In this document: positions 1 to 64,000 of the stretch, one piece after another
How positions within the stretch are numbered: position 1 is the first letter of the stretch
Layout: each line of letters begins with the position of its first letter
From: Bradyrhizobium erythrophlei
GTDB taxonomy: Bacteria > Pseudomonadota > Alphaproteobacteria > Rhizobiales > Xanthobacteraceae
DNA length: 64,000 bases
Direction of reading: 5' to 3'
NCBI RefSeq assembly: GCF_900129505.1
Contig: NZ_LT670818.1
Coordinates: forward strand, 4,373,001-4,437,000
Notes under the pieces: model-generated
Databases searched by the model: none
Told to the model about the DNA's origin: nothing
The model's input: only the letters and a program-made list of their open reading frames with translations
Program-made: the position numbers and the translations under genes

Positions 1-364
1 CAGTTGCCGCAGCGCAATGGCTTAACCTCTATAGCGTCGGGAACAATTTGTTCGCGGTGACATCACGGCTCGTCACCCGATGGAACTGTCGCAGGTGGGG
101 CGCCCATGTTTCGCTTAACGAGACAGGCTCCGCCCGTGCGGCGGATTCGGCCGCAAAGATGGTCGGCCTTGCGGCGCGTGTCGGTGCCGATCCGGATCTG
201 GCAGAACGAACTTGCACCACGGACGCGGAACAGGAGGGTAATCAGGCTCGAATCATGTCGCGCCCTATTTGCCTTTGGTTTCGCAAGCCCACAACCCTCG
301 GCACCGGCATCAGCTGGGTGCCCAATCTAAACTGCGGCTTGTTCAGGCACGCTTAAGGCGTCTG
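1..364. other. Left-end stretch with no supported gene
   Basis: Short open frames exist on both strands here, but they overlap each other, have arginine- and serine-rich shadow-like composition, and match no family I recognise. No tRNA, terminator or convincing promoter was seen. The stretch may hold the tail or upstream region of a gene outside the window. Confidence 0.4.
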
Positions 365-898
365 TCAGCGCGAGCTTAAGCTTATTAACCTCTCTCGCTC
401 GTTGTGCATTCCCCTTTCTCGCGCGCGTTCACGTTGTTGGCGTTGGCGAGAAAACGGGAAAGCGGCGTCAGTCACGCCAAGAGCCCTTTCGATTTGATTA
501 CGAAGGCCGACGCGATCGGTGTCAGGCCGTGGATAGGCCTCAGAGAGGTTAATCAACTCGCGGCCCGCTGCGATAATATTCAAACCCAGTAGACCTAACG
601 CGTTACGCGTGGCGGGCTCGTTCTCTCCGAATGCCAGCAGTTGAAAACCGAGATCGCGGAAGATGCGCTGCGCTTCTCCCACGTTTCTCATAGCCTGGTC
701 ATACTCGCGGATCTCCCGAGAGCTGACCGCCATTTCGCGCGGTTTCGGCAACGAGATGCTTCCGAGAACGAGCATGCGCTCAAGTATTCTGCGCCGAAGC
801 TCAAAGAACGATCGGATCGGCCGGCCTAGTAATTCAAATGCAAAAAAACCGAGGACCGCCGTTGCCGAGACCGTAATCAGGTACACGTACCACTGCAT
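365..898 (-). CDS. Membrane-anchored hypothetical protein
   Basis: I do not recognise a named family. The 177-aa product starts with one hydrophobic segment (about residues 4-24, ending FFAFELLG), followed by a long, charged, mostly helical cytoplasmic or periplasmic part. The C-terminus is very Arg/Gln/Glu-rich (about residues 150-177). This looks like a single-pass, N-terminally anchored protein. The ATG at 898 has only a weak purine-rich sequence upstream. It is followed on the same strand by nothing closer than the window edge, so no operon context is available. Coding is likely because the frame is long, its composition is balanced, and the opposite frames are poor. Function is unknown. 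Confidence 0.6.
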   Translation of the reverse strand: MQWYVYLITVSATAVLGFFAFELLGRPIRSFFELRRRILERMLVLGSISLPKPREMAVSSREIREYDQAMRNVGEAQRIFRDLGFQLLAFGENEPATRNALGLLGLNIIAAGRELINLSEAYPRPDTDRVGLRNQIERALGVTDAAFPFSRQRQQRERARERGMHNERERLISLSSR

Positions 899-933
899 GC
901 TACTGTTGAATCCAACCTAGGTGCCGCGGCGGC

Positions 934-1149
934 TCACTGCGGACTTGTCAGGTTTGCGTCACGAAGCAGAGGTGTTCCCGGGGCGGTCGGGGCGCCGGCT
1001 ATTGCTTGGCGCTCCGAAATCCGAGTGGAGACGACCTTCATCGCAAATAAGCCGCCGACGAGGGCAAGACCAACGCTTGCAAACCAGATTGTTCTGATCA
1101 CGTCCCGCACCCCGCTTCGAGCGCCGCCTTGGGCCGCCGTGATTCCCAT
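934..1149 (-). CDS. Small single-pass membrane protein, hypothetical
   Basis: About 71 aa from the ATG at 1149; the frame extends to a TTG at 1176, which is less likely. It has one clear transmembrane helix in the middle (segment IWFASVGLALVGGLFAMKVV), a positively charged N-terminal flank and a Pro/Ala-rich tail. It lies 35 bp upstream of, and on the same strand as, the other membrane-anchored hypothetical gene, so the two may be co-transcribed. No family assignment is possible from the sequence alone. Coding status is moderate because the gene is short. Confidence 0.45.
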   Translation of the reverse strand: MGITAAQGGARSGVRDVIRTIWFASVGLALVGGLFAMKVVSTRISERQAIAGAPTAPGTPLLRDANLTSPQ

Positions 1150-1450
1150 CGTTGCGACCGCGGCCCGCGGTTTCAATCAACCTTAATGGGGCGTTATTCA
1201 CAAGGTTGAATTGATACGCATTCCCCAACGTCTGGGATTGTAGTTAACGATGAAGGGCCAGCGGCCGTCGCACCGGCGCTTGGACAACGACCACGCTGTT
1301 GCCGGTATCGGGAGCGGTGCGGTCAAATCCTCTAAATCGGAGTAAACTATTATCGCCGCAAGCGGGTCTGACTGTGTCGTGCCGCCGGAATCCTAGTCCG
1401 GCGGGGTGGAAAGGCCCAGCCTCCAAAGCGCAGAGCGGCGGTCCCAGTCA

Positions 1451-2830
1451 TCAGCCGTCCGGCATGCCGGCGGCGATCCATGAACTGATATCGTCGAGAG
1501 TGGCGGCGAAACGCCTCAGCATCTCGTCGACCTCGGCCGTCGTGATGATCATCGGCGGACAGAAAGCGATGCTGTCGCCGATCGCGCGAACGATCAGGCC
1601 GTGGTTGTGCGCGCGCTCGAACAATCTCAGCCCGACTTTACCAACGGGATCGAAACGGGCCTTCGTCGACTTGTCCGCGACCAGTTCGACCGCGGCGATG
1701 AGGCCTCGGCCGCGCACTTCACCGACGAGCGGATGGTCGGCGAAGCGCGCCAGCCCGGCGCGCATATGGGCGCCGACCTCTGCGGCGTTCTGGACCAGAC
1801 CGCGTTCCTCGATGATGGCAAGGTTTTCGAGCGCCACCGCCGTCGCGACCGGATGGGCGCCCGTCGTATAGCCGTGTCCGAAGGTACCGAGGCGATCCGA
1901 CTGGTCGGCCATCGCCTGATAGATGGTGTCGCTGATGAGAACAGCGGCAAGCGGCTGGTAGGACGATGTGATCTGCTTGGAGCAGACCAGGATGTCCGGC
2001 TTGATGCCGAAGCTTTCGCAACCGAACATCGTGCCGAGCCGCCCGAAGCCGTTGATCACCTCATCGGCCACCACCAGCACGTCGTATTTGCGGCAGACCT
2101 CCTGGATACGTTGCCAATAGGTGCGTGGGGGCACGATCACGCCGCCGGCTCCCATCAGAGGCTCGCCGATGAAGGCTGCGATCGTTTCCGGGCCTTCGTT
2201 GAGGATCATTGTCTCCAGTTCGGCTGCCAGCCTCTCGGCGAAGGCTTCTTCGCCCTCGCCGGGCAGCGCGTTGCGGTAGTGGTGCGGAGACGACACATGT
2301 CGCGCGAACGGAAGCGGCAGGTCGAAGCCCTTCTGGTTGACCTGGAGCCCGGTCAGGCTGCCGGCTGCGACCGTGATGCCGTGATAGGCGCCCTGGCGGG
2401 AGATGAACTTCTTCTTCTCGGGACGGCCGAGCGCGTTGTTGTAGTACCAGACGAATTTGACGACGGTGTCGTTGGCTTCGCCGCCCGAATTGGTGAAGAA
2501 AACATGCTTGAGCCCCTCGGGCGCGAGCGACACCAGTTTCTCGGCCAGAAGCGTCGAAGGCGCATGGGTCTTGTGCGAGAAGATATGATAGTAGGGCAGC
2601 TTCGACATCTGCCGCGCGGCTGCTTCAACCAGACGCTTCTCGCCGAAGCCGACCGCGACGCTCCACAGGCCCGCGAGCCCCTCGATATATTCGCGCCCCT
2701 CGTCGTCGTAAACATAGATACCGGAGCCGCGGTCGATGACGATCGGCCCCACCCGTTCGTGCCGCCGCAGATTGGTCGCGGGGTGGATCTGATGGGCGAT
2801 GTCTTTGCTCTGCAGGGAATTCGTTAGCAT
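1451..2830 (-). CDS. Class III PLP-dependent aminotransferase (omega-amino acid type)
   Basis: A 459-aa fold-type I aminotransferase of subgroup III, the family that includes omega-amino acid:pyruvate, beta-alanine:pyruvate and putrescine/polyamine aminotransferases. Visible hallmarks are the PLP-phosphate region FFTNSGGEAND, the conserved Tyr-His of GAYHG, the ADEVINGFGRLG segment whose Asp contacts the pyridine nitrogen, and the Schiff-base lysine in CSKQITSSY. The full family length is present. The start ATG at 2830 has no strong Shine-Dalgarno, but no better start lies close downstream. It sits alone between small hypotheticals and a decayed regulator, so the substrate cannot be inferred; a role in amine or beta-amino acid breakdown is the general expectation. 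Confidence 0.93.
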   Translation of the reverse strand: MLTNSLQSKDIAHQIHPATNLRRHERVGPIVIDRGSGIYVYDDEGREYIEGLAGLWSVAVGFGEKRLVEAAARQMSKLPYYHIFSHKTHAPSTLLAEKLVSLAPEGLKHVFFTNSGGEANDTVVKFVWYYNNALGRPEKKKFISRQGAYHGITVAAGSLTGLQVNQKGFDLPLPFARHVSSPHHYRNALPGEGEEAFAERLAAELETMILNEGPETIAAFIGEPLMGAGGVIVPPRTYWQRIQEVCRKYDVLVVADEVINGFGRLGTMFGCESFGIKPDILVCSKQITSSYQPLAAVLISDTIYQAMADQSDRLGTFGHGYTTGAHPVATAVALENLAIIEERGLVQNAAEVGAHMRAGLARFADHPLVGEVRGRGLIAAVELVADKSTKARFDPVGKVGLRLFERAHNHGLIVRAIGDSIAFCPPMIITTAEVDEMLRRFAATLDDISSWIAAGMPDG

Positions 2831-2904
2831 GGACGCTGTGGCTTTCTGACGAAGGAGGGATGGAGAACCGTTTCAGGGGCGCGGACCACGCGTGGTTGCG
2901 CATT

Positions 2905-3110
2905 CATGATGCCTTCTCCCTTAGAGATCTGGTGCAGATACCGCAGCGACATGCCGCGACCGTCTGCCACCATCTACGGCGTGAGCCGCGTGTTGTCGAG
3001 CCGTGCCTGGACGAAGTGTTCGCGGCGAGGGAGGTGAGCGTTGCGCACCGAGGACGAGTGGGCCACCACCCAAAATTGCGTCCGGAAAATTCAGGGCGAT
3101 CACGTCGAGG
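2905..3110 (-). pseudogene. Decayed AraC-family regulator remnant
   Basis: Reading the minus strand in one frame gives FVQARLDNTRLTP, then a TAG stop, then MVADGRGMSLRYLHQISKGEG. That closely resembles the first helix-turn-helix of AraC-type regulators, where a 'RLTPxxVAxxCGMSxRYLHxLFxxEG' pattern is typical. The segment just upstream that resembles the end of the ligand-binding domain (VLDVIALNFPDAILGG) is in a different frame. So there is at least one frameshift and one in-frame stop, and the second HTH is missing. It lies directly upstream of the aminotransferase and may once have regulated it. The boundaries are approximate. Confidence 0.6.
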
Positions 3111-3836
3111 ACAAGCGGACCGTTGCCGGCAGCTCATCACGCGTCGAGCGCGGCACGGCTGGCGTGACTCCGGATCGAGCTTTCGACCCCTCGAACTGGA
3201 CGCTGGCTGCGCGGGCGACCAAGTCCAGGTGACCGGAAGTCATCGAGACGCCTTTTCAAACGGGCCGGAACGAACCTCCTGATTTTCTGCGCCGCAGCAG
3301 GTAATTGTAAAACTCGAAAAAACGTTCGCTGATATCGGAATTTTTTATGGCTATGACTTTCGGTCGCCGTCGGCTCGATCGTGGCCGGCAATGTCCTGCC
3401 GCCACAGCACGCCGAGTTGTCGCCGCCGTTATATCCGGTCAATCGTTCGTAGAGCACGTGCACCCGGGTGTCGAACAGTCGCAGAAGAAAGCCGGGGTCC
3501 CTTGTCGAGCTTGGGCGGACGAGCGATCTCATTCGCGCGCGAGCATGAAAGCGAACGCACGGGTTCGCCTAAGCGGGATGCCAGTCGCGAAATAGACGGC
3601 TGACGAAATGTTCGCATCATCAAGCTGCGTTTCCGAGGTCCATTCGACGCAGCCTCCGCGGAAGCTGGCGCAACGGTGCTGCGCAGCCGCACGGATGATC
3701 GTACAACTTCGATACCGCGCGATATCACGGCGACGTCCCCGGCGCCTCCAGCAACCAGGATAATTTCTCGCGGCGCCCTGCATAGTTTTGCTGCAGCAAG
3801 ACATCAATTGAAGCAACTCTCGCCGCAACAACGCGC
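3111..3836. other. Intergenic stretch without a supported gene
   Basis: About 0.7 kb between the AraC remnant and the amide operon promoter. Open frames on both strands are short, mutually overlapping and unlike known families. Part of it may be further decayed sequence of the AraC-type gene, but I could not align it by eye. No RNA gene was recognised. Confidence 0.4.
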
Positions 3837-3842
3837 TTGACA
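3837..3842 (+). promoter_or_regulatory. Candidate -35 element of the amide operon
   Basis: A perfect TTGACA hexamer lies about 180 bp upstream of amiC and just in front of the putative ANTAR leader. No good -10 hexamer sits at the ideal 17-bp spacing; an AT-richer stretch (CCTAAAAA, around 3863-3870) follows at a longer spacing. The promoter call is therefore tentative. Confidence 0.35.
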
Positions 3843-3874
3843 TCATGGTCGATCTAAGGGAGCCTAAAAATGCG

Positions 3875-3903
3875 AGCGTTGGGCAAAGCTGCCCAATAAC
3901 GCT
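3875..3903 (+). promoter_or_regulatory. ANTAR-target RNA hairpin in the amide operon leader
   Basis: The stem TTGGGC/GCCCAA encloses the six-base loop AAAGCT (3885-3890). AGCG/CGCT pairs extend the stem beyond a three-base bulge (3897-3899). Targets of ANTAR antiterminators are characterised by hexanucleotide loops with A at position 1 and G at position 4, and this loop has both. It precedes an intrinsic terminator and a gene pair whose second member carries an ANTAR domain. A second hairpin with an equally good loop was not found. Candidates just upstream of the terminator are imperfect. Confidence 0.65.
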
Positions 3904-3966
3904 ACAAGTTCAAACCATTTCCAACGCCGCGCTTTCAAATTCAAGCGTGTCCAGTTGGTGGCGAGG

Positions 3967-4007
3967 GCGCCCTCGGCTTCACAGCCGGCGGGCGCTTTTT
4001 TTGTTTT
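3967..4007 (+). terminator. Intrinsic terminator in the amide operon leader (antitermination target)
   Basis: GCGCCC (3967-3972) pairs with GGGCGC (3990-3995). An inner stem CGGCT/AGCCG closes a TCAC loop, with a 1x2 internal loop between the stems. Seven T residues follow (3996-4002), then a G and four more T. This is a textbook intrinsic terminator, and it ends only about 12 bp before the amiC start codon. Its expected role is to block transcription of the whole operon until AmiR, released from AmiC by an amide, prevents it from forming. Confidence 0.8.
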
Positions 4008-4019
4008 GGAATCGGGTGA

Positions 4020-5180
4020 ATGGCGCGGAAGCACTATCGTATCGGCGTGATGTTCTCGACCACCGGGTCCTACAGCGTCGTCGCGCGCTCGATGCTGAAT
4101 GGCGCCTTGCTCGCCTTCCAGGAAAATGCCGAGGCGGGCGGCGCGGTGGCGCTGGAGCCGGTCGTGGTCAACCCGTCGGGCGATCTCGCGTGCTACCGCG
4201 CGCTCAGTCTGGAGCTGCTTGGCGCCGGCATTCGCCAGGTCGTCGGCTGCTATACGTCCTCGAGCCGCAAGGAAGTCATTCCCTGCTTCGAGAAGTTCGA
4301 CGGGTTGCTCTGGTATCCGTCGCACTATGAGGGTTTCGAGAGCTCGGACAATGTGATCTACACGGGCGCATCGCCCAATCAGCACGTGCTCCCCCTGGTC
4401 GATTATCTCGCCTCGCGGGTCGGTACCCGGGCGTTCTGCGTCGGCTCCAACTACATCTGGGCCTGGGAGAACAACCGCATCTTCCGCGAGGCGCTGACCG
4501 CGCGTGGAGGCGCCGTGGTCGCGGAGCGGTATTTGTCCGTGGGCGACACCGAATTCGACCAGGTGATATCGGCGATCCTCGACCAGCGTCCCGATTTCGT
4601 CTTCAACAACCTGATCGGTACCAGCGCCTATGCTTTCTTCCGCGCGTTTCGCGCCGCGTGTCGCGCACGCGGCATCGATCAGGTCAATGAAATTCCGGTG
4701 GCCAGCTGCACGTTGTCGGAGCCGGAGCTTGCCGAAATCGGCGCGGATGCCGTCGACGGGCATTTGAGCTCCAGCGTCTATTTCTCCTCGCTGGAATCGC
4801 CGGCGAACGCGGCATTCATCGAGGCCTACGCCAAGGCATTTCCGGACGGGCCGGTGTCGTCGGCCGACGCGGAAGCCTCATATATCGCGGTCAAGCTGTT
4901 GGCCGCGACGCTGGAGCAGGTCGGTGTCGACGATGCGCGCACCGTACGCGCCGCGGTCGCGAACCAGCGCCTGGCTGCGCCTCAGGGAGAAGTGCGCATC
5001 GATCCGCAGACCCATCACGCCTGGCTGACGCCGCGGATCGCCCGCTCCGCCGTCAACGGGCAGTTCGAAGTGCTGCTGGAGGCGCGCAGCCCGATCGCGC
5101 CCGATCCCTATCTCGTCCAATCTTCGCCGCGCTTTGCGACTGCAATGCGCTCTCCCGTGCTCAGAGTGGTGCAATCATGA
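4020..5180 (+). CDS. amiC: AmiC-like amide-binding sensor protein
   Basis: A 386-aa type I periplasmic-binding fold protein without a signal peptide (it starts MARKHYRIGVMFSTTG), so it should be cytoplasmic, like AmiC of the Pseudomonas amidase operon. AmiC binds short amides and sequesters the antiterminator AmiR. The sequence shows the family's N-terminal motif (IGVMFSTTGSYS), GCYTSSSRKEVIPCFE and YPSHYEGFESS, typical of AmiC/UrtA-like proteins. The start ATG follows a GGAATCGGGTG stretch right after the leader terminator. The stop overlaps the next gene (amiR) by an ATGA, implying translational coupling. The amide specificity is inferred from the AmiR partner and the downstream formamidase. 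Confidence 0.88.
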   Translation: MARKHYRIGVMFSTTGSYSVVARSMLNGALLAFQENAEAGGAVALEPVVVNPSGDLACYRALSLELLGAGIRQVVGCYTSSSRKEVIPCFEKFDGLLWYPSHYEGFESSDNVIYTGASPNQHVLPLVDYLASRVGTRAFCVGSNYIWAWENNRIFREALTARGGAVVAERYLSVGDTEFDQVISAILDQRPDFVFNNLIGTSAYAFFRAFRAACRARGIDQVNEIPVASCTLSEPELAEIGADAVDGHLSSSVYFSSLESPANAAFIEAYAKAFPDGPVSSADAEASYIAVKLLAATLEQVGVDDARTVRAAVANQRLAAPQGEVRIDPQTHHAWLTPRIARSAVNGQFEVLLEARSPIAPDPYLVQSSPRFATAMRSPVLRVVQS

Positions 5181-5842
5181 CATGTCGATTGCTGCAGAAT
5201 TTCAAAGGCGGCCGCGCCCTTGTCGTCATCGGACGCAGCGGAAGGGAAGGTGCGCTCGAGTCGACACTCGCCAAACTCGGTGTGACGACTGAATATCCCG
5301 ACATCGTCGGCGGCCGGGCGCAGATCGACGTCGGCGGCCTGCAGCCCGAGCGCGACATCCTGTTCGTCGACGGCGATCTCGAGGGCGCGGTGGCGATCGA
5401 GGTCAATCCCGCCTCGCGCCTGCCGCCGGTGCCGGTGATTGGCCTGGTCGGCGTCGAGGCGCCGAGCCGCCTCAAGGCGCTGGTCAATCTCGGCGCGACC
5501 TCCTTCCTGCGCAAGCCGGTGCATGGCGGCGCCGTCTACACGTCGCTGTTCATGGGCATCAACCAGTTCCTGCTGCGCAGCGATATGTATGCCCGTGTGC
5601 AGGATCTCGAAGGGCGTCGCCGCGGTCGCCGCGCGGTGATCCGCGCGGTCATCCAGCTGATGCAGGAGAACGGGCTCGATGAGGAGGGTGCCTATTCCCA
5701 GCTCCGGCGCGCAAGCATGCGCGCGCGGCAGAATCTGGAACTCTACTGCGAAGAAGTCCTGAGCAGGCGGGCGAAACCGCCCGACATTTCCGTCCGCACG
5801 ACCAGCACCACGCTGCAAGGCGGCACCAAGCAAGCGATGTAG
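5177..5842 (+). CDS. amiR: AmiR-like ANTAR-domain transcription antiterminator
   Basis: A 221-aa protein with an N-terminal pseudo-receiver-like domain (about residues 10-135) and a C-terminal ANTAR helical RNA-binding domain (about 150-205, including IRAVIQLMQENGLDEEGAYS and the following RRASMRAR). There is no canonical phosphoacceptor pocket, which is the AmiR situation: activity is controlled by AmiC binding, not phosphorylation. It overlaps amiC by four bases. The operon leader contains a matching hexaloop hairpin and a terminator, so it most likely antiterminates its own operon when an amide is present. Confidence 0.87.
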   Translation: MTCRLLQNFKGGRALVVIGRSGREGALESTLAKLGVTTEYPDIVGGRAQIDVGGLQPERDILFVDGDLEGAVAIEVNPASRLPPVPVIGLVGVEAPSRLKALVNLGATSFLRKPVHGGAVYTSLFMGINQFLLRSDMYARVQDLEGRRRGRRAVIRAVIQLMQENGLDEEGAYSQLRRASMRARQNLELYCEEVLSRRAKPPDISVRTTSTTLQGGTKQAM

Positions 5843-5853
5843 GAGACACCGAC

Positions 5854-7092
5854 ATGACCAGAAGTGTATTGCGGGGGTTGCGCGCCGTAGCCCTCACGGG
5901 GACGCTTGTCCTCGCGTCAGGCGCGGCATTCGCGGCGGACCCGATCAAGCTCGGCGTGCTGGAGGACCAGTCCGGCGACTTCGCGGCCGCCACGATCGGC
6001 AAGGTACACGCGATCCAGCTCGCCGCCGAGGAGATCAACAAGGCCGGCGGCATCGCCGGCCGGCCACTCGAACTCGTCACCTACGACACCCAGTCCGACA
6101 ATACGCGTTACCAGGAATTCATGCGGCGGGTGCTGCAGCGCGACAAGGTCGACGTGGTATTCGCCGGCTTTTCGTCCGCCTCGCGCGAGGCCTATCGCCC
6201 GATCGTCGATCAGTTCAACGGCTTCGCCTTCTACAACAACCAGTACGAAGGCGGCGTCTGCGACGGTCACATGATCGTCACCGGCGCGGTGCCGGAGCAG
6301 CAGTTCTCGACCCTTATTCCCTACATGATGGAGAAGTACGGCAAGAACGTCTACACGCTCGCCGCCGATTACAATTTCGGCCAGATCTCGGCGGAATGGG
6401 TGCGCAAGATCGTCAAGGAGGCCGGCGGCAAAATGGCGGGCGAGGAATTCATCCCGCTCGGCGTGTCCCAGTTCTCGCAGAGCATCCAGAACATCCAGAA
6501 GGCCAAGCCGGATTTCGTGGTGACGCTGCTGGTCGGCACCGCGCAGGCCTCCTATTACGAGCAGGCGGCGTCCGCGAACGTCAATCTGCCGATGGCCTCG
6601 TCGGTCAATGTCGGACAGGGTTATGAGCACAAGCGCTTCAAGCCACCGAGCCTGAAGGACATGTACGTCACCACCAACTACATCGAGGAGATCGACACCG
6701 CTCCCAGCAAGGCGTTCTTCGCCAAGTTCAAGGCGAAATTTCCCAGCGAACCCTATGTGAACCAGGAGGCCGAGAACTCCTATCTCGCGGTCTATCTCTA
6801 CAAGCAGATGGTCGAACGCGCGAAGTCGACCAAGCGGGACGACATCCGCAAGGTGATCGCTCTTGGCGACGTCTGCATGGACGCGCCGGAGGGCAAGGTC
6901 TGCATCGACCCGAAGAGCCAGCACATGTCGCATACCATCTATTTGGCCAAGGTCGGGGCCGATCACTCGATCTCGTTCCCGAAGGTGTGGGAAGACATCA
7001 AGCCGTACTGGCTGGGTGAAGCGGGCTGCGACCTCACCAAGAAGGATCCGATGGCGCAGTACACGCCGTCGAACCCGCCGCCGAAACCCTGA
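5854..7092 (+). CDS. Amide/urea-type ABC transporter, periplasmic binding protein
   Basis: A 412-aa type I solute-binding protein of the UrtA/FmdD kind. An n-region with Arg and a hydrophobic stretch ending ASGAAFA|ADPIKLG is a clear Sec signal peptide (cleavage near residue 28). The mature domain begins with the family's KLGVLEDQSGDFAAATIG motif. A strong ribosome-binding site (AGGAGACACCGAC) precedes the ATG at 5854. It lies 11 bp after amiR and heads a complete transporter cassette (two permeases, two ATPases). Given AmiC/AmiR upstream and FmdA downstream, short-chain amides or urea are the likely ligands; this is inference. Confidence 0.9.
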   Translation: MTRSVLRGLRAVALTGTLVLASGAAFAADPIKLGVLEDQSGDFAAATIGKVHAIQLAAEEINKAGGIAGRPLELVTYDTQSDNTRYQEFMRRVLQRDKVDVVFAGFSSASREAYRPIVDQFNGFAFYNNQYEGGVCDGHMIVTGAVPEQQFSTLIPYMMEKYGKNVYTLAADYNFGQISAEWVRKIVKEAGGKMAGEEFIPLGVSQFSQSIQNIQKAKPDFVVTLLVGTAQASYYEQAASANVNLPMASSVNVGQGYEHKRFKPPSLKDMYVTTNYIEEIDTAPSKAFFAKFKAKFPSEPYVNQEAENSYLAVYLYKQMVERAKSTKRDDIRKVIALGDVCMDAPEGKVCIDPKSQHMSHTIYLAKVGADHSISFPKVWEDIKPYWLGEAGCDLTKKDPMAQYTPSNPPPKP

Positions 7093-7104
7093 CCTCGGCG
7101 TCGG

Positions 7105-7142
7105 CGCCGCCCCGGCAGGTACTTCTGCATGCCGGGGCGGCG
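7105..7142 (+). promoter_or_regulatory. Perfect 13-bp stem hairpin between binding-protein and permease genes
   Basis: CGCCGCCCCGGCA (7105-7117) and TGCCGGGGCGGCG (7130-7142) are exact inverted repeats with a 12-base loop. No long T-run follows (only TTCTCTC). Such hairpins after the binding-protein gene usually protect the upstream mRNA or partly terminate, giving more binding protein than permease. The role here is inferred. Confidence 0.6.
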
Positions 7143-7199
7143 TTCTCTCATCGTTGAAACTCGGATCCTATTTCGAATTTGCACCAACCCGGCTGGTTC

Positions 7200-8072
7200 A
7201 TGGACATCGCAACGCTTGCATTCTCGGCGCTCTATCAATTCGGCGATGCCTTCGCCTTCCTCGTACTGTCGGCTTGCGGGCTCGCGGTGATCTTCGGGAT
7301 GATGGGCGTCATCAATCTCGCCCACGGCGAGTTCATCATGTGCGGCGCCTATGTGACGGCATCAACGGCCCATGCCGGCCTGCCGCTTCCGCTTGCGATC
7401 ATATCGGGCGCGATCGTCGCGGCGCTGGTCGGCGCACTGGTCGAGCTCGTGGTGATCCGTCATTTGTACGACCGGCCGCTCGACACCATCGTGGCGACCT
7501 GGGGCCTCAGCCTGATTGCGACCCAGGGCACGCTGATCATGGTGGGATCCACCATGGCCGGCGTCGGTACACCGTTCGGCAGCTTCCAGGTCGGCGACTA
7601 TTCCTATTCCATCTATCGCCTCGTGCTGTTCGCCTCCGCGCTCGGTGTGCTGGGCGGTCTCTACATGCTGTTCAACTGGACGCGCTTCGGCGTGCTCGCG
7701 CGCGCCACGATCCAGGTGCCGCACATGGCGGCGGCCCTCGGCGTCGATACCCGCCTCGTCTACAGTCTCACCTTCGCCTGCGGCGCCGGCCTTGCGGGCC
7801 TCGCCGGCGGCTTGTACGCCCCTACCATGACGCTGGTGCCGACCATGGGCGCAACCTTCATCATGGAAGCCTTCGTCACGGTGGTGATCGGGGGCGCCGA
7901 CGTGTTCCTCGGCACGGCGCCGGCCGGCGGCGTGCTCGCGGTGGTGAAGTCGGCGATGACATCCTGGCAGGGGCAGTTGTTTGGCCAGATCGGCCTCCTG
8001 GTCGCCGTGATCATCGTCGTGCGGGTCCTGCCGAAGGGTATTTCCGGCTTCCTGCTGCGCGAACGCACCTGA
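7200..8072 (+). CDS. Amide ABC transporter, LivH-type permease
   Basis: A 290-aa polytopic membrane protein of the branched-chain amino acid/urea permease family. Hydrophobic segments run throughout, and the conserved loop VINLAHGEFIMCGAY is the LivH signature. The C-terminal FVTVVIGGADVFLGT region is also typical. I place the start at the ATG at 7200 (MDIATLAF); an upstream TTG at 7179 is possible. It follows the binding-protein gene after the hairpin and precedes the LivM-type permease by 13 bp. Confidence 0.9.
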   Translation: MDIATLAFSALYQFGDAFAFLVLSACGLAVIFGMMGVINLAHGEFIMCGAYVTASTAHAGLPLPLAIISGAIVAALVGALVELVVIRHLYDRPLDTIVATWGLSLIATQGTLIMVGSTMAGVGTPFGSFQVGDYSYSIYRLVLFASALGVLGGLYMLFNWTRFGVLARATIQVPHMAAALGVDTRLVYSLTFACGAGLAGLAGGLYAPTMTLVPTMGATFIMEAFVTVVIGGADVFLGTAPAGGVLAVVKSAMTSWQGQLFGQIGLLVAVIIVVRVLPKGISGFLLRERT

Positions 8073-8085
8073 AGGATCCGACGCA

Positions 8086-9150
8086 GTGAACGGCTTTCTT
8101 GCTTTATTCCGCCGTCTCGAAGGTCCGCAGACCGTAGGCCGTGGCCCGGCCTTCTGGATCGCATTCGCCATCGTGCTCGCGATCGCTTGCGCCTATCCGC
8201 AGTTCAGCGACGGCTATACGGTCGGCAACACCGTCTATTTCTTCGTCTGGGTATTCATCGCGCTCAGCCTGTGCCTGATCTGGGGCTATGGCGGCTCGAT
8301 GTCTTTCGGCCAGACTGCGTTCTTCGGCATTGCCGGCTACGGCTACGGCATTCTCACCCTCAATTTCGGCTCGGCCTACGGGTTTACCTGGATCGCGCTG
8401 TTGCTCGCGGTCGCGCTCGCCGCGCTGTTCGCCCTGCTGCTCGGCTATTTCATGTTCTTCGGTCGCATCGCCGGCGTCTTCCTGGGCATCGTCACGCTGG
8501 CGGTGACGCTGATGCTGGAACGCTTCATGGCCCAGACCGCGGGCCCCGAGTGGCATATCGGTGTGGCGCGCCTGAACGGCTTCAACGGCATGAGCGCGAT
8601 GCCGCCACTGACGATCCCGTGGCCCGGCGGCGACATCGTGCTGTTCGCCGACATCGGGCTCTATTACGCCGTGCTCGGGCTGCTGGTGGCGGTCTATCTC
8701 GGCCTGCGCATCCTGATGAACTCAGCGTTCGGCAATGTCATCGTCGCGATCCGGGAAAATCCGGAGCGCGCGGAGATGCTGGGCTACGACGTGCGCAAAT
8801 ATCAGCTCATCACCTTCGTGATCGGCGCCGCGCTGGCCGGTCTTTCCGGCGTGCTCTACACGGTATGGGGGCAATACATCACGCCGTCGAGCATGGGCAT
8901 GACCGCGGCCGCGCTGCCGCTGATTTGGGTCGCGGTCGGCGGACGAAGCGATCTTACCTCGACGCTGATCGGAACGCTGGTGGTGCTCGCGGCCTTTCAG
9001 GCCCTGACCATCTACGGCAGCCAGTACGCGCTGGTGTTCATGGGGGTGCTCCTGGTCCTGACCGTGCTGATCGCCCCGAATGGGCTCGTGCTCGGCGTCA
9101 TGAATCTGATTTCCCGGCTCGCGGCGCGCCGCGGCAATGGAGACGCCTGA
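8086..9150 (+). CDS. Amide ABC transporter, LivM-type permease
   Basis: A 354-aa LivM/UrtC-type permease with about ten hydrophobic segments. Family signatures are YGGSMSFGQTAFFGIAGY near residue 70 and the EAA-like loop AIRENPERAEMLGYDVRKYQ. The start codon is GTG at 8086, supported by GAAGGA nine bases upstream. The stop overlaps the start of the first ATPase gene (TGATG). It should form the membrane channel together with the preceding permease. Confidence 0.9.
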   Translation: MNGFLALFRRLEGPQTVGRGPAFWIAFAIVLAIACAYPQFSDGYTVGNTVYFFVWVFIALSLCLIWGYGGSMSFGQTAFFGIAGYGYGILTLNFGSAYGFTWIALLLAVALAALFALLLGYFMFFGRIAGVFLGIVTLAVTLMLERFMAQTAGPEWHIGVARLNGFNGMSAMPPLTIPWPGGDIVLFADIGLYYAVLGLLVAVYLGLRILMNSAFGNVIVAIRENPERAEMLGYDVRKYQLITFVIGAALAGLSGVLYTVWGQYITPSSMGMTAAALPLIWVAVGGRSDLTSTLIGTLVVLAAFQALTIYGSQYALVFMGVLLVLTVLIAPNGLVLGVMNLISRLAARRGNGDA

Positions 9151-9866
9151 TGTCGCTCCTTGAACTTCGCAGGCTCAACAAGCATTTCGGCGGCTTGCAC
9201 GTCACCAACGCGGTCGACCTCGCGCTCGAAACCGGTGAAATTCATTGCCTGATCGGTCCGAACGGTGCCGGCAAGAGCACGCTGTTCCGTTTGATCCTCG
9301 GCGAGCACCATCCCGGCAGCGGCGATATCTTCTTCGCCGGGGAGAACATCACGGCGCTGAAATCGTTCGCGCGCATTCATCGCGGTCTGTCGGTCAAGTT
9401 CCAGGTGCCGGGTGTGTTCAAGGGCCTGTCGGTCCGTCAGAACCTCGAGATCGCCTTGCAGCGGCAGCACCGCGGCGTGGCGCTCGCCGGCGAGATCGAC
9501 CGGCTGCTGGCGTTCCTCAACCTCGAAGCCGACCAGATGCAGACGGCCGGCAATTTGAGCCACGGCCAGAAGCAGTGGCTGGAGATCGGCATGGCGATCA
9601 GCCTGAAGCCGCGGCTGCTGCTGCTGGACGAGCCGACCGCGGGCATGTCGCCGGAAGAGACGCATCTGACCGGCGAGATGGTGCAACGGCTGAACGCAGA
9701 GGGCATGACCGTGCTCGCGATCGAGCACGACATGGCCTTCGTGCGCCAGGTCGCGCAACGTGTCACCGTGCTGCATCTTGGTCAGGTCTTTGCGCAAGGC
9801 TCGATTGAGGAGATCGTCGCCGACGAGCGTGTCGCCGCCATCTATCTGGGGCAAGCCCATGCGTAA
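9150..9866 (+). CDS. Amide ABC transporter, ATP-binding protein (LivG/UrtD type)
   Basis: A 238-aa ABC ATPase. Walker A is GPNGAGKST, the signature is NLSHGQKQWLEIG (the H instead of S at the second position is usual in the UrtD branch), and Walker B is LLLLDEPTAGMSPEET, followed by the switch His in AIEHDM. The ATG overlaps the stop of the LivM-type permease. A much longer frame runs in from upstream, but that part is only a shadow of the permease gene. It works as a heterodimer with the next ATPase. Confidence 0.92.
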   Translation: MSLLELRRLNKHFGGLHVTNAVDLALETGEIHCLIGPNGAGKSTLFRLILGEHHPGSGDIFFAGENITALKSFARIHRGLSVKFQVPGVFKGLSVRQNLEIALQRQHRGVALAGEIDRLLAFLNLEADQMQTAGNLSHGQKQWLEIGMAISLKPRLLLLDEPTAGMSPEETHLTGEMVQRLNAEGMTVLAIEHDMAFVRQVAQRVTVLHLGQVFAQGSIEEIVADERVAAIYLGQAHA

Positions 9867-10572
9867 GGAAGTGATCCTCACGACGCTGGGCTTGCGCGCC
9901 GGCTATGGCGGCAAGCCGGTACTGCAGGGCCTCGAAATCGAGGTGCGGGAAGGCGAGATCGTCGCCGTGATCGGGCGCAACGGCGTTGGCAAGTCGACGC
10001 TGATGAAAAGCCTGATCGGGCTGGTGCCGGCGATGAGCGGATCGATCGTTTATCGCGGCGAGGCCGTCGAGCTGTTGCCGGCGCACAAGCGGGCGCGGCT
10101 TGGCATGGGTTACGTGCCGCAGGGGCGCGACGTGTTTCCGCGCTTGACGGTGGCGGAAAACATCGCCGTCGGCGCCGCGATCAGGGGCGGCATCCCGGAG
10201 GCAGGACGGCGGCGGATCGTCGAAGCCTTTCCGATCCTGGCCGAGCGCTGGGGCCAGCGCGCCGGAACCATGTCCGGCGGCCAGCAGCAGCAGCTCGCGA
10301 TCGGGCGCGTGCTGATCGCCGATCCCAACCTCATTCTGCTCGATGAGCCGTCTGAAGGCATCCAGCCCAATATCGTCCAGGACATCGCGCGCAACATGGT
10401 TGAGCTCAACCGCAGTACCGGCGTCACCATCATCCTGGTCGAGCAGAATCTCGACATGATCCGCGCCATGGCGCAGCGCTGCTACGTGATGGACAAGGGC
10501 CGCATCGTCGCGACGCTCGATCGCGCGGCGCTTGACGACCAAGCGGAAATGCGCCGCCACCTCGCGGTTTAA
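9859..10572 (+). CDS. Amide ABC transporter, ATP-binding protein (LivF/UrtE type)
   Basis: A 237-aa ABC ATPase with Walker A GRNGVGKST, signature TMSGGQQQQLAIG, Walker B LILLDEPSEGIQPN and switch ILVEQN; EPSEGIQP is typical of LivF/UrtE. I chose the ATG at 9859 because it gives the family N-terminus (MRKEVILTTLGLRAGYG). The gene overlaps its predecessor by eight bases. It completes the five-component transporter. Confidence 0.92.
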   Translation: MRKEVILTTLGLRAGYGGKPVLQGLEIEVREGEIVAVIGRNGVGKSTLMKSLIGLVPAMSGSIVYRGEAVELLPAHKRARLGMGYVPQGRDVFPRLTVAENIAVGAAIRGGIPEAGRRRIVEAFPILAERWGQRAGTMSGGQQQQLAIGRVLIADPNLILLDEPSEGIQPNIVQDIARNMVELNRSTGVTIILVEQNLDMIRAMAQRCYVMDKGRIVATLDRAALDDQAEMRRHLAV

Positions 10573-10613
10573 AAGCCATTCCACGGCGTTAACAACAGAG
10601 AAGGAGAGCAGCG

Positions 10614-11603
10614 ATGGCCTGGCAGGAAAATTCGATCATGGCGAGCAAGGGCCTCGCCAAGGGGAAACGCGGCATCCATCACATGATCACCGAGGCGGAT
10701 CAGGGCAAGTACCATTACGTCTACGGCCCCTACGTCAAGCCGGTCCTCGCCGTCGATCCCGGGGCCGTGGTCTCCGCCGAGACCCACGATGCGTTCGAGG
10801 GAGCGATCAAGTCCGAGACCGACATTCCGTCCAAAATTCTCAACTTTCCATTTCTCAATCCGCAGAACGGGCCGATCTGGGTGAACGGGGCCGAGAAGGG
10901 CGACACCCTTGCGGTCTATATCGAGAGCATCGTGCCGCGGGGGCCGCAGCCGCGCGGCACCACCGTCGTCATGCCGGAATTCGGCGGCCTTGTCGGCACC
11001 GGCCAGACCGCGCTTTTGAACCCGCCATTGCCAGAGCGGGTCAAGAAGCTCGAGATCACCCTCGAGGCCGGCACCAAATGGAACGACAAGATCACGCTGC
11101 CGTATGAACCTTTCATTGGAACCATCGGCACGTCGCCCGAGATCGAAGCGATTTCGTCGCTGGTGCCGGACTACTACGGCGGCAACATGGACCTGCCCGA
11201 CGTCGGCGTCGGCGCTGTGGTCTATCTGCCTGTCAACACCAAAGGCGCGCTGCTCTATCTCGGTGACTGCCATGCCGCCCAGGGCGACGGCGAACTCTGC
11301 GGTGTCGCGATCGAGCATCCGACCGTGAGCACGGTCCAGGTCGACCTGATCAAGGGCTGGAGCATCGCCTGGCCGCGGCTGGAGACCAAAGACTTCATCA
11401 TGACAATCGGCTCGGCGCGGCCGATGGAAGACGCCGCGCGGATCGCCTACCGCGAACTATGCCGCTGGATGGCGGCCGATTACGGCTTTGAGGAGATCGA
11501 CGCCTACATGCTGCTGACGCAGGCTGGCCGCGTCCGGCTCGGCAACATGGTGGATCCGAAATACACCCTTGGCGCCTCGATCAAGAAATCGTTCCTGGTC
11601 TAA
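10614..11603 (+). CDS. fmdA: Formamidase/acetamidase (FmdA/AmdA family)
   Basis: A 329-aa member of the acetamidase/formamidase family, which hydrolyses short amides to ammonia and the carboxylate. Recognisable stretches are GIHHMITEADQGKYHYVYGPY near the N-terminus, the Gly/Pro-rich NPQNGPIWVNGAEKGDTL, and LYLGDCHAAQGDGELCG, which carries metal-site-type residues (Asp, His, Glu). A strong AAGGAGAGCAGCG site precedes the ATG at 10614. Its position after AmiC/AmiR and an FmdD-like transporter indicates amide uptake followed by cytoplasmic hydrolysis. Formamide versus acetamide cannot be decided here. Confidence 0.93.
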   Translation: MAWQENSIMASKGLAKGKRGIHHMITEADQGKYHYVYGPYVKPVLAVDPGAVVSAETHDAFEGAIKSETDIPSKILNFPFLNPQNGPIWVNGAEKGDTLAVYIESIVPRGPQPRGTTVVMPEFGGLVGTGQTALLNPPLPERVKKLEITLEAGTKWNDKITLPYEPFIGTIGTSPEIEAISSLVPDYYGGNMDLPDVGVGAVVYLPVNTKGALLYLGDCHAAQGDGELCGVAIEHPTVSTVQVDLIKGWSIAWPRLETKDFIMTIGSARPMEDAARIAYRELCRWMAADYGFEEIDAYMLLTQAGRVRLGNMVDPKYTLGASIKKSFLV

Positions 11604-11619
11604 AGGGGACGGACCGGTC

Positions 11620-13356
11620 ATGCCGCAGGTGCACAAGGTCGCCACCGTCCAGTTCGAACCGACGATGTTCGAAAAGGACCGCAACATCGCGCGGCTGCTC
11701 GAACTTTGCGAGGCGGCGGCGACAGCCGGCGCCCGCCTCATCGTGACGCCGGAGATGGGAACGACGGGCTATTGCTGGTTCGACCGGGCGGAGGTCGCTC
11801 CCTTTGTCGAGACGGTTCCGGGGCCGACGACCGAGTGCTTTGCCGCGCTCGCGCGGAAACATGATTGCTACATCGTTGTCGGCATGCCGGAGGCCGACAG
11901 CGACGGCATCTATTTCAACTCTGCCGTGCTGATCGGACCCGATGGTGTGGTCGGCCGGCACCGCAAGTCGCATCCCTATATTTCCGAGCCGAAATGGGCG
12001 GCGGCGGGCGATCTCGGGCATCAGGTCTTCGACACGCCGATCGGGCGCATCGCGCTCCTGATCTGCATGGACATCCACTTCGTGGAAACCGCGCGCCTTG
12101 TCGCCCTGCAGGGCGCCGATGTGATCTGCCATATCTCGAACTGGCTGGCGGAGCGTACACCGGCTCCTTACTGGATCAGCCGGGCGTTCGAGAATGGCTG
12201 CTATCTGATCGAAAGCAATCGCTGGGGGTTAGAGCGCACGGTCCAGTTCAGTGGCGGCAGTTGCGTGATCGCGCCGGACGGAACTGTCACGGCGGTGATC
12301 GACGGCGGCGACGGGTTCGCGCTTGCCGACATGGATCTGGACGTAGCCCGCGCGCGGCGCGTCGGCGGTGAAGCCGTGTTCACCCAGCGCCGCCCCGAAC
12401 TCTATGCGGGGCTGCTCTCCGATACGTTCAGCTGGAATCCCCGCGACTTTTTCAAGTTGTACGGTCACAAGCCCTGGCCGCCGGGGCAGACGTCGCGGGT
12501 CACGGTCGCACAGATGAGCCCCTGTGACGACATCGAAGCAAATCTCGCTTGCATGACGTCGCTTGTACGACAGGCGAAGCTCGAGGACAGCGCCGACCTC
12601 GTCGTGTTTCCGGAGCTTGCGCTGAGCGGCCTGACCGATCCCGGCGCGCAGGCGCAGCCTGTCCCGGGGGCGGTCACCGACCGGCTCTGCCGTTTGGCCG
12701 CGCAGCTCAAGATCTATGTTGTCGCAGGCGTCGCCGAGCGCGACTTCGATACAATCTACAACAGCGCCTGTCTGATCGGGCCTCAAGGCCTCGTCGCGGT
12801 TTATCGCAAGGTTCATCTGACGGAATCCGAGCGCGCCTGGGCGAGCCCTGGCGATGCCTGGGTCGTGGCCGACACGCCGGTCGGGCGCATCGGTCTTCTG
12901 ATCGGTCATGATGCGTCGTTTCCCGAAGCGGGCCGCATCCTTGCGCTGATGGGGTGTGACGTCATCGTCTGCCCGGCAGCGATGAAGGGACGCTTCAGCA
13001 CCCCGCATCCGGGATCGCTTGTGCCGCAGAACTATCCGATCCCGACCGGCGCCGATCCCTATCACTGGCACCACTTCCGGGTTCGCGCCGGCGAGAACAA
13101 TTTGTTCCTTGCGTTCTCGAATGTGTTCGATCCCGAAAGCGGATATCCGGGCCTCAGTGGCGTGTTCGGCCCCGACAGTTTCGAGTTTCCGCGCCGCGAA
13201 GCCATCGCGGCGGATTCCGAGGGCACTGCGACGGCCGTCGTCGACACCACGAATCTCGACACTGTCTATCCGACCAACGTCGTGCGTCGGAAGGATCTGC
13301 TGGCGATGCGGATGCCGCACGGCTATCGCGCGCTGATCAAGGCCGCTGCGGATTAA
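11620..13356 (+). CDS. Tandem two-domain carbon-nitrogen hydrolase, second domain probably inactive
   Basis: A 578-aa protein made of two nitrilase-superfamily domains (about residues 5-275 and 292-575). Domain 1 carries a full Glu-Lys-Cys triad: E45 (VTPEMGTTGY), K116 (GRHRKSHPY) and C149 (LLICMDIHF). Domain 2 keeps E332 (FPELALSGL) and K397 (VYRKVHL), but the usual 'ICYD' is IGHD, with Gly429 where the nucleophilic Cys should be. So only domain 1 is expected to catalyse, on an amide or nitrile related to the operon's substrate. The start is ATG 11620 with AAAGGGGAC upstream; the longer frame overlaps fmdA and is not credible. It is the last gene of the amide operon. Confidence 0.88.
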   Translation: MPQVHKVATVQFEPTMFEKDRNIARLLELCEAAATAGARLIVTPEMGTTGYCWFDRAEVAPFVETVPGPTTECFAALARKHDCYIVVGMPEADSDGIYFNSAVLIGPDGVVGRHRKSHPYISEPKWAAAGDLGHQVFDTPIGRIALLICMDIHFVETARLVALQGADVICHISNWLAERTPAPYWISRAFENGCYLIESNRWGLERTVQFSGGSCVIAPDGTVTAVIDGGDGFALADMDLDVARARRVGGEAVFTQRRPELYAGLLSDTFSWNPRDFFKLYGHKPWPPGQTSRVTVAQMSPCDDIEANLACMTSLVRQAKLEDSADLVVFPELALSGLTDPGAQAQPVPGAVTDRLCRLAAQLKIYVVAGVAERDFDTIYNSACLIGPQGLVAVYRKVHLTESERAWASPGDAWVVADTPVGRIGLLIGHDASFPEAGRILALMGCDVIVCPAAMKGRFSTPHPGSLVPQNYPIPTGADPYHWHHFRVRAGENNLFLAFSNVFDPESGYPGLSGVFGPDSFEFPRREAIAADSEGTATAVVDTTNLDTVYPTNVVRRKDLLAMRMPHGYRALIKAAAD

Positions 13357-13445
13357 CACGCGCATTCAGAGCATCGCCATAACAACTTGGCGAGCAGCGT
13401 ATTGCGGTATCTCAACCGCGCAGTGAGCTTTCAGATCAGGAGCGA

Positions 13446-13470
13446 GGGGGCGGTCGTCAAGATCGCCCCC
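13446..13470. terminator. Ten-base-pair hairpin between convergent genes
   Basis: GGGGGCGGTC (13446-13455) pairs fully with GATCGCCCCC (13461-13470), counting one G-T wobble, around a GTCAA loop. It sits between the end of the amide operon and the end of the convergent molybdoenzyme gene. Neither side has a T-run, so it may be a weak bidirectional terminator or a 3'-end stabiliser. Confidence 0.4.
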
Positions 13471-13476
13471 CAGGCA

Positions 13477-15795
13477 TCAGGTCTCCAGTTGCTTGCCGAT
13501 CGGCAGGGCGCGGATGCGTTTGCCGGTTGCGGCGAAGATCGCATTCATCAGCGCGGGCGCGAAGGGAGGTACGCCGGGTTCCCCGACGCCGCTTGGCGGC
13601 GTGTCGGCGTCGACGGGCACGATATGCACGTTGGTCACGAGCGGTGCCTCGTCGATCCGGATCACGGGGAAGTCGTCAAAATTGCCCTGTTGCACCTTGC
13701 CGTCCTTGAAGCTGATCTCGCCATACTTGGCGAGACTGAGCCCCATGATGGCGGCGCCCTCGATCTGCGACTGGATGCGTTCGGGGTTGACGAAGGTGCC
13801 GCAGTCGATGGCGGTGTCGACCCGAGGCACGCTGAGCTTGCCCTTGTCGTCGACCGAGACTTCGACGATGGTCGCGATATAGCTGACGAAGCTGCGATGG
13901 ACGGCAATTCCAAGCCCGTGTCCCTTCGGCACCGATCGGCCCCAGCCGCCCTTGTCAGCGACCAGTTCGACCACGCGGCGCAGGCGTGCCGTGTCGATCG
14001 GATAGCTGTCGAACGGCTCGCCGTAATTCCAGGGATCTTTCACAGAATCGAGATTGACGATCCGCGGAGAGCCGATCAGTTCCAACAGCATGTCCTTCTG
14101 GTCGCGGCCGGTGGCGTGAGCGAGTTCACCTACCATCGACTGAACCGCGAAGGCGCGCGGGATGTTCGACACCGAGCGGAACCAGCCGATCCGGGCATGC
14201 GCCGTGGCTTCCGGATTTTCGCATTGGATATTGGCGATCTCGAACGGCATGTCGATAAGCCCCATGCCGAGTTCGAATGGCGCCGCATGCACCGTGTTGG
14301 CTGCAAATGTCGAGGCGATCGAGGGCGCGACGCTGCGGTGCCGCCAGGCAATCACCTTGCCGCTCTTGTCGAGGCCCGCTTCGATGCGTTCAACCGAGAC
14401 CGTGTGCAGGAAGTCGTGGCGAACGTCGTCTTCCCGTGTCCATTGCACCTTCACCGGTGAACCGATCGCCTTTGAAAGCAATGCGGCCTCGAGCGCAAAG
14501 TCGCACTTCGATTTGCGTCCAAAGCCGCCGCCCAACAGCGTGACATTGACGGTCACATTCGCCTCGGGAATGCCGAGGGTCTTTGCGACGTCTTCGCGCG
14601 TGCCGCCCGGACTTTGCACGGGCGCCCAAATCTCGGCCTTGCCGTCCCTGACGTCGGCGACTGCGACGGGCGTCTCCATGCTGACATGGGCCAGATGAGG
14701 CAGATAGTATTCACCGACAATCACCTTGTCGGCGCCTTTCAGCGCGGCGTCGACGTCACCCTCCTTGCGCACCACCAGGCCCGGCTTGCGCGCGGCTTCC
14801 TCGAGTTCGGTGCGATAGGCCGCCGAGTCGTATTTGCCGTTGGCGCCGTCGTCCCAGACGATCTTCAGGGCGTCGCGCCCCTTGATGGCCGCACCGGTGT
14901 TGCGCGCGATCACCGCGACGCCGCCGAGCGGCTGGAATTTGGACGGCCACGGCCAACCCTGCACCTCCATGACCTTCTCGACGCCGGATACTTTCATCGC
15001 TTCGCTTGAATCGAACGACTTAAGCTTGCCGCCGGTCACCGGCGGCCGCGCGATCACGGCATATTTCATGCCGGGAAGGCGGGTATCGCTGCCGTAATAT
15101 GCAGCGCCGACGGTAATGTCGTGAAGATCGACAATGCCGATCTCGCCCTTGCCGAGATAGCGGAAGTCTTTCGGGTCCTTCAGCTTCAGGCCCGCGACAT
15201 CAGGCACAGGCTCCCTTGCCGCATCGGCTGCCAGTTCGCCGAAGCCGAGACGGCGGCCGCTCGCGGCGTGGACCACCTCGTGGTTCACCGCCTTGACCTC
15301 GGTGGCCGGCACGCCCCATTTTTTGGCGGCGGCGGCTTCCAGCATGGCGCGCGCCGAGGCGCCGATCTGGCGCATCGGCATCAGATAATGCCGCGTGCTG
15401 CGCGACCCGTCGGTATCCTGATTGCCGTATTTGACTTCGTCGCCGTGCGCCTGCTGCACTTTCACGCGCGACCAGTCGGCTTCCATCTCCTCGGCGACAA
15501 CCAGCGGCAGGCTGGTCCGGACGCCCGTTCCCATCTCCGAACGGTGCGCCACGATCGTGACGGTCCCATCGGATGCGATGGCGACGAACACGCGCGGGTC
15601 GACCACGGTGCCGTGCGGCATCGCGCCGGCGCCGGTCTGATAGGCGGCGAACGCCTGACGCGACGTTACCGGAGCGGCGAGCACCAGCCCGCCCGCGATG
15701 CCGAGAGTCTTGAGGACACTGCGACGGGAGATTTTCTCGACCTTGATGCGGGCCTCGATGCCGCGAAGCCTATCGGGATTTGTGATGATGTTCAT
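13477..15795 (-). CDS. Molybdopterin-binding subunit of a xanthine-dehydrogenase-family oxidoreductase
   Basis: A 772-aa large subunit of the xanthine oxidase family, in the branch related to isoquinoline 1-oxidoreductase beta subunit and membrane aldehyde dehydrogenases. The N-terminus carries a twin-arginine motif (SRRSVLKTLG, residues 24-33) and a hydrophobic stretch ending in QAFA, so export to the periplasm by Tat is expected. Mo-cofactor motifs are visible, including LGGGFGRKSKCDF, and GVGEPGVPPFAPAL near the C-terminus, which holds the catalytic Glu. It is two bases downstream of its iron-sulfur subunit. The substrate is unknown: an N-heterocycle or aldehyde. Adjacent quinoprotein genes make an aldehyde produced by alcohol oxidation attractive, but this is inference. 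Confidence 0.9.
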   Translation of the reverse strand: MNIITNPDRLRGIEARIKVEKISRRSVLKTLGIAGGLVLAAPVTSRQAFAAYQTGAGAMPHGTVVDPRVFVAIASDGTVTIVAHRSEMGTGVRTSLPLVVAEEMEADWSRVKVQQAHGDEVKYGNQDTDGSRSTRHYLMPMRQIGASARAMLEAAAAKKWGVPATEVKAVNHEVVHAASGRRLGFGELAADAAREPVPDVAGLKLKDPKDFRYLGKGEIGIVDLHDITVGAAYYGSDTRLPGMKYAVIARPPVTGGKLKSFDSSEAMKVSGVEKVMEVQGWPWPSKFQPLGGVAVIARNTGAAIKGRDALKIVWDDGANGKYDSAAYRTELEEAARKPGLVVRKEGDVDAALKGADKVIVGEYYLPHLAHVSMETPVAVADVRDGKAEIWAPVQSPGGTREDVAKTLGIPEANVTVNVTLLGGGFGRKSKCDFALEAALLSKAIGSPVKVQWTREDDVRHDFLHTVSVERIEAGLDKSGKVIAWRHRSVAPSIASTFAANTVHAAPFELGMGLIDMPFEIANIQCENPEATAHARIGWFRSVSNIPRAFAVQSMVGELAHATGRDQKDMLLELIGSPRIVNLDSVKDPWNYGEPFDSYPIDTARLRRVVELVADKGGWGRSVPKGHGLGIAVHRSFVSYIATIVEVSVDDKGKLSVPRVDTAIDCGTFVNPERIQSQIEGAAIMGLSLAKYGEISFKDGKVQQGNFDDFPVIRIDEAPLVTNVHIVPVDADTPPSGVGEPGVPPFAPALMNAIFAATGKRIRALPIGKQLET

Positions 15796-15797
15796 GA

Positions 15798-16250
15798 TCA
15801 GGCCCCCGTCGAAGCGAGTTGGACCGCGTTTTCAATACGCTGGTAAGCTCCGCAGCGGCAGATGTTGCCCGCCATCGCTTCGCGTATCTGATCGCGTGTG
15901 GGTTTTGGATTTTCCATGAGGAGTGCTGCGGCCTGCATGATCTGGCCGGCCTGGCAATAGCCGCATTGCGGGACATTTCCCTGACGCCAGGCCTTCTGCA
16001 CGGCATGGTCGCCGGTGGGATGAAGGCCTTCGATCGTCGTGACCTCGCGACCGACCACGTCGGAAACCGACGTGATGCAGGAGCGCACCGCCTGCTTATC
16101 CACGATGACCGTGCATGAACCGCAGAGCGCCTGGCCGCAGCCGAATTTCGTGCCCGTCAAACCGATTTCATCGCGGAGAAACCAGAGTAGTGAAAGATCC
16201 GGGTCGCCGTCCCAGTCTCGTGCCTCACCATTGATCTTGAGCTTGATCAT
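15798..16250 (-). CDS. (2Fe-2S) subunit of the molybdenum oxidoreductase
   Basis: A 150-aa small subunit of the IorA/CoxS type. The plant-type 2Fe-2S cluster motif GCGQALCGSCTV (about residues 37-48) and the second four-Cys cluster (QCGYCQAGQI and NICRCGAYQRI) are both complete. The start ATG at 16250 has AGGAACGATC upstream. The frame continues further upstream, but the extension lacks family similarity. No signal peptide is present, so it would be co-exported with its Tat-bearing partner, as is known for this enzyme type. The two genes form one operon. Confidence 0.92.
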   Translation of the reverse strand: MIKLKINGEARDWDGDPDLSLLWFLRDEIGLTGTKFGCGQALCGSCTVIVDKQAVRSCITSVSDVVGREVTTIEGLHPTGDHAVQKAWRQGNVPQCGYCQAGQIMQAAALLMENPKPTRDQIREAMAGNICRCGAYQRIENAVQLASTGA

Positions 16251-16772
16251 GATCGTTCCTCGCTCTTCATAAGCATTGATGTCATTCGGCGTGAGCGAGA
16301 ACATGTTTCCTAACCGCTCGACGCCGTCGCTTTCCCCGCATCGTTTCGTGCAAAACCGGGATTTCCGAGCACCGCGGGACGGGCCGCGCGATCTGGTTGA
16401 ATCCAGACCCGAAGCCATCCTTCCGTTCCGGCGCGAGCCGTGTTCGTCTAGGCGCGATGGCTTCGCGCGGGACATTATCAGAGAGCATTCAAAGTCGAAT
16501 TCACAACGAGTTGTTGCCAATCGTATTTGGCGAAAATGAACCTGCTTCGGGATGCTCCTTCCTTTGGTCAGGGACCCTTACGCAGTGCAGCGAACAGGCC
16601 GGAGTTTCGCGGGATTGGGAGGGGTGCCGTCGAAATCGACGGAGGAGCATTTAGGGTTTCGGTCCGCAGGTTCGTTTGCCGGCGCGAGGTCCGCGGGCCA
16701 ATTCGACGGTGCATGCTGCAGTTGCTCAGTGAGGCATTCGCGTTGCTTCACACGCCAATCCAGCGCGGCCTA
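16251..16772. other. Divergent intergenic region, no gene seen
   Basis: Upstream region shared by the minus-strand molybdoenzyme operon and the plus-strand quinoprotein gene. Several short open frames occur but none has recognisable content. The right part leads into tandem repeats at 16773 that probably belong to the quinoprotein promoter. Confidence 0.4.
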
Positions 16773-16820
16773 GTCTGACAGAGAAGGGCTTTGTCCGGCA
16801 GAGAAGGACCCTCGTCCGCC
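16773..16820 (+). repeat. Direct repeats upstream of the PQQ alcohol dehydrogenase gene
   Basis: GTCTGACAGAGAAGG starts at 16773 and GTCCGGCAGAGAAGG at 16793, 20 bp apart. A weaker third copy (GTCCGCCACTCG) starts at 16814, 21 bp further on. Repeats two helical turns apart and about 120 bp upstream of the start codon look like tandem activator sites. The regulator is unknown; the LuxR-type response regulator at 35783 is a candidate. Confidence 0.5.
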
Positions 16821-16938
16821 ACTCGCGGCGGGTTCCGTTTTCTCCTTGTCAAACCAACCCGATCGGATCAGATTTAAAGCGCACCGGCCTTCTTTAAATG
16901 CGTCGGTTGAAGTCAACAATAAAATCCGGGGCGGGAAC

Positions 16939-18651
16939 ATGAATAGATTTTCTATCGTATGCGCCGCATTGGTCGGCGCGGCAGGATTATTCACGGGACC
17001 TGGTTTCGCGCAGCAGGAAGTCAAACAGGACGCCAAGTCGGCGTCGGGCCAGGCCAAGGTTTCTCCAGTTACCCAGCAGCAGCTCAACTCAGCAGACAAG
17101 AACTCGACCAATTTTCTGCTGACCAACGGCAATTATGCCCAGACGCGTTTTTATCCCGCGAAGCAGATCGATCGCGACAACGTCAAGAACCTGCACGTCG
17201 CGTGGATCTTCCAGACCGATGTCAAGGAGTCGCTGGAGACCTCGCCGATCGTCGTCGACGGCGTGATGTTCGTGACGACATCGTTCAGCCACGTCTATGC
17301 GCTCGACGCCAAGACCGGCGAACAGCTCTGGCACTATAATCACAAGATGGGGCCGATCACGGTCTATTGCTGCGGTCCCAACAATCGTGGCGTCCAGGTG
17401 CTCGGCGACCTCGTCTATCTCGCCACGCTGGACTCCAAATTGATCGCCCTCAACGCCAAGACCGGCGAGGTCGTCTGGAAGACCGACATCGCCGATCCGG
17501 AACTGGGCTACAGCGAAACGATGGCGCCGACCGTCATCAAGGACAAGGTTCTGATCGGAACGAACGGCGGCGAATACGGCATCCGCGGCTTCGTGAGGGC
17601 CTATGATGCGAAGACCGGGAAGCTGCTGTGGAACTTCAACACCATTCCGGAGAATTCGGTCGGCGTCTGGGCGACCAAGGACGCGACCGGCCGGGACATG
17701 CATCGCGATATCCAGGCCGAAAAGGACCAACTGGCCAAAACCGGCGACCCCTACCAGAAGCTTGGCGGCGGCGTTTGGCAAAATCCCGCCGTCGATCTCG
17801 CCACCAACCGCATCTATTTCTTGGTCGGCAATCCCTCGCCCGATCTCGATGGTTCGATCCGCCCCGGCGACAATCTGTACACGAACTCGCTGGTTTCGCT
17901 CGATCTCGACACCGGCAAATATGTCTGTCACTTCCAGTACATCGCACACGACGTGTGGGACCTCGATGCGGTGAGCCCGGCGGTGCTGGTGGACGTGAAG
18001 GGCAAGGACGGCAAGACCATCCCGGGCGTGATCCATGCCGGCAAGACCGGCCATATCTACGTTCATGACCGGAAGGACTGCAGCCTGATCCGCTTCTCGG
18101 ATGCCATGGTGCCGCAGGAGAACATGTGGGTTCTGCCCACCAAGGAAGGTGCCCGCATGCTTCCCGGAGCGAACGGCGGCGTCGAGTGGTCGCCGATCGC
18201 GACCGATCCCGGACAGGAGCTGGCCTACGCCATCAACCTGCATCAGCCCATGAACTACTTTGTCGAGAACTCGCCGTATCCGAACGGCAAGTTGTGGCTG
18301 GGCGGCGCCTTCAAGGCGATCCCGGGCGAGACGCAGTCCGGCAACATCACCGCGGTCAACTATAACACCGGCAAGATCAAGTGGCAGGTGAAGACGCCGG
18401 AGCCGATGATCGGCGGTATTCTCGCCACCGCGGGCGGTCTTGTTTTCACCGGTGAAGGCAATGGCAAGTTCGCGGCCTACAATTCGTCCAGCGGCAAGGA
18501 GCTCTGGAGCTTCCGCGCCGGTGCCGGCGTCAACGCGCCGCCCTCCAGCTACATGGTCGGCGGCAAGCAATATATCGTGGTCGGTGCGGGCGGCAACACC
18601 CAGGTCGACTTCCGCCGCGGCAACAATATTATCGCATTCTCGCTGAACTGA
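16939..18651 (+). CDS. PQQ-dependent methanol/ethanol-family alcohol dehydrogenase, lanthanide type
   Basis: A 570-aa periplasmic quinoprotein with a signal peptide ending near GPGFA|QQEV and the eight-bladed propeller W-motifs. The adjacent-cysteine pair that stacks on PQQ is C144-C145 (TVYCCGPNN). The metal ligands are E212, N298 and the catalytic base D341. D343, two residues on (HDVWDLDA), is the extra Asp that marks lanthanide-dependent enzymes (XoxF, ExaF/PedH), where calcium enzymes have Ala or Ser. I chose the ATG at 16939 because GGGGCGGGA precedes it and the signal peptide starts there. A cytochrome c gene follows. Sequence features are closer to the ExaF/PedH-like side than to the true XoxF at 24989; the substrate is uncertain. 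Confidence 0.92.
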
Positions 18652-18673
18652 GCGCGGCAACGATTATCGACGG

Positions 18674-18706
18674 GAAGCGGGACCGGTTGCGGCCCCGCTT
18701 CTTTTT
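18674..18706 (+). terminator. Intrinsic terminator after the alcohol dehydrogenase gene
   Basis: GAAGCGGG (18674-18681) pairs with CCCGCTTC (18694-18701), followed directly by five T. It lies 23 bp after the stop codon, so the cytochrome gene downstream probably depends on read-through or its own promoter. Confidence 0.75.
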
Positions 18707-18742
18707 GTCAGCTTCTGATTTTCACAGGATCGGGTCGGATTG

Positions 18743-19327
18743 GTGGGCGGTAAGTTGAAATTTTGCATGCCCGGCGTCATCGCGCTGGCGCTCTTGAGCG
18801 GCTGGAAGACGGCGTTGGGGGCGCAAAGTATCGAGCAAAAGACCCAGATTTGCGCCCGCTGCCATGGCGCGGACGGCAAGCCGGTCGACAAGACGATTCC
18901 CATCATTTGGGGACAACAGGCCGGCTATATCTATATCGAATTGCGCGATTTCAAGCGCGGCGACCGCAAGAGCGACATCATGCAACCGATCGCTTCGTCA
19001 CTGGAGCGGCAGGACATGCTCGATATCGCGGATTATTTCTCGAAAAAACCATGGCCCGATCTTGGCCAGCCGCGCGCGTCCAAGGAGATCTCCATCCGCG
19101 CCGTGAACGCCAATCAATCGATCGGGTGTACCGGCTGCCATCTCGATCATTTCCAGGGCTATGGCACGGTGCCGCGGTTGGCGGGCATGGGCAGGGATTA
19201 CCTGGCAAAACAAATGACCGACTTCCGCAGCCGTGCGCGCGGCAACAATCCCGGCATGTCCGACCTCATGCTTGCCACGCCTCCCGACGACCTTGCGGCG
19301 CTGGCGGAATATCTGGCGGGGTTGTGA
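18743..19327 (+). CDS. Dihaem cytochrome c (c4-like)
   Basis: About 194 aa with a signal peptide (hydrophobic GVIALALLSGW, cleavage near ALGA|QS) and two CxxCH haem motifs, CARCHG and CTGCHL, in two similar halves. That is the layout of cytochromes c4. Likely role: electron acceptor for the neighbouring quinoprotein or a carrier towards the terminal oxidase. The start is uncertain. GTG at 18743 gives a charged n-region, TTG at 18740 is equivalent, and ATG at 18767 would leave a bare hydrophobic start. Confidence 0.85.
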   Translation: MGGKLKFCMPGVIALALLSGWKTALGAQSIEQKTQICARCHGADGKPVDKTIPIIWGQQAGYIYIELRDFKRGDRKSDIMQPIASSLERQDMLDIADYFSKKPWPDLGQPRASKEISIRAVNANQSIGCTGCHLDHFQGYGTVPRLAGMGRDYLAKQMTDFRSRARGNNPGMSDLMLATPPDDLAALAEYLAGL

Positions 19328-19367
19328 GCGTGTAATCCAGTCGGGAGTCGCCGCCCTGGAAATCACA

Positions 19368-20288
19368 TTACGGCACCGTCAACCGCTCCCGCAGCGACGA
19401 CAGCACGGTAAGATCCGCGGCGCGCTTTCCGGCCTTGTCCTTGAGCGCGGGATCGGCGCCTCGTGCGAGCAGCAAGCCGGCGAGCTCGGCGTGGCCGCCT
19501 TCGGCCGCGATCATGAGCGCGGTGCGGCCGCGGTTATCCCGATCGTCGATGCGCGCGCCGGCGTCCAGGAGATACGAGACAATCGTCATGGCCTGCGCCT
19601 CCGGAACTCCCTCGTCCGGGCCGGACGCCCACATCAGCAAGGTGAGATCATTGGGATAGCGGGCGTTGACATCGATATTTCGCGCCATCAACCGCTTCAC
19701 GATGTCGAACCGTGCAGCTGCCACGGCATAGACGATCGGCGGCTTGCCGGTGTCGTCGGGCGCGCGCTCGTCAGCGCCGTGGGCGAGCAACGCGTCGAAA
19801 ATGATGTCGTTGCCGGCATAGGCGGCGGCGGCGATCGGGGTTATTCCGCTGCGTCCGGTGATTTTGACGTCGGCGCCGCGTTCGATGAGCCGTTGCGCGA
19901 TTAGGATATGGCTGCCTTCTGCGGCCATGTAGAGCGCGGTGGACCCGGCGAGATTGCGGGCATCGATCGGCGCGCCCCGCGCCAGCAGCAGGTCGACCAA
20001 ACTGAGATGGCCGGCCTTCGCGGCATGACTGAGAGGCCGGGCGCCAAGCCGGTCGCGCGCATCGACTGACGCGCCCTGGTCGAGCAGTTGCGTCGCCAAA
20101 TCGAGGCAGTTGGCGTCGACCGCCGAGAACAGCGTCAGCGACACTTCCACAGCCGTAATCTGCGGTTTGGCGATTTCGTAGCGGCGCGCCAGTCCCTGGC
20201 AACGCTCGGAGTCCGCGGCACCGGCTGTCGTTCCTGCGCTCGCGAGCGCAATCGCGATCGAGCACAGAAGAAAGAGGTGGCGATGCAC
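19368..20288 (-). CDS. Secreted ankyrin-repeat protein
   Basis: 306 aa beginning with a signal peptide (VHRHLFLLCSIAIALASAG..AGA). About six ankyrin repeats follow, recognisable by RDRLGARPLSHAAKAGHLSL, NLAGSTALYMAAEGSHI and DNRGRTALMIAAEGGHAEL. The start is a GTG at 20288, decided by GGGAGAG eight bases upstream and by the signal peptide; the frame extends to an ATG at 20447 without those features. It should act as a periplasmic protein-binding module. It lies convergent to the cytochrome gene, inside the quinoprotein region. The partner is unknown. Confidence 0.85.
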   Translation of the reverse strand: MHRHLFLLCSIAIALASAGTTAGAADSERCQGLARRYEIAKPQITAVEVSLTLFSAVDANCLDLATQLLDQGASVDARDRLGARPLSHAAKAGHLSLVDLLLARGAPIDARNLAGSTALYMAAEGSHILIAQRLIERGADVKITGRSGITPIAAAAYAGNDIIFDALLAHGADERAPDDTGKPPIVYAVAAARFDIVKRLMARNIDVNARYPNDLTLLMWASGPDEGVPEAQAMTIVSYLLDAGARIDDRDNRGRTALMIAAEGGHAELAGLLLARGADPALKDKAGKRAADLTVLSSLRERLTVP

Positions 20289-20452
20289 GGCGATCTCTCC
20301 CAAGGCCGGTTTGCCCGTTGGATTGCTCCTTGGGCGCGAGCGTGGCACGGCGGCAAGCCCATGCCAAGGAGGGGCCGCATTTCGAAAGCCAAGGGGATTT
20401 CGCACCGCATCATAGATGATCGGGCTGGCGCGTTTTCCGCCGTTCAACCTGG

Positions 20453-21994
20453 TTATCGGCAGGCATCATTGCCCGCCTCAGGGATGGCCAGAAAGGTGAT
20501 GGTGGCTGGCGCGAACGTGAGGGTATCGGAGGCGGCCGGAACGCCGGCGATGGTCGGAAGCTCATCGGCCGCGGAAAGCGCCAGCGGATGGCCATTTAGC
20601 CGGACATGCGCATCCAGCAGGTTCGCGGCGTCCAGCGTGTAGCGGACCGACGCCGTCGGGAGCCTGAGCGCCCGCGGCGCATTGCGGTCGGTATTGATGA
20701 CCAGAAGCGCCACGCCGCCTGGCGCGCCCCTTTGGCAATGGGCGTAGACGTGAAGTCCGGATTGTATCGGTACACCGGTGTCGAGCACCGTGGTTCCCAT
20801 CATTTGCCGCCACAACAGCGCGCCCCAGTAATTCGGCCTTGGCTGCAGCGCTCTTTCATCGAGCAGGCCGTAATCGCTTGCCGCCAGTGTATTGTGCATG
20901 ACGACCTGAACGCCGGCTCTTGCCAGCCGCCCGAGCTGATCGAGATAGCGGAACGTATCCAGGAAGGTCGCGGCCCACGGGTTTCCGCCGCACGCGGCGT
21001 CCGCGGTTTCCGTGAGCCAGATCGGCTTGCCCGGTTCGAATTTGTCTCGAAGCGCCCGATAGAAAGTCAGCGTCCGGTCCGTACCGGAGAGCCAGTTTTC
21101 GGAAAGGGCTGCCTCCGGCGTGCTCTTGCCGATGCACCGCTCCGACAGGGTTCCGTAGTAATGATAGGAAATTGCGTCCAGCCCGGGCTCGGAGGCGGCG
21201 ACCAGCTCAGCCGCCGCTCGGGAATCGCTGACCGTGCCGGCACCGAGGATCAACGTTTCGGGCGCCGCTTGTTTCATGAACGAGCGGAATGATGCAAAAT
21301 CCCTCTTATAGGCGGTCGCGTCGTAGCCTGCCGGTGCGCCGCCCATCTCGGCGAGATCAGGCTCGTTCATGAATTCAGCGGCTGCAATGTTGCCGCCGAT
21401 CGAACGCGTATAGGCGAGGAGGCCACTGGCCTGATCCGGCTTCCAGGCGCCGGCGGCGTCGCGGACGCCTGGGCTTACCGCGAAGGATGTCACGATCCGC
21501 GCGTCCACCGCTTGCGAGAACTCGACGACGCCGCGCCATTGGGGGCGGGTCAAAATGCCGTTGAAGCCCGCCGGAGGCGTCTGCGGTGCGATGTCCTGGT
21601 CTGCAAAATCGGTGCTGTTGGCCCAGGTGCCGCTAACGCGCATATAAGCCGGCGCCAGCGCCGCGGCGAGTTTTCGCAAGCGGGGATTGGCGAGATCGAT
21701 CGGCGGCCGGTATTGGTATAATTTCGGGTCCATGCCCGGCGGCGTGTCCGATCCGGATCGCGGCGGCGGCGTCGACTGATTGCCCGGTTTCGACCGATAG
21801 GGCTTCCAGAATCTTCCGCCGGTCACCTCGATCATTTCGATGTTGTAGGACTGGAAGCGCGGGTCGACCGTGCCGATGCGGGGCATGCTCGAGGGCGCGA
21901 TGTCAGGCGTTTCGGCGAGAGCACCGCAACAGCAGGGGATCGTCAGCCACGCGAGCGCCAGCAAGCCACGGAGTTTCGCGGTATGATTGCGCAC
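20453..21994 (-). CDS. Heparanase-like (GH79-type) glycoside hydrolase, secreted
   Basis: 513 aa with a signal peptide (hydrophobic LLALAWLTIPCCCGALA). The body resembles clan GH-A glycosidases of the heparanase/beta-glucuronidase type. FMNEPDLAEMG holds the Asn-Glu-Pro acid/base motif, and PIWLTETADAACGG the likely nucleophile Glu. A C-terminal beta-sandwich part (VALLVINTDRNAPRALRL) matches the GH79 layout. Substrate would be a uronic-acid-containing or related glycan. It has no obvious mechanistic link to the surrounding alcohol oxidation genes. The family call is by motif recognition only. Confidence 0.75.
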   Translation of the reverse strand: MRNHTAKLRGLLALAWLTIPCCCGALAETPDIAPSSMPRIGTVDPRFQSYNIEMIEVTGGRFWKPYRSKPGNQSTPPPRSGSDTPPGMDPKLYQYRPPIDLANPRLRKLAAALAPAYMRVSGTWANSTDFADQDIAPQTPPAGFNGILTRPQWRGVVEFSQAVDARIVTSFAVSPGVRDAAGAWKPDQASGLLAYTRSIGGNIAAAEFMNEPDLAEMGGAPAGYDATAYKRDFASFRSFMKQAAPETLILGAGTVSDSRAAAELVAASEPGLDAISYHYYGTLSERCIGKSTPEAALSENWLSGTDRTLTFYRALRDKFEPGKPIWLTETADAACGGNPWAATFLDTFRYLDQLGRLARAGVQVVMHNTLAASDYGLLDERALQPRPNYWGALLWRQMMGTTVLDTGVPIQSGLHVYAHCQRGAPGGVALLVINTDRNAPRALRLPTASVRYTLDAANLLDAHVRLNGHPLALSAADELPTIAGVPAASDTLTFAPATITFLAIPEAGNDACR

Positions 21995-22127
21995 GTGCAG
22001 TTCCTCCCATCCTTCGCGCCTCGCTTGGGCAGGATGACATCAGCGCAATCCCGGTCAATGTCCTGCCTTGCGATTGCGCCGGTCGATCCGGGCCGGATTT
22101 GATTTGCCATGTCCACGGGGATGTCGA

Positions 22128-22847
22128 ATGATCGCAGCGAAGGCCGCGACCGTGCGGCACCGCAAAACAAGAATGCGGTTCGAACCTGCAGGGAGGCCCA
22201 GCTTGACTCGCTCGGCGCGTGAGTTTGCCTGCTGCGTTGCGATGATTCTGGCGGTGTCCTCGACACGGCCCGCCTTCGCGCTCGACCCCCGCTATCCGGA
22301 TTGGCCTTGCCAGCAATTGAAGGTCCCGGAGATCTCGATCGCCAGTGTCTGGACGGGCCCTCCGATCGAGGCCACCGACAAGGAGAAGCCCCTCGATCCC
22401 AAGGAAGCGGAACTCGTGGCGCGTCTAGCGGCGCGCCGCACCGCCATCGAGGATGCGCGGAAACTGATCGCGGAGTTCGTGGTCGGGACCAACGAGGAGA
22501 AACAGGAAAAGGCAAAGCGGTTGTTCGCGGCGTTGTATGCGACGCTCAACGCGCAGCGCGAGGAGGTAATGAACGGGATCGAGCGCTTTTCACGCAAGCA
22601 GAAGGCCATGGCCGACGAAATCCGCGAGCAAGCCCGGAAGATTCGGGAAATGCAGGACGCGTCCAGCGCCGATCCGGCGAAGAGCAGCGAACTCGCCAGT
22701 CAACTCTCCTGGCAGACCCGCATTTTCGATGACCGGCGGAAATCGACTGCCTATGTCTGCGACGTGCCCGTGCTGATCGAGAAGCGGCTATTTGACCTGG
22801 CGAGTGCGATTCAGGGCGACTTGGGCGCCGACCAGCCGGCCAAATGA
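22128..22847 (+). CDS. Secreted coiled-coil hypothetical protein
   Basis: 239 aa. A long positively charged n-region is followed by a hydrophobic core (FACCVAMILAVSSTRPAFA) and probable cleavage before LDPRYPDWPCQQ. The mature part is rich in Glu, Lys, Arg and Gln with heptad-like spacing (about residues 90-210), suggesting a helical coiled coil. It has a Cys near each end (PDWPC and YVCDV) that could form a disulfide. I recall similar unnamed proteins beside xox genes but cannot verify that here. The start was chosen at ATG 22128 because GGGGATGTCG precedes it. It converges with the CxxxCW gene. Confidence 0.7.
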   Translation: MIAAKAATVRHRKTRMRFEPAGRPSLTRSAREFACCVAMILAVSSTRPAFALDPRYPDWPCQQLKVPEISIASVWTGPPIEATDKEKPLDPKEAELVARLAARRTAIEDARKLIAEFVVGTNEEKQEKAKRLFAALYATLNAQREEVMNGIERFSRKQKAMADEIREQARKIREMQDASSADPAKSSELASQLSWQTRIFDDRRKSTAYVCDVPVLIEKRLFDLASAIQGDLGADQPAK

Positions 22848-22884
22848 AGACTCGTCCTTCGTCTCCCGGCCAGCACGAGCCCAG

Positions 22885-23442
22885 CTATTGGTCCGGACGG
22901 GGTTCCGGCGTGGAATCCTGCAGCGGAAGCAAGGCGGCCTGCCAGCCGTCGGTCCCTTCGGGATACCAGGCGACATTGGAATAGCCGAGCGCGAGCGCGC
23001 GCTTGGCCGCGTTCCACGACATCCAGCAATCCGCCAGACAATACAGAACGAGCATTCTAGTGCGATCGCCATGGCTCGCCTTGTCCAGGCCTTTCGCGAA
23101 ATAGCCGGCCATGCTGGACGCGAGTTCGCCATAGCCGGTATCGGGCAGCCAGATGCTGCCGGGAATATTGGCGCGCGGCTTGTCGCGCCAAAGCGTTCCC
23201 GCCGGCAGGTCACGCGGTCGCGGCGGCCGCGGCAGCACATCGACAAAGCTGGCCGAATGGCCGCGCCAGATCGCTTCCGCTTCGTCCGTTCCGATCACCT
23301 TGGCGCCGTGCAGCGCCGCAGGAACCGGCGCGCGATAATTTTCGAGACGATAACCTTCCGGTTCAGGCACCTCGGCAGTCGCGGCTCCCGGGGCTGCGAC
23401 GAGGATCGTCACGAGCGCCAGGCGGAAGACGGGCGCCGTCAT
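22885..23442 (-). CDS. PQQ-dependent catabolism-associated CxxxCW protein
   Basis: 185 aa, exported (signal peptide ending GAATA|EVPEP), with a rhodanese-like fold. The CLADCW motif (YCLADCWMSWNAAKRA) is the mark of the protein family named for being found with PQQ-dependent alcohol dehydrogenases. Its role is not established; the Cys pair could handle thiols, metals or haem delivery in the periplasm. It overlaps the stop of xoxJ (ATGA), so it is the last gene of the xoxF-xoxG-xoxJ operon. Confidence 0.88.
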   Translation of the reverse strand: MTAPVFRLALVTILVAAPGAATAEVPEPEGYRLENYRAPVPAALHGAKVIGTDEAEAIWRGHSASFVDVLPRPPRPRDLPAGTLWRDKPRANIPGSIWLPDTGYGELASSMAGYFAKGLDKASHGDRTRMLVLYCLADCWMSWNAAKRALALGYSNVAWYPEGTDGWQAALLPLQDSTPEPRPDQ

Positions 23443-24362
23443 GGCCGCTTGGAAAGCGTATCGGCCGTGATCGGCATATTGGTCTCATCCAGTATCGGAA
23501 TGTTGTAGCTGATCAGCAGCTTGTTGATCTCTGCCTGATTTTCCATGATGAGCTTGTTGAGCGTGCGTTTCCACTCCTGGTCCGTCGGGCGCACCGCCAT
23601 GCCGATACGGAAGCTCATCGGCGGACCGGTCGTTTCCTTGGTGAGCGGTGTGACGACGAAGGGTGGGCTCGCCTTGCTGGCATAATAGCCGGCCATCGGC
23701 CCCCACAGGATGCCGCAGTCGATATCGCCTTTGGCGAGGTCGTCCATCATGGCTTCGGCGGAAGAATCCGCACGGGTATCGATGAACAGCGGATAGGACT
23801 TCGCGTTGGTCAACAGGCCATTCGCCGCCATGTTCGTGCTCGGTGGTGTTCTCGCGACAACGCCGATTCGTTTATCCCTGAGTTTTGGATCGCCGATTTT
23901 CGTGACATCCTCCAGGCCGCTCCCACGTTTGGTGACCAGCGCGTATGTCGTCCGGTAGTAGGGGACCGTCGCCTGCGCCTGGTCATCGCCTTGGGGAAAT
24001 CCCATGATGATGTCGCACCGGTACGATCCCAGCGTCATCCGCACGAAGCCGGTTGCCTGCGGGAAATAGGTGTAACTGAGCTTCTTGCCGAGCTTGGCGG
24101 CGAAGAGTTCGGCGAGCTTGTTTTCGAATCCCTCGCCTTTGTCATTGGAGAACGGCAGATTGCGCGGATCGCCGCAGGCGCGAAACACGTCGGGATCGAC
24201 AAGTTCGAGCGCGCCTTTATCGCTGGCCTGGGCGTAGGCCTCGACTGGCCGCATGGCGATAAGGCCGCACGCGACGATGCCGAGCAGGGTCGGCAGGACG
24301 ATCGCCCTCCTCGATATGCGAGGCATCGGCGTCGGCCGTGTTCCGGCACGTTTCGACATCAT
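23439..24362 (-). CDS. xoxJ: XoxJ, periplasmic binding-fold partner of XoxF
   Basis: 307 aa: a type II solute-binding fold of the MxaJ/XoxJ family ('quinoprotein dehydrogenase-associated putative ABC substrate-binding protein'). A signal peptide with Arg residues and a hydrophobic core is followed by LELVDPDVFRACGDPRNLPFSNDKGEGFENK, whose middle is diagnostic. XoxJ proteins are thought to help activate or assemble lanthanide methanol dehydrogenase rather than to serve an ABC importer. The start ATG overlaps the xoxG stop, showing translational coupling. Confidence 0.92.
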   Translation of the reverse strand: MMSKRAGTRPTPMPRISRRAIVLPTLLGIVACGLIAMRPVEAYAQASDKGALELVDPDVFRACGDPRNLPFSNDKGEGFENKLAELFAAKLGKKLSYTYFPQATGFVRMTLGSYRCDIIMGFPQGDDQAQATVPYYRTTYALVTKRGSGLEDVTKIGDPKLRDKRIGVVARTPPSTNMAANGLLTNAKSYPLFIDTRADSSAEAMMDDLAKGDIDCGILWGPMAGYYASKASPPFVVTPLTKETTGPPMSFRIGMAVRPTDQEWKRTLNKLIMENQAEINKLLISYNIPILDETNMPITADTLSKRP

Positions 24363-24901
24363 TTAACTCCCGTACAACTGGTTTCGGCCTGCTTGGCCGC
24401 CTCAGGCTTGTCTTCGTGCTTGGGTGGACGGCCGCCGGGAATGGCGCCGTTGGCCCGCGCGCGCAGGTACACGTAGATGTCGTCGAGGAAGCACATCACG
24501 TTCGAGTTTTCGGCGAATGACGGCATGACCTTGTCGTTGGCGGCATCGACGTTCTTGCGGCCGTTGGTCACGACATTGTTGAAGTCGACATAGCTGAGCG
24601 TCTTCAGCGACTCCGCCAGCGCCGGCGCGTAGCTCGATCCCTCGCCGTTCGGACCGTGGCAGACGTGGCAGTCCGAATGATAGCGGCGAAAGCCGGAATA
24701 GGTGTACCAGTCGACGGTTCCGTCCTCGCTGACCTTGTAGGTTGGATTGCCGTCCTTGTCGGCGTATTTGCCGCTGTCGGATGAAGCCACCGCCGGATCG
24801 CCCGATCCGTCGGCACAAGCGGCCGTGCCGGCAAAGGCGATCGCCAGGATGACGAACGCGAATTTCCAGGGATTGATCCTCACGCAGCTGTCCTTGTGCA
24901 T
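24359..24901 (-). CDS. xoxG: XoxG, cytochrome c electron acceptor of XoxF
   Basis: 180 aa, exported, with one CxxCH haem site (C78-H-V-C81-H82 in SDCHVCHGPNGEG) and candidate axial Met residues at 126 and 136. The sequence is of the cL/XoxG type. It should take electrons one at a time from reduced PQQ in XoxF. I placed the start at ATG 24901, which gives a short Lys-containing n-region; a GTG six codons later is possible. The gene lies 87 bp after xoxF and overlaps xoxJ. Confidence 0.92.
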   Translation of the reverse strand: MHKDSCVRINPWKFAFVILAIAFAGTAACADGSGDPAVASSDSGKYADKDGNPTYKVSEDGTVDWYTYSGFRRYHSDCHVCHGPNGEGSSYAPALAESLKTLSYVDFNNVVTNGRKNVDAANDKVMPSFAENSNVMCFLDDIYVYLRARANGAIPGGRPPKHEDKPEAAKQAETSCTGVK

Positions 24902-24988
24902 TTCCAAATTGGGGCCGGATAAAAAATCGGCGCGCAGCACAACCGCGGCGCGCCGATCCATGGTTATCTTGCCGTGACGTCGCACCAC

Positions 24989-26869
24989 CTATTGGTTGGG
25001 CAATGCAAATACCGTCAATGTCCCGCCCAGCGAGGTATAGGACGCCAGACCCGCATAGCCGCCGACGGCGCCAAGGCCCGCCGTATCGACGGTCTTGTCC
25101 TTGGTCGGCAACTTGCCCTGATCGACCGCGCCATGCCAGGCGGCGGCGTTTTCAGGCTGCAGCAGACCGGCCGCAAGACCGATACCGGCCCAGCCGCCGA
25201 CCCCGGACAGCACCGCGACGTATTGCTTGCCGCCGTGTTCGTAGGTCATGACGTTGCCGATGATCCCGGACGGGGTCTTGAACTTGTAGAGTTCCTTGCC
25301 CGTCTTGGCGTCGACCGCCTTCAGATAGCCTTCGAGCGTGCCGTAGAACACCACGCCGCCGGCCGTCGCCAACGCGCCGCCCCACGCGGAGAACTGCTCC
25401 TTGTTGGACCACACGATCTTGCCGGTCTTGCCGTCCCAGGCGATGAAGTTGCCCATGTTGGTCTCGCCCTTGGGCGGGTACATCGCCACGGCGGCGCCGA
25501 CATAAGCCTGGCCGGCCGTGTAGGAGACCTTGTAGGGCTCATAGTCCATGCAGACATGGTTGGTGGGGACGTAGAACAACTGCGTGTCCGGGCTATAGGC
25601 CGCGGGCTGTTCGTCCTTGGTGCCGAGCGCCGCCGGGCAGATGCCCTTGGAGTTGGTGTCCTCACCATTGTGCTGGGTCGAATAGGCGTCGACGACCAGC
25701 GGACGGCCGTAGGTCTTGGACGACTTGTCCATGTCGACCTTGGTGGCCCAGTTCACCACCGGATCGAACTTTTCCGCGACCAGCAATTCGCCGGTGGCCC
25801 GGTCCAGCGTGTAGCCGAAGCCGTTACGGTCGAAATGGGTGAGCAGTTTCCTCGGCGCGCCATTGATGGTCTGATCGGTGAGGATCATTTCGTTGACGCC
25901 GTCGAAGTCCCATTCGTCGTGCGGGGTCATCTGGTAGACCCATTTGACCGCGCCGGTATCGAGATCACGCGCCCAGATCGACATCGACCAGCGGTTATCG
26001 CCGGGGCGCTGCACCGGGTTCCAGGTCGAGGGATTGCCGGAACCGTAATAGACGAGGTTCAGCTGCGGATCATAGGAATACCAGCCCCAGGTGGCGCCGC
26101 CGCCGATCTTCCACTGGTCGCCCTGCCAGGTGGATGTCGAGGAATCCGGTCCGACGGGCTTGCCGAGCGACGTCGTCTTGACGGGGTCGATCAGCGTGTC
26201 GGAGTCCGGCCCTTCCGAAAAACCGCGCCAGACAAGCTTGCCGTCCGCGATGTTGTAAGCGCTGACCCAGCCGCGAACGCCGAATTCGCCGCCGGAAACG
26301 CCCACCAGGACCTTGTCCTTGTAGACGAACGGAGCGTCCGTGCCGGACTGACCCTTGCCGGCCTCGCCATCCATGACGGACCAGACTTTTGCGCCGGTCT
26401 TGGCGTCGAGTGCGATGAGCGTGGTGTCGGCCTGATGCAGGAAGATCTTGCCGTCGGCGTAGGCGACGCCGCGATTGACGGTGTCGCAGCACATGATCGG
26501 GATGACGTTGGGATCCTGCCTGGGTTCATACTTCCAGAGGATCTTGCCTTCGTTGTTCAGGTCGAGCGCATAGACCGTGTTCGGGAACGGCGTGTGCACA
26601 TACATCGTGTCGCCGACCACCAGCGGTCCGCCCTCGTGGCCGCGAAGCACGCCGGTCGAAAACGTCCAGGCGACCTGCAGCTTGCCGGCGTTGGATGCGT
26701 TGATCTGGTTGAGCTTGGAATAGCGGGTGTTGGCGTCATCGCCTTGCTGCATCACCCACTGCTTGGGATCTTTGGCCAACAGGTCCAGTGCCGCATCGGC
26801 GCGCGCAGCAAGATTCTGCGCGGCCAACAGGCCGAACACCGAGGTTGTCAGGATTAGATATTTCTTCAT
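24989..26869 (-). CDS. xoxF: XoxF, lanthanide-dependent PQQ methanol dehydrogenase
   Basis: 626 aa, signal peptide ending near LAARA|DAAL, then the quinoprotein propeller. The PQQ-stacking Cys pair is C127-C128 ([11 protein letters not shown]). Metal ligands are E195 (SGGEFG), N279 (GSGNPS) and the catalytic base D321. D323 in [12 protein letters not shown] is the additional carboxylate required for lanthanides. [17 protein letters not shown] is also characteristic of XoxF. The ATG at 26869 has GGGAGGAAGCG in front. It heads the xoxFGJ operon; tandem repeats in the long upstream region suggest specific control. Oxidises methanol to formaldehyde (or formate) in the periplasm. Confidence 0.96.
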
Positions 26870-27036
26870 CGCTTCCTCCCTGGGTTTTTGCCTAGAGGGT
26901 CGCTGACGCTCCTTGGAACATGGATCCACGGGACGTCTTCCGCCCTCTCTTGGATTAATTCTCCCGGCACCGTGTCACGGTATGTGTAACGTTATCACGG
27001 GCTCTGAGTCTAAAGTGCGGCGAAGAGTGCCGCCTC

Positions 27037-27099
27037 AGTCTTCGCAACACCTGAGTCTTCGCAACACCTGAGTCTTCGCAACACCTAAGTCTTCGCAAC
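27037..27099. repeat. 17-bp tandem repeat, 3.7 copies, upstream of xoxF
   Basis: Unit AGTCTTCGCAACACCTG occurs at 27037, 27054 and 27071 (last base changed), and 12 bases of a fourth copy begin at 27088. There are no spacers, so this is not a CRISPR. It lies 168-230 bp upstream of the xoxF start codon. It may be a set of protein-binding sites or simply replication slippage; copy number could vary between strains. Confidence 0.85.
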
Positions 27100-27233
27100 G
27101 ACGGGTCCCCGTTCGCCGTTGCTCATGAAGTTCGAAGCAAAAAAAGCTTATGTAAGTCTTTGGATAGAAGCAAGTTTGATTTGCGATCTCTTGCAGCGCA
27201 ACGTAACCGAGAACAGATGAATGGGCCCCGCAT

Positions 27234-27291
27234 GCACGAGAGGGAAACCGTACTTGCACGAGGGGGAAACGCGCTTGCACCAGAGGGAAAA
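27234..27291. promoter_or_regulatory. Three imperfect 21-22-bp direct repeats, putative activator sites for xoxF and the divergent gene
   Basis: Copies start at 27234, 27256 and 27277. Their shared core is GCAC-(G/C)-AG-N-GGGAAA, for example GCACGAGAGGGAAACC and GCACCAGAGGGAAAAA. The 21-22-bp period places them on one face of the helix, as for a tandemly bound dimeric regulator. They lie between divergent xoxF and the metallo-hydrolase gene. A similar GGGAAA pair with 22-bp spacing is found in front of the TonB receptor (34111). The regulator is unproven. Confidence 0.55.
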
Positions 27292-27298
27292 ATTTCTA

Positions 27299-27310
27299 TC
27301 GCTCGAGCGA
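27299..27310. promoter_or_regulatory. Perfect 12-bp palindrome TCGCTCGAGCGA
   Basis: This palindrome follows the three direct repeats and precedes the metallo-hydrolase gene by about 95 bp. It could be an operator, but a 12-bp GC-rich palindrome can occur by chance. Confidence 0.3.
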
Positions 27311-27404
27311 AAAAGTGAAAGGCGGGAAAGTGCCGATTTGTAGGAGCCCGCGGTCTCTCTCCGAGATTTGGCGCGCCCATTTTTCTGCGCTCGCGGAGTG
27401 GGCA

Positions 27405-28343
27405 ATGCGTTTCGTGGGCATCGTGCTCGCGACGCCTCTGGTTTTGATTCTGCATGGCGGCGAAGCCAGCGCGCAGCAACTGCCGACCCCGTTACCTGTT
27501 TCGGAACTGGCGCCTGGTGTCTACGTCCACATCGGCAACATCGATATGATGAACGAGGCCAACCAGGGCGACGCCGCCAATGTCGGCTTCGTTATCGGCG
27601 ACGAGGCGGTTGCGGTAATCGATACCGGCGGCAGTGCACGCGAAGGGGCGCGCCTGCTGGCCGCGATCCGCGCGGTGACGGCGAAACCGGTGCGCTATGT
27701 CGTCAACACGCATGTTCATCCCGATCACATCTTTGGCAATGCGGCCTTCGCAGCCGAGGGAACCGTCTTTGTCGGGCACCGGAATCTGCCGCGCGCGCTG
27801 GCGGCGCGGGGCGAGTTTTATCTGAAGTCATTTCGCCCGGTACTCGGCGATGCACTCATCGAGGGCGTGAGGATCGTGCCGCCCACGCTGCTCGTCGACG
27901 ACGAAATGCAGCTTGATCTCGGCCGGCGAATATTGACGCTGAAGGCGTGGCCACCCGGGCATACCGACAACGACCTGACGGTCCTCGACGTCTTGAGTTC
28001 CACGCTGTTCGCCGGCGATCTCCTGTTCGTTGAGCACATTCCGGTGCTCGACGGCAGCATTCGCGGCTTCCTCGCCGATCTCGATGCGCTGCAGCACACT
28101 TCCGTTCAGCGTGTCGTTCCCGGCCATGGCCCTGCGGTCAGTGACTGGCGAGCCGCCGTTAGCGAGGAACGGCGCTATTTCGAGGGCCTTGTCGGGGAAG
28201 TACGCGGCCTCGTTGCCCAGGGGGTGCCCCTCACCAGCGCGGCAAGAGAAGCCGGCCGAAGTGAACAGTCGCATTGGTTGCTGTTCGAGGAATACCGTTC
28301 GCGCAACGTCATTGCCGCGTTCGGGGAGCTTGAATGGGAATAA
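27405..28343 (+). CDS. Quinoprotein relay system zinc metallo-hydrolase (MBL fold)
   Basis: 312 aa with a signal peptide ([14 protein letters not shown], cleavage near ASA|QQ). The metallo-beta-lactamase metal motif H103-V-H-P-D-H108 is intact, with further His in PPGHTDND and VVPGHGPA. It matches the family of exported metallo-hydrolases found with PQQ dehydrogenases and SoxYZ-like carriers ('quinoprotein relay'). The biochemical reaction is not known; a thiol- or sulfur-linked hydrolysis is plausible given the partner. ATG 27405 has GGAGTGGGCA upstream. It is transcribed divergently from xoxF. Confidence 0.87.
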
Positions 28344-28439
28344 CGCTACTGTTTTCCCTTGTCATGCGAGCGCGGCTTGCCGCTTGCTGGGGGAGTGTTA
28401 TAGGTTCGTGCTGCTTCATTATGGAAATGGAACTCGACG

Positions 28440-29279
28440 ATGTCGATTTTCTCCAGAGTGATCGTCCCGGCCTTGGTCGCCGTGCTGTATGTTGCGGCGC
28501 CGCCGGCCGCGCATGCCCAGGCTGCGAGTGCCGCCGGCCAGGATCAGCCTTCGGAAGAAACCTGGAACAGCATCAAGGGCGATATCTTCAAGAATCGTCC
28601 CATTCTCGATGGCGCCGGCCTGGTCATTCTCGACGCGCCCCGGCGAGCGGAGGATTCCGCGATCGTGCCGATCGGCATGCGCGTCGATTTTGCCGCCGAC
28701 GACAAGCGCATGCTCAAGTCCCTGACGCTTGTGATCGACGAGAACCCCGCGCCTGTCGCCGGAGCGTTTACGTTCGGTCCACGCTCCGGCGTGACGTCAA
28801 TCTCGACGCGCGTTCGGGTCAATAGCTATTCCTATGTACGGCTGGTCGCCGAACTCAGCGACGGCCAGCTCTACGGCGTCAAGGCTTTCGTGAAGGCGTC
28901 CGGCGGATGCTCCGCGCCGGCGTCCTCGAACGCCGATGCCACCCGATCAATGTTAGGGCAGATGAAATTCCGCACTTTCCGGAACGAGTCCGCCGCGCTG
29001 CCGGAGGGCCAGCTCATGCTGCGCCATCCGCAGAATTCGGGCCTCCAGATGGACCAGCTGACGCGGCTCTATATACCGCCCTTCTTCATCGAGAACCTGA
29101 AGATCTGGCAGGGCGACGATCTAGTGCTGGCGATGGATGGCGGGATCGCGATCTCGGAAGATCCGAATATTCGTTTCAACTATCGGCCCAACGGCGCCGC
29201 CAAGTTTCGGGTCGAAGCCGTCGATACCGGCCAGGAAATGTTCCGGGACGAATGGTCGATCGAAAAAACGATGCTGTAG
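28440..29279 (+). CDS. Quinoprotein-associated SoxYZ-like carrier protein
   Basis: 279 aa, exported (cleavage near AHAQA). The N-terminal half resembles SoxY and ends in GGCSAP (C157), which corresponds to the substrate-carrying Cys near the SoxY C-terminus. The C-terminal half (about 175-279) is SoxZ-like. This SoxY-SoxZ fusion is a known companion of PQQ dehydrogenases and of the metallo-hydrolase encoded just upstream. Function is unproven; it may carry a thiol-bound intermediate or metal. No strong ribosome-binding site is present at the ATG. Confidence 0.88.
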   Translation: MSIFSRVIVPALVAVLYVAAPPAAHAQAASAAGQDQPSEETWNSIKGDIFKNRPILDGAGLVILDAPRRAEDSAIVPIGMRVDFAADDKRMLKSLTLVIDENPAPVAGAFTFGPRSGVTSISTRVRVNSYSYVRLVAELSDGQLYGVKAFVKASGGCSAPASSNADATRSMLGQMKFRTFRNESAALPEGQLMLRHPQNSGLQMDQLTRLYIPPFFIENLKIWQGDDLVLAMDGGIAISEDPNIRFNYRPNGAAKFRVEAVDTGQEMFRDEWSIEKTML

Positions 29280-29303
29280 CGGCTTAGGCGCGGCGAATTC
29301 CGT

Positions 29304-29666
29304 TCAGAAGCAGCGAATCTCCGCTTCCGCCTGGGCCCGGCGGAAATCCTGCAACGCCAGCTTGGCCTGCTCGGTCGTTCGAAATTCGGACCCGACCGGC
29401 CCCGTGACCTGCGACATCGAGAGAATTGTCTCGGTGGTCACGTAATGGTCGTAAGGGATGATCGACGCAATCACGTCGATCGAGCAGGAACACTTCTGCA
29501 GGAGTTCCTGCGTTTCGCCGTTGGCTTTCATGCAGGCGAAGACATACTCCGCGCGCGCCGATGTCGGATAGTCATTGAGGTCCTCGGCCATCGCGTTCGA
29601 CATCGCGGCCACAATTGCGGCGGCAAGCAGGCCGCTTGATCGGAGCAGGCTGGACAACCGAACCAT
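29304..29666 (-). CDS. Small exported Cys-containing hypothetical protein
   Basis: 120 aa with a signal peptide (LLAAAIVAAMSNAMA|EDLND). The mature part contains four Cys (FACMKANG, KCSCSID and the C-terminal RCF) and is mostly helical. I believe related proteins occur in quinoprotein clusters, but no function is assigned. The start is ATG 29666 with GAAGGGCG eight bases upstream; TTG at 29672 is less likely. It converges with the SoxYZ-like gene. Confidence 0.75.
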   Translation of the reverse strand: MVRLSSLLRSSGLLAAAIVAAMSNAMAEDLNDYPTSARAEYVFACMKANGETQELLQKCSCSIDVIASIIPYDHYVTTETILSMSQVTGPVGSEFRTTEQAKLALQDFRRAQAEAEIRCF

Positions 29667-29979
29667 CGTCAACGCCCTTCGTCACTCGCCGTCCGCCGTT
29701 GATGTATCCGGTGGAATGCCGGAAGTTCGGTGCGCTGCAACACAAACATCAAACGGATCTGCCCGCCCAAATAATTTGTCAGGATCGCCAAAGCGGGTCA
29801 AGCTTGGGTCGGCGAACTTGCCGCAGGCAATGCGGTAGGTTACATCGCCGGCTTCGAACCCCAGAGGTCTGCGTGTCCAGCGTGACATATTTCATCGGCG
29901 GTCGACGGCACGGCGCTCGAGGTTCCGAAATTTCTGCTTGCCGGTCTTTCGGATCGGCGCGGACCTTTCGGGAATGCTG

Positions 29980-30756
29980 ATGCCGGCTTCCGCGTTCGCT
30001 CAAACCCCCGCGCTTGAGATCGACCACGTCAGCCATCGTTACGGCACGCGGGTAGCGCTGAACGATGTCAGCCTGACCGTCGGGCAGTCGTCCTTTACCG
30101 TGCTGTTGGGATTGAACGGCGCCGGGAAGTCGACGCTGTTTTCGCTGATCACACGTCTCTATGCGATACGGTCGGGTCAAATCCGCATCTTCGGGCACGA
30201 TGTGGCGCGCGAGCCGGGCGCGGCCTTGAGCAAGCTCGGCGTCGTGTTCCAGTCCCGCGCGCTCGACATCGACATTTCGGTGCGGCAGAACCTGATGTAT
30301 CATGCTGCGCTGCACGGCATCGCCTCGAGCCGGGCCAAGGAATTGATTGCGCAGGTCCTGGACCGCGTGGCAATGGCCGATCGCAGCCTGGAACGGGTCG
30401 GAAATCTCTCGATCGGGCAGATGCGCCGCATCGAGATTGCCCGCGCGCTGCTGCACCAGCCCCGCCTGCTGTTGCTGGACGAGCCGACGGTCGGCCTCGA
30501 TATCAAGGCGCGCGCGGACATTCTCGATCATGTTCGCGGGCTGTCGAAGGAGGAGGGCATCGGCGTGTTGTGGGCGACGCATCTGATCGACGAGGCCGGT
30601 GCCGGCGATGATGTCGTGGTCCTGCATAAGGGCAAGGTTCTCGCCCATGGCGCGCTCGGCGACGTCGTCGCGGGATGCGGTGGTGTTGACCTGCGCGATA
30701 CGTTCAACCGGCTGACAGGGACTGCGGACCGGAACGAACTGGAGACCGCCAGATGA
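29980..30756 (+). CDS. ABC-2 type exporter ATPase, PQQ alcohol dehydrogenase system (LutE-like)
   Basis: 258 aa from ATG 29980 (CGGGA six bases upstream). Walker A GLNGAGKST, signature NLSIGQMRRIE, Walker B LLLLDEPTVGLD and switch ATHL are intact. It is of the drug-export/NodI-like class found with PQQ-dependent alcohol dehydrogenases. In Methylorubrum the corresponding lut genes are linked to lanthanide handling. It overlaps the permease gene by four bases. The transported compound is unknown. Confidence 0.87.
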   Translation: MPASAFAQTPALEIDHVSHRYGTRVALNDVSLTVGQSSFTVLLGLNGAGKSTLFSLITRLYAIRSGQIRIFGHDVAREPGAALSKLGVVFQSRALDIDISVRQNLMYHAALHGIASSRAKELIAQVLDRVAMADRSLERVGNLSIGQMRRIEIARALLHQPRLLLLDEPTVGLDIKARADILDHVRGLSKEEGIGVLWATHLIDEAGAGDDVVVLHKGKVLAHGALGDVVAGCGGVDLRDTFNRLTGTADRNELETAR

Positions 30757-31598
30757 CCGCCATCGCAGACACCATCGACAGGCACAGTTTTTCGCCGGCG
30801 CAATATTTCATCTGCCTCAAGGGCATCGTCTGGCGTGAGGCGCTGCGCTTCATCCACCAGCGCGAACGCTTCGTTTCCGCGCTGGTGCGCCCCCTGGTGT
30901 GGCTCTTCATTTTTGCCGCCGGATTTCGCCAGGTGCTCGGCGTCTCGATCATCCCGCCCTACGAGACCTATGTACTCTACGAGGTGTACATCACGCCCGG
31001 GCTGATCGCGATGATCCAGCTATTCAACGGCATGCAATCGTCGCTGACCATGGTCTATGACCGCGAGACCGGTGGAATGCGCACGCTGCTGGTCAGCCCG
31101 TTCCCGCGCTGGTGGCTGCTCGCCTCGAAGCTGCTGGCGGGTACGCTGGTCTCGGTGCTGCAAGCCTATGCCTTCCTGCTGATCGCCTGGTTCTGGGAGA
31201 TCGAGGCGCCGCCGCTCGGCTATCTGGCGCTGCTGCCGGCGTTGCTGCTCAGTGGGTTCATGCTTGGCGCGCTGGGAATGCTGATTTCGTCGCTGATCAA
31301 GCAGCTTGAGAATTTCGCCGGCGTCATGAATTTTGTTATTTTCCCGATGTTCTTTGCATCCTCGGCGCTCTACCCGCTCTGGCGCGTCAAGGAATCGAGT
31401 CCGCTGCTGTACTATATCTGTGAAGCCAATCCCTTCACGCATGCGACGGAACTGATCCGCTTTGCGCTTTACGAGCAGGTCGCATGGGTCTCCCTGGCCG
31501 TCGTTCTCGGTTGCGCTGTCGTGTTTCTGTTCGGTGCGATCCTCGCCTACGATCCCTCGCGCGGCTTTCTGGCCCGCCGCAATAATCCGGGCGGTTGA
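30753..31598 (+). CDS. ABC-2 type permease, PQQ alcohol dehydrogenase system (LutF-like)
   Basis: 281 aa with six hydrophobic segments from about residue 45 and the ABC-2 family loop YDRETGGMRTLLVSPFPRWW. It pairs with the ATPase encoded just upstream (ATGA overlap). A dedicated binding protein of the same system lies far downstream, at 45186. Exporter-type architecture together with a periplasmic binding protein is unusual but is the known make-up of this quinoprotein-associated group. Confidence 0.87.
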   Translation: MTAIADTIDRHSFSPAQYFICLKGIVWREALRFIHQRERFVSALVRPLVWLFIFAAGFRQVLGVSIIPPYETYVLYEVYITPGLIAMIQLFNGMQSSLTMVYDRETGGMRTLLVSPFPRWWLLASKLLAGTLVSVLQAYAFLLIAWFWEIEAPPLGYLALLPALLLSGFMLGALGMLISSLIKQLENFAGVMNFVIFPMFFASSALYPLWRVKESSPLLYYICEANPFTHATELIRFALYEQVAWVSLAVVLGCAVVFLFGAILAYDPSRGFLARRNNPGG

Positions 31599-31618
31599 AC
31601 CGAGACGTTTTCAAAGCT

Positions 31619-34045
31619 TCAGAAGGTAGCCCTCAGGCCGGCATAAAAGGCGCGGGGGCGTGCCGGGCTGACCGAACGTGCGTCCGTGAACGGCGCGCCG
31701 CCATTGGCGAAATTCGGAACGGCGTCGGTATTGAAGAACGTTCCGTAGGTCGCGTATCGGTTATCGAAAATGTTGTCCGCCCGCGCATAGATCTGGAACG
31801 TTTTGTCGATCTGATACGAGGCATGCAGGTTGAAGACCGCATAAGAAGGTAGTCGCTGCGCCTGGTTGGATTCGTCGCCGACGAAGTACTGGCTGTCGAC
31901 GAACAGCGCATCGCCCCCGAGCTTGAATGCGTCGGTGACGGAATAATCGAAGCCGGCCTTGATCCGGTTGCGCGGAATGGCCGGAATGCGGTTGCCCGGG
32001 AGAATCTGGACGTTGCCATTGGCGTCGGCGAAGGGGCTGTTGGAGCCAACCTGCAGCGTGTCGAGGAATCGCGCGTCCACCAGCGCATAGCTGGCGTAGA
32101 CCTGCAGCGTGCTCGACTTCAGATTAACTTCGGCTTCGATGCCCTGGCGGCGGGTCCGGCCGACGTTCTGGAAATAGCCGAAGCCCTGCAGGACCGGGCT
32201 GGGAATGGCGAGGATGTCGTCGGAATTATCCGAGCGGAACGCGCCGAGCTTCCAGCCCAGCGTGCCGATGTTGAGATCCCTGGTGCCGCGGAGGCCGGCT
32301 TCCACGGTGCGGGACACCACTTGTTTCAACGGCGGGTCGGAAACCAGGAAGGCCGCGACAATGCAGGGATGCGCGGGATCGGCGCATCCCAGTTCAAGCG
32401 GGGTGGGCGCGCGGTTGGCTTCGGAATAACCGGCATAGGCCGTTAGTCCCTGGGTGATCTTGTAGGTGCCGCCGATGATCGGATTAAAGCGGGTGTAGGT
32501 ATCGCTGCCGTTGAGCGAGGTGCCGATCTGGTCTTGCAGGCTGATGTTAGCGACGTTGAAGCGGCCGCCGCCGGTGAGTGCGAACGCATTCGTGACGTCG
32601 AACGTATCGAGCGCATAAAGCCCGGTATACTGATTGGTGGTACGAAGATCGACCGGGCCGATCGAGACGGGATCGCCGGATTGGCCGAGAAAAATGCCGG
32701 AACCGCTGACGACAAAATTCGAGCCGATGGTGCCGAGCTCGGCGCTGGCCGTGAAGCGGGTGACACTGGAGTCGAAGCTGGCTCCGACCACAAAATGATT
32801 GTTGTGGCCGAACAACTGATCGATATTGGTTGCCTGCAACGACACGCCGGTGGTGGTCGAGTGGGTCGTGGTGCGGTCGCTTTCGCCCAGCACCGCTGTG
32901 GGATCGAAGGGATTGGCGAGCTGGGCACCGTTGAGGCCGTTGGCCGGCGTGCTGCCGTTACCGAAACAAAGCAGCGTATTGTCGGCAGCGCAGGGCTGGG
33001 TGCCGGTCGGGTTGGCGTCCAGCATGTTTTGATCGAAAATCCGCACATGCGCTGAGCCGTCGATCGTCCAGGTCGGCGTGACCTCGACCTTTCCCGTCAG
33101 ATTGACGTAGCCGACGCGGTTTTCGGTCGTTTGCGGCGTGGTGTAGGTTGCCCCCCAATATTGCTGGAGCAATTCGACAGGTACGGTCGCGCTCGCGCCG
33201 AAATGGTTGTCGGCCGCGCCCATGTTGAGATGGAACTCGCTGGTATCGTTCCTATAACCGACGTCGCCGTAGAAGCGGCGAACGTCCGATGCTGAAAAAT
33301 TGCGAAATCCGTCGTCGTGCAATCCCTCGAGTGCACCGTAGACGGCAAAATTATCGACCTGCTTGCCCCACTGCGCCGAGCTCTGGACCCGCCCGAACGA
33401 GCCGCCCATCGTATCGATTTCGGCGCCGTGATAGCTGAATCCGTCCTTCATCTGCACGTTGACGGCGCCGCCCAGCGCATTGAGGCCGAAGGCGGGATTG
33501 TTGGTCACCACGGTGACCGATTTTATCGCGGTGGTCGGAATCAGGTCCCAGTTGACGGTATCGCCGAACGCTTCGTTGACGCGCACGCCGTTCTGGTAGA
33601 CCGCAAGCCCCTGGGGCGTGCCGGCCACGGGGGAGGCGACGAAACCGCGAAATTGCACATTGGGCTGGAATGGGTTGCCGGTGACATCATTGACCAAGAT
33701 ACCCGGCACGTATTTTTGCAGCGCATCGCTGATGTTCAGCGACCCGGTTCGCTTGATCTGAGCGGCGTCGACGACATTGACGCTCGCCGGGATTTTATCG
33801 GGGTTTATGCCCGCGCCGGAAATGGGCGTGGTCGGATAGACCACGAGCCGGGGCAGGCTCCGTGCGGTGCGCGTCGCATTCTGGGTTCGGCCGGGTTTGC
33901 TGCCGGGCTTCGTGCCGGTCACGACGATGGCCGGCAACCTCTCGGCGGTGGCGGGCTCTTCCTGGGCCCGAGCACAATCATTCCCGCAAAACAGGCACAG
34001 CAAAACCCACGCCAAAAGCAGGAAGCGAGCGCCCATCCGTCCCAT
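31619..34045 (-). CDS. TonB-dependent outer-membrane receptor, likely for a lanthanide complex
   Basis: 808 aa: signal peptide (ARFLLLAWVLLCLFC..ARA), a TonB-box-like segment (PAIVVTGTKPG), a plug domain (about residues 70-190, with GVRVNEAFGDTVNWDLIP) and a 22-strand-type barrel ending in ...FYAGLRATF with a terminal Phe. Its location inside a xox cluster, beside LutE/LutF-like genes and a lanmodulin, makes it a candidate LutH-type receptor for lanthanides bound to an organic chelator. A role for PQQ or iron cannot be excluded. The start could be ATG 34045 or 34036. It is preceded by paired GGGAAA repeats. Confidence 0.88.
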   Translation of the reverse strand: MGRMGARFLLLAWVLLCLFCGNDCARAQEEPATAERLPAIVVTGTKPGSKPGRTQNATRTARSLPRLVVYPTTPISGAGINPDKIPASVNVVDAAQIKRTGSLNISDALQKYVPGILVNDVTGNPFQPNVQFRGFVASPVAGTPQGLAVYQNGVRVNEAFGDTVNWDLIPTTAIKSVTVVTNNPAFGLNALGGAVNVQMKDGFSYHGAEIDTMGGSFGRVQSSAQWGKQVDNFAVYGALEGLHDDGFRNFSASDVRRFYGDVGYRNDTSEFHLNMGAADNHFGASATVPVELLQQYWGATYTTPQTTENRVGYVNLTGKVEVTPTWTIDGSAHVRIFDQNMLDANPTGTQPCAADNTLLCFGNGSTPANGLNGAQLANPFDPTAVLGESDRTTTHSTTTGVSLQATNIDQLFGHNNHFVVGASFDSSVTRFTASAELGTIGSNFVVSGSGIFLGQSGDPVSIGPVDLRTTNQYTGLYALDTFDVTNAFALTGGGRFNVANISLQDQIGTSLNGSDTYTRFNPIIGGTYKITQGLTAYAGYSEANRAPTPLELGCADPAHPCIVAAFLVSDPPLKQVVSRTVEAGLRGTRDLNIGTLGWKLGAFRSDNSDDILAIPSPVLQGFGYFQNVGRTRRQGIEAEVNLKSSTLQVYASYALVDARFLDTLQVGSNSPFADANGNVQILPGNRIPAIPRNRIKAGFDYSVTDAFKLGGDALFVDSQYFVGDESNQAQRLPSYAVFNLHASYQIDKTFQIYARADNIFDNRYATYGTFFNTDAVPNFANGGAPFTDARSVSPARPRAFYAGLRATF

Positions 34046-34110
34046 CCCATTCGCCCCGGCTGTTCTGGTCGGCCGGTAAGGGGATGCTATGAGATCGATC
34101 GACGGTCGAC

Positions 34111-34142
34111 ATCGGGAAAGTTAGGTCGCGGAATCGGGAAAA
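34111..34142. promoter_or_regulatory. Paired ATCGGGAAA repeats upstream of the TonB receptor
   Basis: ATCGGGAAAG at 34111 and ATCGGGAAAA at 34133, exactly 22 bp apart, lie about 70-100 bp upstream of the receptor start. The GGGAAA core and two-turn spacing match the triple repeat upstream of xoxF, which suggests a shared activator. Confidence 0.45.
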
Positions 34143-34159
34143 AGTCCCGACAGCGTGAA

Positions 34160-35566
34160 CTAGGTAGGTTCAAGTGCGTGGGATTGCTGCATTCCGCAGG
34201 GAATCAGAGCCTCCACAGTGACACCATGGCTTGTCGATGCCACGGTCATCGAGCCGCCCAGCGCCAGCACCCGCTCGCGCATGCCGAGCATGCCGAACCC
34301 CTGCTTGTGATCGGCCGGCAGCCCGGCGCCGTTGTCGCGCACGCTCACCGTGATCGCCTCGGTCTCGCCGGCTCCCGTCCGCCGGGGTAGCGCGGGCTCG
34401 ACACGGATGTCGACGCGGGTCGCGCGGGCGTGCCGGAATACGTTGGTAAGAGCCTCTTGAATGACGCGATAGATCGTCAGTTCCGCCGTCTCGCCGCGCG
34501 CCCCGAGCGACGGCGAAATCGAGGTTTCGATCACGACATCGGGGTTGGCTTCTCGCCAAAGCCGCATCAACGCGGCAAGCGCATCGGCGAGCCCGAGTTC
34601 CGCCAGGCCGACGGGCTGCAGTCGCTCGAGGACGCGCCGATTGGATTGCTGCAGTGCGTTCACCTGGTCAGCCATGGCGCCGATGTGCTTGCCCAACGCG
34701 CCGAGATCGGGCTCGGTCGTGCCGGCCAGCCGCGTCAGCGAGGCGGCGTGCGCGCGCAGTGCAAACAGATAGGGGCCAAACTCATCGTGCAGGTCGCGCG
34801 CAATCTCCTTGCGCTCTGCATCCTGCAACGAGACCACGCGCTCTGCGAGCTGACGCTTGTCCTCGACCGTCGTCTCAAGAACGGAGGCGAGGTGGTTGAG
34901 TTTACGGCAGATCGCGGCCAGCTCGGGCGAGCCGCTGGGGCTGACCGGTGTATCATAGACGCCCGCCTCGATAGAGCTCATCGCATCCGCAAGCGAGGTG
35001 ATCGGCTCCAGCGCCCGGTTGACGACCGTCATCGTAATCAACAGCAGCGCCGCTGCGATCGCCGATCCGACTTCGATCTGGGTGACGATGCCGTCCCATA
35101 TCTCGGCTATTTCGTCGGTCGGGTGCGAGGTAATGACAAGCGATCCCAGGGATCGCCCATTCACGGCGATCGGTACCGCAACAGTCGTCTGCTCCGGGTG
35201 AATGAGAGCGAGAAACCACTCGGGCACCTGCGGCGGCTCGCCCCTTCCGCCTGATGCTGCGGACTCGACCGGCGTGCCGGCCTTGGCCGGATCGTACTCC
35301 CGGGTGATGCTGACATGGCGCAGTTGTTTCAGGCCCTCAACAATCCTGTCGAGCCTTGCCTCTGGATCGGATGCGTCATTGAGATCCGACACCAGGGGCT
35401 CGACGAAACCGCGCGCCAGCCTGACCACGCTCTGGTCTTCGGCCGCCACGCGCGGGGCAGCCTCCAGAAGCAGCCGTGCGATATTGATGACCAGCCCGAG
35501 CACCATCACCAGCGCCAATAGCGTATTCAGCCGTGCCCGCAAGGAGAGCTTCTGCCACATTCCCAT
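34160..35566 (-). CDS. Sensor histidine kinase, NarX/UhpB-type (HisKA_3)
   Basis: 468 aa. Membrane segments at about residues 14-34 and 163-183 flank a periplasmic sensor domain of about 130 residues. A HAMP-like linker follows, then the HisKA_3 dimerisation domain with phosphoacceptor H260 (IARDLHDEFGPYLF), and an HATPase domain with VIQEALTNVFRHA (N box), DNGAGLP and GFGMLGMRER. The partner is the LuxR-type regulator transcribed divergently from 35783. Comparable kinases control quinoprotein alcohol dehydrogenases; the stimulus (alcohol, aldehyde or lanthanide) is unknown. Confidence 0.92.
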   Translation of the reverse strand: MGMWQKLSLRARLNTLLALVMVLGLVINIARLLLEAAPRVAAEDQSVVRLARGFVEPLVSDLNDASDPEARLDRIVEGLKQLRHVSITREYDPAKAGTPVESAASGGRGEPPQVPEWFLALIHPEQTTVAVPIAVNGRSLGSLVITSHPTDEIAEIWDGIVTQIEVGSAIAAALLLITMTVVNRALEPITSLADAMSSIEAGVYDTPVSPSGSPELAAICRKLNHLASVLETTVEDKRQLAERVVSLQDAERKEIARDLHDEFGPYLFALRAHAASLTRLAGTTEPDLGALGKHIGAMADQVNALQQSNRRVLERLQPVGLAELGLADALAALMRLWREANPDVVIETSISPSLGARGETAELTIYRVIQEALTNVFRHARATRVDIRVEPALPRRTGAGETEAITVSVRDNGAGLPADHKQGFGMLGMRERVLALGGSMTVASTSHGVTVEALIPCGMQQSHALEPT

Positions 35567-35651
35567 GCCCGACTCCGGCCTCTGAATTGCTGCATGAACC
35601 GCTAAACGTTGACAGCCAAAAACGGCGGCTATCTAATTGAACCGTACCGCA

Positions 35652-35683
35652 CTTCCTCCGGAAGGGCATAGCGCGAAGCTATG
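35652..35683. promoter_or_regulatory. Inverted repeats between kinase and regulator genes
   Basis: CTTCC-TCC-GGAAG (35652-35664) and CATAGC-GCGAA-GCTATG (35667-35683) are perfect inverted repeats in the 216-bp divergent promoter region. The sequence ATAGCGCG recurs at 35693. They are candidate autoregulatory sites, or RNA hairpins in the regulator's leader. Confidence 0.35.
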
Positions 35684-35782
35684 GGAGACGAATAGCGCGG
35701 ATGTCGACATGGATGTGCTGCGCGGTTTGTATTGCGTTGCAAAAACTGTTTTTCGCGACTTGGCGATGGGGCCTTCCGATCG

Positions 35783-36409
35783 ATGTCGATGCGTATCCTG
35801 ATCGTTGACGACCATCCGATCGTTGCGTCGGGTTGCCGCGCGCTGCTGGCGGGCGATCCCGATATCGCCGTTCTGGAAGCCTCGGACGCCGAAAGCGGCG
35901 AGGCGGCGTTCGTCACCGAGCGGCCCGACATCTGCGTCCTCGATATCAATCTGCCGGGCGTCTCGGGTTTTGAGCTGGCTCGGAGAATTCTGGCGCGCGA
36001 TGGATCGGCCCGCATCATCATGTTCAGCATGAACGACGACCCGATCTTCGCGGCGCGTGCCATCGAAACCGGCGCAAAGGGCTATGTTTCCAAGTCCGGC
36101 GACCCCGGCGATCTCATCGAGGCCATTCGCAAGGTGGGCGAGGGCGGGGTATTCCTGCCGTCCGCGATCGCTCAACGCATCGCATTTTCCGGGCCGGGAT
36201 TGGCCGAAAACCGTCTTGCCAAATTGACGCAGCGCGAGATCGAGATTTTGCGCCTGTTGGGCGCCGGCAAAAGCCTGTCCGAGATCGCGTGGCTGGTGCA
36301 TTCATCCTACAAGACGATTGCAAATACCTCTTCCCTCATGCGCCAGAAGCTTGGCTTGCGCTCATCCTCCGAGCTCGTGCGTTTCGCGATCGAGAGCCGG
36401 CTGCTGTGA
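35783..36409 (+). CDS. LuxR/NarL-family response regulator
   Basis: 208 aa: receiver domain with phosphoacceptor D54 (VLDINLPGVSG) and an acidic pair in VDDHP. A C-terminal LuxR helix-turn-helix (about 145-205) shows LTQREIEILRLLGAGKSLSEIA and YKTIANTSSLMRQKLG. It is divergent from, and presumably phosphorylated by, the HisKA_3 kinase. Within the island it is the only DNA-binding regulator, so it is the best candidate for binding the tandem repeats at 16773, 27234 and 34111. The start ATG 35783 was chosen because the longer frame adds non-homologous sequence. Confidence 0.92.
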   Translation: MSMRILIVDDHPIVASGCRALLAGDPDIAVLEASDAESGEAAFVTERPDICVLDINLPGVSGFELARRILARDGSARIIMFSMNDDPIFAARAIETGAKGYVSKSGDPGDLIEAIRKVGEGGVFLPSAIAQRIAFSGPGLAENRLAKLTQREIEILRLLGAGKSLSEIAWLVHSSYKTIANTSSLMRQKLGLRSSSELVRFAIESRLL

Positions 36410-36418
36410 GCTGACAAG

Positions 36419-37180
36419 CTAGCCGCGCCCGGCATCGATCCTGGCCTCGGAGACCAGATCGTGCATTTCATCGCCGATCGATGCGATGACGTCCCTGCTG
36501 CGTTTTCCCCGCGGCGGCGGCAGCGATTTCTCGGCGATAATGCGGGCTGGCCGGTCCGAGAGAAAGAACAGCCGGTCGGCCAGCTGGATGGCTTCGGCCA
36601 GATGATGGGTGACGAACAGGGTCGTCACCTCGGTCCGTGTCGTCAGTGCCACGAGTTCGTCGCGCAACCGGGTGGCTGTGGCTTCGTCGAGCGATACGAA
36701 GGGCTCGTCGAGCAACAGGAAATCCGGCCGCACTGCAAAGGCCCGGGCAATGGCCGCGCGCCGCGCAAGTCCCAGCGACAATTCGCCCGGATACCGCGCC
36801 ATGTGGGAGCCAAGGCCCAGCGTCTCGACCAGCTCCGTCAGATCGGCGTTCGCCTCGCTCGCCGGCAGCGCAAGCCGGATGTTGTCTTCGACCGTCCGCC
36901 AGGGCAAAAGGCGCGGCTCCTGAAAGACCATGCCGAGACGGCCAGATCCGGGGGTACGCAGCTCGCCGCGGAAATCCGCATCCAGCCCGGCTGCGATCTT
37001 GAGGATGGTCGTCTTGCCGCAGCCGGAAGGGCCGATCAGCGCACCGAACGATCCTGCTTCGAGTCGAAGCTTGAGGCCACGAACCACTTCCACCGACGTG
37101 CCGTCGGCCGAAAGGTAAATCTTCGCATCGATGCGAAGCTCAAGCGGGGCGGCGTCGCCAGCGGATTGCGCGTCGTTCAA
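36419..37180 (-). CDS. ABC importer ATPase (SsuB/TauB-like) in the quinoprotein island
   Basis: 253 aa ABC ATPase of the nitrate/sulfonate/taurine class: Walker A GPSGCGKTT, Q-loop MVFQEPRLLPWRTV, Walker B LLLDEPFVSLDEAT and switch VTHHL. The signature ELSLGLARRAAIARAF is an atypical variant of LSGGQ. It overlaps the permease gene by about 40 bp and is third in a binding protein-permease-ATPase operon. It converges with the response regulator gene. Confidence 0.9.
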   Translation of the reverse strand: MNDAQSAGDAAPLELRIDAKIYLSADGTSVEVVRGLKLRLEAGSFGALIGPSGCGKTTILKIAAGLDADFRGELRTPGSGRLGMVFQEPRLLPWRTVEDNIRLALPASEANADLTELVETLGLGSHMARYPGELSLGLARRAAIARAFAVRPDFLLLDEPFVSLDEATATRLRDELVALTTRTEVTTLFVTHHLAEAIQLADRLFFLSDRPARIIAEKSLPPPRGKRSRDVIASIGDEMHDLVSEARIDAGRG

Positions 37181-37877
37181 GCGGTTGTACCAGAAAACCT
37201 TCAGTCACAAGCATCAGCGCGATGAAGGATATGGCATAACTCAGTATCTTGGCCATGTCGAACAGCGAGAATGCCGAACCCAGCACGAACCCCACGCCGT
37301 TCGGGCGTCCGATCAACTCGACCACCAGCACGATTTTCCAGACGATCGAGAGGCCGGAGCGCGAGCTGGCCGCCAGATAGGGCGCGAGCTGCGGTATCAC
37401 AACGTGGCGAATTCTCCTGATCCAGCTGAATTTAAAGGCCTTCGCCATTTCGTCGAGATCGGGGTCGAGCGCGCGCGCGCCCTCGCGCATGACGACGGTC
37501 ACATTGGGCAGCTTGTTGACCGCCACGGCCAGGATCGCGGCGGTTTCGTTGAGGCCGATCCAGATGTAGGCGAAAATGATCGTGACCAGGGCCGGCATAT
37601 TGATCAGCACGACGAGCCATGGATCGGCGTATCGATCGATGGCCGTCGAGCGGCCCATCGCATAGCCTGCGATGGTGCCGAGGACCATCGCGATCGCGAA
37701 AGAACCGGTCACGCGTGCGAGCGTGCAGCTCATTTGAAACGGCAATTCGCCGGAGCGGAGGTCGGTGAGGATGGTAGCCCCGATCGTCAGCGGTCCCGGC
37801 AGCAGCCGCGATTGAGCCAGTGCCGCCGCGACGGCCCAAACGGCGACCATGGCGACCAGCGAAAGAATTCTCGGCAA
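37140..37877 (-). CDS. ABC importer permease (SsuC/TauC-like)
   Basis: 245 aa with about six transmembrane segments and the EAA-type cytoplasmic loop (EMAKAFKFSWIRRIRHVVIP). It probably starts at a TTG (37877): GGAGAGTGAGC lies just upstream and the frame has no earlier start of quality. The binding-protein gene ends four bases before. Its substrate is unknown; its place between regulator, TonB receptor and periplasmic EF-hand proteins makes a lanthanide-chelator or cofactor uptake role conceivable. Confidence 0.87.
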   Translation of the reverse strand: MPRILSLVAMVAVWAVAAALAQSRLLPGPLTIGATILTDLRSGELPFQMSCTLARVTGSFAIAMVLGTIAGYAMGRSTAIDRYADPWLVVLINMPALVTIIFAYIWIGLNETAAILAVAVNKLPNVTVVMREGARALDPDLDEMAKAFKFSWIRRIRHVVIPQLAPYLAASSRSGLSIVWKIVLVVELIGRPNGVGFVLGSAFSLFDMAKILSYAISFIALMLVTEGFLVQPLERRAIRWRRRPA

Positions 37878-37880
37878 AGC

Positions 37881-38849
37881 TCACTCTCCGCTCGGGGTCG
37901 GTTGATAATAAAGGCCCGAATCAAGCACCTGCGATGGACCCACCAGTTCAGGGCCGCCGATGCTCGCGAGCGCCTTGAACAGCGCGCGCGCATCCGCTTC
38001 TTCCGCGGCGACCGGCCGTCGGGGTATCCCCTCCCTGGTGCGGTCACGATACGCCTTGAACGTCCAATCATCCTCCGCCCTCATCAGCGGGCGCAGCGCA
38101 TCCCATTCCTCGTCCGATCGCAGCAAGATGTCGTTGGCCGCCTGCGCCGCCGCGATGAAGCGGTCGATCGTGTTCCTGTGGCGTTCGGCGAATTCCTCGG
38201 AGAACGCGTAGCCGACCATCGCCACCGGTTCGCTCAATCCGAATGAGGCCTGCGCATCGCGCACGTCGAGCAGCCGGCGATAGCCCTGAGCCTCGAGCCT
38301 GGCGCAAAAATTCCAGAAATTTAGACCGGCTTCGGCTTCGCCCTGCAGCAATTTCTGGAAGATCAGCGGCGGGGCACCGTACGCGACGGTCGCCTCGCGC
38401 TTGAGATTAACGCCCTGACGGATCGCGGCCGCCTGGACAATCAACCAGCTCTTGTCGAGCGGGCCGCCCGCGACGGCGAGAACCTTGCCCTTGAGATCGC
38501 CAAGCGTCCGCAACGGTGAATCGCCCCGTACCATGATGGAGCCGACCGCGCTGGAATAGGGATAGAACAGCAATTTCGCGCCGAGGGCGCGCGTCCGCGC
38601 AGCCCACAGCCAATCGACGACGGCGAGATCCACCGAACCGCTGTTGAGCGCGAGCTTGCCCGCGTCGGGCGACGCATATTCGCTGATCTTCAAATCAAGG
38701 CCGGCTTTGGCGGCAAGGCCGTGGCGGCGGATCACGTCGAGTTGCCAGGCGAATGTCCCGGTCGTTTGCAGGCCGATGCGCAAGGTCTCGTTGGCCAGCA
38801 TCGGAGTAACCCCGAGCACGACGCAGAGCGTTACGAAGATTCTCAACAT
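37881..38849 (-). CDS. ABC importer substrate-binding protein (NMT1/SsuA-like)
   Basis: 322 aa with a signal peptide (IFVTLCVVLGVTPMLA|NETLRIGL) and a type II binding fold. The LRIGLQTTGTFAWQLDVIRRHGL start and SGSVDLAVVDWLW segment are typical of the SsuA/TauA/NMT1 superfamily. It is first in the three-gene importer operon. Relatives occur in quinoprotein clusters, but the ligand is undetermined. Confidence 0.88.
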   Translation of the reverse strand: MLRIFVTLCVVLGVTPMLANETLRIGLQTTGTFAWQLDVIRRHGLAAKAGLDLKISEYASPDAGKLALNSGSVDLAVVDWLWAARTRALGAKLLFYPYSSAVGSIMVRGDSPLRTLGDLKGKVLAVAGGPLDKSWLIVQAAAIRQGVNLKREATVAYGAPPLIFQKLLQGEAEAGLNFWNFCARLEAQGYRRLLDVRDAQASFGLSEPVAMVGYAFSEEFAERHRNTIDRFIAAAQAANDILLRSDEEWDALRPLMRAEDDWTFKAYRDRTREGIPRRPVAAEEADARALFKALASIGGPELVGPSQVLDSGLYYQPTPSGE

Positions 38850-39066
38850 TCACGCTGCTTCCAGGTGACCGGACTTTGCTGCGCAGCACAAGAGATCGCG
38901 GGTTTGATGATGGCTTCCAGCCCCGCCATTCTTGCGAGAAATCATCCATCACTACAAGCTGGAACTACTCGGGACTATCTGATGGTACGATGCCGAAGGC
39001 GTTCGATTCTCAATGTGTGCCACGAAGGGCTACGTAAGCTGCCTGAAGTGCGGTTAGGATGCTGCC

Positions 39067-39960
39067 ATGGCGGGGGCATCGAAACGCTTTGCTAGGGCGG
39101 CAAGACGGGCGGCAGAATCCTGCCTGCTGCTGGCGCTTGCGACACTTCCGACCGGCGCCCGCTGCGGCACCATCGAGACCGAGCATCTGTTCGGCTTCAC
39201 CATCGGAAGCGATGTCGGGGACGTCGGGGAAAGAGAGCTGGAGGGTTCCGTCACGGGCCGATTCGCAAAGCGGAACGGATTGTACGGGGCGACCGAAAGC
39301 ACGATGTCCGCGGAGTTCGTGCCGATCGCCAATCTTCGAACCGAGATTACCGGTGCCGTCGTTTCCTATGACATTGCCGGGGTGAGCGGGCTCGCCGATC
39401 AGCGCTATGCGGCGTTCGGAGGCCTGTCCGCCGATATCCGCTACCGGTTGCTTGATCGCGCGAGCGCGCCGTTCGGCCTTGCGGTCGGCGCCGAGCCGCA
39501 TTGGGGCCGGGCCGATGAGGTAACCGGCGAACCCGGCAGGCAATACGGCGTCGACTTTGTCGCGGCCGCCGATTGGGAGATCGTTCCGGATCGCGTCGTC
39601 GCGGCTTTCAATCTGCTCTACCAGCCCGAAACCATGCGCTCGAACATGACCGGCACCTGGTCGCAGGAATCCACGGCCGGCATTGCGTTTGCCGTGATGG
39701 CGCAGGTCCGTTCCGGGATCTTTGTTGGCGGCGAAGCGCGCTATTTGCGCAAGTACGACGGCCTTGGGCTGGATGCGCTCGCCGGGCAGGGCTTTTTCAT
39801 CGGGCCGACGATCTATGTCAAACTCTCCGAGAAGGCCTGGATCACGGTGGCGTGGAGCGCGCAAGCGGCCGGCCAGGCTACGGCATCGTCAGCCGGTGCG
39901 CTCGACCTCGTCAATTTCGAACGGCGCCAGGCGCGGGTCCTGTTCGGCGTGAACTTTTGA
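39067..39960 (+). CDS. Putative outer-membrane beta-barrel protein
   Basis: 297 aa. A basic n-region and hydrophobic core (SCLLLALATLPTGARC) form a signal peptide. The mature protein alternates polar and hydrophobic residues, with many aromatic girdle residues, and ends ...RVLFGVNF with a terminal Phe, the usual outer-membrane barrel signature. I do not recognise a named family. It lies between the importer binding-protein gene and the one-EF-hand gene, so it may act as a channel for the same system. Confidence 0.72.
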   Translation: MAGASKRFARAARRAAESCLLLALATLPTGARCGTIETEHLFGFTIGSDVGDVGERELEGSVTGRFAKRNGLYGATESTMSAEFVPIANLRTEITGAVVSYDIAGVSGLADQRYAAFGGLSADIRYRLLDRASAPFGLAVGAEPHWGRADEVTGEPGRQYGVDFVAAADWEIVPDRVVAAFNLLYQPETMRSNMTGTWSQESTAGIAFAVMAQVRSGIFVGGEARYLRKYDGLGLDALAGQGFFIGPTIYVKLSEKAWITVAWSAQAAGQATASSAGALDLVNFERRQARVLFGVNF

Positions 39961-40011
39961 GCATGCGTCTGCGCCATCACGGCCTCGCGTCAGCGCGGGC
40001 ATGCCTTGCTT

Positions 40012-40353
40012 CTATTTCGCGCAGTCCTTGAGAGTTTTTTCCTCGATGGTGAAGACCGCGCCTGTCCTGACTTCGATATTGGGAACCACGCAGGTCCGCC
40101 CGCTTTTGTCGGCAAATTTGACGTCATATATGCCGGGCGCCGTGTCGGTGATTTTCAGGCGCTCGTCGTGATCGACGGTGCCATCCCGATCGTTGTCGGC
40201 CTGGTTGCGGCCCCAATCGTTCTTGCCAGCTGGGGAAAGCTGCAGTGAGGTGATGGTATTGGCCGTCAGGTTCCAGAACCTTGTGTCTTTTGCCGACGCC
40301 GCAATCGGAACGAAAGCTAAAACGAAGACCATCAACGCGGTCGTCCTGGCCAT
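40012..40353 (-). CDS. Small periplasmic protein with a single carboxylate-rich EF-hand loop
   Basis: 113 aa: signal peptide (residues 1-21, cleavage IAASA|KD), then a small beta-rich domain and one canonical 12-residue EF loop D53-N-D-R-D-G-T-V-D-H-D-E64. Asp at positions 1, 3, 5 and 9 and Glu at 12 give a set of ligands like lanmodulin's loops; Asp at position 9 is uncommon in ordinary calcium EF-hands. Two Cys (C88, C111) may pair. A strong GGGAGGACAAGAACA site precedes the ATG. It sits between the outer-membrane protein and the formaldehyde genes, so a lanthanide-binding or chaperone role is an attractive inference, unproven. Confidence 0.85.
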   Translation of the reverse strand: MARTTALMVFVLAFVPIAASAKDTRFWNLTANTITSLQLSPAGKNDWGRNQADNDRDGTVDHDERLKITDTAPGIYDVKFADKSGRTCVVPNIEVRTGAVFTIEEKTLKDCAK

Positions 40354-40454
40354 TGTTCTTGTCCTCCCAAATGTTGGGCGCCAATTTTTCCCGGTGAACC
40401 GGTCAGGCGCCATCGTGTCGTCGGAACTGTTGGATTGATTGGGCAACCGTTCGA

Positions 40455-41300
40455 TCATGCCTTTAGCCGTGCGGCGTGCCAGCGCAGGTGATCCGCCATG
40501 AAGGTCGATACAAAGTAATAGCTGTGGTCGTAGCCGGGCTGGCGGCGAAGGAGCAGGGGAATGCCCGCCACCGAACAGACGCGCTCCAGAAGTTCCGGGC
40601 GAAGTTGCACAGTCAGGAATTGATCGGCGTCGCCGACGTCGACCAGGAGATCGGAAAACCTCGCGCCGTCCTCGATCAGAAAGACCGTATCGTGCTTGCG
40701 CCACGCATCGCGGGCCTCGCCGAGGTAGCCACCGAGCGCCTTGACCCCCCATGGTACTTGCGATGGCGCGACGATGGGCGAAAAGGCGCTGGCGGCGCGG
40801 TAGCGATCCGGATGTCGCAGCGCAATGGTCAGTGCGCCATGTCCGCCCATCGAATGACCCAGGATCGATTGCCGCTTTTGATCGACGGGAAAATGGCCGG
40901 CGATCAGTTCGGGCAGTTCTGCCGTCACATAGCTCCACATGCGGTAATTGCGCGCGAACGGCGCTTGCGTGGCATCGACATAGAAGCCGGCGCCCAAACC
41001 GAAATCGTAAGCGCCGGCGGGATCGCCGGGCACGTCGTCGCCGCGCGGGCTGGTGTCCGGCGCGACAAAGATCAACCCCAATTCAGAACAGGCCTGGCGA
41101 AATTCTCCCTTCTCGGTGACGTTGGCGTGGGTGCAGGTCAGACCCGACAAGTACCAGACCACCGGAAGCTTCGCGCCCGCCTGGTGCGGAGGGACAAAGA
41201 CCGAAAAGGTCATGTTCGTCCCGGTCTCGCGGCTCGCGTGCTTGTAGACGCCCTGGACCCCATCAAACGACCGGTTTGTCGAAACGGTTTCGAGCGTCAT
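40455..41300 (-). CDS. fghA: S-formylglutathione hydrolase
   Basis: 281 aa esterase-D family enzyme that cleaves S-formylglutathione to formate and glutathione, the last step of glutathione-linked formaldehyde oxidation. The nucleophile Ser lies in ILGHSMGGHGAL; Asp (in DVGDADQFL) and His (in GYDHSYYF) complete the triad. YLSGLTCTHANVTEKG is family-specific. It is on the same strand as gfa and the formaldehyde dehydrogenase gene upstream; the spacing of about 100 bp suggests one operon. Confidence 0.96.
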   Translation of the reverse strand: MTLETVSTNRSFDGVQGVYKHASRETGTNMTFSVFVPPHQAGAKLPVVWYLSGLTCTHANVTEKGEFRQACSELGLIFVAPDTSPRGDDVPGDPAGAYDFGLGAGFYVDATQAPFARNYRMWSYVTAELPELIAGHFPVDQKRQSILGHSMGGHGALTIALRHPDRYRAASAFSPIVAPSQVPWGVKALGGYLGEARDAWRKHDTVFLIEDGARFSDLLVDVGDADQFLTVQLRPELLERVCSVAGIPLLLRRQPGYDHSYYFVSTFMADHLRWHAARLKA

Positions 41301-41403
41301 GGCAAAAGAACTCCAGCGCCGCAGGCCGCGGGACCATGGGGCAAAACTGACTATAGCTCGGCGGGTGACTTACACCAGCCGAGCCAGCGACAGTGTAGCC
41401 TGG

Positions 41404-41973
41404 TCAGGCGGCCTTGGGTTTCGACTTCGCCACATGGGTGGCGATCGCGTCCATCAGCGCCGGTGACAGGCAATCATAGGGTTCGAGCCCGAGCTCCCTA
41501 AGGCGCGAACGGATCCCGTCCATCTCGGAAGGGTCGACGCCGGACTCGATCACCGAGGACACGAACGCCGCAAATCCAGGTGCCGCGGAGCCCTGCTCCT
41601 GGAACAGCTCGGGATGGATGAAGTCCAGCCCGTAGAACGGGTGCGCCTTGTTCTCGATGCGGCCGTACATATGGGTGCCGCAGACCTTGCAGGCGTGCCG
41701 CTGGATCGTCGCGGAGGCATCGATGATGTGAAGCTTGTCGCCGTTCTCGAGAACGGTCACGTTGTCCCGCGGCACCACCGCCACCACCGAGAAAATCGCC
41801 CCGTCGGGTTTCCAGCACTTGGTGCAGCCGCAGGCGTGATTATGCGCGACGTCGCCCCTGACGCCGACCTTGACCGGCTTGTCCTGGCATTTACAGACCA
41901 GGGTTCCGCCGGCAAAGCTGCCCGAACCCTGCTTCACTCCGCTATCAACCGACGGATGGATGTGAACAGTCAT
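41404..41973 (-). CDS. gfa: S-(hydroxymethyl)glutathione synthase (Gfa)
   Basis: 189 aa GFA-family protein that speeds addition of formaldehyde to glutathione. The zinc Cys ligands are visible in [20 protein letters not shown] and [13 protein letters not shown]. The start is ATG 41973 with GGGAGGATTGGTT upstream; the preceding in-frame TTG is not needed. It lies between the dehydrogenase and hydrolase genes of the same pathway. Confidence 0.95.
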
Positions 41974-42029
41974 AACCAATCCTCCCTTGTGTTTGACGAC
42001 TTTGATTTAGAACTCAGAATCCGTTCGAT

Positions 42030-43139
<1,110 letters not shown>

Positions 43140-43186
43140 TTGCCGTTCCTCCCCTCATAGTTTTTTTCTTCTTGATCTGGGCTTTT

Positions 43187-43250
43187 TACGGTCTTGCAAA
43201 ATTACGGTCTTGGAAAATTACGGTCTTGGAAAATTACGGTCTTGGAAATT
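43187..43250. repeat. Four tandem 16-bp repeats upstream of the formaldehyde dehydrogenase gene
   Basis: Unit TACGGTCTTGGAAAAT at 43187 (one change, TTGC), 43203, 43219 and 43235 (last copy AAATT). There are no spacers. The array begins 48 bp upstream of the start codon, within the promoter region, so it could bind a regulator or affect promoter spacing. A slippage-prone array could vary between strains. Confidence 0.88.
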
Positions 43251-43674
43251 CCTCGTCCGGTTGGCAATCTGCTTATTGACCAAGCCGCTCGCTGACGACG
43301 CAACATGTTCAAGACGCAATATATTCACAGCGTCATGCGTCTATGCCGTAGAAGATCAGGCGCAAGATCGCGAGCAAGTATGTCTTTTAAACATTACACG
43401 CTTACGTTCGATGTCAAGGCCGCTGGCCTGACAGATATCTCCATGGAAGAACCGGTCGCTCAGGTTGCGATGCGGCATGAATTGCTCGACCAACCCGATG
43501 AAATGATTCAGCGGCGAGGCCGCGGCACCATGTTTCGCGGCTGGGCGCGGCAAGTGAGCCGCGATTTGATCTTTCCAGAATCCGGCGATCCCCGGAAAGT
43601 TTTCGTTCGAGTTTGAAACGTAAGGATGATTTTGTGCGTATTATGGCGAAGGCATGTTTTGAATGGAGGACAGT
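43251..43674. other. Stretch with no convincing gene
   Basis: An open frame at 43305-43616 (+) and one at 43356-43553 (-) overlap each other. Neither has a ribosome-binding site or recognisable content. The region is slightly AT-richer than its flanks and may be promoter sequence or decayed coding DNA. Confidence 0.4.
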
Positions 43675-43881
43675 TTGATTGAAATCATCCTGACCGTTTG
43701 CGCCATCGCCAATCCCAACAATTGCGAGGAGAAGGCGCTTCAATTCGCCTGGGACGGCTCGATCAACCAATGCATGATCGCGGCGCAACCTTATATCGCG
43801 CAATGGATCGGCCAGCATCCCGCATGGGTGGCAAGGAAATGGACCTGCGATTACCCGGGCAGCAGGAAGCATCAGATTTGA
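43675..43881 (+). CDS. Small Cys-containing conserved-type hypothetical protein
   Basis: 68 aa starting at a TTG (43675) that is preceded at good spacing by TGGAGGACAG. The ATG at 43663 is part of that ribosome-binding sequence and is less likely. The product begins with a short hydrophobic stretch (IEIILTVCAIA) and contains four Cys in all (VCAI, NNCEE, QCMI, WTCDY) plus Trp-rich ends. I recall similar small unnamed proteins in Bradyrhizobium. Function is unknown. Confidence 0.7.
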   Translation: MIEIILTVCAIANPNNCEEKALQFAWDGSINQCMIAAQPYIAQWIGQHPAWVARKWTCDYPGSRKHQI

Positions 43882-43961
43882 CAGTCCAGCATGGGCATGT
43901 GCCCAAGCGTGGCGGCTCGGCGCCGGCCGGGCCTTCGTCGACGGTTTGACGTTACCGATTT

Positions 43962-44945
43962 TCAGTTCGCGCCAAAGGCGACACCCCACGGCAATTCGCC
44001 GACCTGAATGGATTTGATGACCTTCAGTCCCGCCACGTCGATCACCGAGACGTCGTTGGAGACGCCGTTGGCCACGACAAGATATTTTTCGTCCGGCGTA
44101 AAAGCGCCGTGCCAGACTCTCTGGCCGACCAGCAGGTATTTCAGGACGGCGTGAGTGACACCATCGACCACCGCGACCCGGTTGGCGGGGCCGAGATCGA
44201 TGAAGCCGAGCTTGCCGTCCTTGGTGATGTTGATGCCGACCGGCTGGATTGCCTCGGATCGCAGGCCCGGAATTTCGAACTTTACGGTCTGCTTGAGCTG
44301 GCGCGTGGCCGGATCGATGATCGCGAGGTCGCCGCCGATCTCCGAGCTTACCCATAGTTCCGATCCGTCGGCCTTGTACGCCGAAAAGCGAGGACGAGAG
44401 CCGACCAGCAAATTGCCGACGATCTGGCGGCTTGTGGTGTCGATGAAATGAACCATGCTGGTCGTTTCCGACGTGCATATCAGTGTTTTGGAATCCGGGC
44501 TGACGGTCATGCCCTCGGGCTCGATGCCGACCGAGACCTCGCCGACGGACGCCCGCTTCTGAAGGTCGATCACGGTCACCATCGCGTCATTTTCGTTGGC
44601 GACATAGAGCAGCTTGCCTGCCGGATCGATCGTGAATTGTTCCGGGTCGGGACCGGACGGCAGATCGCCGGCGCTGTTGAAGGTCTTCGCGTCAAAGACC
44701 TGGATGATGTCATCGTCGCCGAGGGCGACATAGACCAGCTTGCCGTCACGGGAGACTTCGATACCGCGCGGGCGCTGCCCTGTCTTGATGGTTGCGATCG
44801 TCTCCATCTTGTCCGTGTCGATCACGGAGATGGAATTGCCTTTTTCGTTGGAAACATAGGCAAGGAAGGCAAAAGCGGAACCGGCCGAGAGAGAGAGCCC
44901 GAGCAGGGAGAGGCCAAGTGCCGCAGCCAAGCGCAAATCGATCAT
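43962..44945 (-). CDS. YVTN beta-propeller protein of PQQ-dependent catabolism
   Basis: 327 aa with a signal peptide (ALGLSLLGLSLSAGSAFA) followed by about seven YVTN-type propeller repeats (AYVSNEKGNSISVIDTDKME, LLYVANENDAMVTVIDLQK, VYVALGDDDIIQVFDAKT). This matches the propeller family found next to PQQ alcohol dehydrogenases. Its role, perhaps as a scaffold or metal-binding protein, is not established. GGAGGCCACTAC precedes the ATG. It is divergent from the quinoprotein-associated binding protein gene. Confidence 0.9.
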   Translation of the reverse strand: MIDLRLAAALGLSLLGLSLSAGSAFAFLAYVSNEKGNSISVIDTDKMETIATIKTGQRPRGIEVSRDGKLVYVALGDDDIIQVFDAKTFNSAGDLPSGPDPEQFTIDPAGKLLYVANENDAMVTVIDLQKRASVGEVSVGIEPEGMTVSPDSKTLICTSETTSMVHFIDTTSRQIVGNLLVGSRPRFSAYKADGSELWVSSEIGGDLAIIDPATRQLKQTVKFEIPGLRSEAIQPVGINITKDGKLGFIDLGPANRVAVVDGVTHAVLKYLLVGQRVWHGAFTPDEKYLVVANGVSNDVSVIDVAGLKVIKSIQVGELPWGVAFGAN

Positions 44946-45185
44946 GTAGTGGCCTCCAACGCCTCAGGTCCGCACGATGCAGGCATTGTTTGCCCGCCGA
45001 GAACGCTCAGTCTATCTGACGCTGATCCGCTGAAATAGACAATCGTCCCATGGTCAAACGGAACCAACGCACTCGCCGCTTCGTTGCGCTGCTCGGTAAA
45101 TGGAGTACCCTGATCGTCGCGAGAAATGTTGCGATGCAATCGAGCCGCACAGCTTGCACGACGAGCATCGCATTGGAGGCGTGGT

Positions 45186-46370
45186 TTGTTCCGGATTCTG
45201 TTTGCACTCTGCGCTCTCGTAATCTGGAGCGGGGCCGGGCTCGCCGACCAGCCGCTGGAAATCAAGATCGGTTATCTCCATCAGGCGCCGTCGCGAATCC
45301 GGATATCGCTGATCGATGTGCCGGCGGCCAACGATGGCCTGGCCGGCGCGCAATTGGCGACCGAAGACGATAACGCCACCGGACGCTTTCTCAACCAGCA
45401 TTATACGCTGCTCGATAAGCTGGTCGGCGAGGGCGATGATCCGGTCGCGGCCATGAATGCGCTGGCCGATCAGGGAGCGTCGTTCATCGTGACGAGCCTC
45501 GATGCGGGCCGGCTGCTCAGGGTTGCCGACGCGGGTCAGGCGCGCGGCGAAACATTGATCAACGTATCCGCCTTGGACGAACGCCTGCGCGAGCAGGATT
45601 GCCGCGGCAATGTCATCCATGTCGCGCCGACGCGGTCCATGCTGGCCGACGGGCTTGCGCAATATCTGGTGTGGAAGAAGTGGCGCAAATGGATGCTGCT
45701 GGTGGGCTCCCATGAAAACGACGGCCTGTTTGCCGACGCCTTGCGTCATGCCGCGACGCGGTTCGGAGCCAAGATCGTCGAAGAGAGGGTATTCAAGGAC
45801 AATGGCGGCGCACGGCGCACCGACAGCGGGGTCGCCGAGATTCAGCGGCAGATGCCGGTGGTGACGCAAGGTGCGGCAGACCATGATGTGCTGGTAGCGG
45901 CCGATGAAAGCGAGGTTTTCGCGGGCTACCTGCCGTACCGGACGTGGGATGCGCGCCCCGTCGCCGGTTCAGCAGGGCTCGTCCCCACCACATGGGATGC
46001 GGCGTTCGATCAATGGGGCGCCGTGCAACTGCAGAATCGCTTCACAAAGACCTATCAGCGCGCGATGACGGCGCTGGACATGCAGGCCTGGACGGCGGTT
46101 CGCATGATCGGCGAGGCCGGTGTCCGAGGCGGCTCCGGCGAGCCCGGCAAGATGCTCGCGTATATCAAGAGCCCGGACTTCTCGGTCGCAGCCTTCAAGG
46201 GCCAAAAACTGACGCTGCGCGACTGGAACCTACAACTGCGGCAACCGATCCTGCTGTTCGACGGCCGGAATACGGTATCGGTGTCGCCGCAGGAGGGTTT
46301 CCTTCACCAGGTATCGGCGCTCGATACGCTCGGCCTCGATCGCCCCGAAACCAAGTGCAAATTCAAGTGA
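45186..46370 (+). CDS. Substrate-binding protein of the PQQ alcohol dehydrogenase ABC system (LutA-like)
   Basis: 394 aa type I binding protein. A TTG start at 45186 is supported by a perfect GGAGG six bases upstream. From there a signal peptide runs FRILFALCALVIWSGAGLA|DQPLEIKIGYLHQ. An ATG at 45126 would add a long non-signal extension. IGYLHQAPSRIRISLIDVPAAND is typical of the quinoprotein-associated group whose ATPase and permease lie at 29980-31598. In Methylorubrum the equivalent gene, as I recall, is lutA of the lanthanide transport cluster. The ligand is unknown. Confidence 0.87.
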   Translation: MFRILFALCALVIWSGAGLADQPLEIKIGYLHQAPSRIRISLIDVPAANDGLAGAQLATEDDNATGRFLNQHYTLLDKLVGEGDDPVAAMNALADQGASFIVTSLDAGRLLRVADAGQARGETLINVSALDERLREQDCRGNVIHVAPTRSMLADGLAQYLVWKKWRKWMLLVGSHENDGLFADALRHAATRFGAKIVEERVFKDNGGARRTDSGVAEIQRQMPVVTQGAADHDVLVAADESEVFAGYLPYRTWDARPVAGSAGLVPTTWDAAFDQWGAVQLQNRFTKTYQRAMTALDMQAWTAVRMIGEAGVRGGSGEPGKMLAYIKSPDFSVAAFKGQKLTLRDWNLQLRQPILLFDGRNTVSVSPQEGFLHQVSALDTLGLDRPETKCKFK

Positions 46371-46402
46371 AGAGGCCTGGGCCAATTTGTGCGGCTCGTC
46401 CC

Positions 46403-46801
46403 ATGCTCCCGCAAATAAAAATCTGGGCGCGTGCGCTGAAACGGGATGTTCACGCCATCTATCTCGCCGCTCATAGTCCGCGCGTGCCCTGGCATGCGAA
46501 GATCATCGCGATTGCCGTCGCGGGATATGCGCTTTCACCCATCGATCTCATTCCGGATTTCATTCCGGTCCTCGGCTATGTGGATGATTTGATCATCGTA
46601 CCGTTGGGCATTTGGCTGGTGCTGTCATTGATCCCGGAAGAGGTGATGGCGGAGTGTCGGGCCGTGGCGGACGGGGCTGAAACGCAGCCGCGCAGCAAGG
46701 CTGCTGCAATCACCATTGTTGCTATTTGGATTCTTGGGGCGGCGACGCTCGGCTGGATCGGGTTTATCCACTGGGGTCGATTAATCCGGGCCGCCCCATA
46801 A
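46403..46801 (+). CDS. DUF1232 (YkvA-like) membrane protein
   Basis: 132 aa. The diagnostic DUF1232 core AVAGYALSPIDLIPDFIPVLGYVDDLIIVP (about residues 39-67) is complete. A hydrophobic segment follows, and a C-terminal transmembrane helix (AITIVAIWILGAATLGWIGF). Function is unknown family-wide. It follows the binding-protein gene by 32 bp and may be co-transcribed. Confidence 0.88.
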   Translation: MLPQIKIWARALKRDVHAIYLAAHSPRVPWHAKIIAIAVAGYALSPIDLIPDFIPVLGYVDDLIIVPLGIWLVLSLIPEEVMAECRAVADGAETQPRSKAAAITIVAIWILGAATLGWIGFIHWGRLIRAAP

Positions 46802-46984
46802 GAGCGACCGGCGTGCCAGGACCGGGCGCTGATCGATGCCTGCCCTTCGCGCTCGATCACATAAACCATTGATATTTAATGTATTTATGAGGCGTCTTAA
46901 TTCGCCGTGAAATCTACCGCAGCGCAGCATTTTCGGCACGAACATTGCTTCGTTGTTCCCGCCGGAAATTGCGGGAGAGCACGG

Positions 46985-47377
46985 ATGAAACGCACCATCC
47001 TTTGTCTCGGTGTGTTCGGTTACCTCGTTGGAATTGTTAACGCACGTGATTTGGGACAGTGGGACGCGGTCAATCCCGAAGTCCGTGAATGGTATCAGGC
47101 TCTGATGCAGCCGGACGTCCCTAATGCATCATGTTGCGGCGAAGCCGACGCCTACTGGGCCGATGATGTACACGTCAGGGACGGCAAGACCTTTGTGACC
47201 ATCACCGATGACCGGCCCGACGAACCGCGCGGCCGGCCTCATGTCGACATCGGGACGGAAATTGAAATTCCGAACAACAAGCTCAAATGGGACAGGTCGA
47301 ATCCGACCGGCCACGGCATCGTCTTCTTGAGCCGTAACCGCTACGTGTTCTGCTACGTTCAACCGGGCGGCGTCTGA
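46985..47377 (+). CDS. Exported hypothetical protein with a CCGEAD motif
   Basis: 130 aa: short signal peptide (TILCLGVFGYLVGIVNA|RD), then a small globular domain. Conserved-looking features are WYQALMQPDVPNASCCGEAD and a C-terminal NRYVFCYVQPGGV. The vicinal Cys pair with nearby acidic residues could bind a metal. ATG 46985 has GGGAGAGCACGG upstream. Similar unnamed proteins are common in Bradyrhizobium, in my recollection. It converges with the lanmodulin gene. Confidence 0.75.
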   Translation: MKRTILCLGVFGYLVGIVNARDLGQWDAVNPEVREWYQALMQPDVPNASCCGEADAYWADDVHVRDGKTFVTITDDRPDEPRGRPHVDIGTEIEIPNNKLKWDRSNPTGHGIVFLSRNRYVFCYVQPGGV

Positions 47378-47417
47378 TCGACGCCGGCGATCCGCCCTGC
47401 GGCCATCTTGCCTGCGA

Positions 47418-47825
47418 CTATTTCAGCAGTCGCAGCAGCGCCTGACCCGCCTTGGTGCTCAACTCCTTGGCGTCCAGCGTCCCGTCATGATCGGGATCCG
47501 CGGCATTGAAGCGCTGCTCGACAACCGCGAGATATTCGTCCTTGGTGAGGGTCCCGTCGTGGTCCGGATCGGCCGCGGCCAATTCCTTTGCGGTCAATCG
47601 GCGGGCGAGCTCTCGTTTGTCGAGCGTGCCGTCATGGTCGCGATCCAGTTTGTCGAATGTGCTTGACGCCGCCTTCTTCGCCTCGGCGAGATCGATCGTG
47701 CCGTCGTTGTCCGTATCGAACATACCGATGGCGCCGGCATGGCCGGACTTCGCCAGGACCGGCAACGCGCCGGCAAGCAAGGTGCCGACGGCAAGGGTGA
47801 GAACAAAAGTGCGGCGGGATATCAT
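47418..47825 (-). CDS. lanM: Lanmodulin, periplasmic lanthanide-binding EF-hand protein
   Basis: 135 aa with a Tat-like signal (ISRRTFVLTLA, cleavage near VLA|KSG). There are four EF loops: D37-E48 (DTDNDGTIDLAE), D61-E72 (DRDHDGTLDKRE), D86-E97 (DPDHDGTLTKDE) and D110-E121 (DPDHDGTLDAKE). Only 12-13 residues separate successive loops, the lanmodulin hallmark (about 25 in calmodulin-type proteins). Asp at loop position 9 in three loops, and FDKLDRDHDGTLD, closely follow Methylorubrum LanM. Differences: Pro at loop position 2 is present only in EF3 and EF4, EF3 has Thr94 at position 9, and EF4 starts with Asp. GGGGAGG precedes the ATG at 47825. Confidence 0.93.
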   Translation of the reverse strand: MISRRTFVLTLAVGTLLAGALPVLAKSGHAGAIGMFDTDNDGTIDLAEAKKAASSTFDKLDRDHDGTLDKRELARRLTAKELAAADPDHDGTLTKDEYLAVVEQRFNAADPDHDGTLDAKELSTKAGQALLRLLK

Positions 47826-47932
47826 GGCTAAAACCTCCCCTGGTTCGGACCTGAACGACACATCCGCACGGCGGAGTGTGTTCCGTCGCTTATGTATATC
47901 CCATTGGACGACTTTCCGCAGCGAACAGAAGA

Positions 47933-50900
47933 TCAGTTCGATGCCGCCTGCCGGAGCCGCTCGACCGCGCTACGCACGTCGGTCCAGGGCGCCTTGCCTG
48001 GGGCGAATTGCTGCCGCAGATAGGACACGAGTTCCGCCACCTGATCACTGGTCATGCTGTCCTTGAAGCCGGGCATGTAGCCGAGATCGCTGGAGACCGG
48101 CGCTGCGATGCCGTGCAGGATCACCTGGATCAGGTTGTCGGGGGACGAACTATGCAGATTGCTGTTCAGCGCCAGCGATGGCCGGCTGCCGAACAAGGGC
48201 GCGCCACCGACGGCATGGCAAACCGCGCAGGCGCCCTCATAGAGACGCGCGCCGGTCGCTGAGGCCGACACGACCCTGATTCCGGTCGAAGTTTCCAGTT
48301 TGGCGGCCAGGACGTCCTGAGCGGTTTGATCGATCGCGTTCGGATTGAAGGAGGCGAGATAAACCGCCATGGCGCGGATATCCTGGTCGGGCAGGGCAGC
48401 GAGTTCCTTTACCACCGGGGCCATCGGGCCCGCGGCGACGCCGTGAAAGCGGGATTCGCCCGTTCGCAGATAGGCGAAGAGATCATCCTCGCTCCAGGGG
48501 ATCGGCGCGTGGGAAAGCGACGTCAGTGGCGGTGCTTCCCAACCCTCCATGAAGCCGCCGGCCAGATAGGCTCCGGCTTTTTCAGCCCCCAGGGCGTTGC
48601 GCGGCGAATGGCAGGCGCCGCAATGGCCGAGACCCTCGACCAGATAGGCGCCGCGATTCCATATTTCAGATTTCTTCGGATCGGCCTCGAACACCTCGGG
48701 CGCATGGAATAGCGCGTTCCATCCGGCCAACAGCGGACGCACGTTAAATGGGAATGCCAGCGCGGATGTGCGGTTCTCGGCGCGCACTGGCGCTTGCGCC
48801 ATGAGGTAGGCGTAGAGCGCTTGCAGGTCGGCATCGGATGTCCTGGCGAAATGCGTGTAGGGAAACGCCGGATAGAGATGCCGTCCGTCGCGGTGGATGC
48901 CCTCGCGCATCGCGCGCTCGAAGGCGGGATAGGACCACGCGCCGATTCCGGTCTCGGGATCGGGCGTGATGTTGGTGCTCCAGATCGTTCCGAATGGGGT
49001 CTCGATCGCCCGGCGGCCGGCGTTGAGGACGCCGTGTGCTTCCGTGTGGCAGACCGCGCAGTCGCCGAGCGCGGCAAGCTGCTGGCCACGGGCGATGGTC
49101 GCAGCCGAATAGGCCGATGCATCCGGCCGCGCGATGGGCGCGATGGATCGCCACGGCAGCACCGCCGCTGCGACACCGATCGCGGCTGCACATAGCGTCC
49201 CGATGGTCACGAGTGCGCCGCGCCGCTTCATGAATGGATTTTGCCAACGGTCGGTCGGTGAGTGCTTGGGGGCTGTCAGCGGGATCGCGCTTGCCGTGGC
49301 ATCCTGATCGCCGCGCAAGCCCCGGAGAATACGTTCCGGCGTGAAAGGCAACTCGCGGAAGCGCACGCCGGTCGCGTCAAAAATCGCATTGGCAATCGCC
49401 GCCGCACTCGGGACGGAGGCGGATTCGCCGACGCCCAGCGGCGGCTGATCCTGTCGCGGCAGCATCAGGACGTCGATCTTGGGAACATCGGGGAATTTGA
49501 TGATGGGATAGGCGCCCCATTCGCGGGAGGTCACCGAGTTGCGGTCGAACGAGACCTCTTCCATCAAGGCACGGCTGGTCGACTGGATCACGTTGCCATG
49601 AATCTGGTGGCGCACTCCTTCCGGATTGATCATCAACCCCGAGTCCTGCCCGGCAACGACGCGGGTCACGCTGACGTCGCCGGTCGCCTTGTTGACGGCG
49701 ACGTCGGCGATCCAGGCGGACCACGCGGCGCCGTACCCCGGGAACTTGCTGTGCACATAGAGCGCGTAGGCAAAACCGCGCCCGCGCACGATGTCACCTT
49801 CGGCGACCGGCTCTTGCCGGTGCGGGCGCGGGGTCCAGCCGGCGCGCTCGGCCACGGCGTTGACGAGATCGACCGCGCGCTTCTCCCTGAGATAGCGCAG
49901 GCGATACTCGATCGGATCGACGCCGGCTTCGGTCGCCAGCTCGTCGATATAGGATTCATGGGCAAAGGTGTTCGGCAAGGCCGACACGCCTCGTAACCAG
50001 GAGGCGCGCACGATCGGCGGCATGTCATGTGCCACCACGCGCATATTTTCGTAGTCATAGGGAGGGATCGCGGTGCGGTCGCCCATCTCGAACACGGCCG
50101 GGACCGGTGCTACGGTTCCGGTGAGCAACAGTGCCAGCGTCGGCGCGCCGTTGGACGGATAGCGCGTCGCAAAATCGTAAGCTGCGACGCTGCCATCGGC
50201 GCGCAAGCCCCCTTTGACATCCATCAATTGCGCGGTGCCCTTCGGCTCCCAGGCGTGCTCCTGTTCGCGGGTCAATTGCACCCGCACCGGGCGGCCGACC
50301 GCGCGCGACAGCAGCACCGCGTCGGCGGAAACATCATCGGCGCAGTTGCGGCCGTAGCAGCCGGCGGCTTCCATGCGGATCACATCGATCGCGGCTTCAG
50401 GTTTTGCCAGCAGCAGCGAAAGATCGGTTCTGAGGATGTGCGGATTTTGCGTGCCGGACCAGACCCTGATGTTGCCCTCGCGATAGTCCGCGACGGCGCA
50501 GGACGGGCCGATCGACGCGTGCATCTGGTAAGGCCAGACATAAGTTCGTTGCATCGGCTTTGCCGCCGCGGCGATGGCCGCCTCGACGTCGCCTTTGTCG
50601 GCCAGTGTCCGCGGCGTCGATGGGTTGGCGCGCAGCGCCTGCTCGACGTTCTCCAGATCGGGCAGCCTCGGCGTCGGCTTCCACGTCACCTTGAGTTGCC
50701 CCGCCGCCTTGACCGCGTTTTCCTCTCGCTCGGCGACAATTCCGATGAAATCGCCCTTCCTGACGACGGCAACGAGCCCGGGAATATCGCGCACCGAGGT
50801 TTCGTCGATCGCGATCAGGCTGGTGCCGACAAAGGGCCCGGCATCAACGCCGGCGTAGGGCGGACGCACGACGCGACCGTGGAGCATGCCGGGCACGCGC

Positions 50901-51493
50901 ACGTCATGCACATAGACCAGTTCGCCGGTCGCCTTGGCCGGCAGGTCGGTGCGCGGCACCGACTGCCCGACGACGGTATAGGCATCGACAGATTTGATCT
51001 CGACATTGTCAGCCAGTTCGAGGCGGATCGTCTCGCCGGCAATCAGTTCGCCGTAGCTGACGCTGCGGTTGTCGCGCCCGCGAACCAGGCCATCCTCGAT
51101 GGTGAGGTCTTCCACGGGCAGTTCGAGCCGTTCCGCCGCGCGCGCGATCAGGAAATGCCGCGCCTGCGCCGCAGCGTTGCGCAGGGGTATGGCGGTGATC
51201 TGGATGGTTTCGCTGGCGATGGTCGCGCCCTGATTGGGGACGCGCGAGGTATCACCGAGCACAACGACGACGCGCGCAAAGGACACGTCGAGTTCCTCGG
51301 CGACGATCTGCCCGAGCGCGGTGCGAATGCCGGTTCCGAGATCGACATGACCGTTGAAGGCCCTGACCGAGCCGTCGGCCGTGATCTTGATAAAGGTCTC
51401 GAATGCGCCTTGCCCGCCCATGGCGGCCGCGCGAACGACGGATAATGATCCTTTGACATTATCACGATGGTCTGGAGACTCAGCCGAGGCCAT
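47933..51493 (-). CDS. nicB: Nicotinate dehydrogenase large subunit: molybdopterin domain fused to triple-haem cytochrome c
   Basis: 1186 aa, essentially the length of NicB of Pseudomonas putida KT2440. Residues 1 to about 760 are a xanthine-oxidase-family Mo-cofactor subunit (NGHVDLGTGIRTALGQ near the start and PPLGVGESASVPSAAA near its end, holding the catalytic Glu). A hydrophobic segment near residue 765-785 is followed by three CxxCH haem sites (CAVCHTE, CGACHSP, CAVCHAV). It hydroxylates nicotinate at C6 and passes electrons through the haems to the respiratory chain. It overlaps the nicA stop by one base (TGATG). The single long frame is a genuine fusion, not an assembly error. Confidence 0.93.
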   Translation of the reverse strand: MASAESPDHRDNVKGSLSVVRAAAMGGQGAFETFIKITADGSVRAFNGHVDLGTGIRTALGQIVAEELDVSFARVVVVLGDTSRVPNQGATIASETIQITAIPLRNAAAQARHFLIARAAERLELPVEDLTIEDGLVRGRDNRSVSYGELIAGETIRLELADNVEIKSVDAYTVVGQSVPRTDLPAKATGELVYVHDVRVPGMLHGRVVRPPYAGVDAGPFVGTSLIAIDETSVRDIPGLVAVVRKGDFIGIVAEREENAVKAAGQLKVTWKPTPRLPDLENVEQALRANPSTPRTLADKGDVEAAIAAAAKPMQRTYVWPYQMHASIGPSCAVADYREGNIRVWSGTQNPHILRTDLSLLLAKPEAAIDVIRMEAAGCYGRNCADDVSADAVLLSRAVGRPVRVQLTREQEHAWEPKGTAQLMDVKGGLRADGSVAAYDFATRYPSNGAPTLALLLTGTVAPVPAVFEMGDRTAIPPYDYENMRVVAHDMPPIVRASWLRGVSALPNTFAHESYIDELATEAGVDPIEYRLRYLREKRAVDLVNAVAERAGWTPRPHRQEPVAEGDIVRGRGFAYALYVHSKFPGYGAAWSAWIADVAVNKATGDVSVTRVVAGQDSGLMINPEGVRHQIHGNVIQSTSRALMEEVSFDRNSVTSREWGAYPIIKFPDVPKIDVLMLPRQDQPPLGVGESASVPSAAAIANAIFDATGVRFRELPFTPERILRGLRGDQDATASAIPLTAPKHSPTDRWQNPFMKRRGALVTIGTLCAAAIGVAAAVLPWRSIAPIARPDASAYSAATIARGQQLAALGDCAVCHTEAHGVLNAGRRAIETPFGTIWSTNITPDPETGIGAWSYPAFERAMREGIHRDGRHLYPAFPYTHFARTSDADLQALYAYLMAQAPVRAENRTSALAFPFNVRPLLAGWNALFHAPEVFEADPKKSEIWNRGAYLVEGLGHCGACHSPRNALGAEKAGAYLAGGFMEGWEAPPLTSLSHAPIPWSEDDLFAYLRTGESRFHGVAAGPMAPVVKELAALPDQDIRAMAVYLASFNPNAIDQTAQDVLAAKLETSTGIRVVSASATGARLYEGACAVCHAVGGAPLFGSRPSLALNSNLHSSSPDNLIQVILHGIAAPVSSDLGYMPGFKDSMTSDQVAELVSYLRQQFAPGKAPWTDVRSAVERLRQAASN

Positions 51494-51975
51494 CAATCCT
51501 GCGCCTCGAGAATATGCCCTGCGGCCCGCATCGCGGCACGCATGATTTCGATATGTGCGCCGCACCGGCACAGATTGTAGCGCAGCGCTTCCTCTACTTC
51601 GGCTTCCGAAGGGCGAGGGCTTCGCATCAACAGTGCCTTGGTGGTCATGATCATACCGTTGAGGCAGTAGCCGCATTGCGCAGCCTGCTCGCTGATGAAG
51701 GCGCTCTGCACCGGATCCGGCTGATCGCGCGAGCCGAGGCCCTCGAGCGTCAGGATCTCGCGCCCTTCGCAGCCGGAGATCGGGATCACGCAGGAGCGCG
51801 CGGCAACGCCGTCGATCAGCACCGTGCAGGCGCCGCACTCGCCGAGCCCGCAGCCGAATTTCGGTCCGTTCAGTTCGAGATCGTTGCGCAGAACGTAAAG
51901 CAGCGCGGTGTCGGGCGCGGCGTCGACCTCATGGATCCTGCCATTGACCGTCAGGCGGATCGTCGGTTGCGTCAT
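51493..51975 (-). CDS. nicA: Nicotinate dehydrogenase (2Fe-2S) subunit
   Basis: 160 aa. Two Fe-S cluster motifs are complete: GCGLGECGACTVLIDG and QCGYCLNGMIM ... NLCRCGAHIEI. The start at ATG 51975 matches the family N-terminus (TIRLTVNGRIHEV); the upstream part of the frame is promoter region. It is co-transcribed with nicB, and the pair converts nicotinate to 6-hydroxynicotinate. An alternative substrate for such IorA-type subunits is possible, but the neighbouring 6-hydroxynicotinate reductase supports nicotinate. Confidence 0.92.
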   Translation of the reverse strand: MTQPTIRLTVNGRIHEVDAAPDTALLYVLRNDLELNGPKFGCGLGECGACTVLIDGVAARSCVIPISGCEGREILTLEGLGSRDQPDPVQSAFISEQAAQCGYCLNGMIMTTKALLMRSPRPSEAEVEEALRYNLCRCGAHIEIMRAAMRAAGHILEAQD

Positions 51976-52040
51976 GGTCGTTTGTTCCGGCCTCGGCGGT
52001 TGCGGTGCAAAACATCGCGTCGAATGCAGGCGAGGATACC

Positions 52041-52054
52041 GTTTGCATACAAAC
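52041..52054. promoter_or_regulatory. Putative operator GTTTG-CATA-CAAAC upstream of nicA
   Basis: A perfect 5-bp inverted repeat with a CATA centre lies 66 bp upstream of the nicA start codon. Its centre resembles that of the second palindrome (52194), and the pattern fits FadR-branch GntR regulators, which recognise GTATAC-like sites. The binding protein is not known; MarR (60292) is the only regulator nearby. Confidence 0.45.
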
Positions 52055-52162
52055 GTGCAAGCGCAGCCTGCCGCGGCGCAATCGACTGCCCGGTTTATGA
52101 ACAAACCAGCGAGGCAATTGAGCTATTATTCGGCAAGCCGGCTTTTCCGGGCGCGACGCCGC

Positions 52163-52205
52163 TTGACAGCGTTTGGCGCCGCGCGCAACATCATTCGTAT
52201 ACGAA
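52163..52205 (+). promoter_or_regulatory. Promoter with palindromic operator for the 6-hydroxynicotinate reductase operon
   Basis: TTGACA at 52163-52168 is followed about 20 bp later by a weak -10 region. The perfect 12-bp palindrome TTCGTATACGAA lies immediately after, at 52194-52205. An operator at or just after the transcription start would block transcription, so repression relieved by a pathway intermediate is likely. The match is to the GntR (FadR-branch) consensus with a central GTATAC. Confidence 0.45.
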
Positions 52206-52317
52206 CGAGATGCCCGGCGGCCACGCGATTAGGCCGAGGGCGCCCGAACCGCTTTGACGACGCGTCGTTACCATTCTAGCCGTCCGACAGTTTGACGCTG
52301 GCCCCGCGAGCTTGTTG

Positions 52318-53772
52318 ATGCTGACTGAACCGACCGCTGCCGACGACAAGATCCGCTGCGATGCCTGCCCGGTGATGTGTTACATCAAGCCGGGCGCGGC
52401 GGGGGCCTGCGACCGCTACGCCAATCACGACGGCCAGCTGGTGCGCGTCGATCCGCATATTCTGTTGGAACGAACAGTGTCGCATGGCGGACGGCTGGTG
52501 CCGTTCCAGGCCACCGGCGACTGGGACGGCAAGATCGTTCAGGAGCCGAGTCTCTTTGTGACCGCGATCGGCGCCGGCACCACCTATCCCGACTACAAGC
52601 CCGCGCCGTTCATCGTGTCGTCGGAAATCGACGGCGTCGACATGGTCACCGTGGTGACGGAAGGCATCTTCAGCTATTGCGGCGTCAAGGTGAAGATCGA
52701 CACCGACCGCTATCTCGGGCCGGAGACGGCGACGGTTCGCGCGCAAGGCGAAGCGATCGGCCACGTCACGACCAGCGAATACGGCTCGCAGATGCTGTCG
52801 CTCGGCGGCGTTCATCATCTCACCGGCGGTTCGAAAAAGGAAGGCCGCGTCACCTGTGACGCGCTGATGGATCTGAGCAACTGCAAGCCGGTCGAGCTGA
52901 CGATCGATGGCGGCGCCACCGTCGTCGTGCAGGCCGGACATGCTCCTGTGGTGAACGGTGTGGCCGAAGAACGCATGCGGGTCGGTTGCGGCTCGGCGAC
53001 CATCGGCATGTTCGCCAAGCAATGGCACGGCAAGGTCGACGAAGTCGTGGTCGTGGACGACCACATTACCGGCGTCCTCTCGGAACATCAGGCCGGCAAG
53101 CTGCTCGACATTGCCGATACCGGGATCAAGATGAAGGGACGGCGGTCGACCCCCGGCCGTTACTTCCAGGTGGCGGAGCCCGGCACCGGCTGGGGCGGCA
53201 CCAGGATATCCGACCCGCTCTCGGTGCTCGGTCCGTTCGATGCGAAGAAGGCGCGCCCCGGCATGACCATGCTGATGGTGTCCACGACCGGCGAACATGC
53301 GGCCTTCTATGAACTCGATGCGGCGCTCAAACCCGTCGAGAAGCAGCTACCGGCCGATCTCCAACTGTCGGTCGAGCGGATTCAGGAGAACTGCGAGCCG
53401 GCGCTGTGCACCGTGCTGTTCATGGCGGGCGCCGGCGGTTCGTTGCGCGCCGGCGTCACCGACAATCCGGTCCGCCTGACACGATCAGTGAAGGACGCGT
53501 TGACGCGGGTCACCAGCGGCGGCGCGCCGGTCTACGTCTGGCCCGGCGGCGGAATCACTTTTATGGTCGATGTCACGCGGTTGCCGGCCGGTGCCTTCGG
53601 ATACGTTCCGACGCCGGCCCTGGTGGCGCCGATCGAGTTTACCCTGCGGCTGTCGGACTATGCGGCGCTGGGCGGCCATATGGATCGTGTGCGTCCGCTG
53701 GCTTCGCTGAAGGGCAACACGGAAACGCTTCAACTATCTTCGCTTCCGTCTGCGCCGGGACGGCGCACATGA
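52318..53772 (+). CDS. 6-Hydroxynicotinate reductase
   Basis: 484 aa. The N-terminus carries a ferredoxin-like Fe-S motif, C14-x2-C17-x3-C21-x9-C31 (RCDACPVMCYIKPG), followed by a large domain that I recognise as the 6-hydroxynicotinate reductase family. The enzyme reduces 6-hydroxynicotinate to 1,4,5,6-tetrahydro-6-oxonicotinate, the reductive route known from Eubacterium barkeri and from Azorhizobium. Divergence from nicAB makes the pathway sense strong. The start is ATG 52318 (two TTG codons lie just before); the ribosome-binding site is weak. It overlaps the next gene by ATGA. Confidence 0.85.
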   Translation: MLTEPTAADDKIRCDACPVMCYIKPGAAGACDRYANHDGQLVRVDPHILLERTVSHGGRLVPFQATGDWDGKIVQEPSLFVTAIGAGTTYPDYKPAPFIVSSEIDGVDMVTVVTEGIFSYCGVKVKIDTDRYLGPETATVRAQGEAIGHVTTSEYGSQMLSLGGVHHLTGGSKKEGRVTCDALMDLSNCKPVELTIDGGATVVVQAGHAPVVNGVAEERMRVGCGSATIGMFAKQWHGKVDEVVVVDDHITGVLSEHQAGKLLDIADTGIKMKGRRSTPGRYFQVAEPGTGWGGTRISDPLSVLGPFDAKKARPGMTMLMVSTTGEHAAFYELDAALKPVEKQLPADLQLSVERIQENCEPALCTVLFMAGAGGSLRAGVTDNPVRLTRSVKDALTRVTSGGAPVYVWPGGGITFMVDVTRLPAGAFGYVPTPALVAPIEFTLRLSDYAALGGHMDRVRPLASLKGNTETLQLSSLPSAPGRRT

Positions 53773-54680
53773 AGAGAACTCCGCTGATCCGGTTTCTGGC
53801 TGATGGCAGGCGGCTTCATCTGCAGGACGGTCCGATCGACCTGATCGTGGAAGCGAGCGGCAGCCCGGCAGCTATAGATGCCGCTTATGCCGCCGCGGCG
53901 CGCCGCTTTACCGGTCTGCTCGACGAGCTCTGCAGCGAGTTGCCGCTGTTGCGCCAGGCCGCCGAGCCCACGCGGTGCCCGCTGCAAGGCAAAGTTGCGC
54001 GCCGCATGCACGATGCGGTGGCGTCTTTTGCGGCCGGTTGCTTCATCACGCCGATGGCGGCGGTCGCAGGCGCTGTCGCCGAAGAGATTCTCAACGTGAT
54101 GGTCGAGAGCGCTCCGCTCGATCGCGCTTATGTCAACAATGGCGGAGACATCGCGCTGCATCTTTCGAATGGCGCGCATTTTACCGTGGGTCTGGCGGAC
54201 TTGCCGGACGCATCCGGCTTGCTGCGGACCATGGTCGTCCATGCCGATGATCCGACGCGCGGGGTGGCCACCAGCGGCCGCCACGGCCGCAGTTTCTCGC
54301 TCGGCATTGCCGACGCCGTTACGGTGCTGGCGCGGACCGCGTCGCAAGCCGATGCAGCCGCCACCATCATCGCCAACGCGGTCGATCTGCCCGGACATCC
54401 CGCCATCACACGCCGTCCGGCGTGTGACTCGCAGCCCGACAGCGATCTTGGTACGCGCCTGGTCACCCGCGACGTCGGCGCATTGTCTCGCGGCGAAATC
54501 GAGGATGCGCTTGAAGCCGGGGCCGAGCGCGCGCGAAAACTGCTCGCTGCGGGATTGATCGACGGCGCCGCGTTGCGGCTGCGCGACGAGATGATCGTCG
54601 TGGGGACGAAGTCCGTCGAGGTCCCCGGTTTGCGGGCGCCGCTCCGCGGCCGTACTGCGGAGAGTGCGTTACATGTGTGA
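53769..54680 (+). CDS. UPF0280 family protein
   Basis: 303 aa. The central part (KVARRMHDAVASFAAG, then VNNGGDIALHLSNG and GVATSGRHGRSFSLGIADAVTVLA) matches the UPF0280 family, whose fold is thought to resemble ApbE flavin transferases. It is translationally coupled (ATGA) to the reductase gene. A role in attaching or supplying a flavin or other cofactor to the reductase is a reasonable inference, not shown. Confidence 0.8.
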   Translation: MKRTPLIRFLADGRRLHLQDGPIDLIVEASGSPAAIDAAYAAAARRFTGLLDELCSELPLLRQAAEPTRCPLQGKVARRMHDAVASFAAGCFITPMAAVAGAVAEEILNVMVESAPLDRAYVNNGGDIALHLSNGAHFTVGLADLPDASGLLRTMVVHADDPTRGVATSGRHGRSFSLGIADAVTVLARTASQADAAATIIANAVDLPGHPAITRRPACDSQPDSDLGTRLVTRDVGALSRGEIEDALEAGAERARKLLAAGLIDGAALRLRDEMIVVGTKSVEVPGLRAPLRGRTAESALHV

Positions 54681-54713
54681 GATCACCGACATCCAACCAC
54701 GGGACGGAAAACG

Positions 54714-55298
54714 ATGAGCGCAGTCATTCGCAAGATCGTCACGGTCGTCGAGGAGACGTATCTTGAAATGGGGCAGACGGTTTCTCCGCCGACGCGGCGG
54801 GCAGCGGCCATCGCCGTGATCGAAAATCCGTTCGCCGGCAGATATGTCGAGGATCTCACGCCGTTGATCGCCATTGGCGAGGAACTCGGCGAGTTGCTGT
54901 CGAAGAGGGCGGTCGCCGCACTCGGGATCGACGGTGCCAAGGCGCAAAGCTACGGCAAGGCGGCCGCGGTCGGTGAAGACGGCGAACTCGAACACGCGGC
55001 AGCAATCTTGCATCCCAAGATGGGCGCGCCGGTGCGCAAGGTTTTGGAAAAAGGCGCGGCGCTGATTCCATCATCAAAGAAGCGGAGCGGGCCGGGCACG
55101 ACACTCGATATCCCGCTCGGCCACAAGGACGCGGCCTTCGTGCGCAGCCATTTCGACGGCATGGAAGTGCAGATCAACGACGCGCCGCGCGCCAACGAGA
55201 TCATGGTCGCGGTCGCGGTCACCGACAGCGGCCGGCCATTGCCGCGGGTCGGCGGGCTGACGATCGCGGAAGTCAAAGGCGAGGACGGCTTGCGATAA
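54714..55298 (+). CDS. AA_synth (PF06684-type) family protein
   Basis: 194 aa matching the 'amino acid synthesis' family: IRKIVTVVEETYLEMG near the start, the central GKAAAVGEDGELEHAAAILHP and LPRVGGLTI near the end. Members often lie in gene sets for degradation of N-heterocycles and amides, and their reaction is unclear. It follows the UPF0280 gene by 33 bp in the same operon. A hydrolytic or isomerising step after ring reduction is possible. Confidence 0.82.
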   Translation: MSAVIRKIVTVVEETYLEMGQTVSPPTRRAAAIAVIENPFAGRYVEDLTPLIAIGEELGELLSKRAVAALGIDGAKAQSYGKAAAVGEDGELEHAAAILHPKMGAPVRKVLEKGAALIPSSKKRSGPGTTLDIPLGHKDAAFVRSHFDGMEVQINDAPRANEIMVAVAVTDSGRPLPRVGGLTIAEVKGEDGLR

Positions 55299-55323
55299 TT
55301 TCTTTCAACACTGGAGGTATGGG

Positions 55324-56541
55324 ATGCAACGAAGCAAACGTTTCTTCGATGGTTTTTTGGGTATAGGCCTTATGATCATGTGCTCCGGCATGGCGCATTC
55401 CGCCATGGCGCAGAGCGAAATCAAGATCGGCGAAATCAACAGCTATTCGCTGCTGCCCGCCTTTACCGATCCCTATCGCAAAGGCTGGCAGCTCGCGGTC
55501 GAGGAAATCAATGCCGCGGGCGGTATCAACGGCAAGAAGCTCGTTGTCGTCTCCAAGGATGATGGCGGCAAGCCGGCCGACGCGCAGACCGCCGCCAACG
55601 AGCTGGTGTCGAGCGAGAACGTGGCGATGCTGGCCGGCACCTTCCTGTCCAACATCGGTCTGGCCGTCAGCGATTTTGCAAATCAGAAGAAAGTCTTCTT
55701 CCTCGCGGCCGAGCCGCTGACCGACGCCATCACCTGGGCCAAGGGCAATCGCTACACGTTCCGTCTGCGTCCCTCCAACTACATGCAGGCGGCGATGCTG
55801 GTGGAGGAGGCCGCAAAGCTGCCCGCAAAACGCTGGGCGACGATCGCGCCGAATTACGAATACGGCCAGTCGGCGGTGGCGGTGTTCAAGAAGCTGATGT
55901 CGGAAAAGCGCCCCGATATCGTGTGGGTCGACGAGCAGTGGCCGCCGCAGGGCAAGATCGACGCCGGCCCGGTCGTGCAGGCCGTCGCCGCCGCCAATCC
56001 CGAGGCTATCCTCAACGTCACCTTCGGCGCCGATCTGGTAAAACTCGTGCGTGAAGGCAATACCCGCGGCCTGTTCAAGGACCGCGCGGTGGTTTCCTTC
56101 CTCACCGGCGAGCCGGAATATCTCGATCCGCTGAAGGAAGAAACGCCGGAGGGTTGGATCGTCACCGGCTATCCCTGGTACAGCATCAAGACCGCGGAGC
56201 ATGATGCCTTCCTGAAAGCCTATCAGGCCAAGTACAACGACTATCCGAGGCTCGGCTCGATCGTCGGCTACCAGACCATCAAGTCGGCCGCGGCCATTCT
56301 CGCCAAGGCCAACTCCACCGATCCGGAGAAGCTGATCGCCGCGGCGGAAGGCCTGTCGGTGCCGTCGCCGTTCGGCGAGGTCACCTTCCGCAAGATCGAC
56401 CACCAGTCGACCCTGGGCGCGTTCGTCGGCAAGACCGCGCTGAAGGACGGCAAGGGCATCATGGTCGATACGACCTATCGCAAGGGCGCCGATTATCTGC
56501 CGAGCGACGCGGAAGTCGCAAAGCTCCGTCCGAACGAGTGA
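55324..56541 (+). CDS. Liv-type ABC transporter substrate-binding protein (nicotinate operon)
   Basis: 405 aa type I binding protein: signal peptide (GFLGIGLMIMCSGMAHSAMA), then IKIGEINSYSLLPAFTDPYRKGWQLA. CTGGAGGTATGG precedes the ATG. It lies between the reductase genes and a Liv-type permease, so nicotinate or a related pyridine carboxylate is the likely ligand; this is inference. It is separated from the permease gene by a 380-bp repeat-filled gap. Confidence 0.9.
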   Translation: MQRSKRFFDGFLGIGLMIMCSGMAHSAMAQSEIKIGEINSYSLLPAFTDPYRKGWQLAVEEINAAGGINGKKLVVVSKDDGGKPADAQTAANELVSSENVAMLAGTFLSNIGLAVSDFANQKKVFFLAAEPLTDAITWAKGNRYTFRLRPSNYMQAAMLVEEAAKLPAKRWATIAPNYEYGQSAVAVFKKLMSEKRPDIVWVDEQWPPQGKIDAGPVVQAVAAANPEAILNVTFGADLVKLVREGNTRGLFKDRAVVSFLTGEPEYLDPLKEETPEGWIVTGYPWYSIKTAEHDAFLKAYQAKYNDYPRLGSIVGYQTIKSAAAILAKANSTDPEKLIAAAEGLSVPSPFGEVTFRKIDHQSTLGAFVGKTALKDGKGIMVDTTYRKGADYLPSDAEVAKLRPNE

Positions 56542-56564
56542 GCTTCGCCGCCCCGAAACTTTCT

Positions 56565-56850
56565 TCTCCCCTCCCTCCGCGCAGCGGCGGGGAGGGGTCG
56601 GGGGTGGGGGGTGGCTCCGCGGGTACCCATGCTGATGTTGAGCACGCTGAAGCACCCCCCACCCCCGACCTCGAGAGCGAGCTTCGCTCGCCTCGGACCC
56701 CGCCACGCGCTGCGCGCGCGGGGGGAGGGGAGAAATCGGCGTTCGCTGCGGGAGGAGGGACCCTCCGCGGGCACCGAATGCGCGGCCAGTCCCCCTCACC
56801 CGGCGCTACGCGTCGACCTCTCCTCGCAAGCGGGGAGAGGTAAGTAGAGA
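56565..56850. repeat. GC-rich palindromic intergenic repeat
   Basis: The region holds nested inverted repeats. The clearest is an exact 18-bp pair, 56596-56613 against 56653-56670 (GGTCGGGGGTGGGGGGTG and its complement). CTCCCCTCC/GGGGAGGGG arms and further Cys/Gly-codon-like GC tracts lie around it. It resembles the palindromic intergenic elements scattered through Bradyrhizobium genomes. It has interrupted a transporter operon and could form strong RNA structure between the binding-protein and permease genes. Confidence 0.7.
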
Positions 56851-56890
56851 CCTCATCCTGAGGAGGCGCGAAGCGCCGTCTCGAAGGATG
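56851..56890. repeat. 40-bp imperfect palindromic element (CATCCT...AGGATG)
   Basis: Outer arms CATCCT (56854-56859) and AGGATG (56885-56890) flank an inner hairpin GGCGC-GAA-GCGCC. This sequence type is widely repeated between genes in Bradyrhizobium and Rhodopseudomonas, from memory. It ends 32 bp upstream of the permease start. Confidence 0.7.
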
Positions 56891-56922
56891 CAGCCAACGA
56901 ACTGAGAAATGCGCTAGCGCCA

Positions 56923-58806
56923 ATGGCCTTTTATGTCGTCCAGTTCCTGACCGGTCTTGCGAGCGCGGCGTCGCTGTTTCTGGTGGCGTCGGGGCTGTCG
57001 ATCATCTTTGGCGTGACGCGCATCGTCAATTTCGCCCATGGCGCGTTCTACATGCTCGGTGCCTATGTGGCGTTCACGCTGACCGAGCGGTTTTCCGGCG
57101 CGGTCGGCTTTTGGGGCGGCATCGTCGCTGCGGCAATGATCGTCGCCATGATCGGCGTGCTGATCGAAATGGTGCTGCTGCGGCGGATCTATCACGCACC
57201 CGAATTGTTTCAGCTGCTGGCGACGTTCGGCCTGACCCTGATGGTCGAGGACCTCGTGGTGCTGATCTGGGGCCCAAGCGATCTCGTCGGCAATCGCGCG
57301 CCGGGATTCAGGGGCGCGGTTAATTTTTTCGGCCAGAACATTCCGACCTACGATCTGTTCCTGATCGGGCTCAGTCCGCTCGTGCTCGCTGCCTTGTGGC
57401 TGATGTTCCAGCGAACGCGCTGGGGGGTGCTGGTTCGCGCGGCGACCCAGGATCGCGACATGGTGGCGGCGCTCGGGGTCAATCAGAAATGGTTGTTCAC
57501 CAGCGTGTTCGCGCTCGGGGTTTTCCTCGCGGCACTCGGCGGCGCGCTGCAGATTCCCCGTGACGCCGTGCATCACGCCATGGATTTGCGCATCATCGTC
57601 GACGTCTTCGTGGTGGTGGTGATCGGCGGCCTCGGCAGCATCGTCGGCGCCTTTGTCGCGGCGGTGCTGGTATCGGAACTCAACGCGTTCGGCATTCTCG
57701 TTTTTCCGAAGATTTCCATCATCCTGGTGTTTCTGGTGATGGCGGTGGTGCTGATCGTGCGGCCATGGGGCCTGTTCGGAAAGCCGGAAGCGCTTGCGCG
57801 CCGCACGCCCGGACTATCCGTCAATGTCTGGCGGCCGCTGAGCGCGAACGAGCGCCTTGCGGCTGTTGCGGCGCTGGCGATCGCGGCGGCGCTGCCGCTG
57901 TTCGGCGGCAACTACGCGCTCACGGTCGGCTCGGAGATCGCGATCTTCGTGATCTTTGCCGCGAGCCTGCATTTCCTGATGTCGGTCGGCGGGCTCGCCT
58001 CGTTCGGCCATGCCGCCTATTTCGGGCTCGGCGCCTACGGCGTGGCGTTTCTGGCCAAGATGGCCGGCCTGCCGATGATCGCCTGCCTGCTGCTTGGCCC
58101 GTTGCTGGGACTCGTCGGCGCGGGAGTGTTCGGCTTCTTCGCGGTTCAATTGTCCGGCGTCTATTTCGCGATGCTGACGCTGGCGTTCGCGCAGATTGTC
58201 TGGTCGATCGCGTTCCAGTGGGTCGAGGTGACCGGCGGGGACAATGGCATCCTCGGCGTCTGGCCCGAGAAATGGGCCGCCAGCCCCTCGCATTTCTACT
58301 GGCTCGCGATCGGTGTCGCTGCGCTCGCGGTTGCATTTCTCAGGATCATCGTATTCTCCCCGTTCGGCTATGCGCTGCGGGCGACGCGCGACTCCATCAG
58401 GCGCAGCGAGGCGATCGGGATCAACGGCAAGCGGGTACAATGGACCGCCTTCGTGATCGCCGGCACGGCCGCGGGCGTAGCGGGCGCGCTGTTCGCCTAT
58501 CTCAAGGGCAGCGTGTTTCCCGACAGCCTCGGCATCTCGCTCTCGGTCGACGCCCTGGTCATGGTGCTGCTCGGCGGCGTCGAGACGGTCTCCGGCGCCA
58601 TCGTCGGCGCCATCGTCTACAAGGCACTCAGTATCTGGCTGGTCAGCCAGACCGATCTCTCCAAACTGGTGCTCGGCGGCGTCATCGTCCTGATCGTGGT
58701 CGCGCTGCCGAAGGGCATCGTCGGGGTGCTGGAAACTATCCGGCATCGCCGCCGGCCCCAACCGCCATCTGCCATTCTCGCCTCACGAATCGAGACCGCC
58801 GAATGA
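56923..58806 (+). CDS. Fused LivH-LivM branched-chain-type ABC permease
   Basis: 627 aa. Residues 1 to about 290 form a LivH domain (RIVNFAHGAFYMLGAYVAF), and about 300-610 a LivM domain (VGGLASFGHAAYFGLGAYGV, then the cytoplasmic loop RATRDSIRRSEAIGINGKRVQ). These are usually two proteins; here one polypeptide should form the whole membrane channel. The frame is uninterrupted across the junction. It overlaps the following ATPase gene (ATGA). The substrate is presumably nicotinate or a metabolite. Confidence 0.92.
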   Translation: MAFYVVQFLTGLASAASLFLVASGLSIIFGVTRIVNFAHGAFYMLGAYVAFTLTERFSGAVGFWGGIVAAAMIVAMIGVLIEMVLLRRIYHAPELFQLLATFGLTLMVEDLVVLIWGPSDLVGNRAPGFRGAVNFFGQNIPTYDLFLIGLSPLVLAALWLMFQRTRWGVLVRAATQDRDMVAALGVNQKWLFTSVFALGVFLAALGGALQIPRDAVHHAMDLRIIVDVFVVVVIGGLGSIVGAFVAAVLVSELNAFGILVFPKISIILVFLVMAVVLIVRPWGLFGKPEALARRTPGLSVNVWRPLSANERLAAVAALAIAAALPLFGGNYALTVGSEIAIFVIFAASLHFLMSVGGLASFGHAAYFGLGAYGVAFLAKMAGLPMIACLLLGPLLGLVGAGVFGFFAVQLSGVYFAMLTLAFAQIVWSIAFQWVEVTGGDNGILGVWPEKWAASPSHFYWLAIGVAALAVAFLRIIVFSPFGYALRATRDSIRRSEAIGINGKRVQWTAFVIAGTAAGVAGALFAYLKGSVFPDSLGISLSVDALVMVLLGGVETVSGAIVGAIVYKALSIWLVSQTDLSKLVLGGVIVLIVVALPKGIVGVLETIRHRRRPQPPSAILASRIETAE

Positions 58807-59594
58807 GCCTCGCACCCACACTGCTGTCGGTCGGGGGCCTCAGCAAGTCCTATGGCGGCGTGCATGCCGTGCGCGGCGTTTCATTCGAGTTGAAGGCCGG
58901 CGAAATCCTGGCGTTGATCGGTCCCAACGGCGCGGGAAAAAGCACCTGCTTCGACATGCTCAACGGGCAAACCACGCCCGGTGCCGGCAGGATCACCGTG
59001 CTTGGCCACGACACGACAGGAGAGAGGCCGCGCGCGATCTGGCGGCTGGGAGTCGGGCGCACCTTCCAGATCACCGCGACCTTTCCGACCATGACGGTGC
59101 GCGAGAACATCCAGGTCGCGCTGGTGTCCTATCACCGGCAGATTTTCAATCTCTGGGCCTCGACGCCAAAATTCGCTTCTGACGAGGCCGATTCCCTGCT
59201 GGCGCTGGTCGGTATGGACGGCTTCGCCAACCGCCCCTGCGGAGAAATCGCCTACGGCGATCTCAAGCGGCTGGAACTCGCCATTGCGCTCGCCAACCAG
59301 CCGAAGCTGCTGCTGATGGATGAACCCACCGCCGGCATGGCGCCGCGCGAACGCATCGAGCTGATGCGGCTTACCGCACGCATTGCCCGCGAAAGATCGA
59401 TCGGCGTCCTCTTCACCGAACACGACATGGACGTGGTGTTCGAGCATGCCGACCGCATCCTGGTGCTCAATCGCGGCACCTTGATTGCGGAAGGATCGCC
59501 CCAGGAAGTGCGGAGCAATCCGGAGGTCCGCGCCATCTATCTCGGCGAGGGCCTGGTCTACGACATCCGGCATCGCGAGGGAGCGCCGTCATGA
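58803..59594 (+). CDS. Liv-type ABC transporter ATPase (LivG)
   Basis: 263 aa. Walker A is GPNGAGKST, the signature EIAYGDLKRLELA is a LivG-style variant, Walker B is LLLMDEPTAGMAPRER, and the switch is FTEHDMD. A longer frame runs in from upstream but is a shadow of the permease gene. Coupled at both ends (ATGA) to the permease and LivF genes. Confidence 0.92.
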   Translation: MSLAPTLLSVGGLSKSYGGVHAVRGVSFELKAGEILALIGPNGAGKSTCFDMLNGQTTPGAGRITVLGHDTTGERPRAIWRLGVGRTFQITATFPTMTVRENIQVALVSYHRQIFNLWASTPKFASDEADSLLALVGMDGFANRPCGEIAYGDLKRLELAIALANQPKLLLMDEPTAGMAPRERIELMRLTARIARERSIGVLFTEHDMDVVFEHADRILVLNRGTLIAEGSPQEVRSNPEVRAIYLGEGLVYDIRHREGAPS

Positions 59595-60295
59595 AGCTCT
59601 CGGTCGAGGCGCTCAACAGCCATTATGGTCCCGCGCATATCCTGTTCGATGTCGCGCTCGAAGTCGGCGATGGCGAAGTGGTGGCGCTGCTCGGGCGCAA
59701 CGGCGCCGGCAAGTCCACGACCTTTCGCTCCATCGTCGGCCTCGTCGAGCAGCGCAGAGGCCGCATCCTGTTCGAAGGCCAGGATGTCTCGGACCAGCCG
59801 ACCCATGTGATTGCAAGCCGCGGGCTGGGCTATGTGCCGGAGGAACGGCGCATCTTCACGGATCTCACGGTCGACGAAAATCTGGAGGTCGGACGCCAGC
59901 CGGTACGCCCGAACGCGCCGCACTGGACCCGGGAAAAGTTATTCGCGCTGTTTCCAAACCTCAGCGAAATGCGCGGCCGGGCAGGGGGGCGCATGAGCGG
60001 CGGCGAACAGCAGATGCTGACGATCGCGCGGACCTTGATGGGCAATCCGTCGCTGGTGCTGCTCGACGAGCCGTCGGAAGGGCTCTCGCCCAAGATCGTC
60101 GAGCAGATGGTCGATGCGATCCTGACCATGAAGAAGGAGGGCGTCAGCATGATCGTCTCCGAACAGAATTTGCATTTCGCGAGGCTAATCTGCGACCGCG
60201 CCTATATCATCGAGCGCGGCCGGATCTGCTTCAGCGGCACCATGCGCGAGCTTGACGCGCGTCCGGATATTCGCGACGCGCATCTGGCGCTGTGA
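59591..60295 (+). CDS. Liv-type ABC transporter ATPase (LivF)
   Basis: 234 aa with Walker A GRNGAGKST, signature RMSGGEQQMLTIA, Walker B LVLLDEPSEGLSPK and switch IVSEQN. It completes the nicotinate-operon transporter together with the fused permease, LivG and the binding protein. Its stop overlaps the GTG start of the MarR gene. Confidence 0.92.
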   Translation: MKLSVEALNSHYGPAHILFDVALEVGDGEVVALLGRNGAGKSTTFRSIVGLVEQRRGRILFEGQDVSDQPTHVIASRGLGYVPEERRIFTDLTVDENLEVGRQPVRPNAPHWTREKLFALFPNLSEMRGRAGGRMSGGEQQMLTIARTLMGNPSLVLLDEPSEGLSPKIVEQMVDAILTMKKEGVSMIVSEQNLHFARLICDRAYIIERGRICFSGTMRELDARPDIRDAHLAL

Positions 60296-60777
60296 TTGAA
60301 AAAATGGGGGCGAGAACGCAGATGACCAGGAGCCTTTCGGCCAGACGAAGCCCCAAGCCGTCGCGGCCGGCCTATATTCTGGAGGAGCAGATCGGCTTCA
60401 TCCTGCGCCAGGTGTGGCAGCGCCATGCCACGATCTTCGCAAAAGAAATCGGCAATAACCTGACGCCGACGCAATGGGCGGCATTGGCCAAGCTCACCGA
60501 GACCGGGCCGTGCTCGCAGAATCAGCTCGGTCGGCTGACGGCGATGGACGTCGCCACCATCAAGGGCGTGATCGACCGGCTCACCGCGCGCGGCCTGACC
60601 GAGACCAGCCCCGATCCCGAAGACGGCCGCCGCCTGCTGGTCAGCCTCACCCGCGCGGGCCAGCAACTGGCGGAGAAGGCCGCGCCGAATGCGCTTGCCA
60701 TCACCAGGGAGACCCTTGCGCCGCTTGACTCAAAAGAGCGCGAGACGCTGGTCGCGCTGCTCAGCAAGCTGCGATGA
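60292..60777 (+). CDS. MarR-family transcriptional regulator
   Basis: 161 aa winged-helix protein. LTPTQWAALAKLTETGPCSQNQLGRLTAMDVATIKGVIDRL is the MarR DNA-binding region, and DPEDGRRLLVSLTRAG the wing. It starts at GTG 60292, overlapping livF; ATG 60304 or 60322 are alternatives. In Pseudomonas putida the nicotinate genes are controlled by a MarR protein (NicR) responding to 6-hydroxynicotinate, so a similar role is plausible. Whether it binds the palindromes at 52041 and 52194 is unknown. Confidence 0.88.
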   Translation: MIEKMGARTQMTRSLSARRSPKPSRPAYILEEQIGFILRQVWQRHATIFAKEIGNNLTPTQWAALAKLTETGPCSQNQLGRLTAMDVATIKGVIDRLTARGLTETSPDPEDGRRLLVSLTRAGQQLAEKAAPNALAITRETLAPLDSKERETLVALLSKLR

Positions 60778-60832
60778 TCGGGGGATAAATTTATTGGATT
60801 TTAGCGCGCGCTCTCCGATATCGGCTTCCGCG

Positions 60833-61492
60833 CTAATCCCTGAGGCCGAGCATGAGCGAAATAAGCCCCACCGCAATCAGGCTGACGGCCCAGGACGTAT
60901 CCAGATTGAACCAGCTCCGCGATATGAATTTGACACCGAGATAACGGTAGACAAGCCAGGCTGAACATCCACCGGCGGCGATCATCGCGGTGGCGTGGAC
61001 GACGGCAACCAGCACGGCCATGCCGAGGCTGTCACTGATGAGGGTCCCGGCTGCCTCGTGGCCTTCCCGGCAGAGCCCGAGATAGATAGGCACGAGCATC
61101 AGTCCCGCGCCGTGGGCGATTGCTACGGCAAAGGACCAAAGCGCCAATTGCGTCGGTCGTATTCGCGCCAATACCCGTGGATGGCCCCGGTCGGCAAGCC
61201 GGAAGATACCGAACCCGATGACAAGAAGGCTGGCGCCGATCTGGATCTGGCGCTGCCATTCGACGAGGGCCACCAGCAGCGCGAAGGGAAAGATCACGAG
61301 CAGCATCGCGAGCAGGTGGCCGGCGGTCAGCGGCCAAAGCGCGGCTAACAAGGCACGCGAACTCCTTTCCATCAATCCGGCCGTAACAGCGAGCGGCCAC
61401 CCCATTCCCGGATTTACCCCGTGGTAAAGGCCGCTCGCGACGACAGCCAGCCACAGCCAGGCAGGTGTCCAATCCGCCCCGGTCAAATTCAA
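60833..61492 (-). CDS. Polytopic membrane protein with intramembrane histidines, partner of SBP56
   Basis: 219 aa with about six transmembrane helices. His residues sit within or beside helices: H24 (GLYHGVNPGMGWP), H59 (LTAGHLLAM), H127 (AIAHGAGLM) and H166 (VVHATAM), a pattern seen in metal transporters. No named family is recognised. Its ATG overlaps the stop of the SBP56 gene, so the two are co-translated. Since SBP56/MtoX-type enzymes use copper, a metal-supply role is a testable idea. Confidence 0.82.
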   Translation of the reverse strand: MNLTGADWTPAWLWLAVVASGLYHGVNPGMGWPLAVTAGLMERSSRALLAALWPLTAGHLLAMLLVIFPFALLVALVEWQRQIQIGASLLVIGFGIFRLADRGHPRVLARIRPTQLALWSFAVAIAHGAGLMLVPIYLGLCREGHEAAGTLISDSLGMAVLVAVVHATAMIAAGGCSAWLVYRYLGVKFISRSWFNLDTSWAVSLIAVGLISLMLGLRD

Positions 61493-62889
61493 GCCGACGG
61501 ATAGCAGAATGAGTCCGTCGAACAGTCACCGCCGTCGAGCCTGATCTGATGCGCCCGATATCCGTCGGGAAAGCTCACCCAGTAATCCCTGGCCAGCGCG
61601 AGCCCACCGCCCGGGTTGGCATCGGCCATCACCTCGGCGCCCGGCACTCCCCGCGGATAGAATTGATCGTCCCACTTCGAGTAGAGCGAGTTGGTCCAGT
61701 ATACTCGCTTGCCGTCCCGGCTGATCTCTACCATCTGCGGACCGCCTGCATACGGCTGGCCGTTCGGGTGAGGCGTGCGGCGTACAATGCCGCCGATGTG
61801 GACCGATCCGGCCAGCTTCGGTTTCCTCGGATCGGTGACATCATATTGACGCATCTCGCCGGTGCCCCAGCAGGAGACATAGAGAAACCTGTCATCCATG
61901 GACAGATCGATGTCAGTTACCAGCGGCGGCACCGCGCCAAAGCCCTGCAGAAGCGGCGGCAGCTGGTCCTTCGGCGCGGGCTCGGGTGGGATGGTCGCCG
62001 TCTTCTCGATGTGAAACTTCCCACCCTCGCGCCACCAGGTCCAGATCGAGCCTTCGAGGTTTGTGGTGTCGACCACGATGCCCATGAAGCCGTATTCGCG
62101 AACGGGATCATGGGCCGGCCGCACTTCCAGCGCCATCTGATGGTTGGCGCCAAGATCGATCGTCTGCACATTTCGCCGGGCCCGGAGATCCCAGAAGTGG
62201 ATGCGATGGCCATACTTGTTCGAGAGCAAATCCTCCGGAACGATTCCGTTCTCGAACTGCGGTGGCAACCCCCACTCGCTCGTGACCATGTAATCGCGTG
62301 GCAGGTTCCACCAGAAGTCATAGTGCAGTTTTTGGGGACCGCGATCGATCTCCCACCGTCCGAGGACTTCGAATGTCTCGCAGTCCATGATGAAGACGCC
62401 GGGCGGTCCATCGGTGCCGTCCTTGCCACCGCCACCGAGAGTGCTGACATAAATGCCTTCCGGCCCGCAGTGTACCGTGTGCGGCCGCGAGTAGCCGGTC
62501 TTCCTGAAGATTTCCTCAGGCTCGATAATTTTGTGAATCGTCGCCTTGGTGGGATCCGGCTTCGTATCGACAATGTAGATCCGGGAGGACCGGATGCCGG
62601 GGATGATGAGGTAGCGGCGCTCGAGAAACGCGTGCCCTGTGAGCGGCGACAAAGCCGACGAGCAGGCGTTCCACCCGAAATGGTGAAACTCGTCGCCCTT
62701 GGTGGGCATCGTCACCGTGTGGACGACCCGACTGTATGTCGGGGAGCCGGGCTTTACGTCGATCACTGCGAGGGCGTCGGGTTTTGAAAAGTCCGGGCTC
62801 AGCAGCAAGGTATAGGCGAAGTTCTCCGGCGGAGCTTCTCTTGCAAGCTTGGGCGATGCGTAAAACGTGGGGTCAGGTCTGATCGTCAT
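61489..62889 (-). CDS. SBP56 family protein, probable methanethiol oxidase
   Basis: 466 aa of the selenium-binding protein SBP56/SELENBP1 family, whose bacterial member MtoX oxidises methanethiol to formaldehyde, hydrogen peroxide and sulfide with copper. Visible family stretches are DEFHHFGWNACSSALS, YSRPHTVHCGPEGIYVS, LHYDFWWNLPRDYMVTSEWG and GGPQMVEISRDGKRVYWTNSLYS. ATG 62889 has GGAGCAGTACA upstream; no signal peptide is evident from that start. The usual partners (SCO1-like, MauG-like) are absent; a membrane protein is coupled instead. Formaldehyde produced could enter the glutathione pathway encoded at 40-43 kb. Confidence 0.9.
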   Translation of the reverse strand: MTIRPDPTFYASPKLAREAPPENFAYTLLLSPDFSKPDALAVIDVKPGSPTYSRVVHTVTMPTKGDEFHHFGWNACSSALSPLTGHAFLERRYLIIPGIRSSRIYIVDTKPDPTKATIHKIIEPEEIFRKTGYSRPHTVHCGPEGIYVSTLGGGGKDGTDGPPGVFIMDCETFEVLGRWEIDRGPQKLHYDFWWNLPRDYMVTSEWGLPPQFENGIVPEDLLSNKYGHRIHFWDLRARRNVQTIDLGANHQMALEVRPAHDPVREYGFMGIVVDTTNLEGSIWTWWREGGKFHIEKTATIPPEPAPKDQLPPLLQGFGAVPPLVTDIDLSMDDRFLYVSCWGTGEMRQYDVTDPRKPKLAGSVHIGGIVRRTPHPNGQPYAGGPQMVEISRDGKRVYWTNSLYSKWDDQFYPRGVPGAEVMADANPGGGLALARDYWVSFPDGYRAHQIRLDGGDCSTDSFCYPSA

Positions 62890-63052
62890 TGTACTGCTCC
62901 CTGTTTGTCTGGACGTGCACCAACATGGCTCAGCGGCTAGCAGCAGCAAGAAATGGTTAGGTTCGTAGGGTTGCTCTTGCGAAGGCTGCCGATCTTATCG
63001 ATATCTTGCGAATTTGCCGCGCATTATGCGACAGCAAGGTTCGGCAATTGGG

Positions 63053-63514
63053 TCAATTGACGGCGATAGTTATGGCAGAAAAATCAATCCTGCTTGATCC
63101 TGGCGGCGATTTCATCTGACACGGCCGGTGGGTGAACGGATAGTGGCCGGCGTCGTCCAGTAATGCTGCTCGGCAAACTGCGCTGACTGGGGCCTTTGTG
63201 GAAGCCAGTATTGAACCTATCGGCGTGTGGTGCCGACCACCGGGAATGCACAGATATCTCACCGTCATTTTCAGGCTGATCGCCGCCGGTTTAGCCAACG
63301 GGCGTAACTTGCGCGGGCCGGGTTTGGGGCCGCGCTTGCGGTTCAATCCCGCGGGCCCATGCAGGCCCCATGCCTTGCGCCAGTCATGCAGAAGTTTGCG
63401 TGAAACACCGAGCTCGCGCGCCAAAGGCAATACAGCCTCCCCCGCCTCAAGCCGCTTGATCGTCGCCAATTTAAAGGCCGTTGGAAACGTCCTGAACGTC
63501 ATTCGGTCTGTCAT
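63053..63514 (-). pseudogene. Transposase N-terminal fragment (HTH), truncated
   Basis: The first 75 or so residues of this 153-aa frame are a transposase-type helix-turn-helix: TAFKLATIKRLEAGEAVLPL, ELGVSRKLLHDWRKAWG and the basic RKRGPKPGPRK. The remainder has no transposase similarity and looks like unrelated sequence read through. A good GGAGGATGACCT site precedes the ATG. It is therefore an insertion-sequence remnant; no terminal repeats could be identified. Confidence 0.65.
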
Positions 63515-63908
63515 AGGTCATCCTCCAGGATAACCTGTCGCAGAAATTACCGTGTCTCACTTATGGGGTGCAGTCCAGCACTGTCACCGTAATACCGCTC
63601 AATGCGACCATTCTACCCGCCAAAATGCACGAGCCGTTTTTGCCAAACGAGCCGGTAACGTCAGGAGTCCTGACGGGATAATAAAATGGACCGACTGTGC
63701 GATGTTGATCACCCGGGTCCAGGCCGCGCGAGCTATATTGGTCACTCGGCTGGCAACTCAGAGCGAGAAAGTCATGAGCGATAACATGACGCTACTTCTG
63801 TAGCATCTTGCAGCCAGCGACAACTTTGAAGGCCTATGCGCCGATAGGCGTAAAAGTTCCGGGAGAACCAAGGCTAACTTGGTCACCAGCGTGAGAAAGG
63901 GATTAGTC
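63515..63908. other. Intergenic stretch with small hairpins, no gene seen
   Basis: Short frames at 63552-63803 and on the opposite strand lack recognisable content. Near the right side two small hairpins occur, CCTAT-GCGCCG-ATAGG (about 63832-63847) and CCAAGGCTAACTTGG. They may lie in the leader of the gene starting at 63909. Confidence 0.4.
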
Positions 63909-64000
63909 ATGTCGAGCCGAAGCATTGTTTCGCTCGCCGCATCCGTTATCGTCGGCATCGCGTGTATCGCGACTATCTCAACCGACGCCTTCGCATATCG
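63909..64000 (+). CDS. Exported protein, 5' end only
   Basis: An ATG preceded by AAAGGGATTAGTC opens a frame to the window edge. The 30 visible residues form a signal peptide: MSSRSIVSLAASVIVGIACI, then ATISTDAFA and probable cleavage before Tyr. Small secreted proteins with this kind of start are frequent in Bradyrhizobium. The rest lies outside the window. Confidence 0.65.
   Translation, partial: MSSRSIVSLAASVIVGIACIATISTDAFAY

Follow-up and report, generated by a model that had tools for sequence, protein, structure and literature searches.

A small, probably exported protein with one acidic loop in a Bradyrhizobium lanthanide gene neighbourhood: a candidate rare-earth carrier

What might a 113-residue protein with a single acidic loop be doing among the lanthanide-related genes of Bradyrhizobium erythrophlei? 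The protein, named EFL here, is encoded on the minus strand (40012-40353) of the window, that is, the whole 64,000-nucleotide stretch of DNA that was analysed. A preliminary description had proposed it as a new lanthanide-binding protein with an EF-hand loop.

The reading frame and its loop are as that description gave them, and they are beyond chance, because 2356 homologues were found at E ≤ 0.01 (the best 120 of these 2356 are 80-93% identical) and relatives with as little as 30% identity still have the loop. Translation gives 113 residues, and the loop D53-E64 has Asp at positions 1, 3, 5 and 9 and Glu at position 12. The strong ribosome-binding site claimed for the gene is also present (Table 1). 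EFL is probably exported: its N-terminus, MARTTALMVFVLAFVPIAASA followed by K, resembles a Sec signal peptide when judged by eye, and in the family alignments the signal region is variable, with conservation starting at about residue 22. The gene had further been placed between an outer-membrane protein and a formaldehyde operon. This is true in the window, where fghA lies upstream of EFL on the same strand with 101 bp between them, but the placement is local, and many relatives adjoin xox, lut, SoxYZ-like or second-type PQQ-dehydrogenase genes, not formaldehyde genes. Both fghA and the outer-membrane-like gene recur near or beside EFL in other loci, the latter by synteny; an NCBIfam search with the outer-membrane-like protein gave no match.

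Judged by gene content, the surroundings of EFL are a lanthanide island (Table 1). XoxF is accompanied by XoxG/XoxJ-like genes, named by recognition. The transporter, propeller and TonB genes are read as lut-type from their order and from the descriptions of LutA to LutH in the available text of PMC7391723 and PMC9291206, the latter of which describes LutB as a YVTN beta-propeller. Three NCBIfam families matched in the window (TIGR03861, TIGR03863 and TIGR03864) are parts of a PQQ-associated ABC transporter. The lutH-like receptor has 40-50% relatives beside lanM-like genes in other loci, and the lutG-like protein matches that of Beijerinckia sp. L45 (locus L012) at 35% over 193 residues. A lanmodulin homologue, which had no part in the argument of the preliminary description, lies 7 kb from EFL and matches the lanmodulin entries 8fns and 6mi5 of the PDB at E 1e-31. 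For Bradyrhizobium, the available text of PMC12628762 reports lanthanide-dependent growth on methanol and homologues of lutABEFG; the word lanmodulin is absent from its main text.

Table 1. Positions of EFL and of the neighbouring genes discussed in the text
Feature	Coordinates	Strand	Basis
EFL gene	40012..40353	-	ORF, ATG start; 113 aa; no internal stop; family profile A2
Putative Sec signal peptide, EFL residues 1-21 (AxA/K)	40291..40353	-	By eye, no predictor
Putative metal loop D53-E64 of EFL (DNDRDGTVDHDE)	40162..40197	-	ORF translation and relatives
Ribosome-binding site GGGAGGA of EFL	40362..40368	-	Ends 8 bases before ATG
fghA (S-formylglutathione hydrolase-like)	40455..41300	-	ORF; name by recognition
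gfa-like gene and class III alcohol/formaldehyde dehydrogenase-like adhI	41404..43139	-	ORFs; names by recognition
Outer-membrane-like protein gene	39067..39960	+	ORF; convergent to EFL
XoxF-type PQQ dehydrogenase, lanthanide-type WDFD	24989..26869	-	TIGR03075 and motif
Second PQQ dehydrogenase (WDLD), type tied to EFL in Beijerinckiaceae	16936..18651	+	NCBIfam and motif
lutB-like beta-propeller protein	43962..44945	-	TIGR03866
lutA-like ABC binding protein	45126..46370	+	TIGR03863; lut equivalence inferred from gene order
lutE/lutF-like ABC transporter	29938..31598	+	TIGR03864, TIGR03861
lutH-like TonB-dependent receptor	31619..34045	-	TonB families
lutG-like exported protein	22068..22847	+	ORF; start position approximate
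Lanmodulin homologue, four EF-hands	47418..47861	-	Whole-genome search; PDB matches

Other genes of the window recur in related settings. The WDLD dehydrogenase shares the segment 16936-20447 with a cytochrome c gene and an ankyrin-repeat gene. A metallo-beta-lactamase-like protein (27315-28343, +) and a SoxYZ-like carrier protein (TIGR04557; 28440-29279, +) recur in xox clusters near EFL, and an SsuABC-like ABC transporter (36419-38849, -) recurs beside EFL and lut-type genes. Relatives of an uncharacterised 72-aa ORF (43663-43881, +) travel with EFL, giving tblastn matches in 32 of 48 loci, a few of which overlap.

The genome consists of one 9.18-Mb contig, in which a whole-genome search found a single EFL. 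At about 1.36 Mb it holds a second copy of xoxG-xoxF and adhI-gfa (L048, C1:1354000-1373000), whose DNA is 99.5% and 97.8% identical to window positions 24359-26880 and 41404-43141 and whose arrangement differs. This copy reads as a recent duplication or gene conversion, and no EFL match was found in that stretch.

EFL has no Pfam or NCBIfam assignment. Four weak Pfam matches appear at E ≤ 10, among which EF-hand_5 scores 13.2 bits, below its curated cut-off of 25.9. The MoaF match (E 0.093) was likewise rejected as below cut-off. The JGI label of V8-like Glu-specific endopeptidase that some homologues carry was rejected because neither Pfam nor NCBIfam backs it. Searches of the PDB with the single sequence and two profiles found no significant relative (best E 1.5, 0.51 and 0.35).

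Within its own family of bacteria, EFL was found in 31 of 149 genomes by whole-genome search. The EFL domain was matched in 51 of 199 Beijerinckiaceae genomes, 49 of them loop-bearing: two with only a loop-less form (G477, G575) were not counted as EFL genomes, whereas one whose loop is one residue short (G603) and one whose gene is split over two frames (G514) were. In the order, 18 of 297 genomes gave a match; three loop-less ones were set aside from the count, and the 15 loop-bearing ones include two (G200, G429) whose loop is decayed. A class-wide sample yielded EFL in 1 of 289 genomes, the window's own, so that at this depth of sampling the family appears restricted to Rhizobiales. A plasmid search gave no match.

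What the family preserves is above all the loop. The profile run over the fetched loci returned 126 rows, reduced to 108 by removing identical cores; excluding 10 without an intact loop by our own rule leaves 98 distinct loop-bearing relatives, whose mature parts have a minimum pairwise identity of 0.30 and a median of 0.50. Counting D53 as position 1, Asp occupies position 3 (D55) in 98/98 and position 5 (D57) in 95/98, position 9 (D61) is acidic in 98/98 (82 Asp, 16 Glu), and position 12 (E64) is Glu in 98/98; all four acids are kept together in 95 of the 98. Position 11 (D63) is Asp in 96, position 8 is hydrophobic (Val or Ile) in 96, Gly occupies position 6 in 38, and position 2 is Asn in 80 and Pro in none. 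R65 (89 relatives) and H62 (69) are conserved beside the acids. Position 1, Asp in the window's own EFL, is variable: Leu in 47, Lys in 25, Asp in 8, Ala in 8, Glu in 5, Val in 3 and Gln in 2. Mean column entropy is 0.94 bits over residues 54-65 against 1.55 bits in the rest of the mature chain. These alignments mark the loop as one of the best-conserved parts of the chain, though it is no canonical EF-hand loop. Shifting the register by two residues would place Leu at position 12, and this alternative was rejected for that reason.

The retained acids can be compared with a known lanthanide site. For EF1-3 of La-bound Hans-LanM, the available text of PMC10232371 gives N1 as monodentate, D3, D5, E9 and E12 as all bidentate, and a backbone oxygen at position 7 as a further ligand. 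The four acids that the EFL family retains (3, 5, 9 and 12) occupy the positions of the bidentate La ligands. Because these four are kept and position 1 is dropped, the loop would by analogy be a lanthanide-like site that is open on one side.

The predicted fold departs from an EF-hand. The AlphaFold2 model built from a diverse alignment (A2, 47 rows) has a mean pLDDT of 85 (86-94 when averaged by block across residues 21-113); an earlier one (A1), built on close homologues alone, was poor (pLDDT 71), and its PDB matches were not used. EFL is predicted to be all-beta, with one short helix (51-54), the loop and then a strand (65-68), that is, a beta-sandwich and not an EF-hand domain. An EF-hand is helix-loop-helix and has ligands at positions 1, 3, 5, 7, 9 and 12; the EFL model, which is a prediction only, has helix-loop-strand, and position 1 is unconserved. 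The EF-hand identity given in the preliminary description is thus not supported, while the lanthanide role that it proposed is supported by linkage to xoxF, lut-type and lanM genes. A PDB fold search with the A2 model returned weak matches of a generic beta-sandwich kind; landiscernin and lanmodulin were not among the 50 matches listed, which is uninformative about relationship. Cys88 is present in 97 of the 98 relatives and Cys111 in 95 (the other three being gaps), and this conservation suggests a Cys88-Cys111 disulfide.

In its own family EFL keeps company with XoxF, which was counted at a threshold of at least 66% identity or as an 87% fragment. By this count XoxF is present in 26 of 31 genomes with EFL versus 19 of 118 without it (Fisher p 2e-12), two genomes with only 43% matches (G072, G129) not being counted as having XoxF. 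The preliminary description had pointed to synteny with xoxF across genomes, and it was found: in 23 of 23 genomes with both genes on the same contig, the gap (to the nearest XoxF where there are several) is 2.2-19.6 kb, with a median of 6.1 kb. The remaining 3 of the 26 carry them on different contigs. In the five EFL genomes not counted as XoxF-bearing, the genes adjoining EFL are a XoxF fragment (G132), DxD-bearing PQQ dehydrogenases of 32-34% identity (G080), and SoxYZ/MBL, XoxJ/PedC or PedC/lutA-like genes (G010, G099 and G131). A xox-, lut- or PQQ-type gene lies in the fetched stretch of 28 of 30 loci (L017-L046).

The association extends to Beijerinckiaceae. Taking a PQQ dehydrogenase as a match to the XoxF query at E ≤ 1e-80 or to the second-type query at E ≤ 1e-100, one is found in 47 of 49 genomes with a loop-bearing EFL versus 54 of 150 others (p 8e-15). 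The two exceptions (G572, G614) have a LanM-like protein, and lutA/lutB-like genes adjoin their EFL; the stretch fetched for G614 also ends with a 53% XoxF fragment. Of the 22 genomes that have a dehydrogenase of the second type, 20 also carry EFL. LanM-like proteins, a search for which may include other four-EF-hand proteins, were found in 30 of all 51 EFL genomes versus 29 of 148 others (p 4e-7). EFL is directly beside a LanM-like gene in G437, G439, G527 and G594 and 4 kb away in G595. For example, Beijerinckia sp. L45 (L012, G437) has the order lutA-lutB-lutE-lutF-lutG-like-EFL, followed by lanM on the opposite strand; its LanM, the only one of the four checked against the PDB, matches lanmodulin 6mi5 at E 2e-24.

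Linkage is not universal in this group. Around EFL, the fetched stretch contains a gene of the xox, lut, PQQ or lanM type in 32 of the 49 genomes, and 5 of the other 17 have a lutH-like TonB receptor (49-52%) there. In the remaining 12 of the 49, neither any of these gene types nor a lutH-like receptor was found in that stretch, and several of the 12 stretches hold housekeeping genes. No linked gene was found near EFL in L066 and L067. Several loci have the second-type dehydrogenase within a few kb of EFL (L086-L088, L118, L120, L136, L139, L144). In other loci of some Beijerinckiaceae (L122, L126, L134, L140, L079, L082, L102) the neighbour of EFL is a lutH-like TonB receptor, a histidine kinase related to that at 34160-35566 of the window, or both; such neighbours hint at a sensing module.

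Across the order, a XoxF-query match at E ≤ 1e-80 was obtained in 15 of 15 genomes with EFL versus 88 of 282 (p 6e-8). Since 88 of the 103 XoxF-positive genomes have no EFL, EFL is not required for XoxF. The lanthanide DxD is present in 61 of 64 PQQ-dehydrogenase rows of the fetched loci, some genes being counted twice; the exceptions are L081 (WDYA), L092 (WDFA) and L127 (WDFS), and in the first two EFL lies 2-8 kb from these calcium-type dehydrogenases. Homologues thus do not occur mainly in organisms without lanthanide enzymes, the distribution that the preliminary description had named as speaking against its proposal. Linkage to lanthanide enzymes and uptake genes, applied as a test for the lanthanome, holds for EFL, though not in every genome. 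Shared ancestry is not taken into account by the Fisher tests. The order sample and the Beijerinckiaceae sample overlap, and some genomes recur across samples with different handles; these co-occurrence tests carry less weight than the physical linkage, which persists across rearranged loci.

Loop-less genomes provide a natural control that points the same way, in small numbers. Small relatives of the EFL domain without the loop (profile E 1e-17 to 6e-7) were found at L047, L063-L065, L093, L094, L145 and L146. Five of the eight genomes concerned hold only the loop-less form (G215, G280 and G350 in the order; G477 and G575 in Beijerinckiaceae), and none of the five has a XoxF-type match (3/3 and 2/2); G477 and G575 have no second-type dehydrogenase or LanM-like match either. 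The other three (G095, G450, G461) have both forms, the loop-less copy and an EFL with the loop, and they do have a PQQ dehydrogenase. On the opposing side, at L061 and L062 the loop is decayed (NDDNNQAEADER, NDDNNVAESDER), though these genomes have XoxF.

On balance, we favour the view that EFL is a periplasmic lanthanide carrier or chaperone with an open hand-off site and putative metal binding. A scaffold that differs from those of the lanthanide-binding proteins considered below, together with the company of rare-earth enzyme and uptake genes in many soil bacteria, makes EFL probably an undescribed part of bacterial rare-earth handling. EFL would be a disulfide-tied beta-sandwich presenting one exposed, carboxylate-rich loop, in which the acids at positions 3, 5, 9 and 12 (D55, D57, D61 and E64) would grip Ln3+ from one side, the position-1 ligand being missing. 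The open side would let EFL take up the metal and release it to a partner; it might, for instance, connect the TonB/lut uptake route with lanmodulin and with apo-XoxF or a related PQQ dehydrogenase. A preference for Ln3+ over Ca2+ would be expected because the position typical of calcium sites has been given up; the loop acids could bind Ca2+ instead. That a single loop needs a partner or a dimer is plausible. A bolder proposal, offered tentatively, is that EFL represents, as its first member, a distinct class of natural lanthanide metallochaperones, defined by a beta-sandwich, a half-open four-carboxylate loop and metal-bridged docking to a partner. The loop would have lost the position-1 ligand of calcium EF-hands, and the partner (lanmodulin, apo-XoxF or a second EFL) would supply the remaining ligands.

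The same loop and neighbours can be read in other ways. EFL might be a calcium-binding protein of the PQQ-dehydrogenase system, its loop being a structural or sensing site like the Dx[DN]xDG loops and its lanthanide link incidental to periplasmic PQQ enzymes. Such loops occur in many folds, beta folds included, and bind Ca2+ according to the available text of PMC3123361; the predicted helix into the loop and strand out of it would fit this group, and the L081 and L092 copies lie near calcium-type dehydrogenases. However, the motif's Asp at position 1 is found in 8 of 98 relatives and its Gly at position 6 in 38, position 9 is acidic in all 98, and the neighbours of EFL include lanM-like genes and lanthanide-type dehydrogenases. 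A calcium role is considered unlikely on these grounds. Metal would be unnecessary if EFL were a docking or assembly partner of XoxF, of related PQQ dehydrogenases or of their cytochrome, its loop meeting a basic surface. Linkage to dehydrogenase clusters, as strong as that to lut genes, would suit such a partner, as would the presence of EFL in 20 of 22 second-type genomes and the conservation of R65 (89/98) and H62 (69/98) beside the acids. Docking has no need, however, of acids spaced 3-5-9-12 around a hydrophobic position 8 (96/98), which is the pattern of a metal loop, and this account is held to be distinctly improbable.

A protective function also has to be considered, in which EFL would act as a lanthanide sink or buffer guarding the periplasm from excess or unwanted Ln3+, and not as a supplier of XoxF. 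EFL does adjoin lanM-like genes, and landiscernin, a proposed protector, is said to act as a siphon (available text of PMC11996626). Yet EFL tracks dehydrogenase clusters also in the 19 of 49 loop-bearing Beijerinckiaceae genomes without a LanM-like match, and a pure sink appears very improbable.

That the function was undescribed, as had been supposed, agrees with the open-licence literature, in which no description of the EFL family was found; subscription papers and preprints lie largely outside that scope. None of the La-regulated proteins in the available lists for Methylocella silvestris (PMC9291206) and RH AL1 (PMC10848612) is recognisable as EFL. Few natural non-enzyme lanthanide-binding proteins have been described, lanmodulin, landiscernin and lanpepsy among them. 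Conserved, small, probably cysteine-paired and located beside xoxF and lanM, EFL would be a concrete candidate for the missing step from Ln3+ to XoxF in rhizobia. With a loop that keeps the La-binding acids and drops the calcium-site ligand, it could serve as a natural test case for lanthanide selectivity and as a compact new scaffold for rare-earth capture.

Among the known systems, landiscernin (LanD/LutD, PDB 9c8w) has a single metal site. It resembles EFL in being a small periplasmic lanthanide-binding protein of the lut cluster, EFL being small and probably exported; lanthanide binding by LutD is described in the available text of PMC7391723. The landiscernin PDB chain has 61 residues and no sequence similarity to EFL, and EFL was rejected as a landiscernin after it and two profiles gave no match to 9c8w at E ≤ 10. 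The LutD relative from an AM1-type lut cluster (L114) matches 9c8w at E 1e-14, and a LutC-like protein gave no PDB match at E ≤ 1. With lanmodulin, EFL shares small size, probable export, the acidic 12-residue type of loop and an acid at position 9. However, lanmodulin has four helix-loop-helix EF-hands, 12-13 residues apart by the criterion in the available text of PMC10232371, whereas the single loop of EFL sits on a scaffold predicted to be a beta-sandwich; the lanmodulin feature of Pro as second residue in one or more loops is absent from the EFL family (98 relatives). EFL was accordingly rejected as a lanmodulin, having a single loop and a likeness to the window's LanM that is confined to that loop, just as the preliminary description had held for lanmodulin in general. 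Lanpepsy (LanP), a periplasmic lanthanide-binding protein outside the LanM family, has two PepSY domains (available text of PMC12482762), whereas EFL has none among its four weak Pfam matches at E ≤ 10. The loop-less small relatives have the same domain as EFL by profile, but without the acidic loop. Finally, the EFL family differs from the Dx[DN]xDG calcium loops of non-EF-hand folds in lacking the first Asp in 90 of 98 relatives and the Gly in 60, yet resembles them in carrying an Asp-rich loop on an unrelated scaffold, in this case a predicted beta one.
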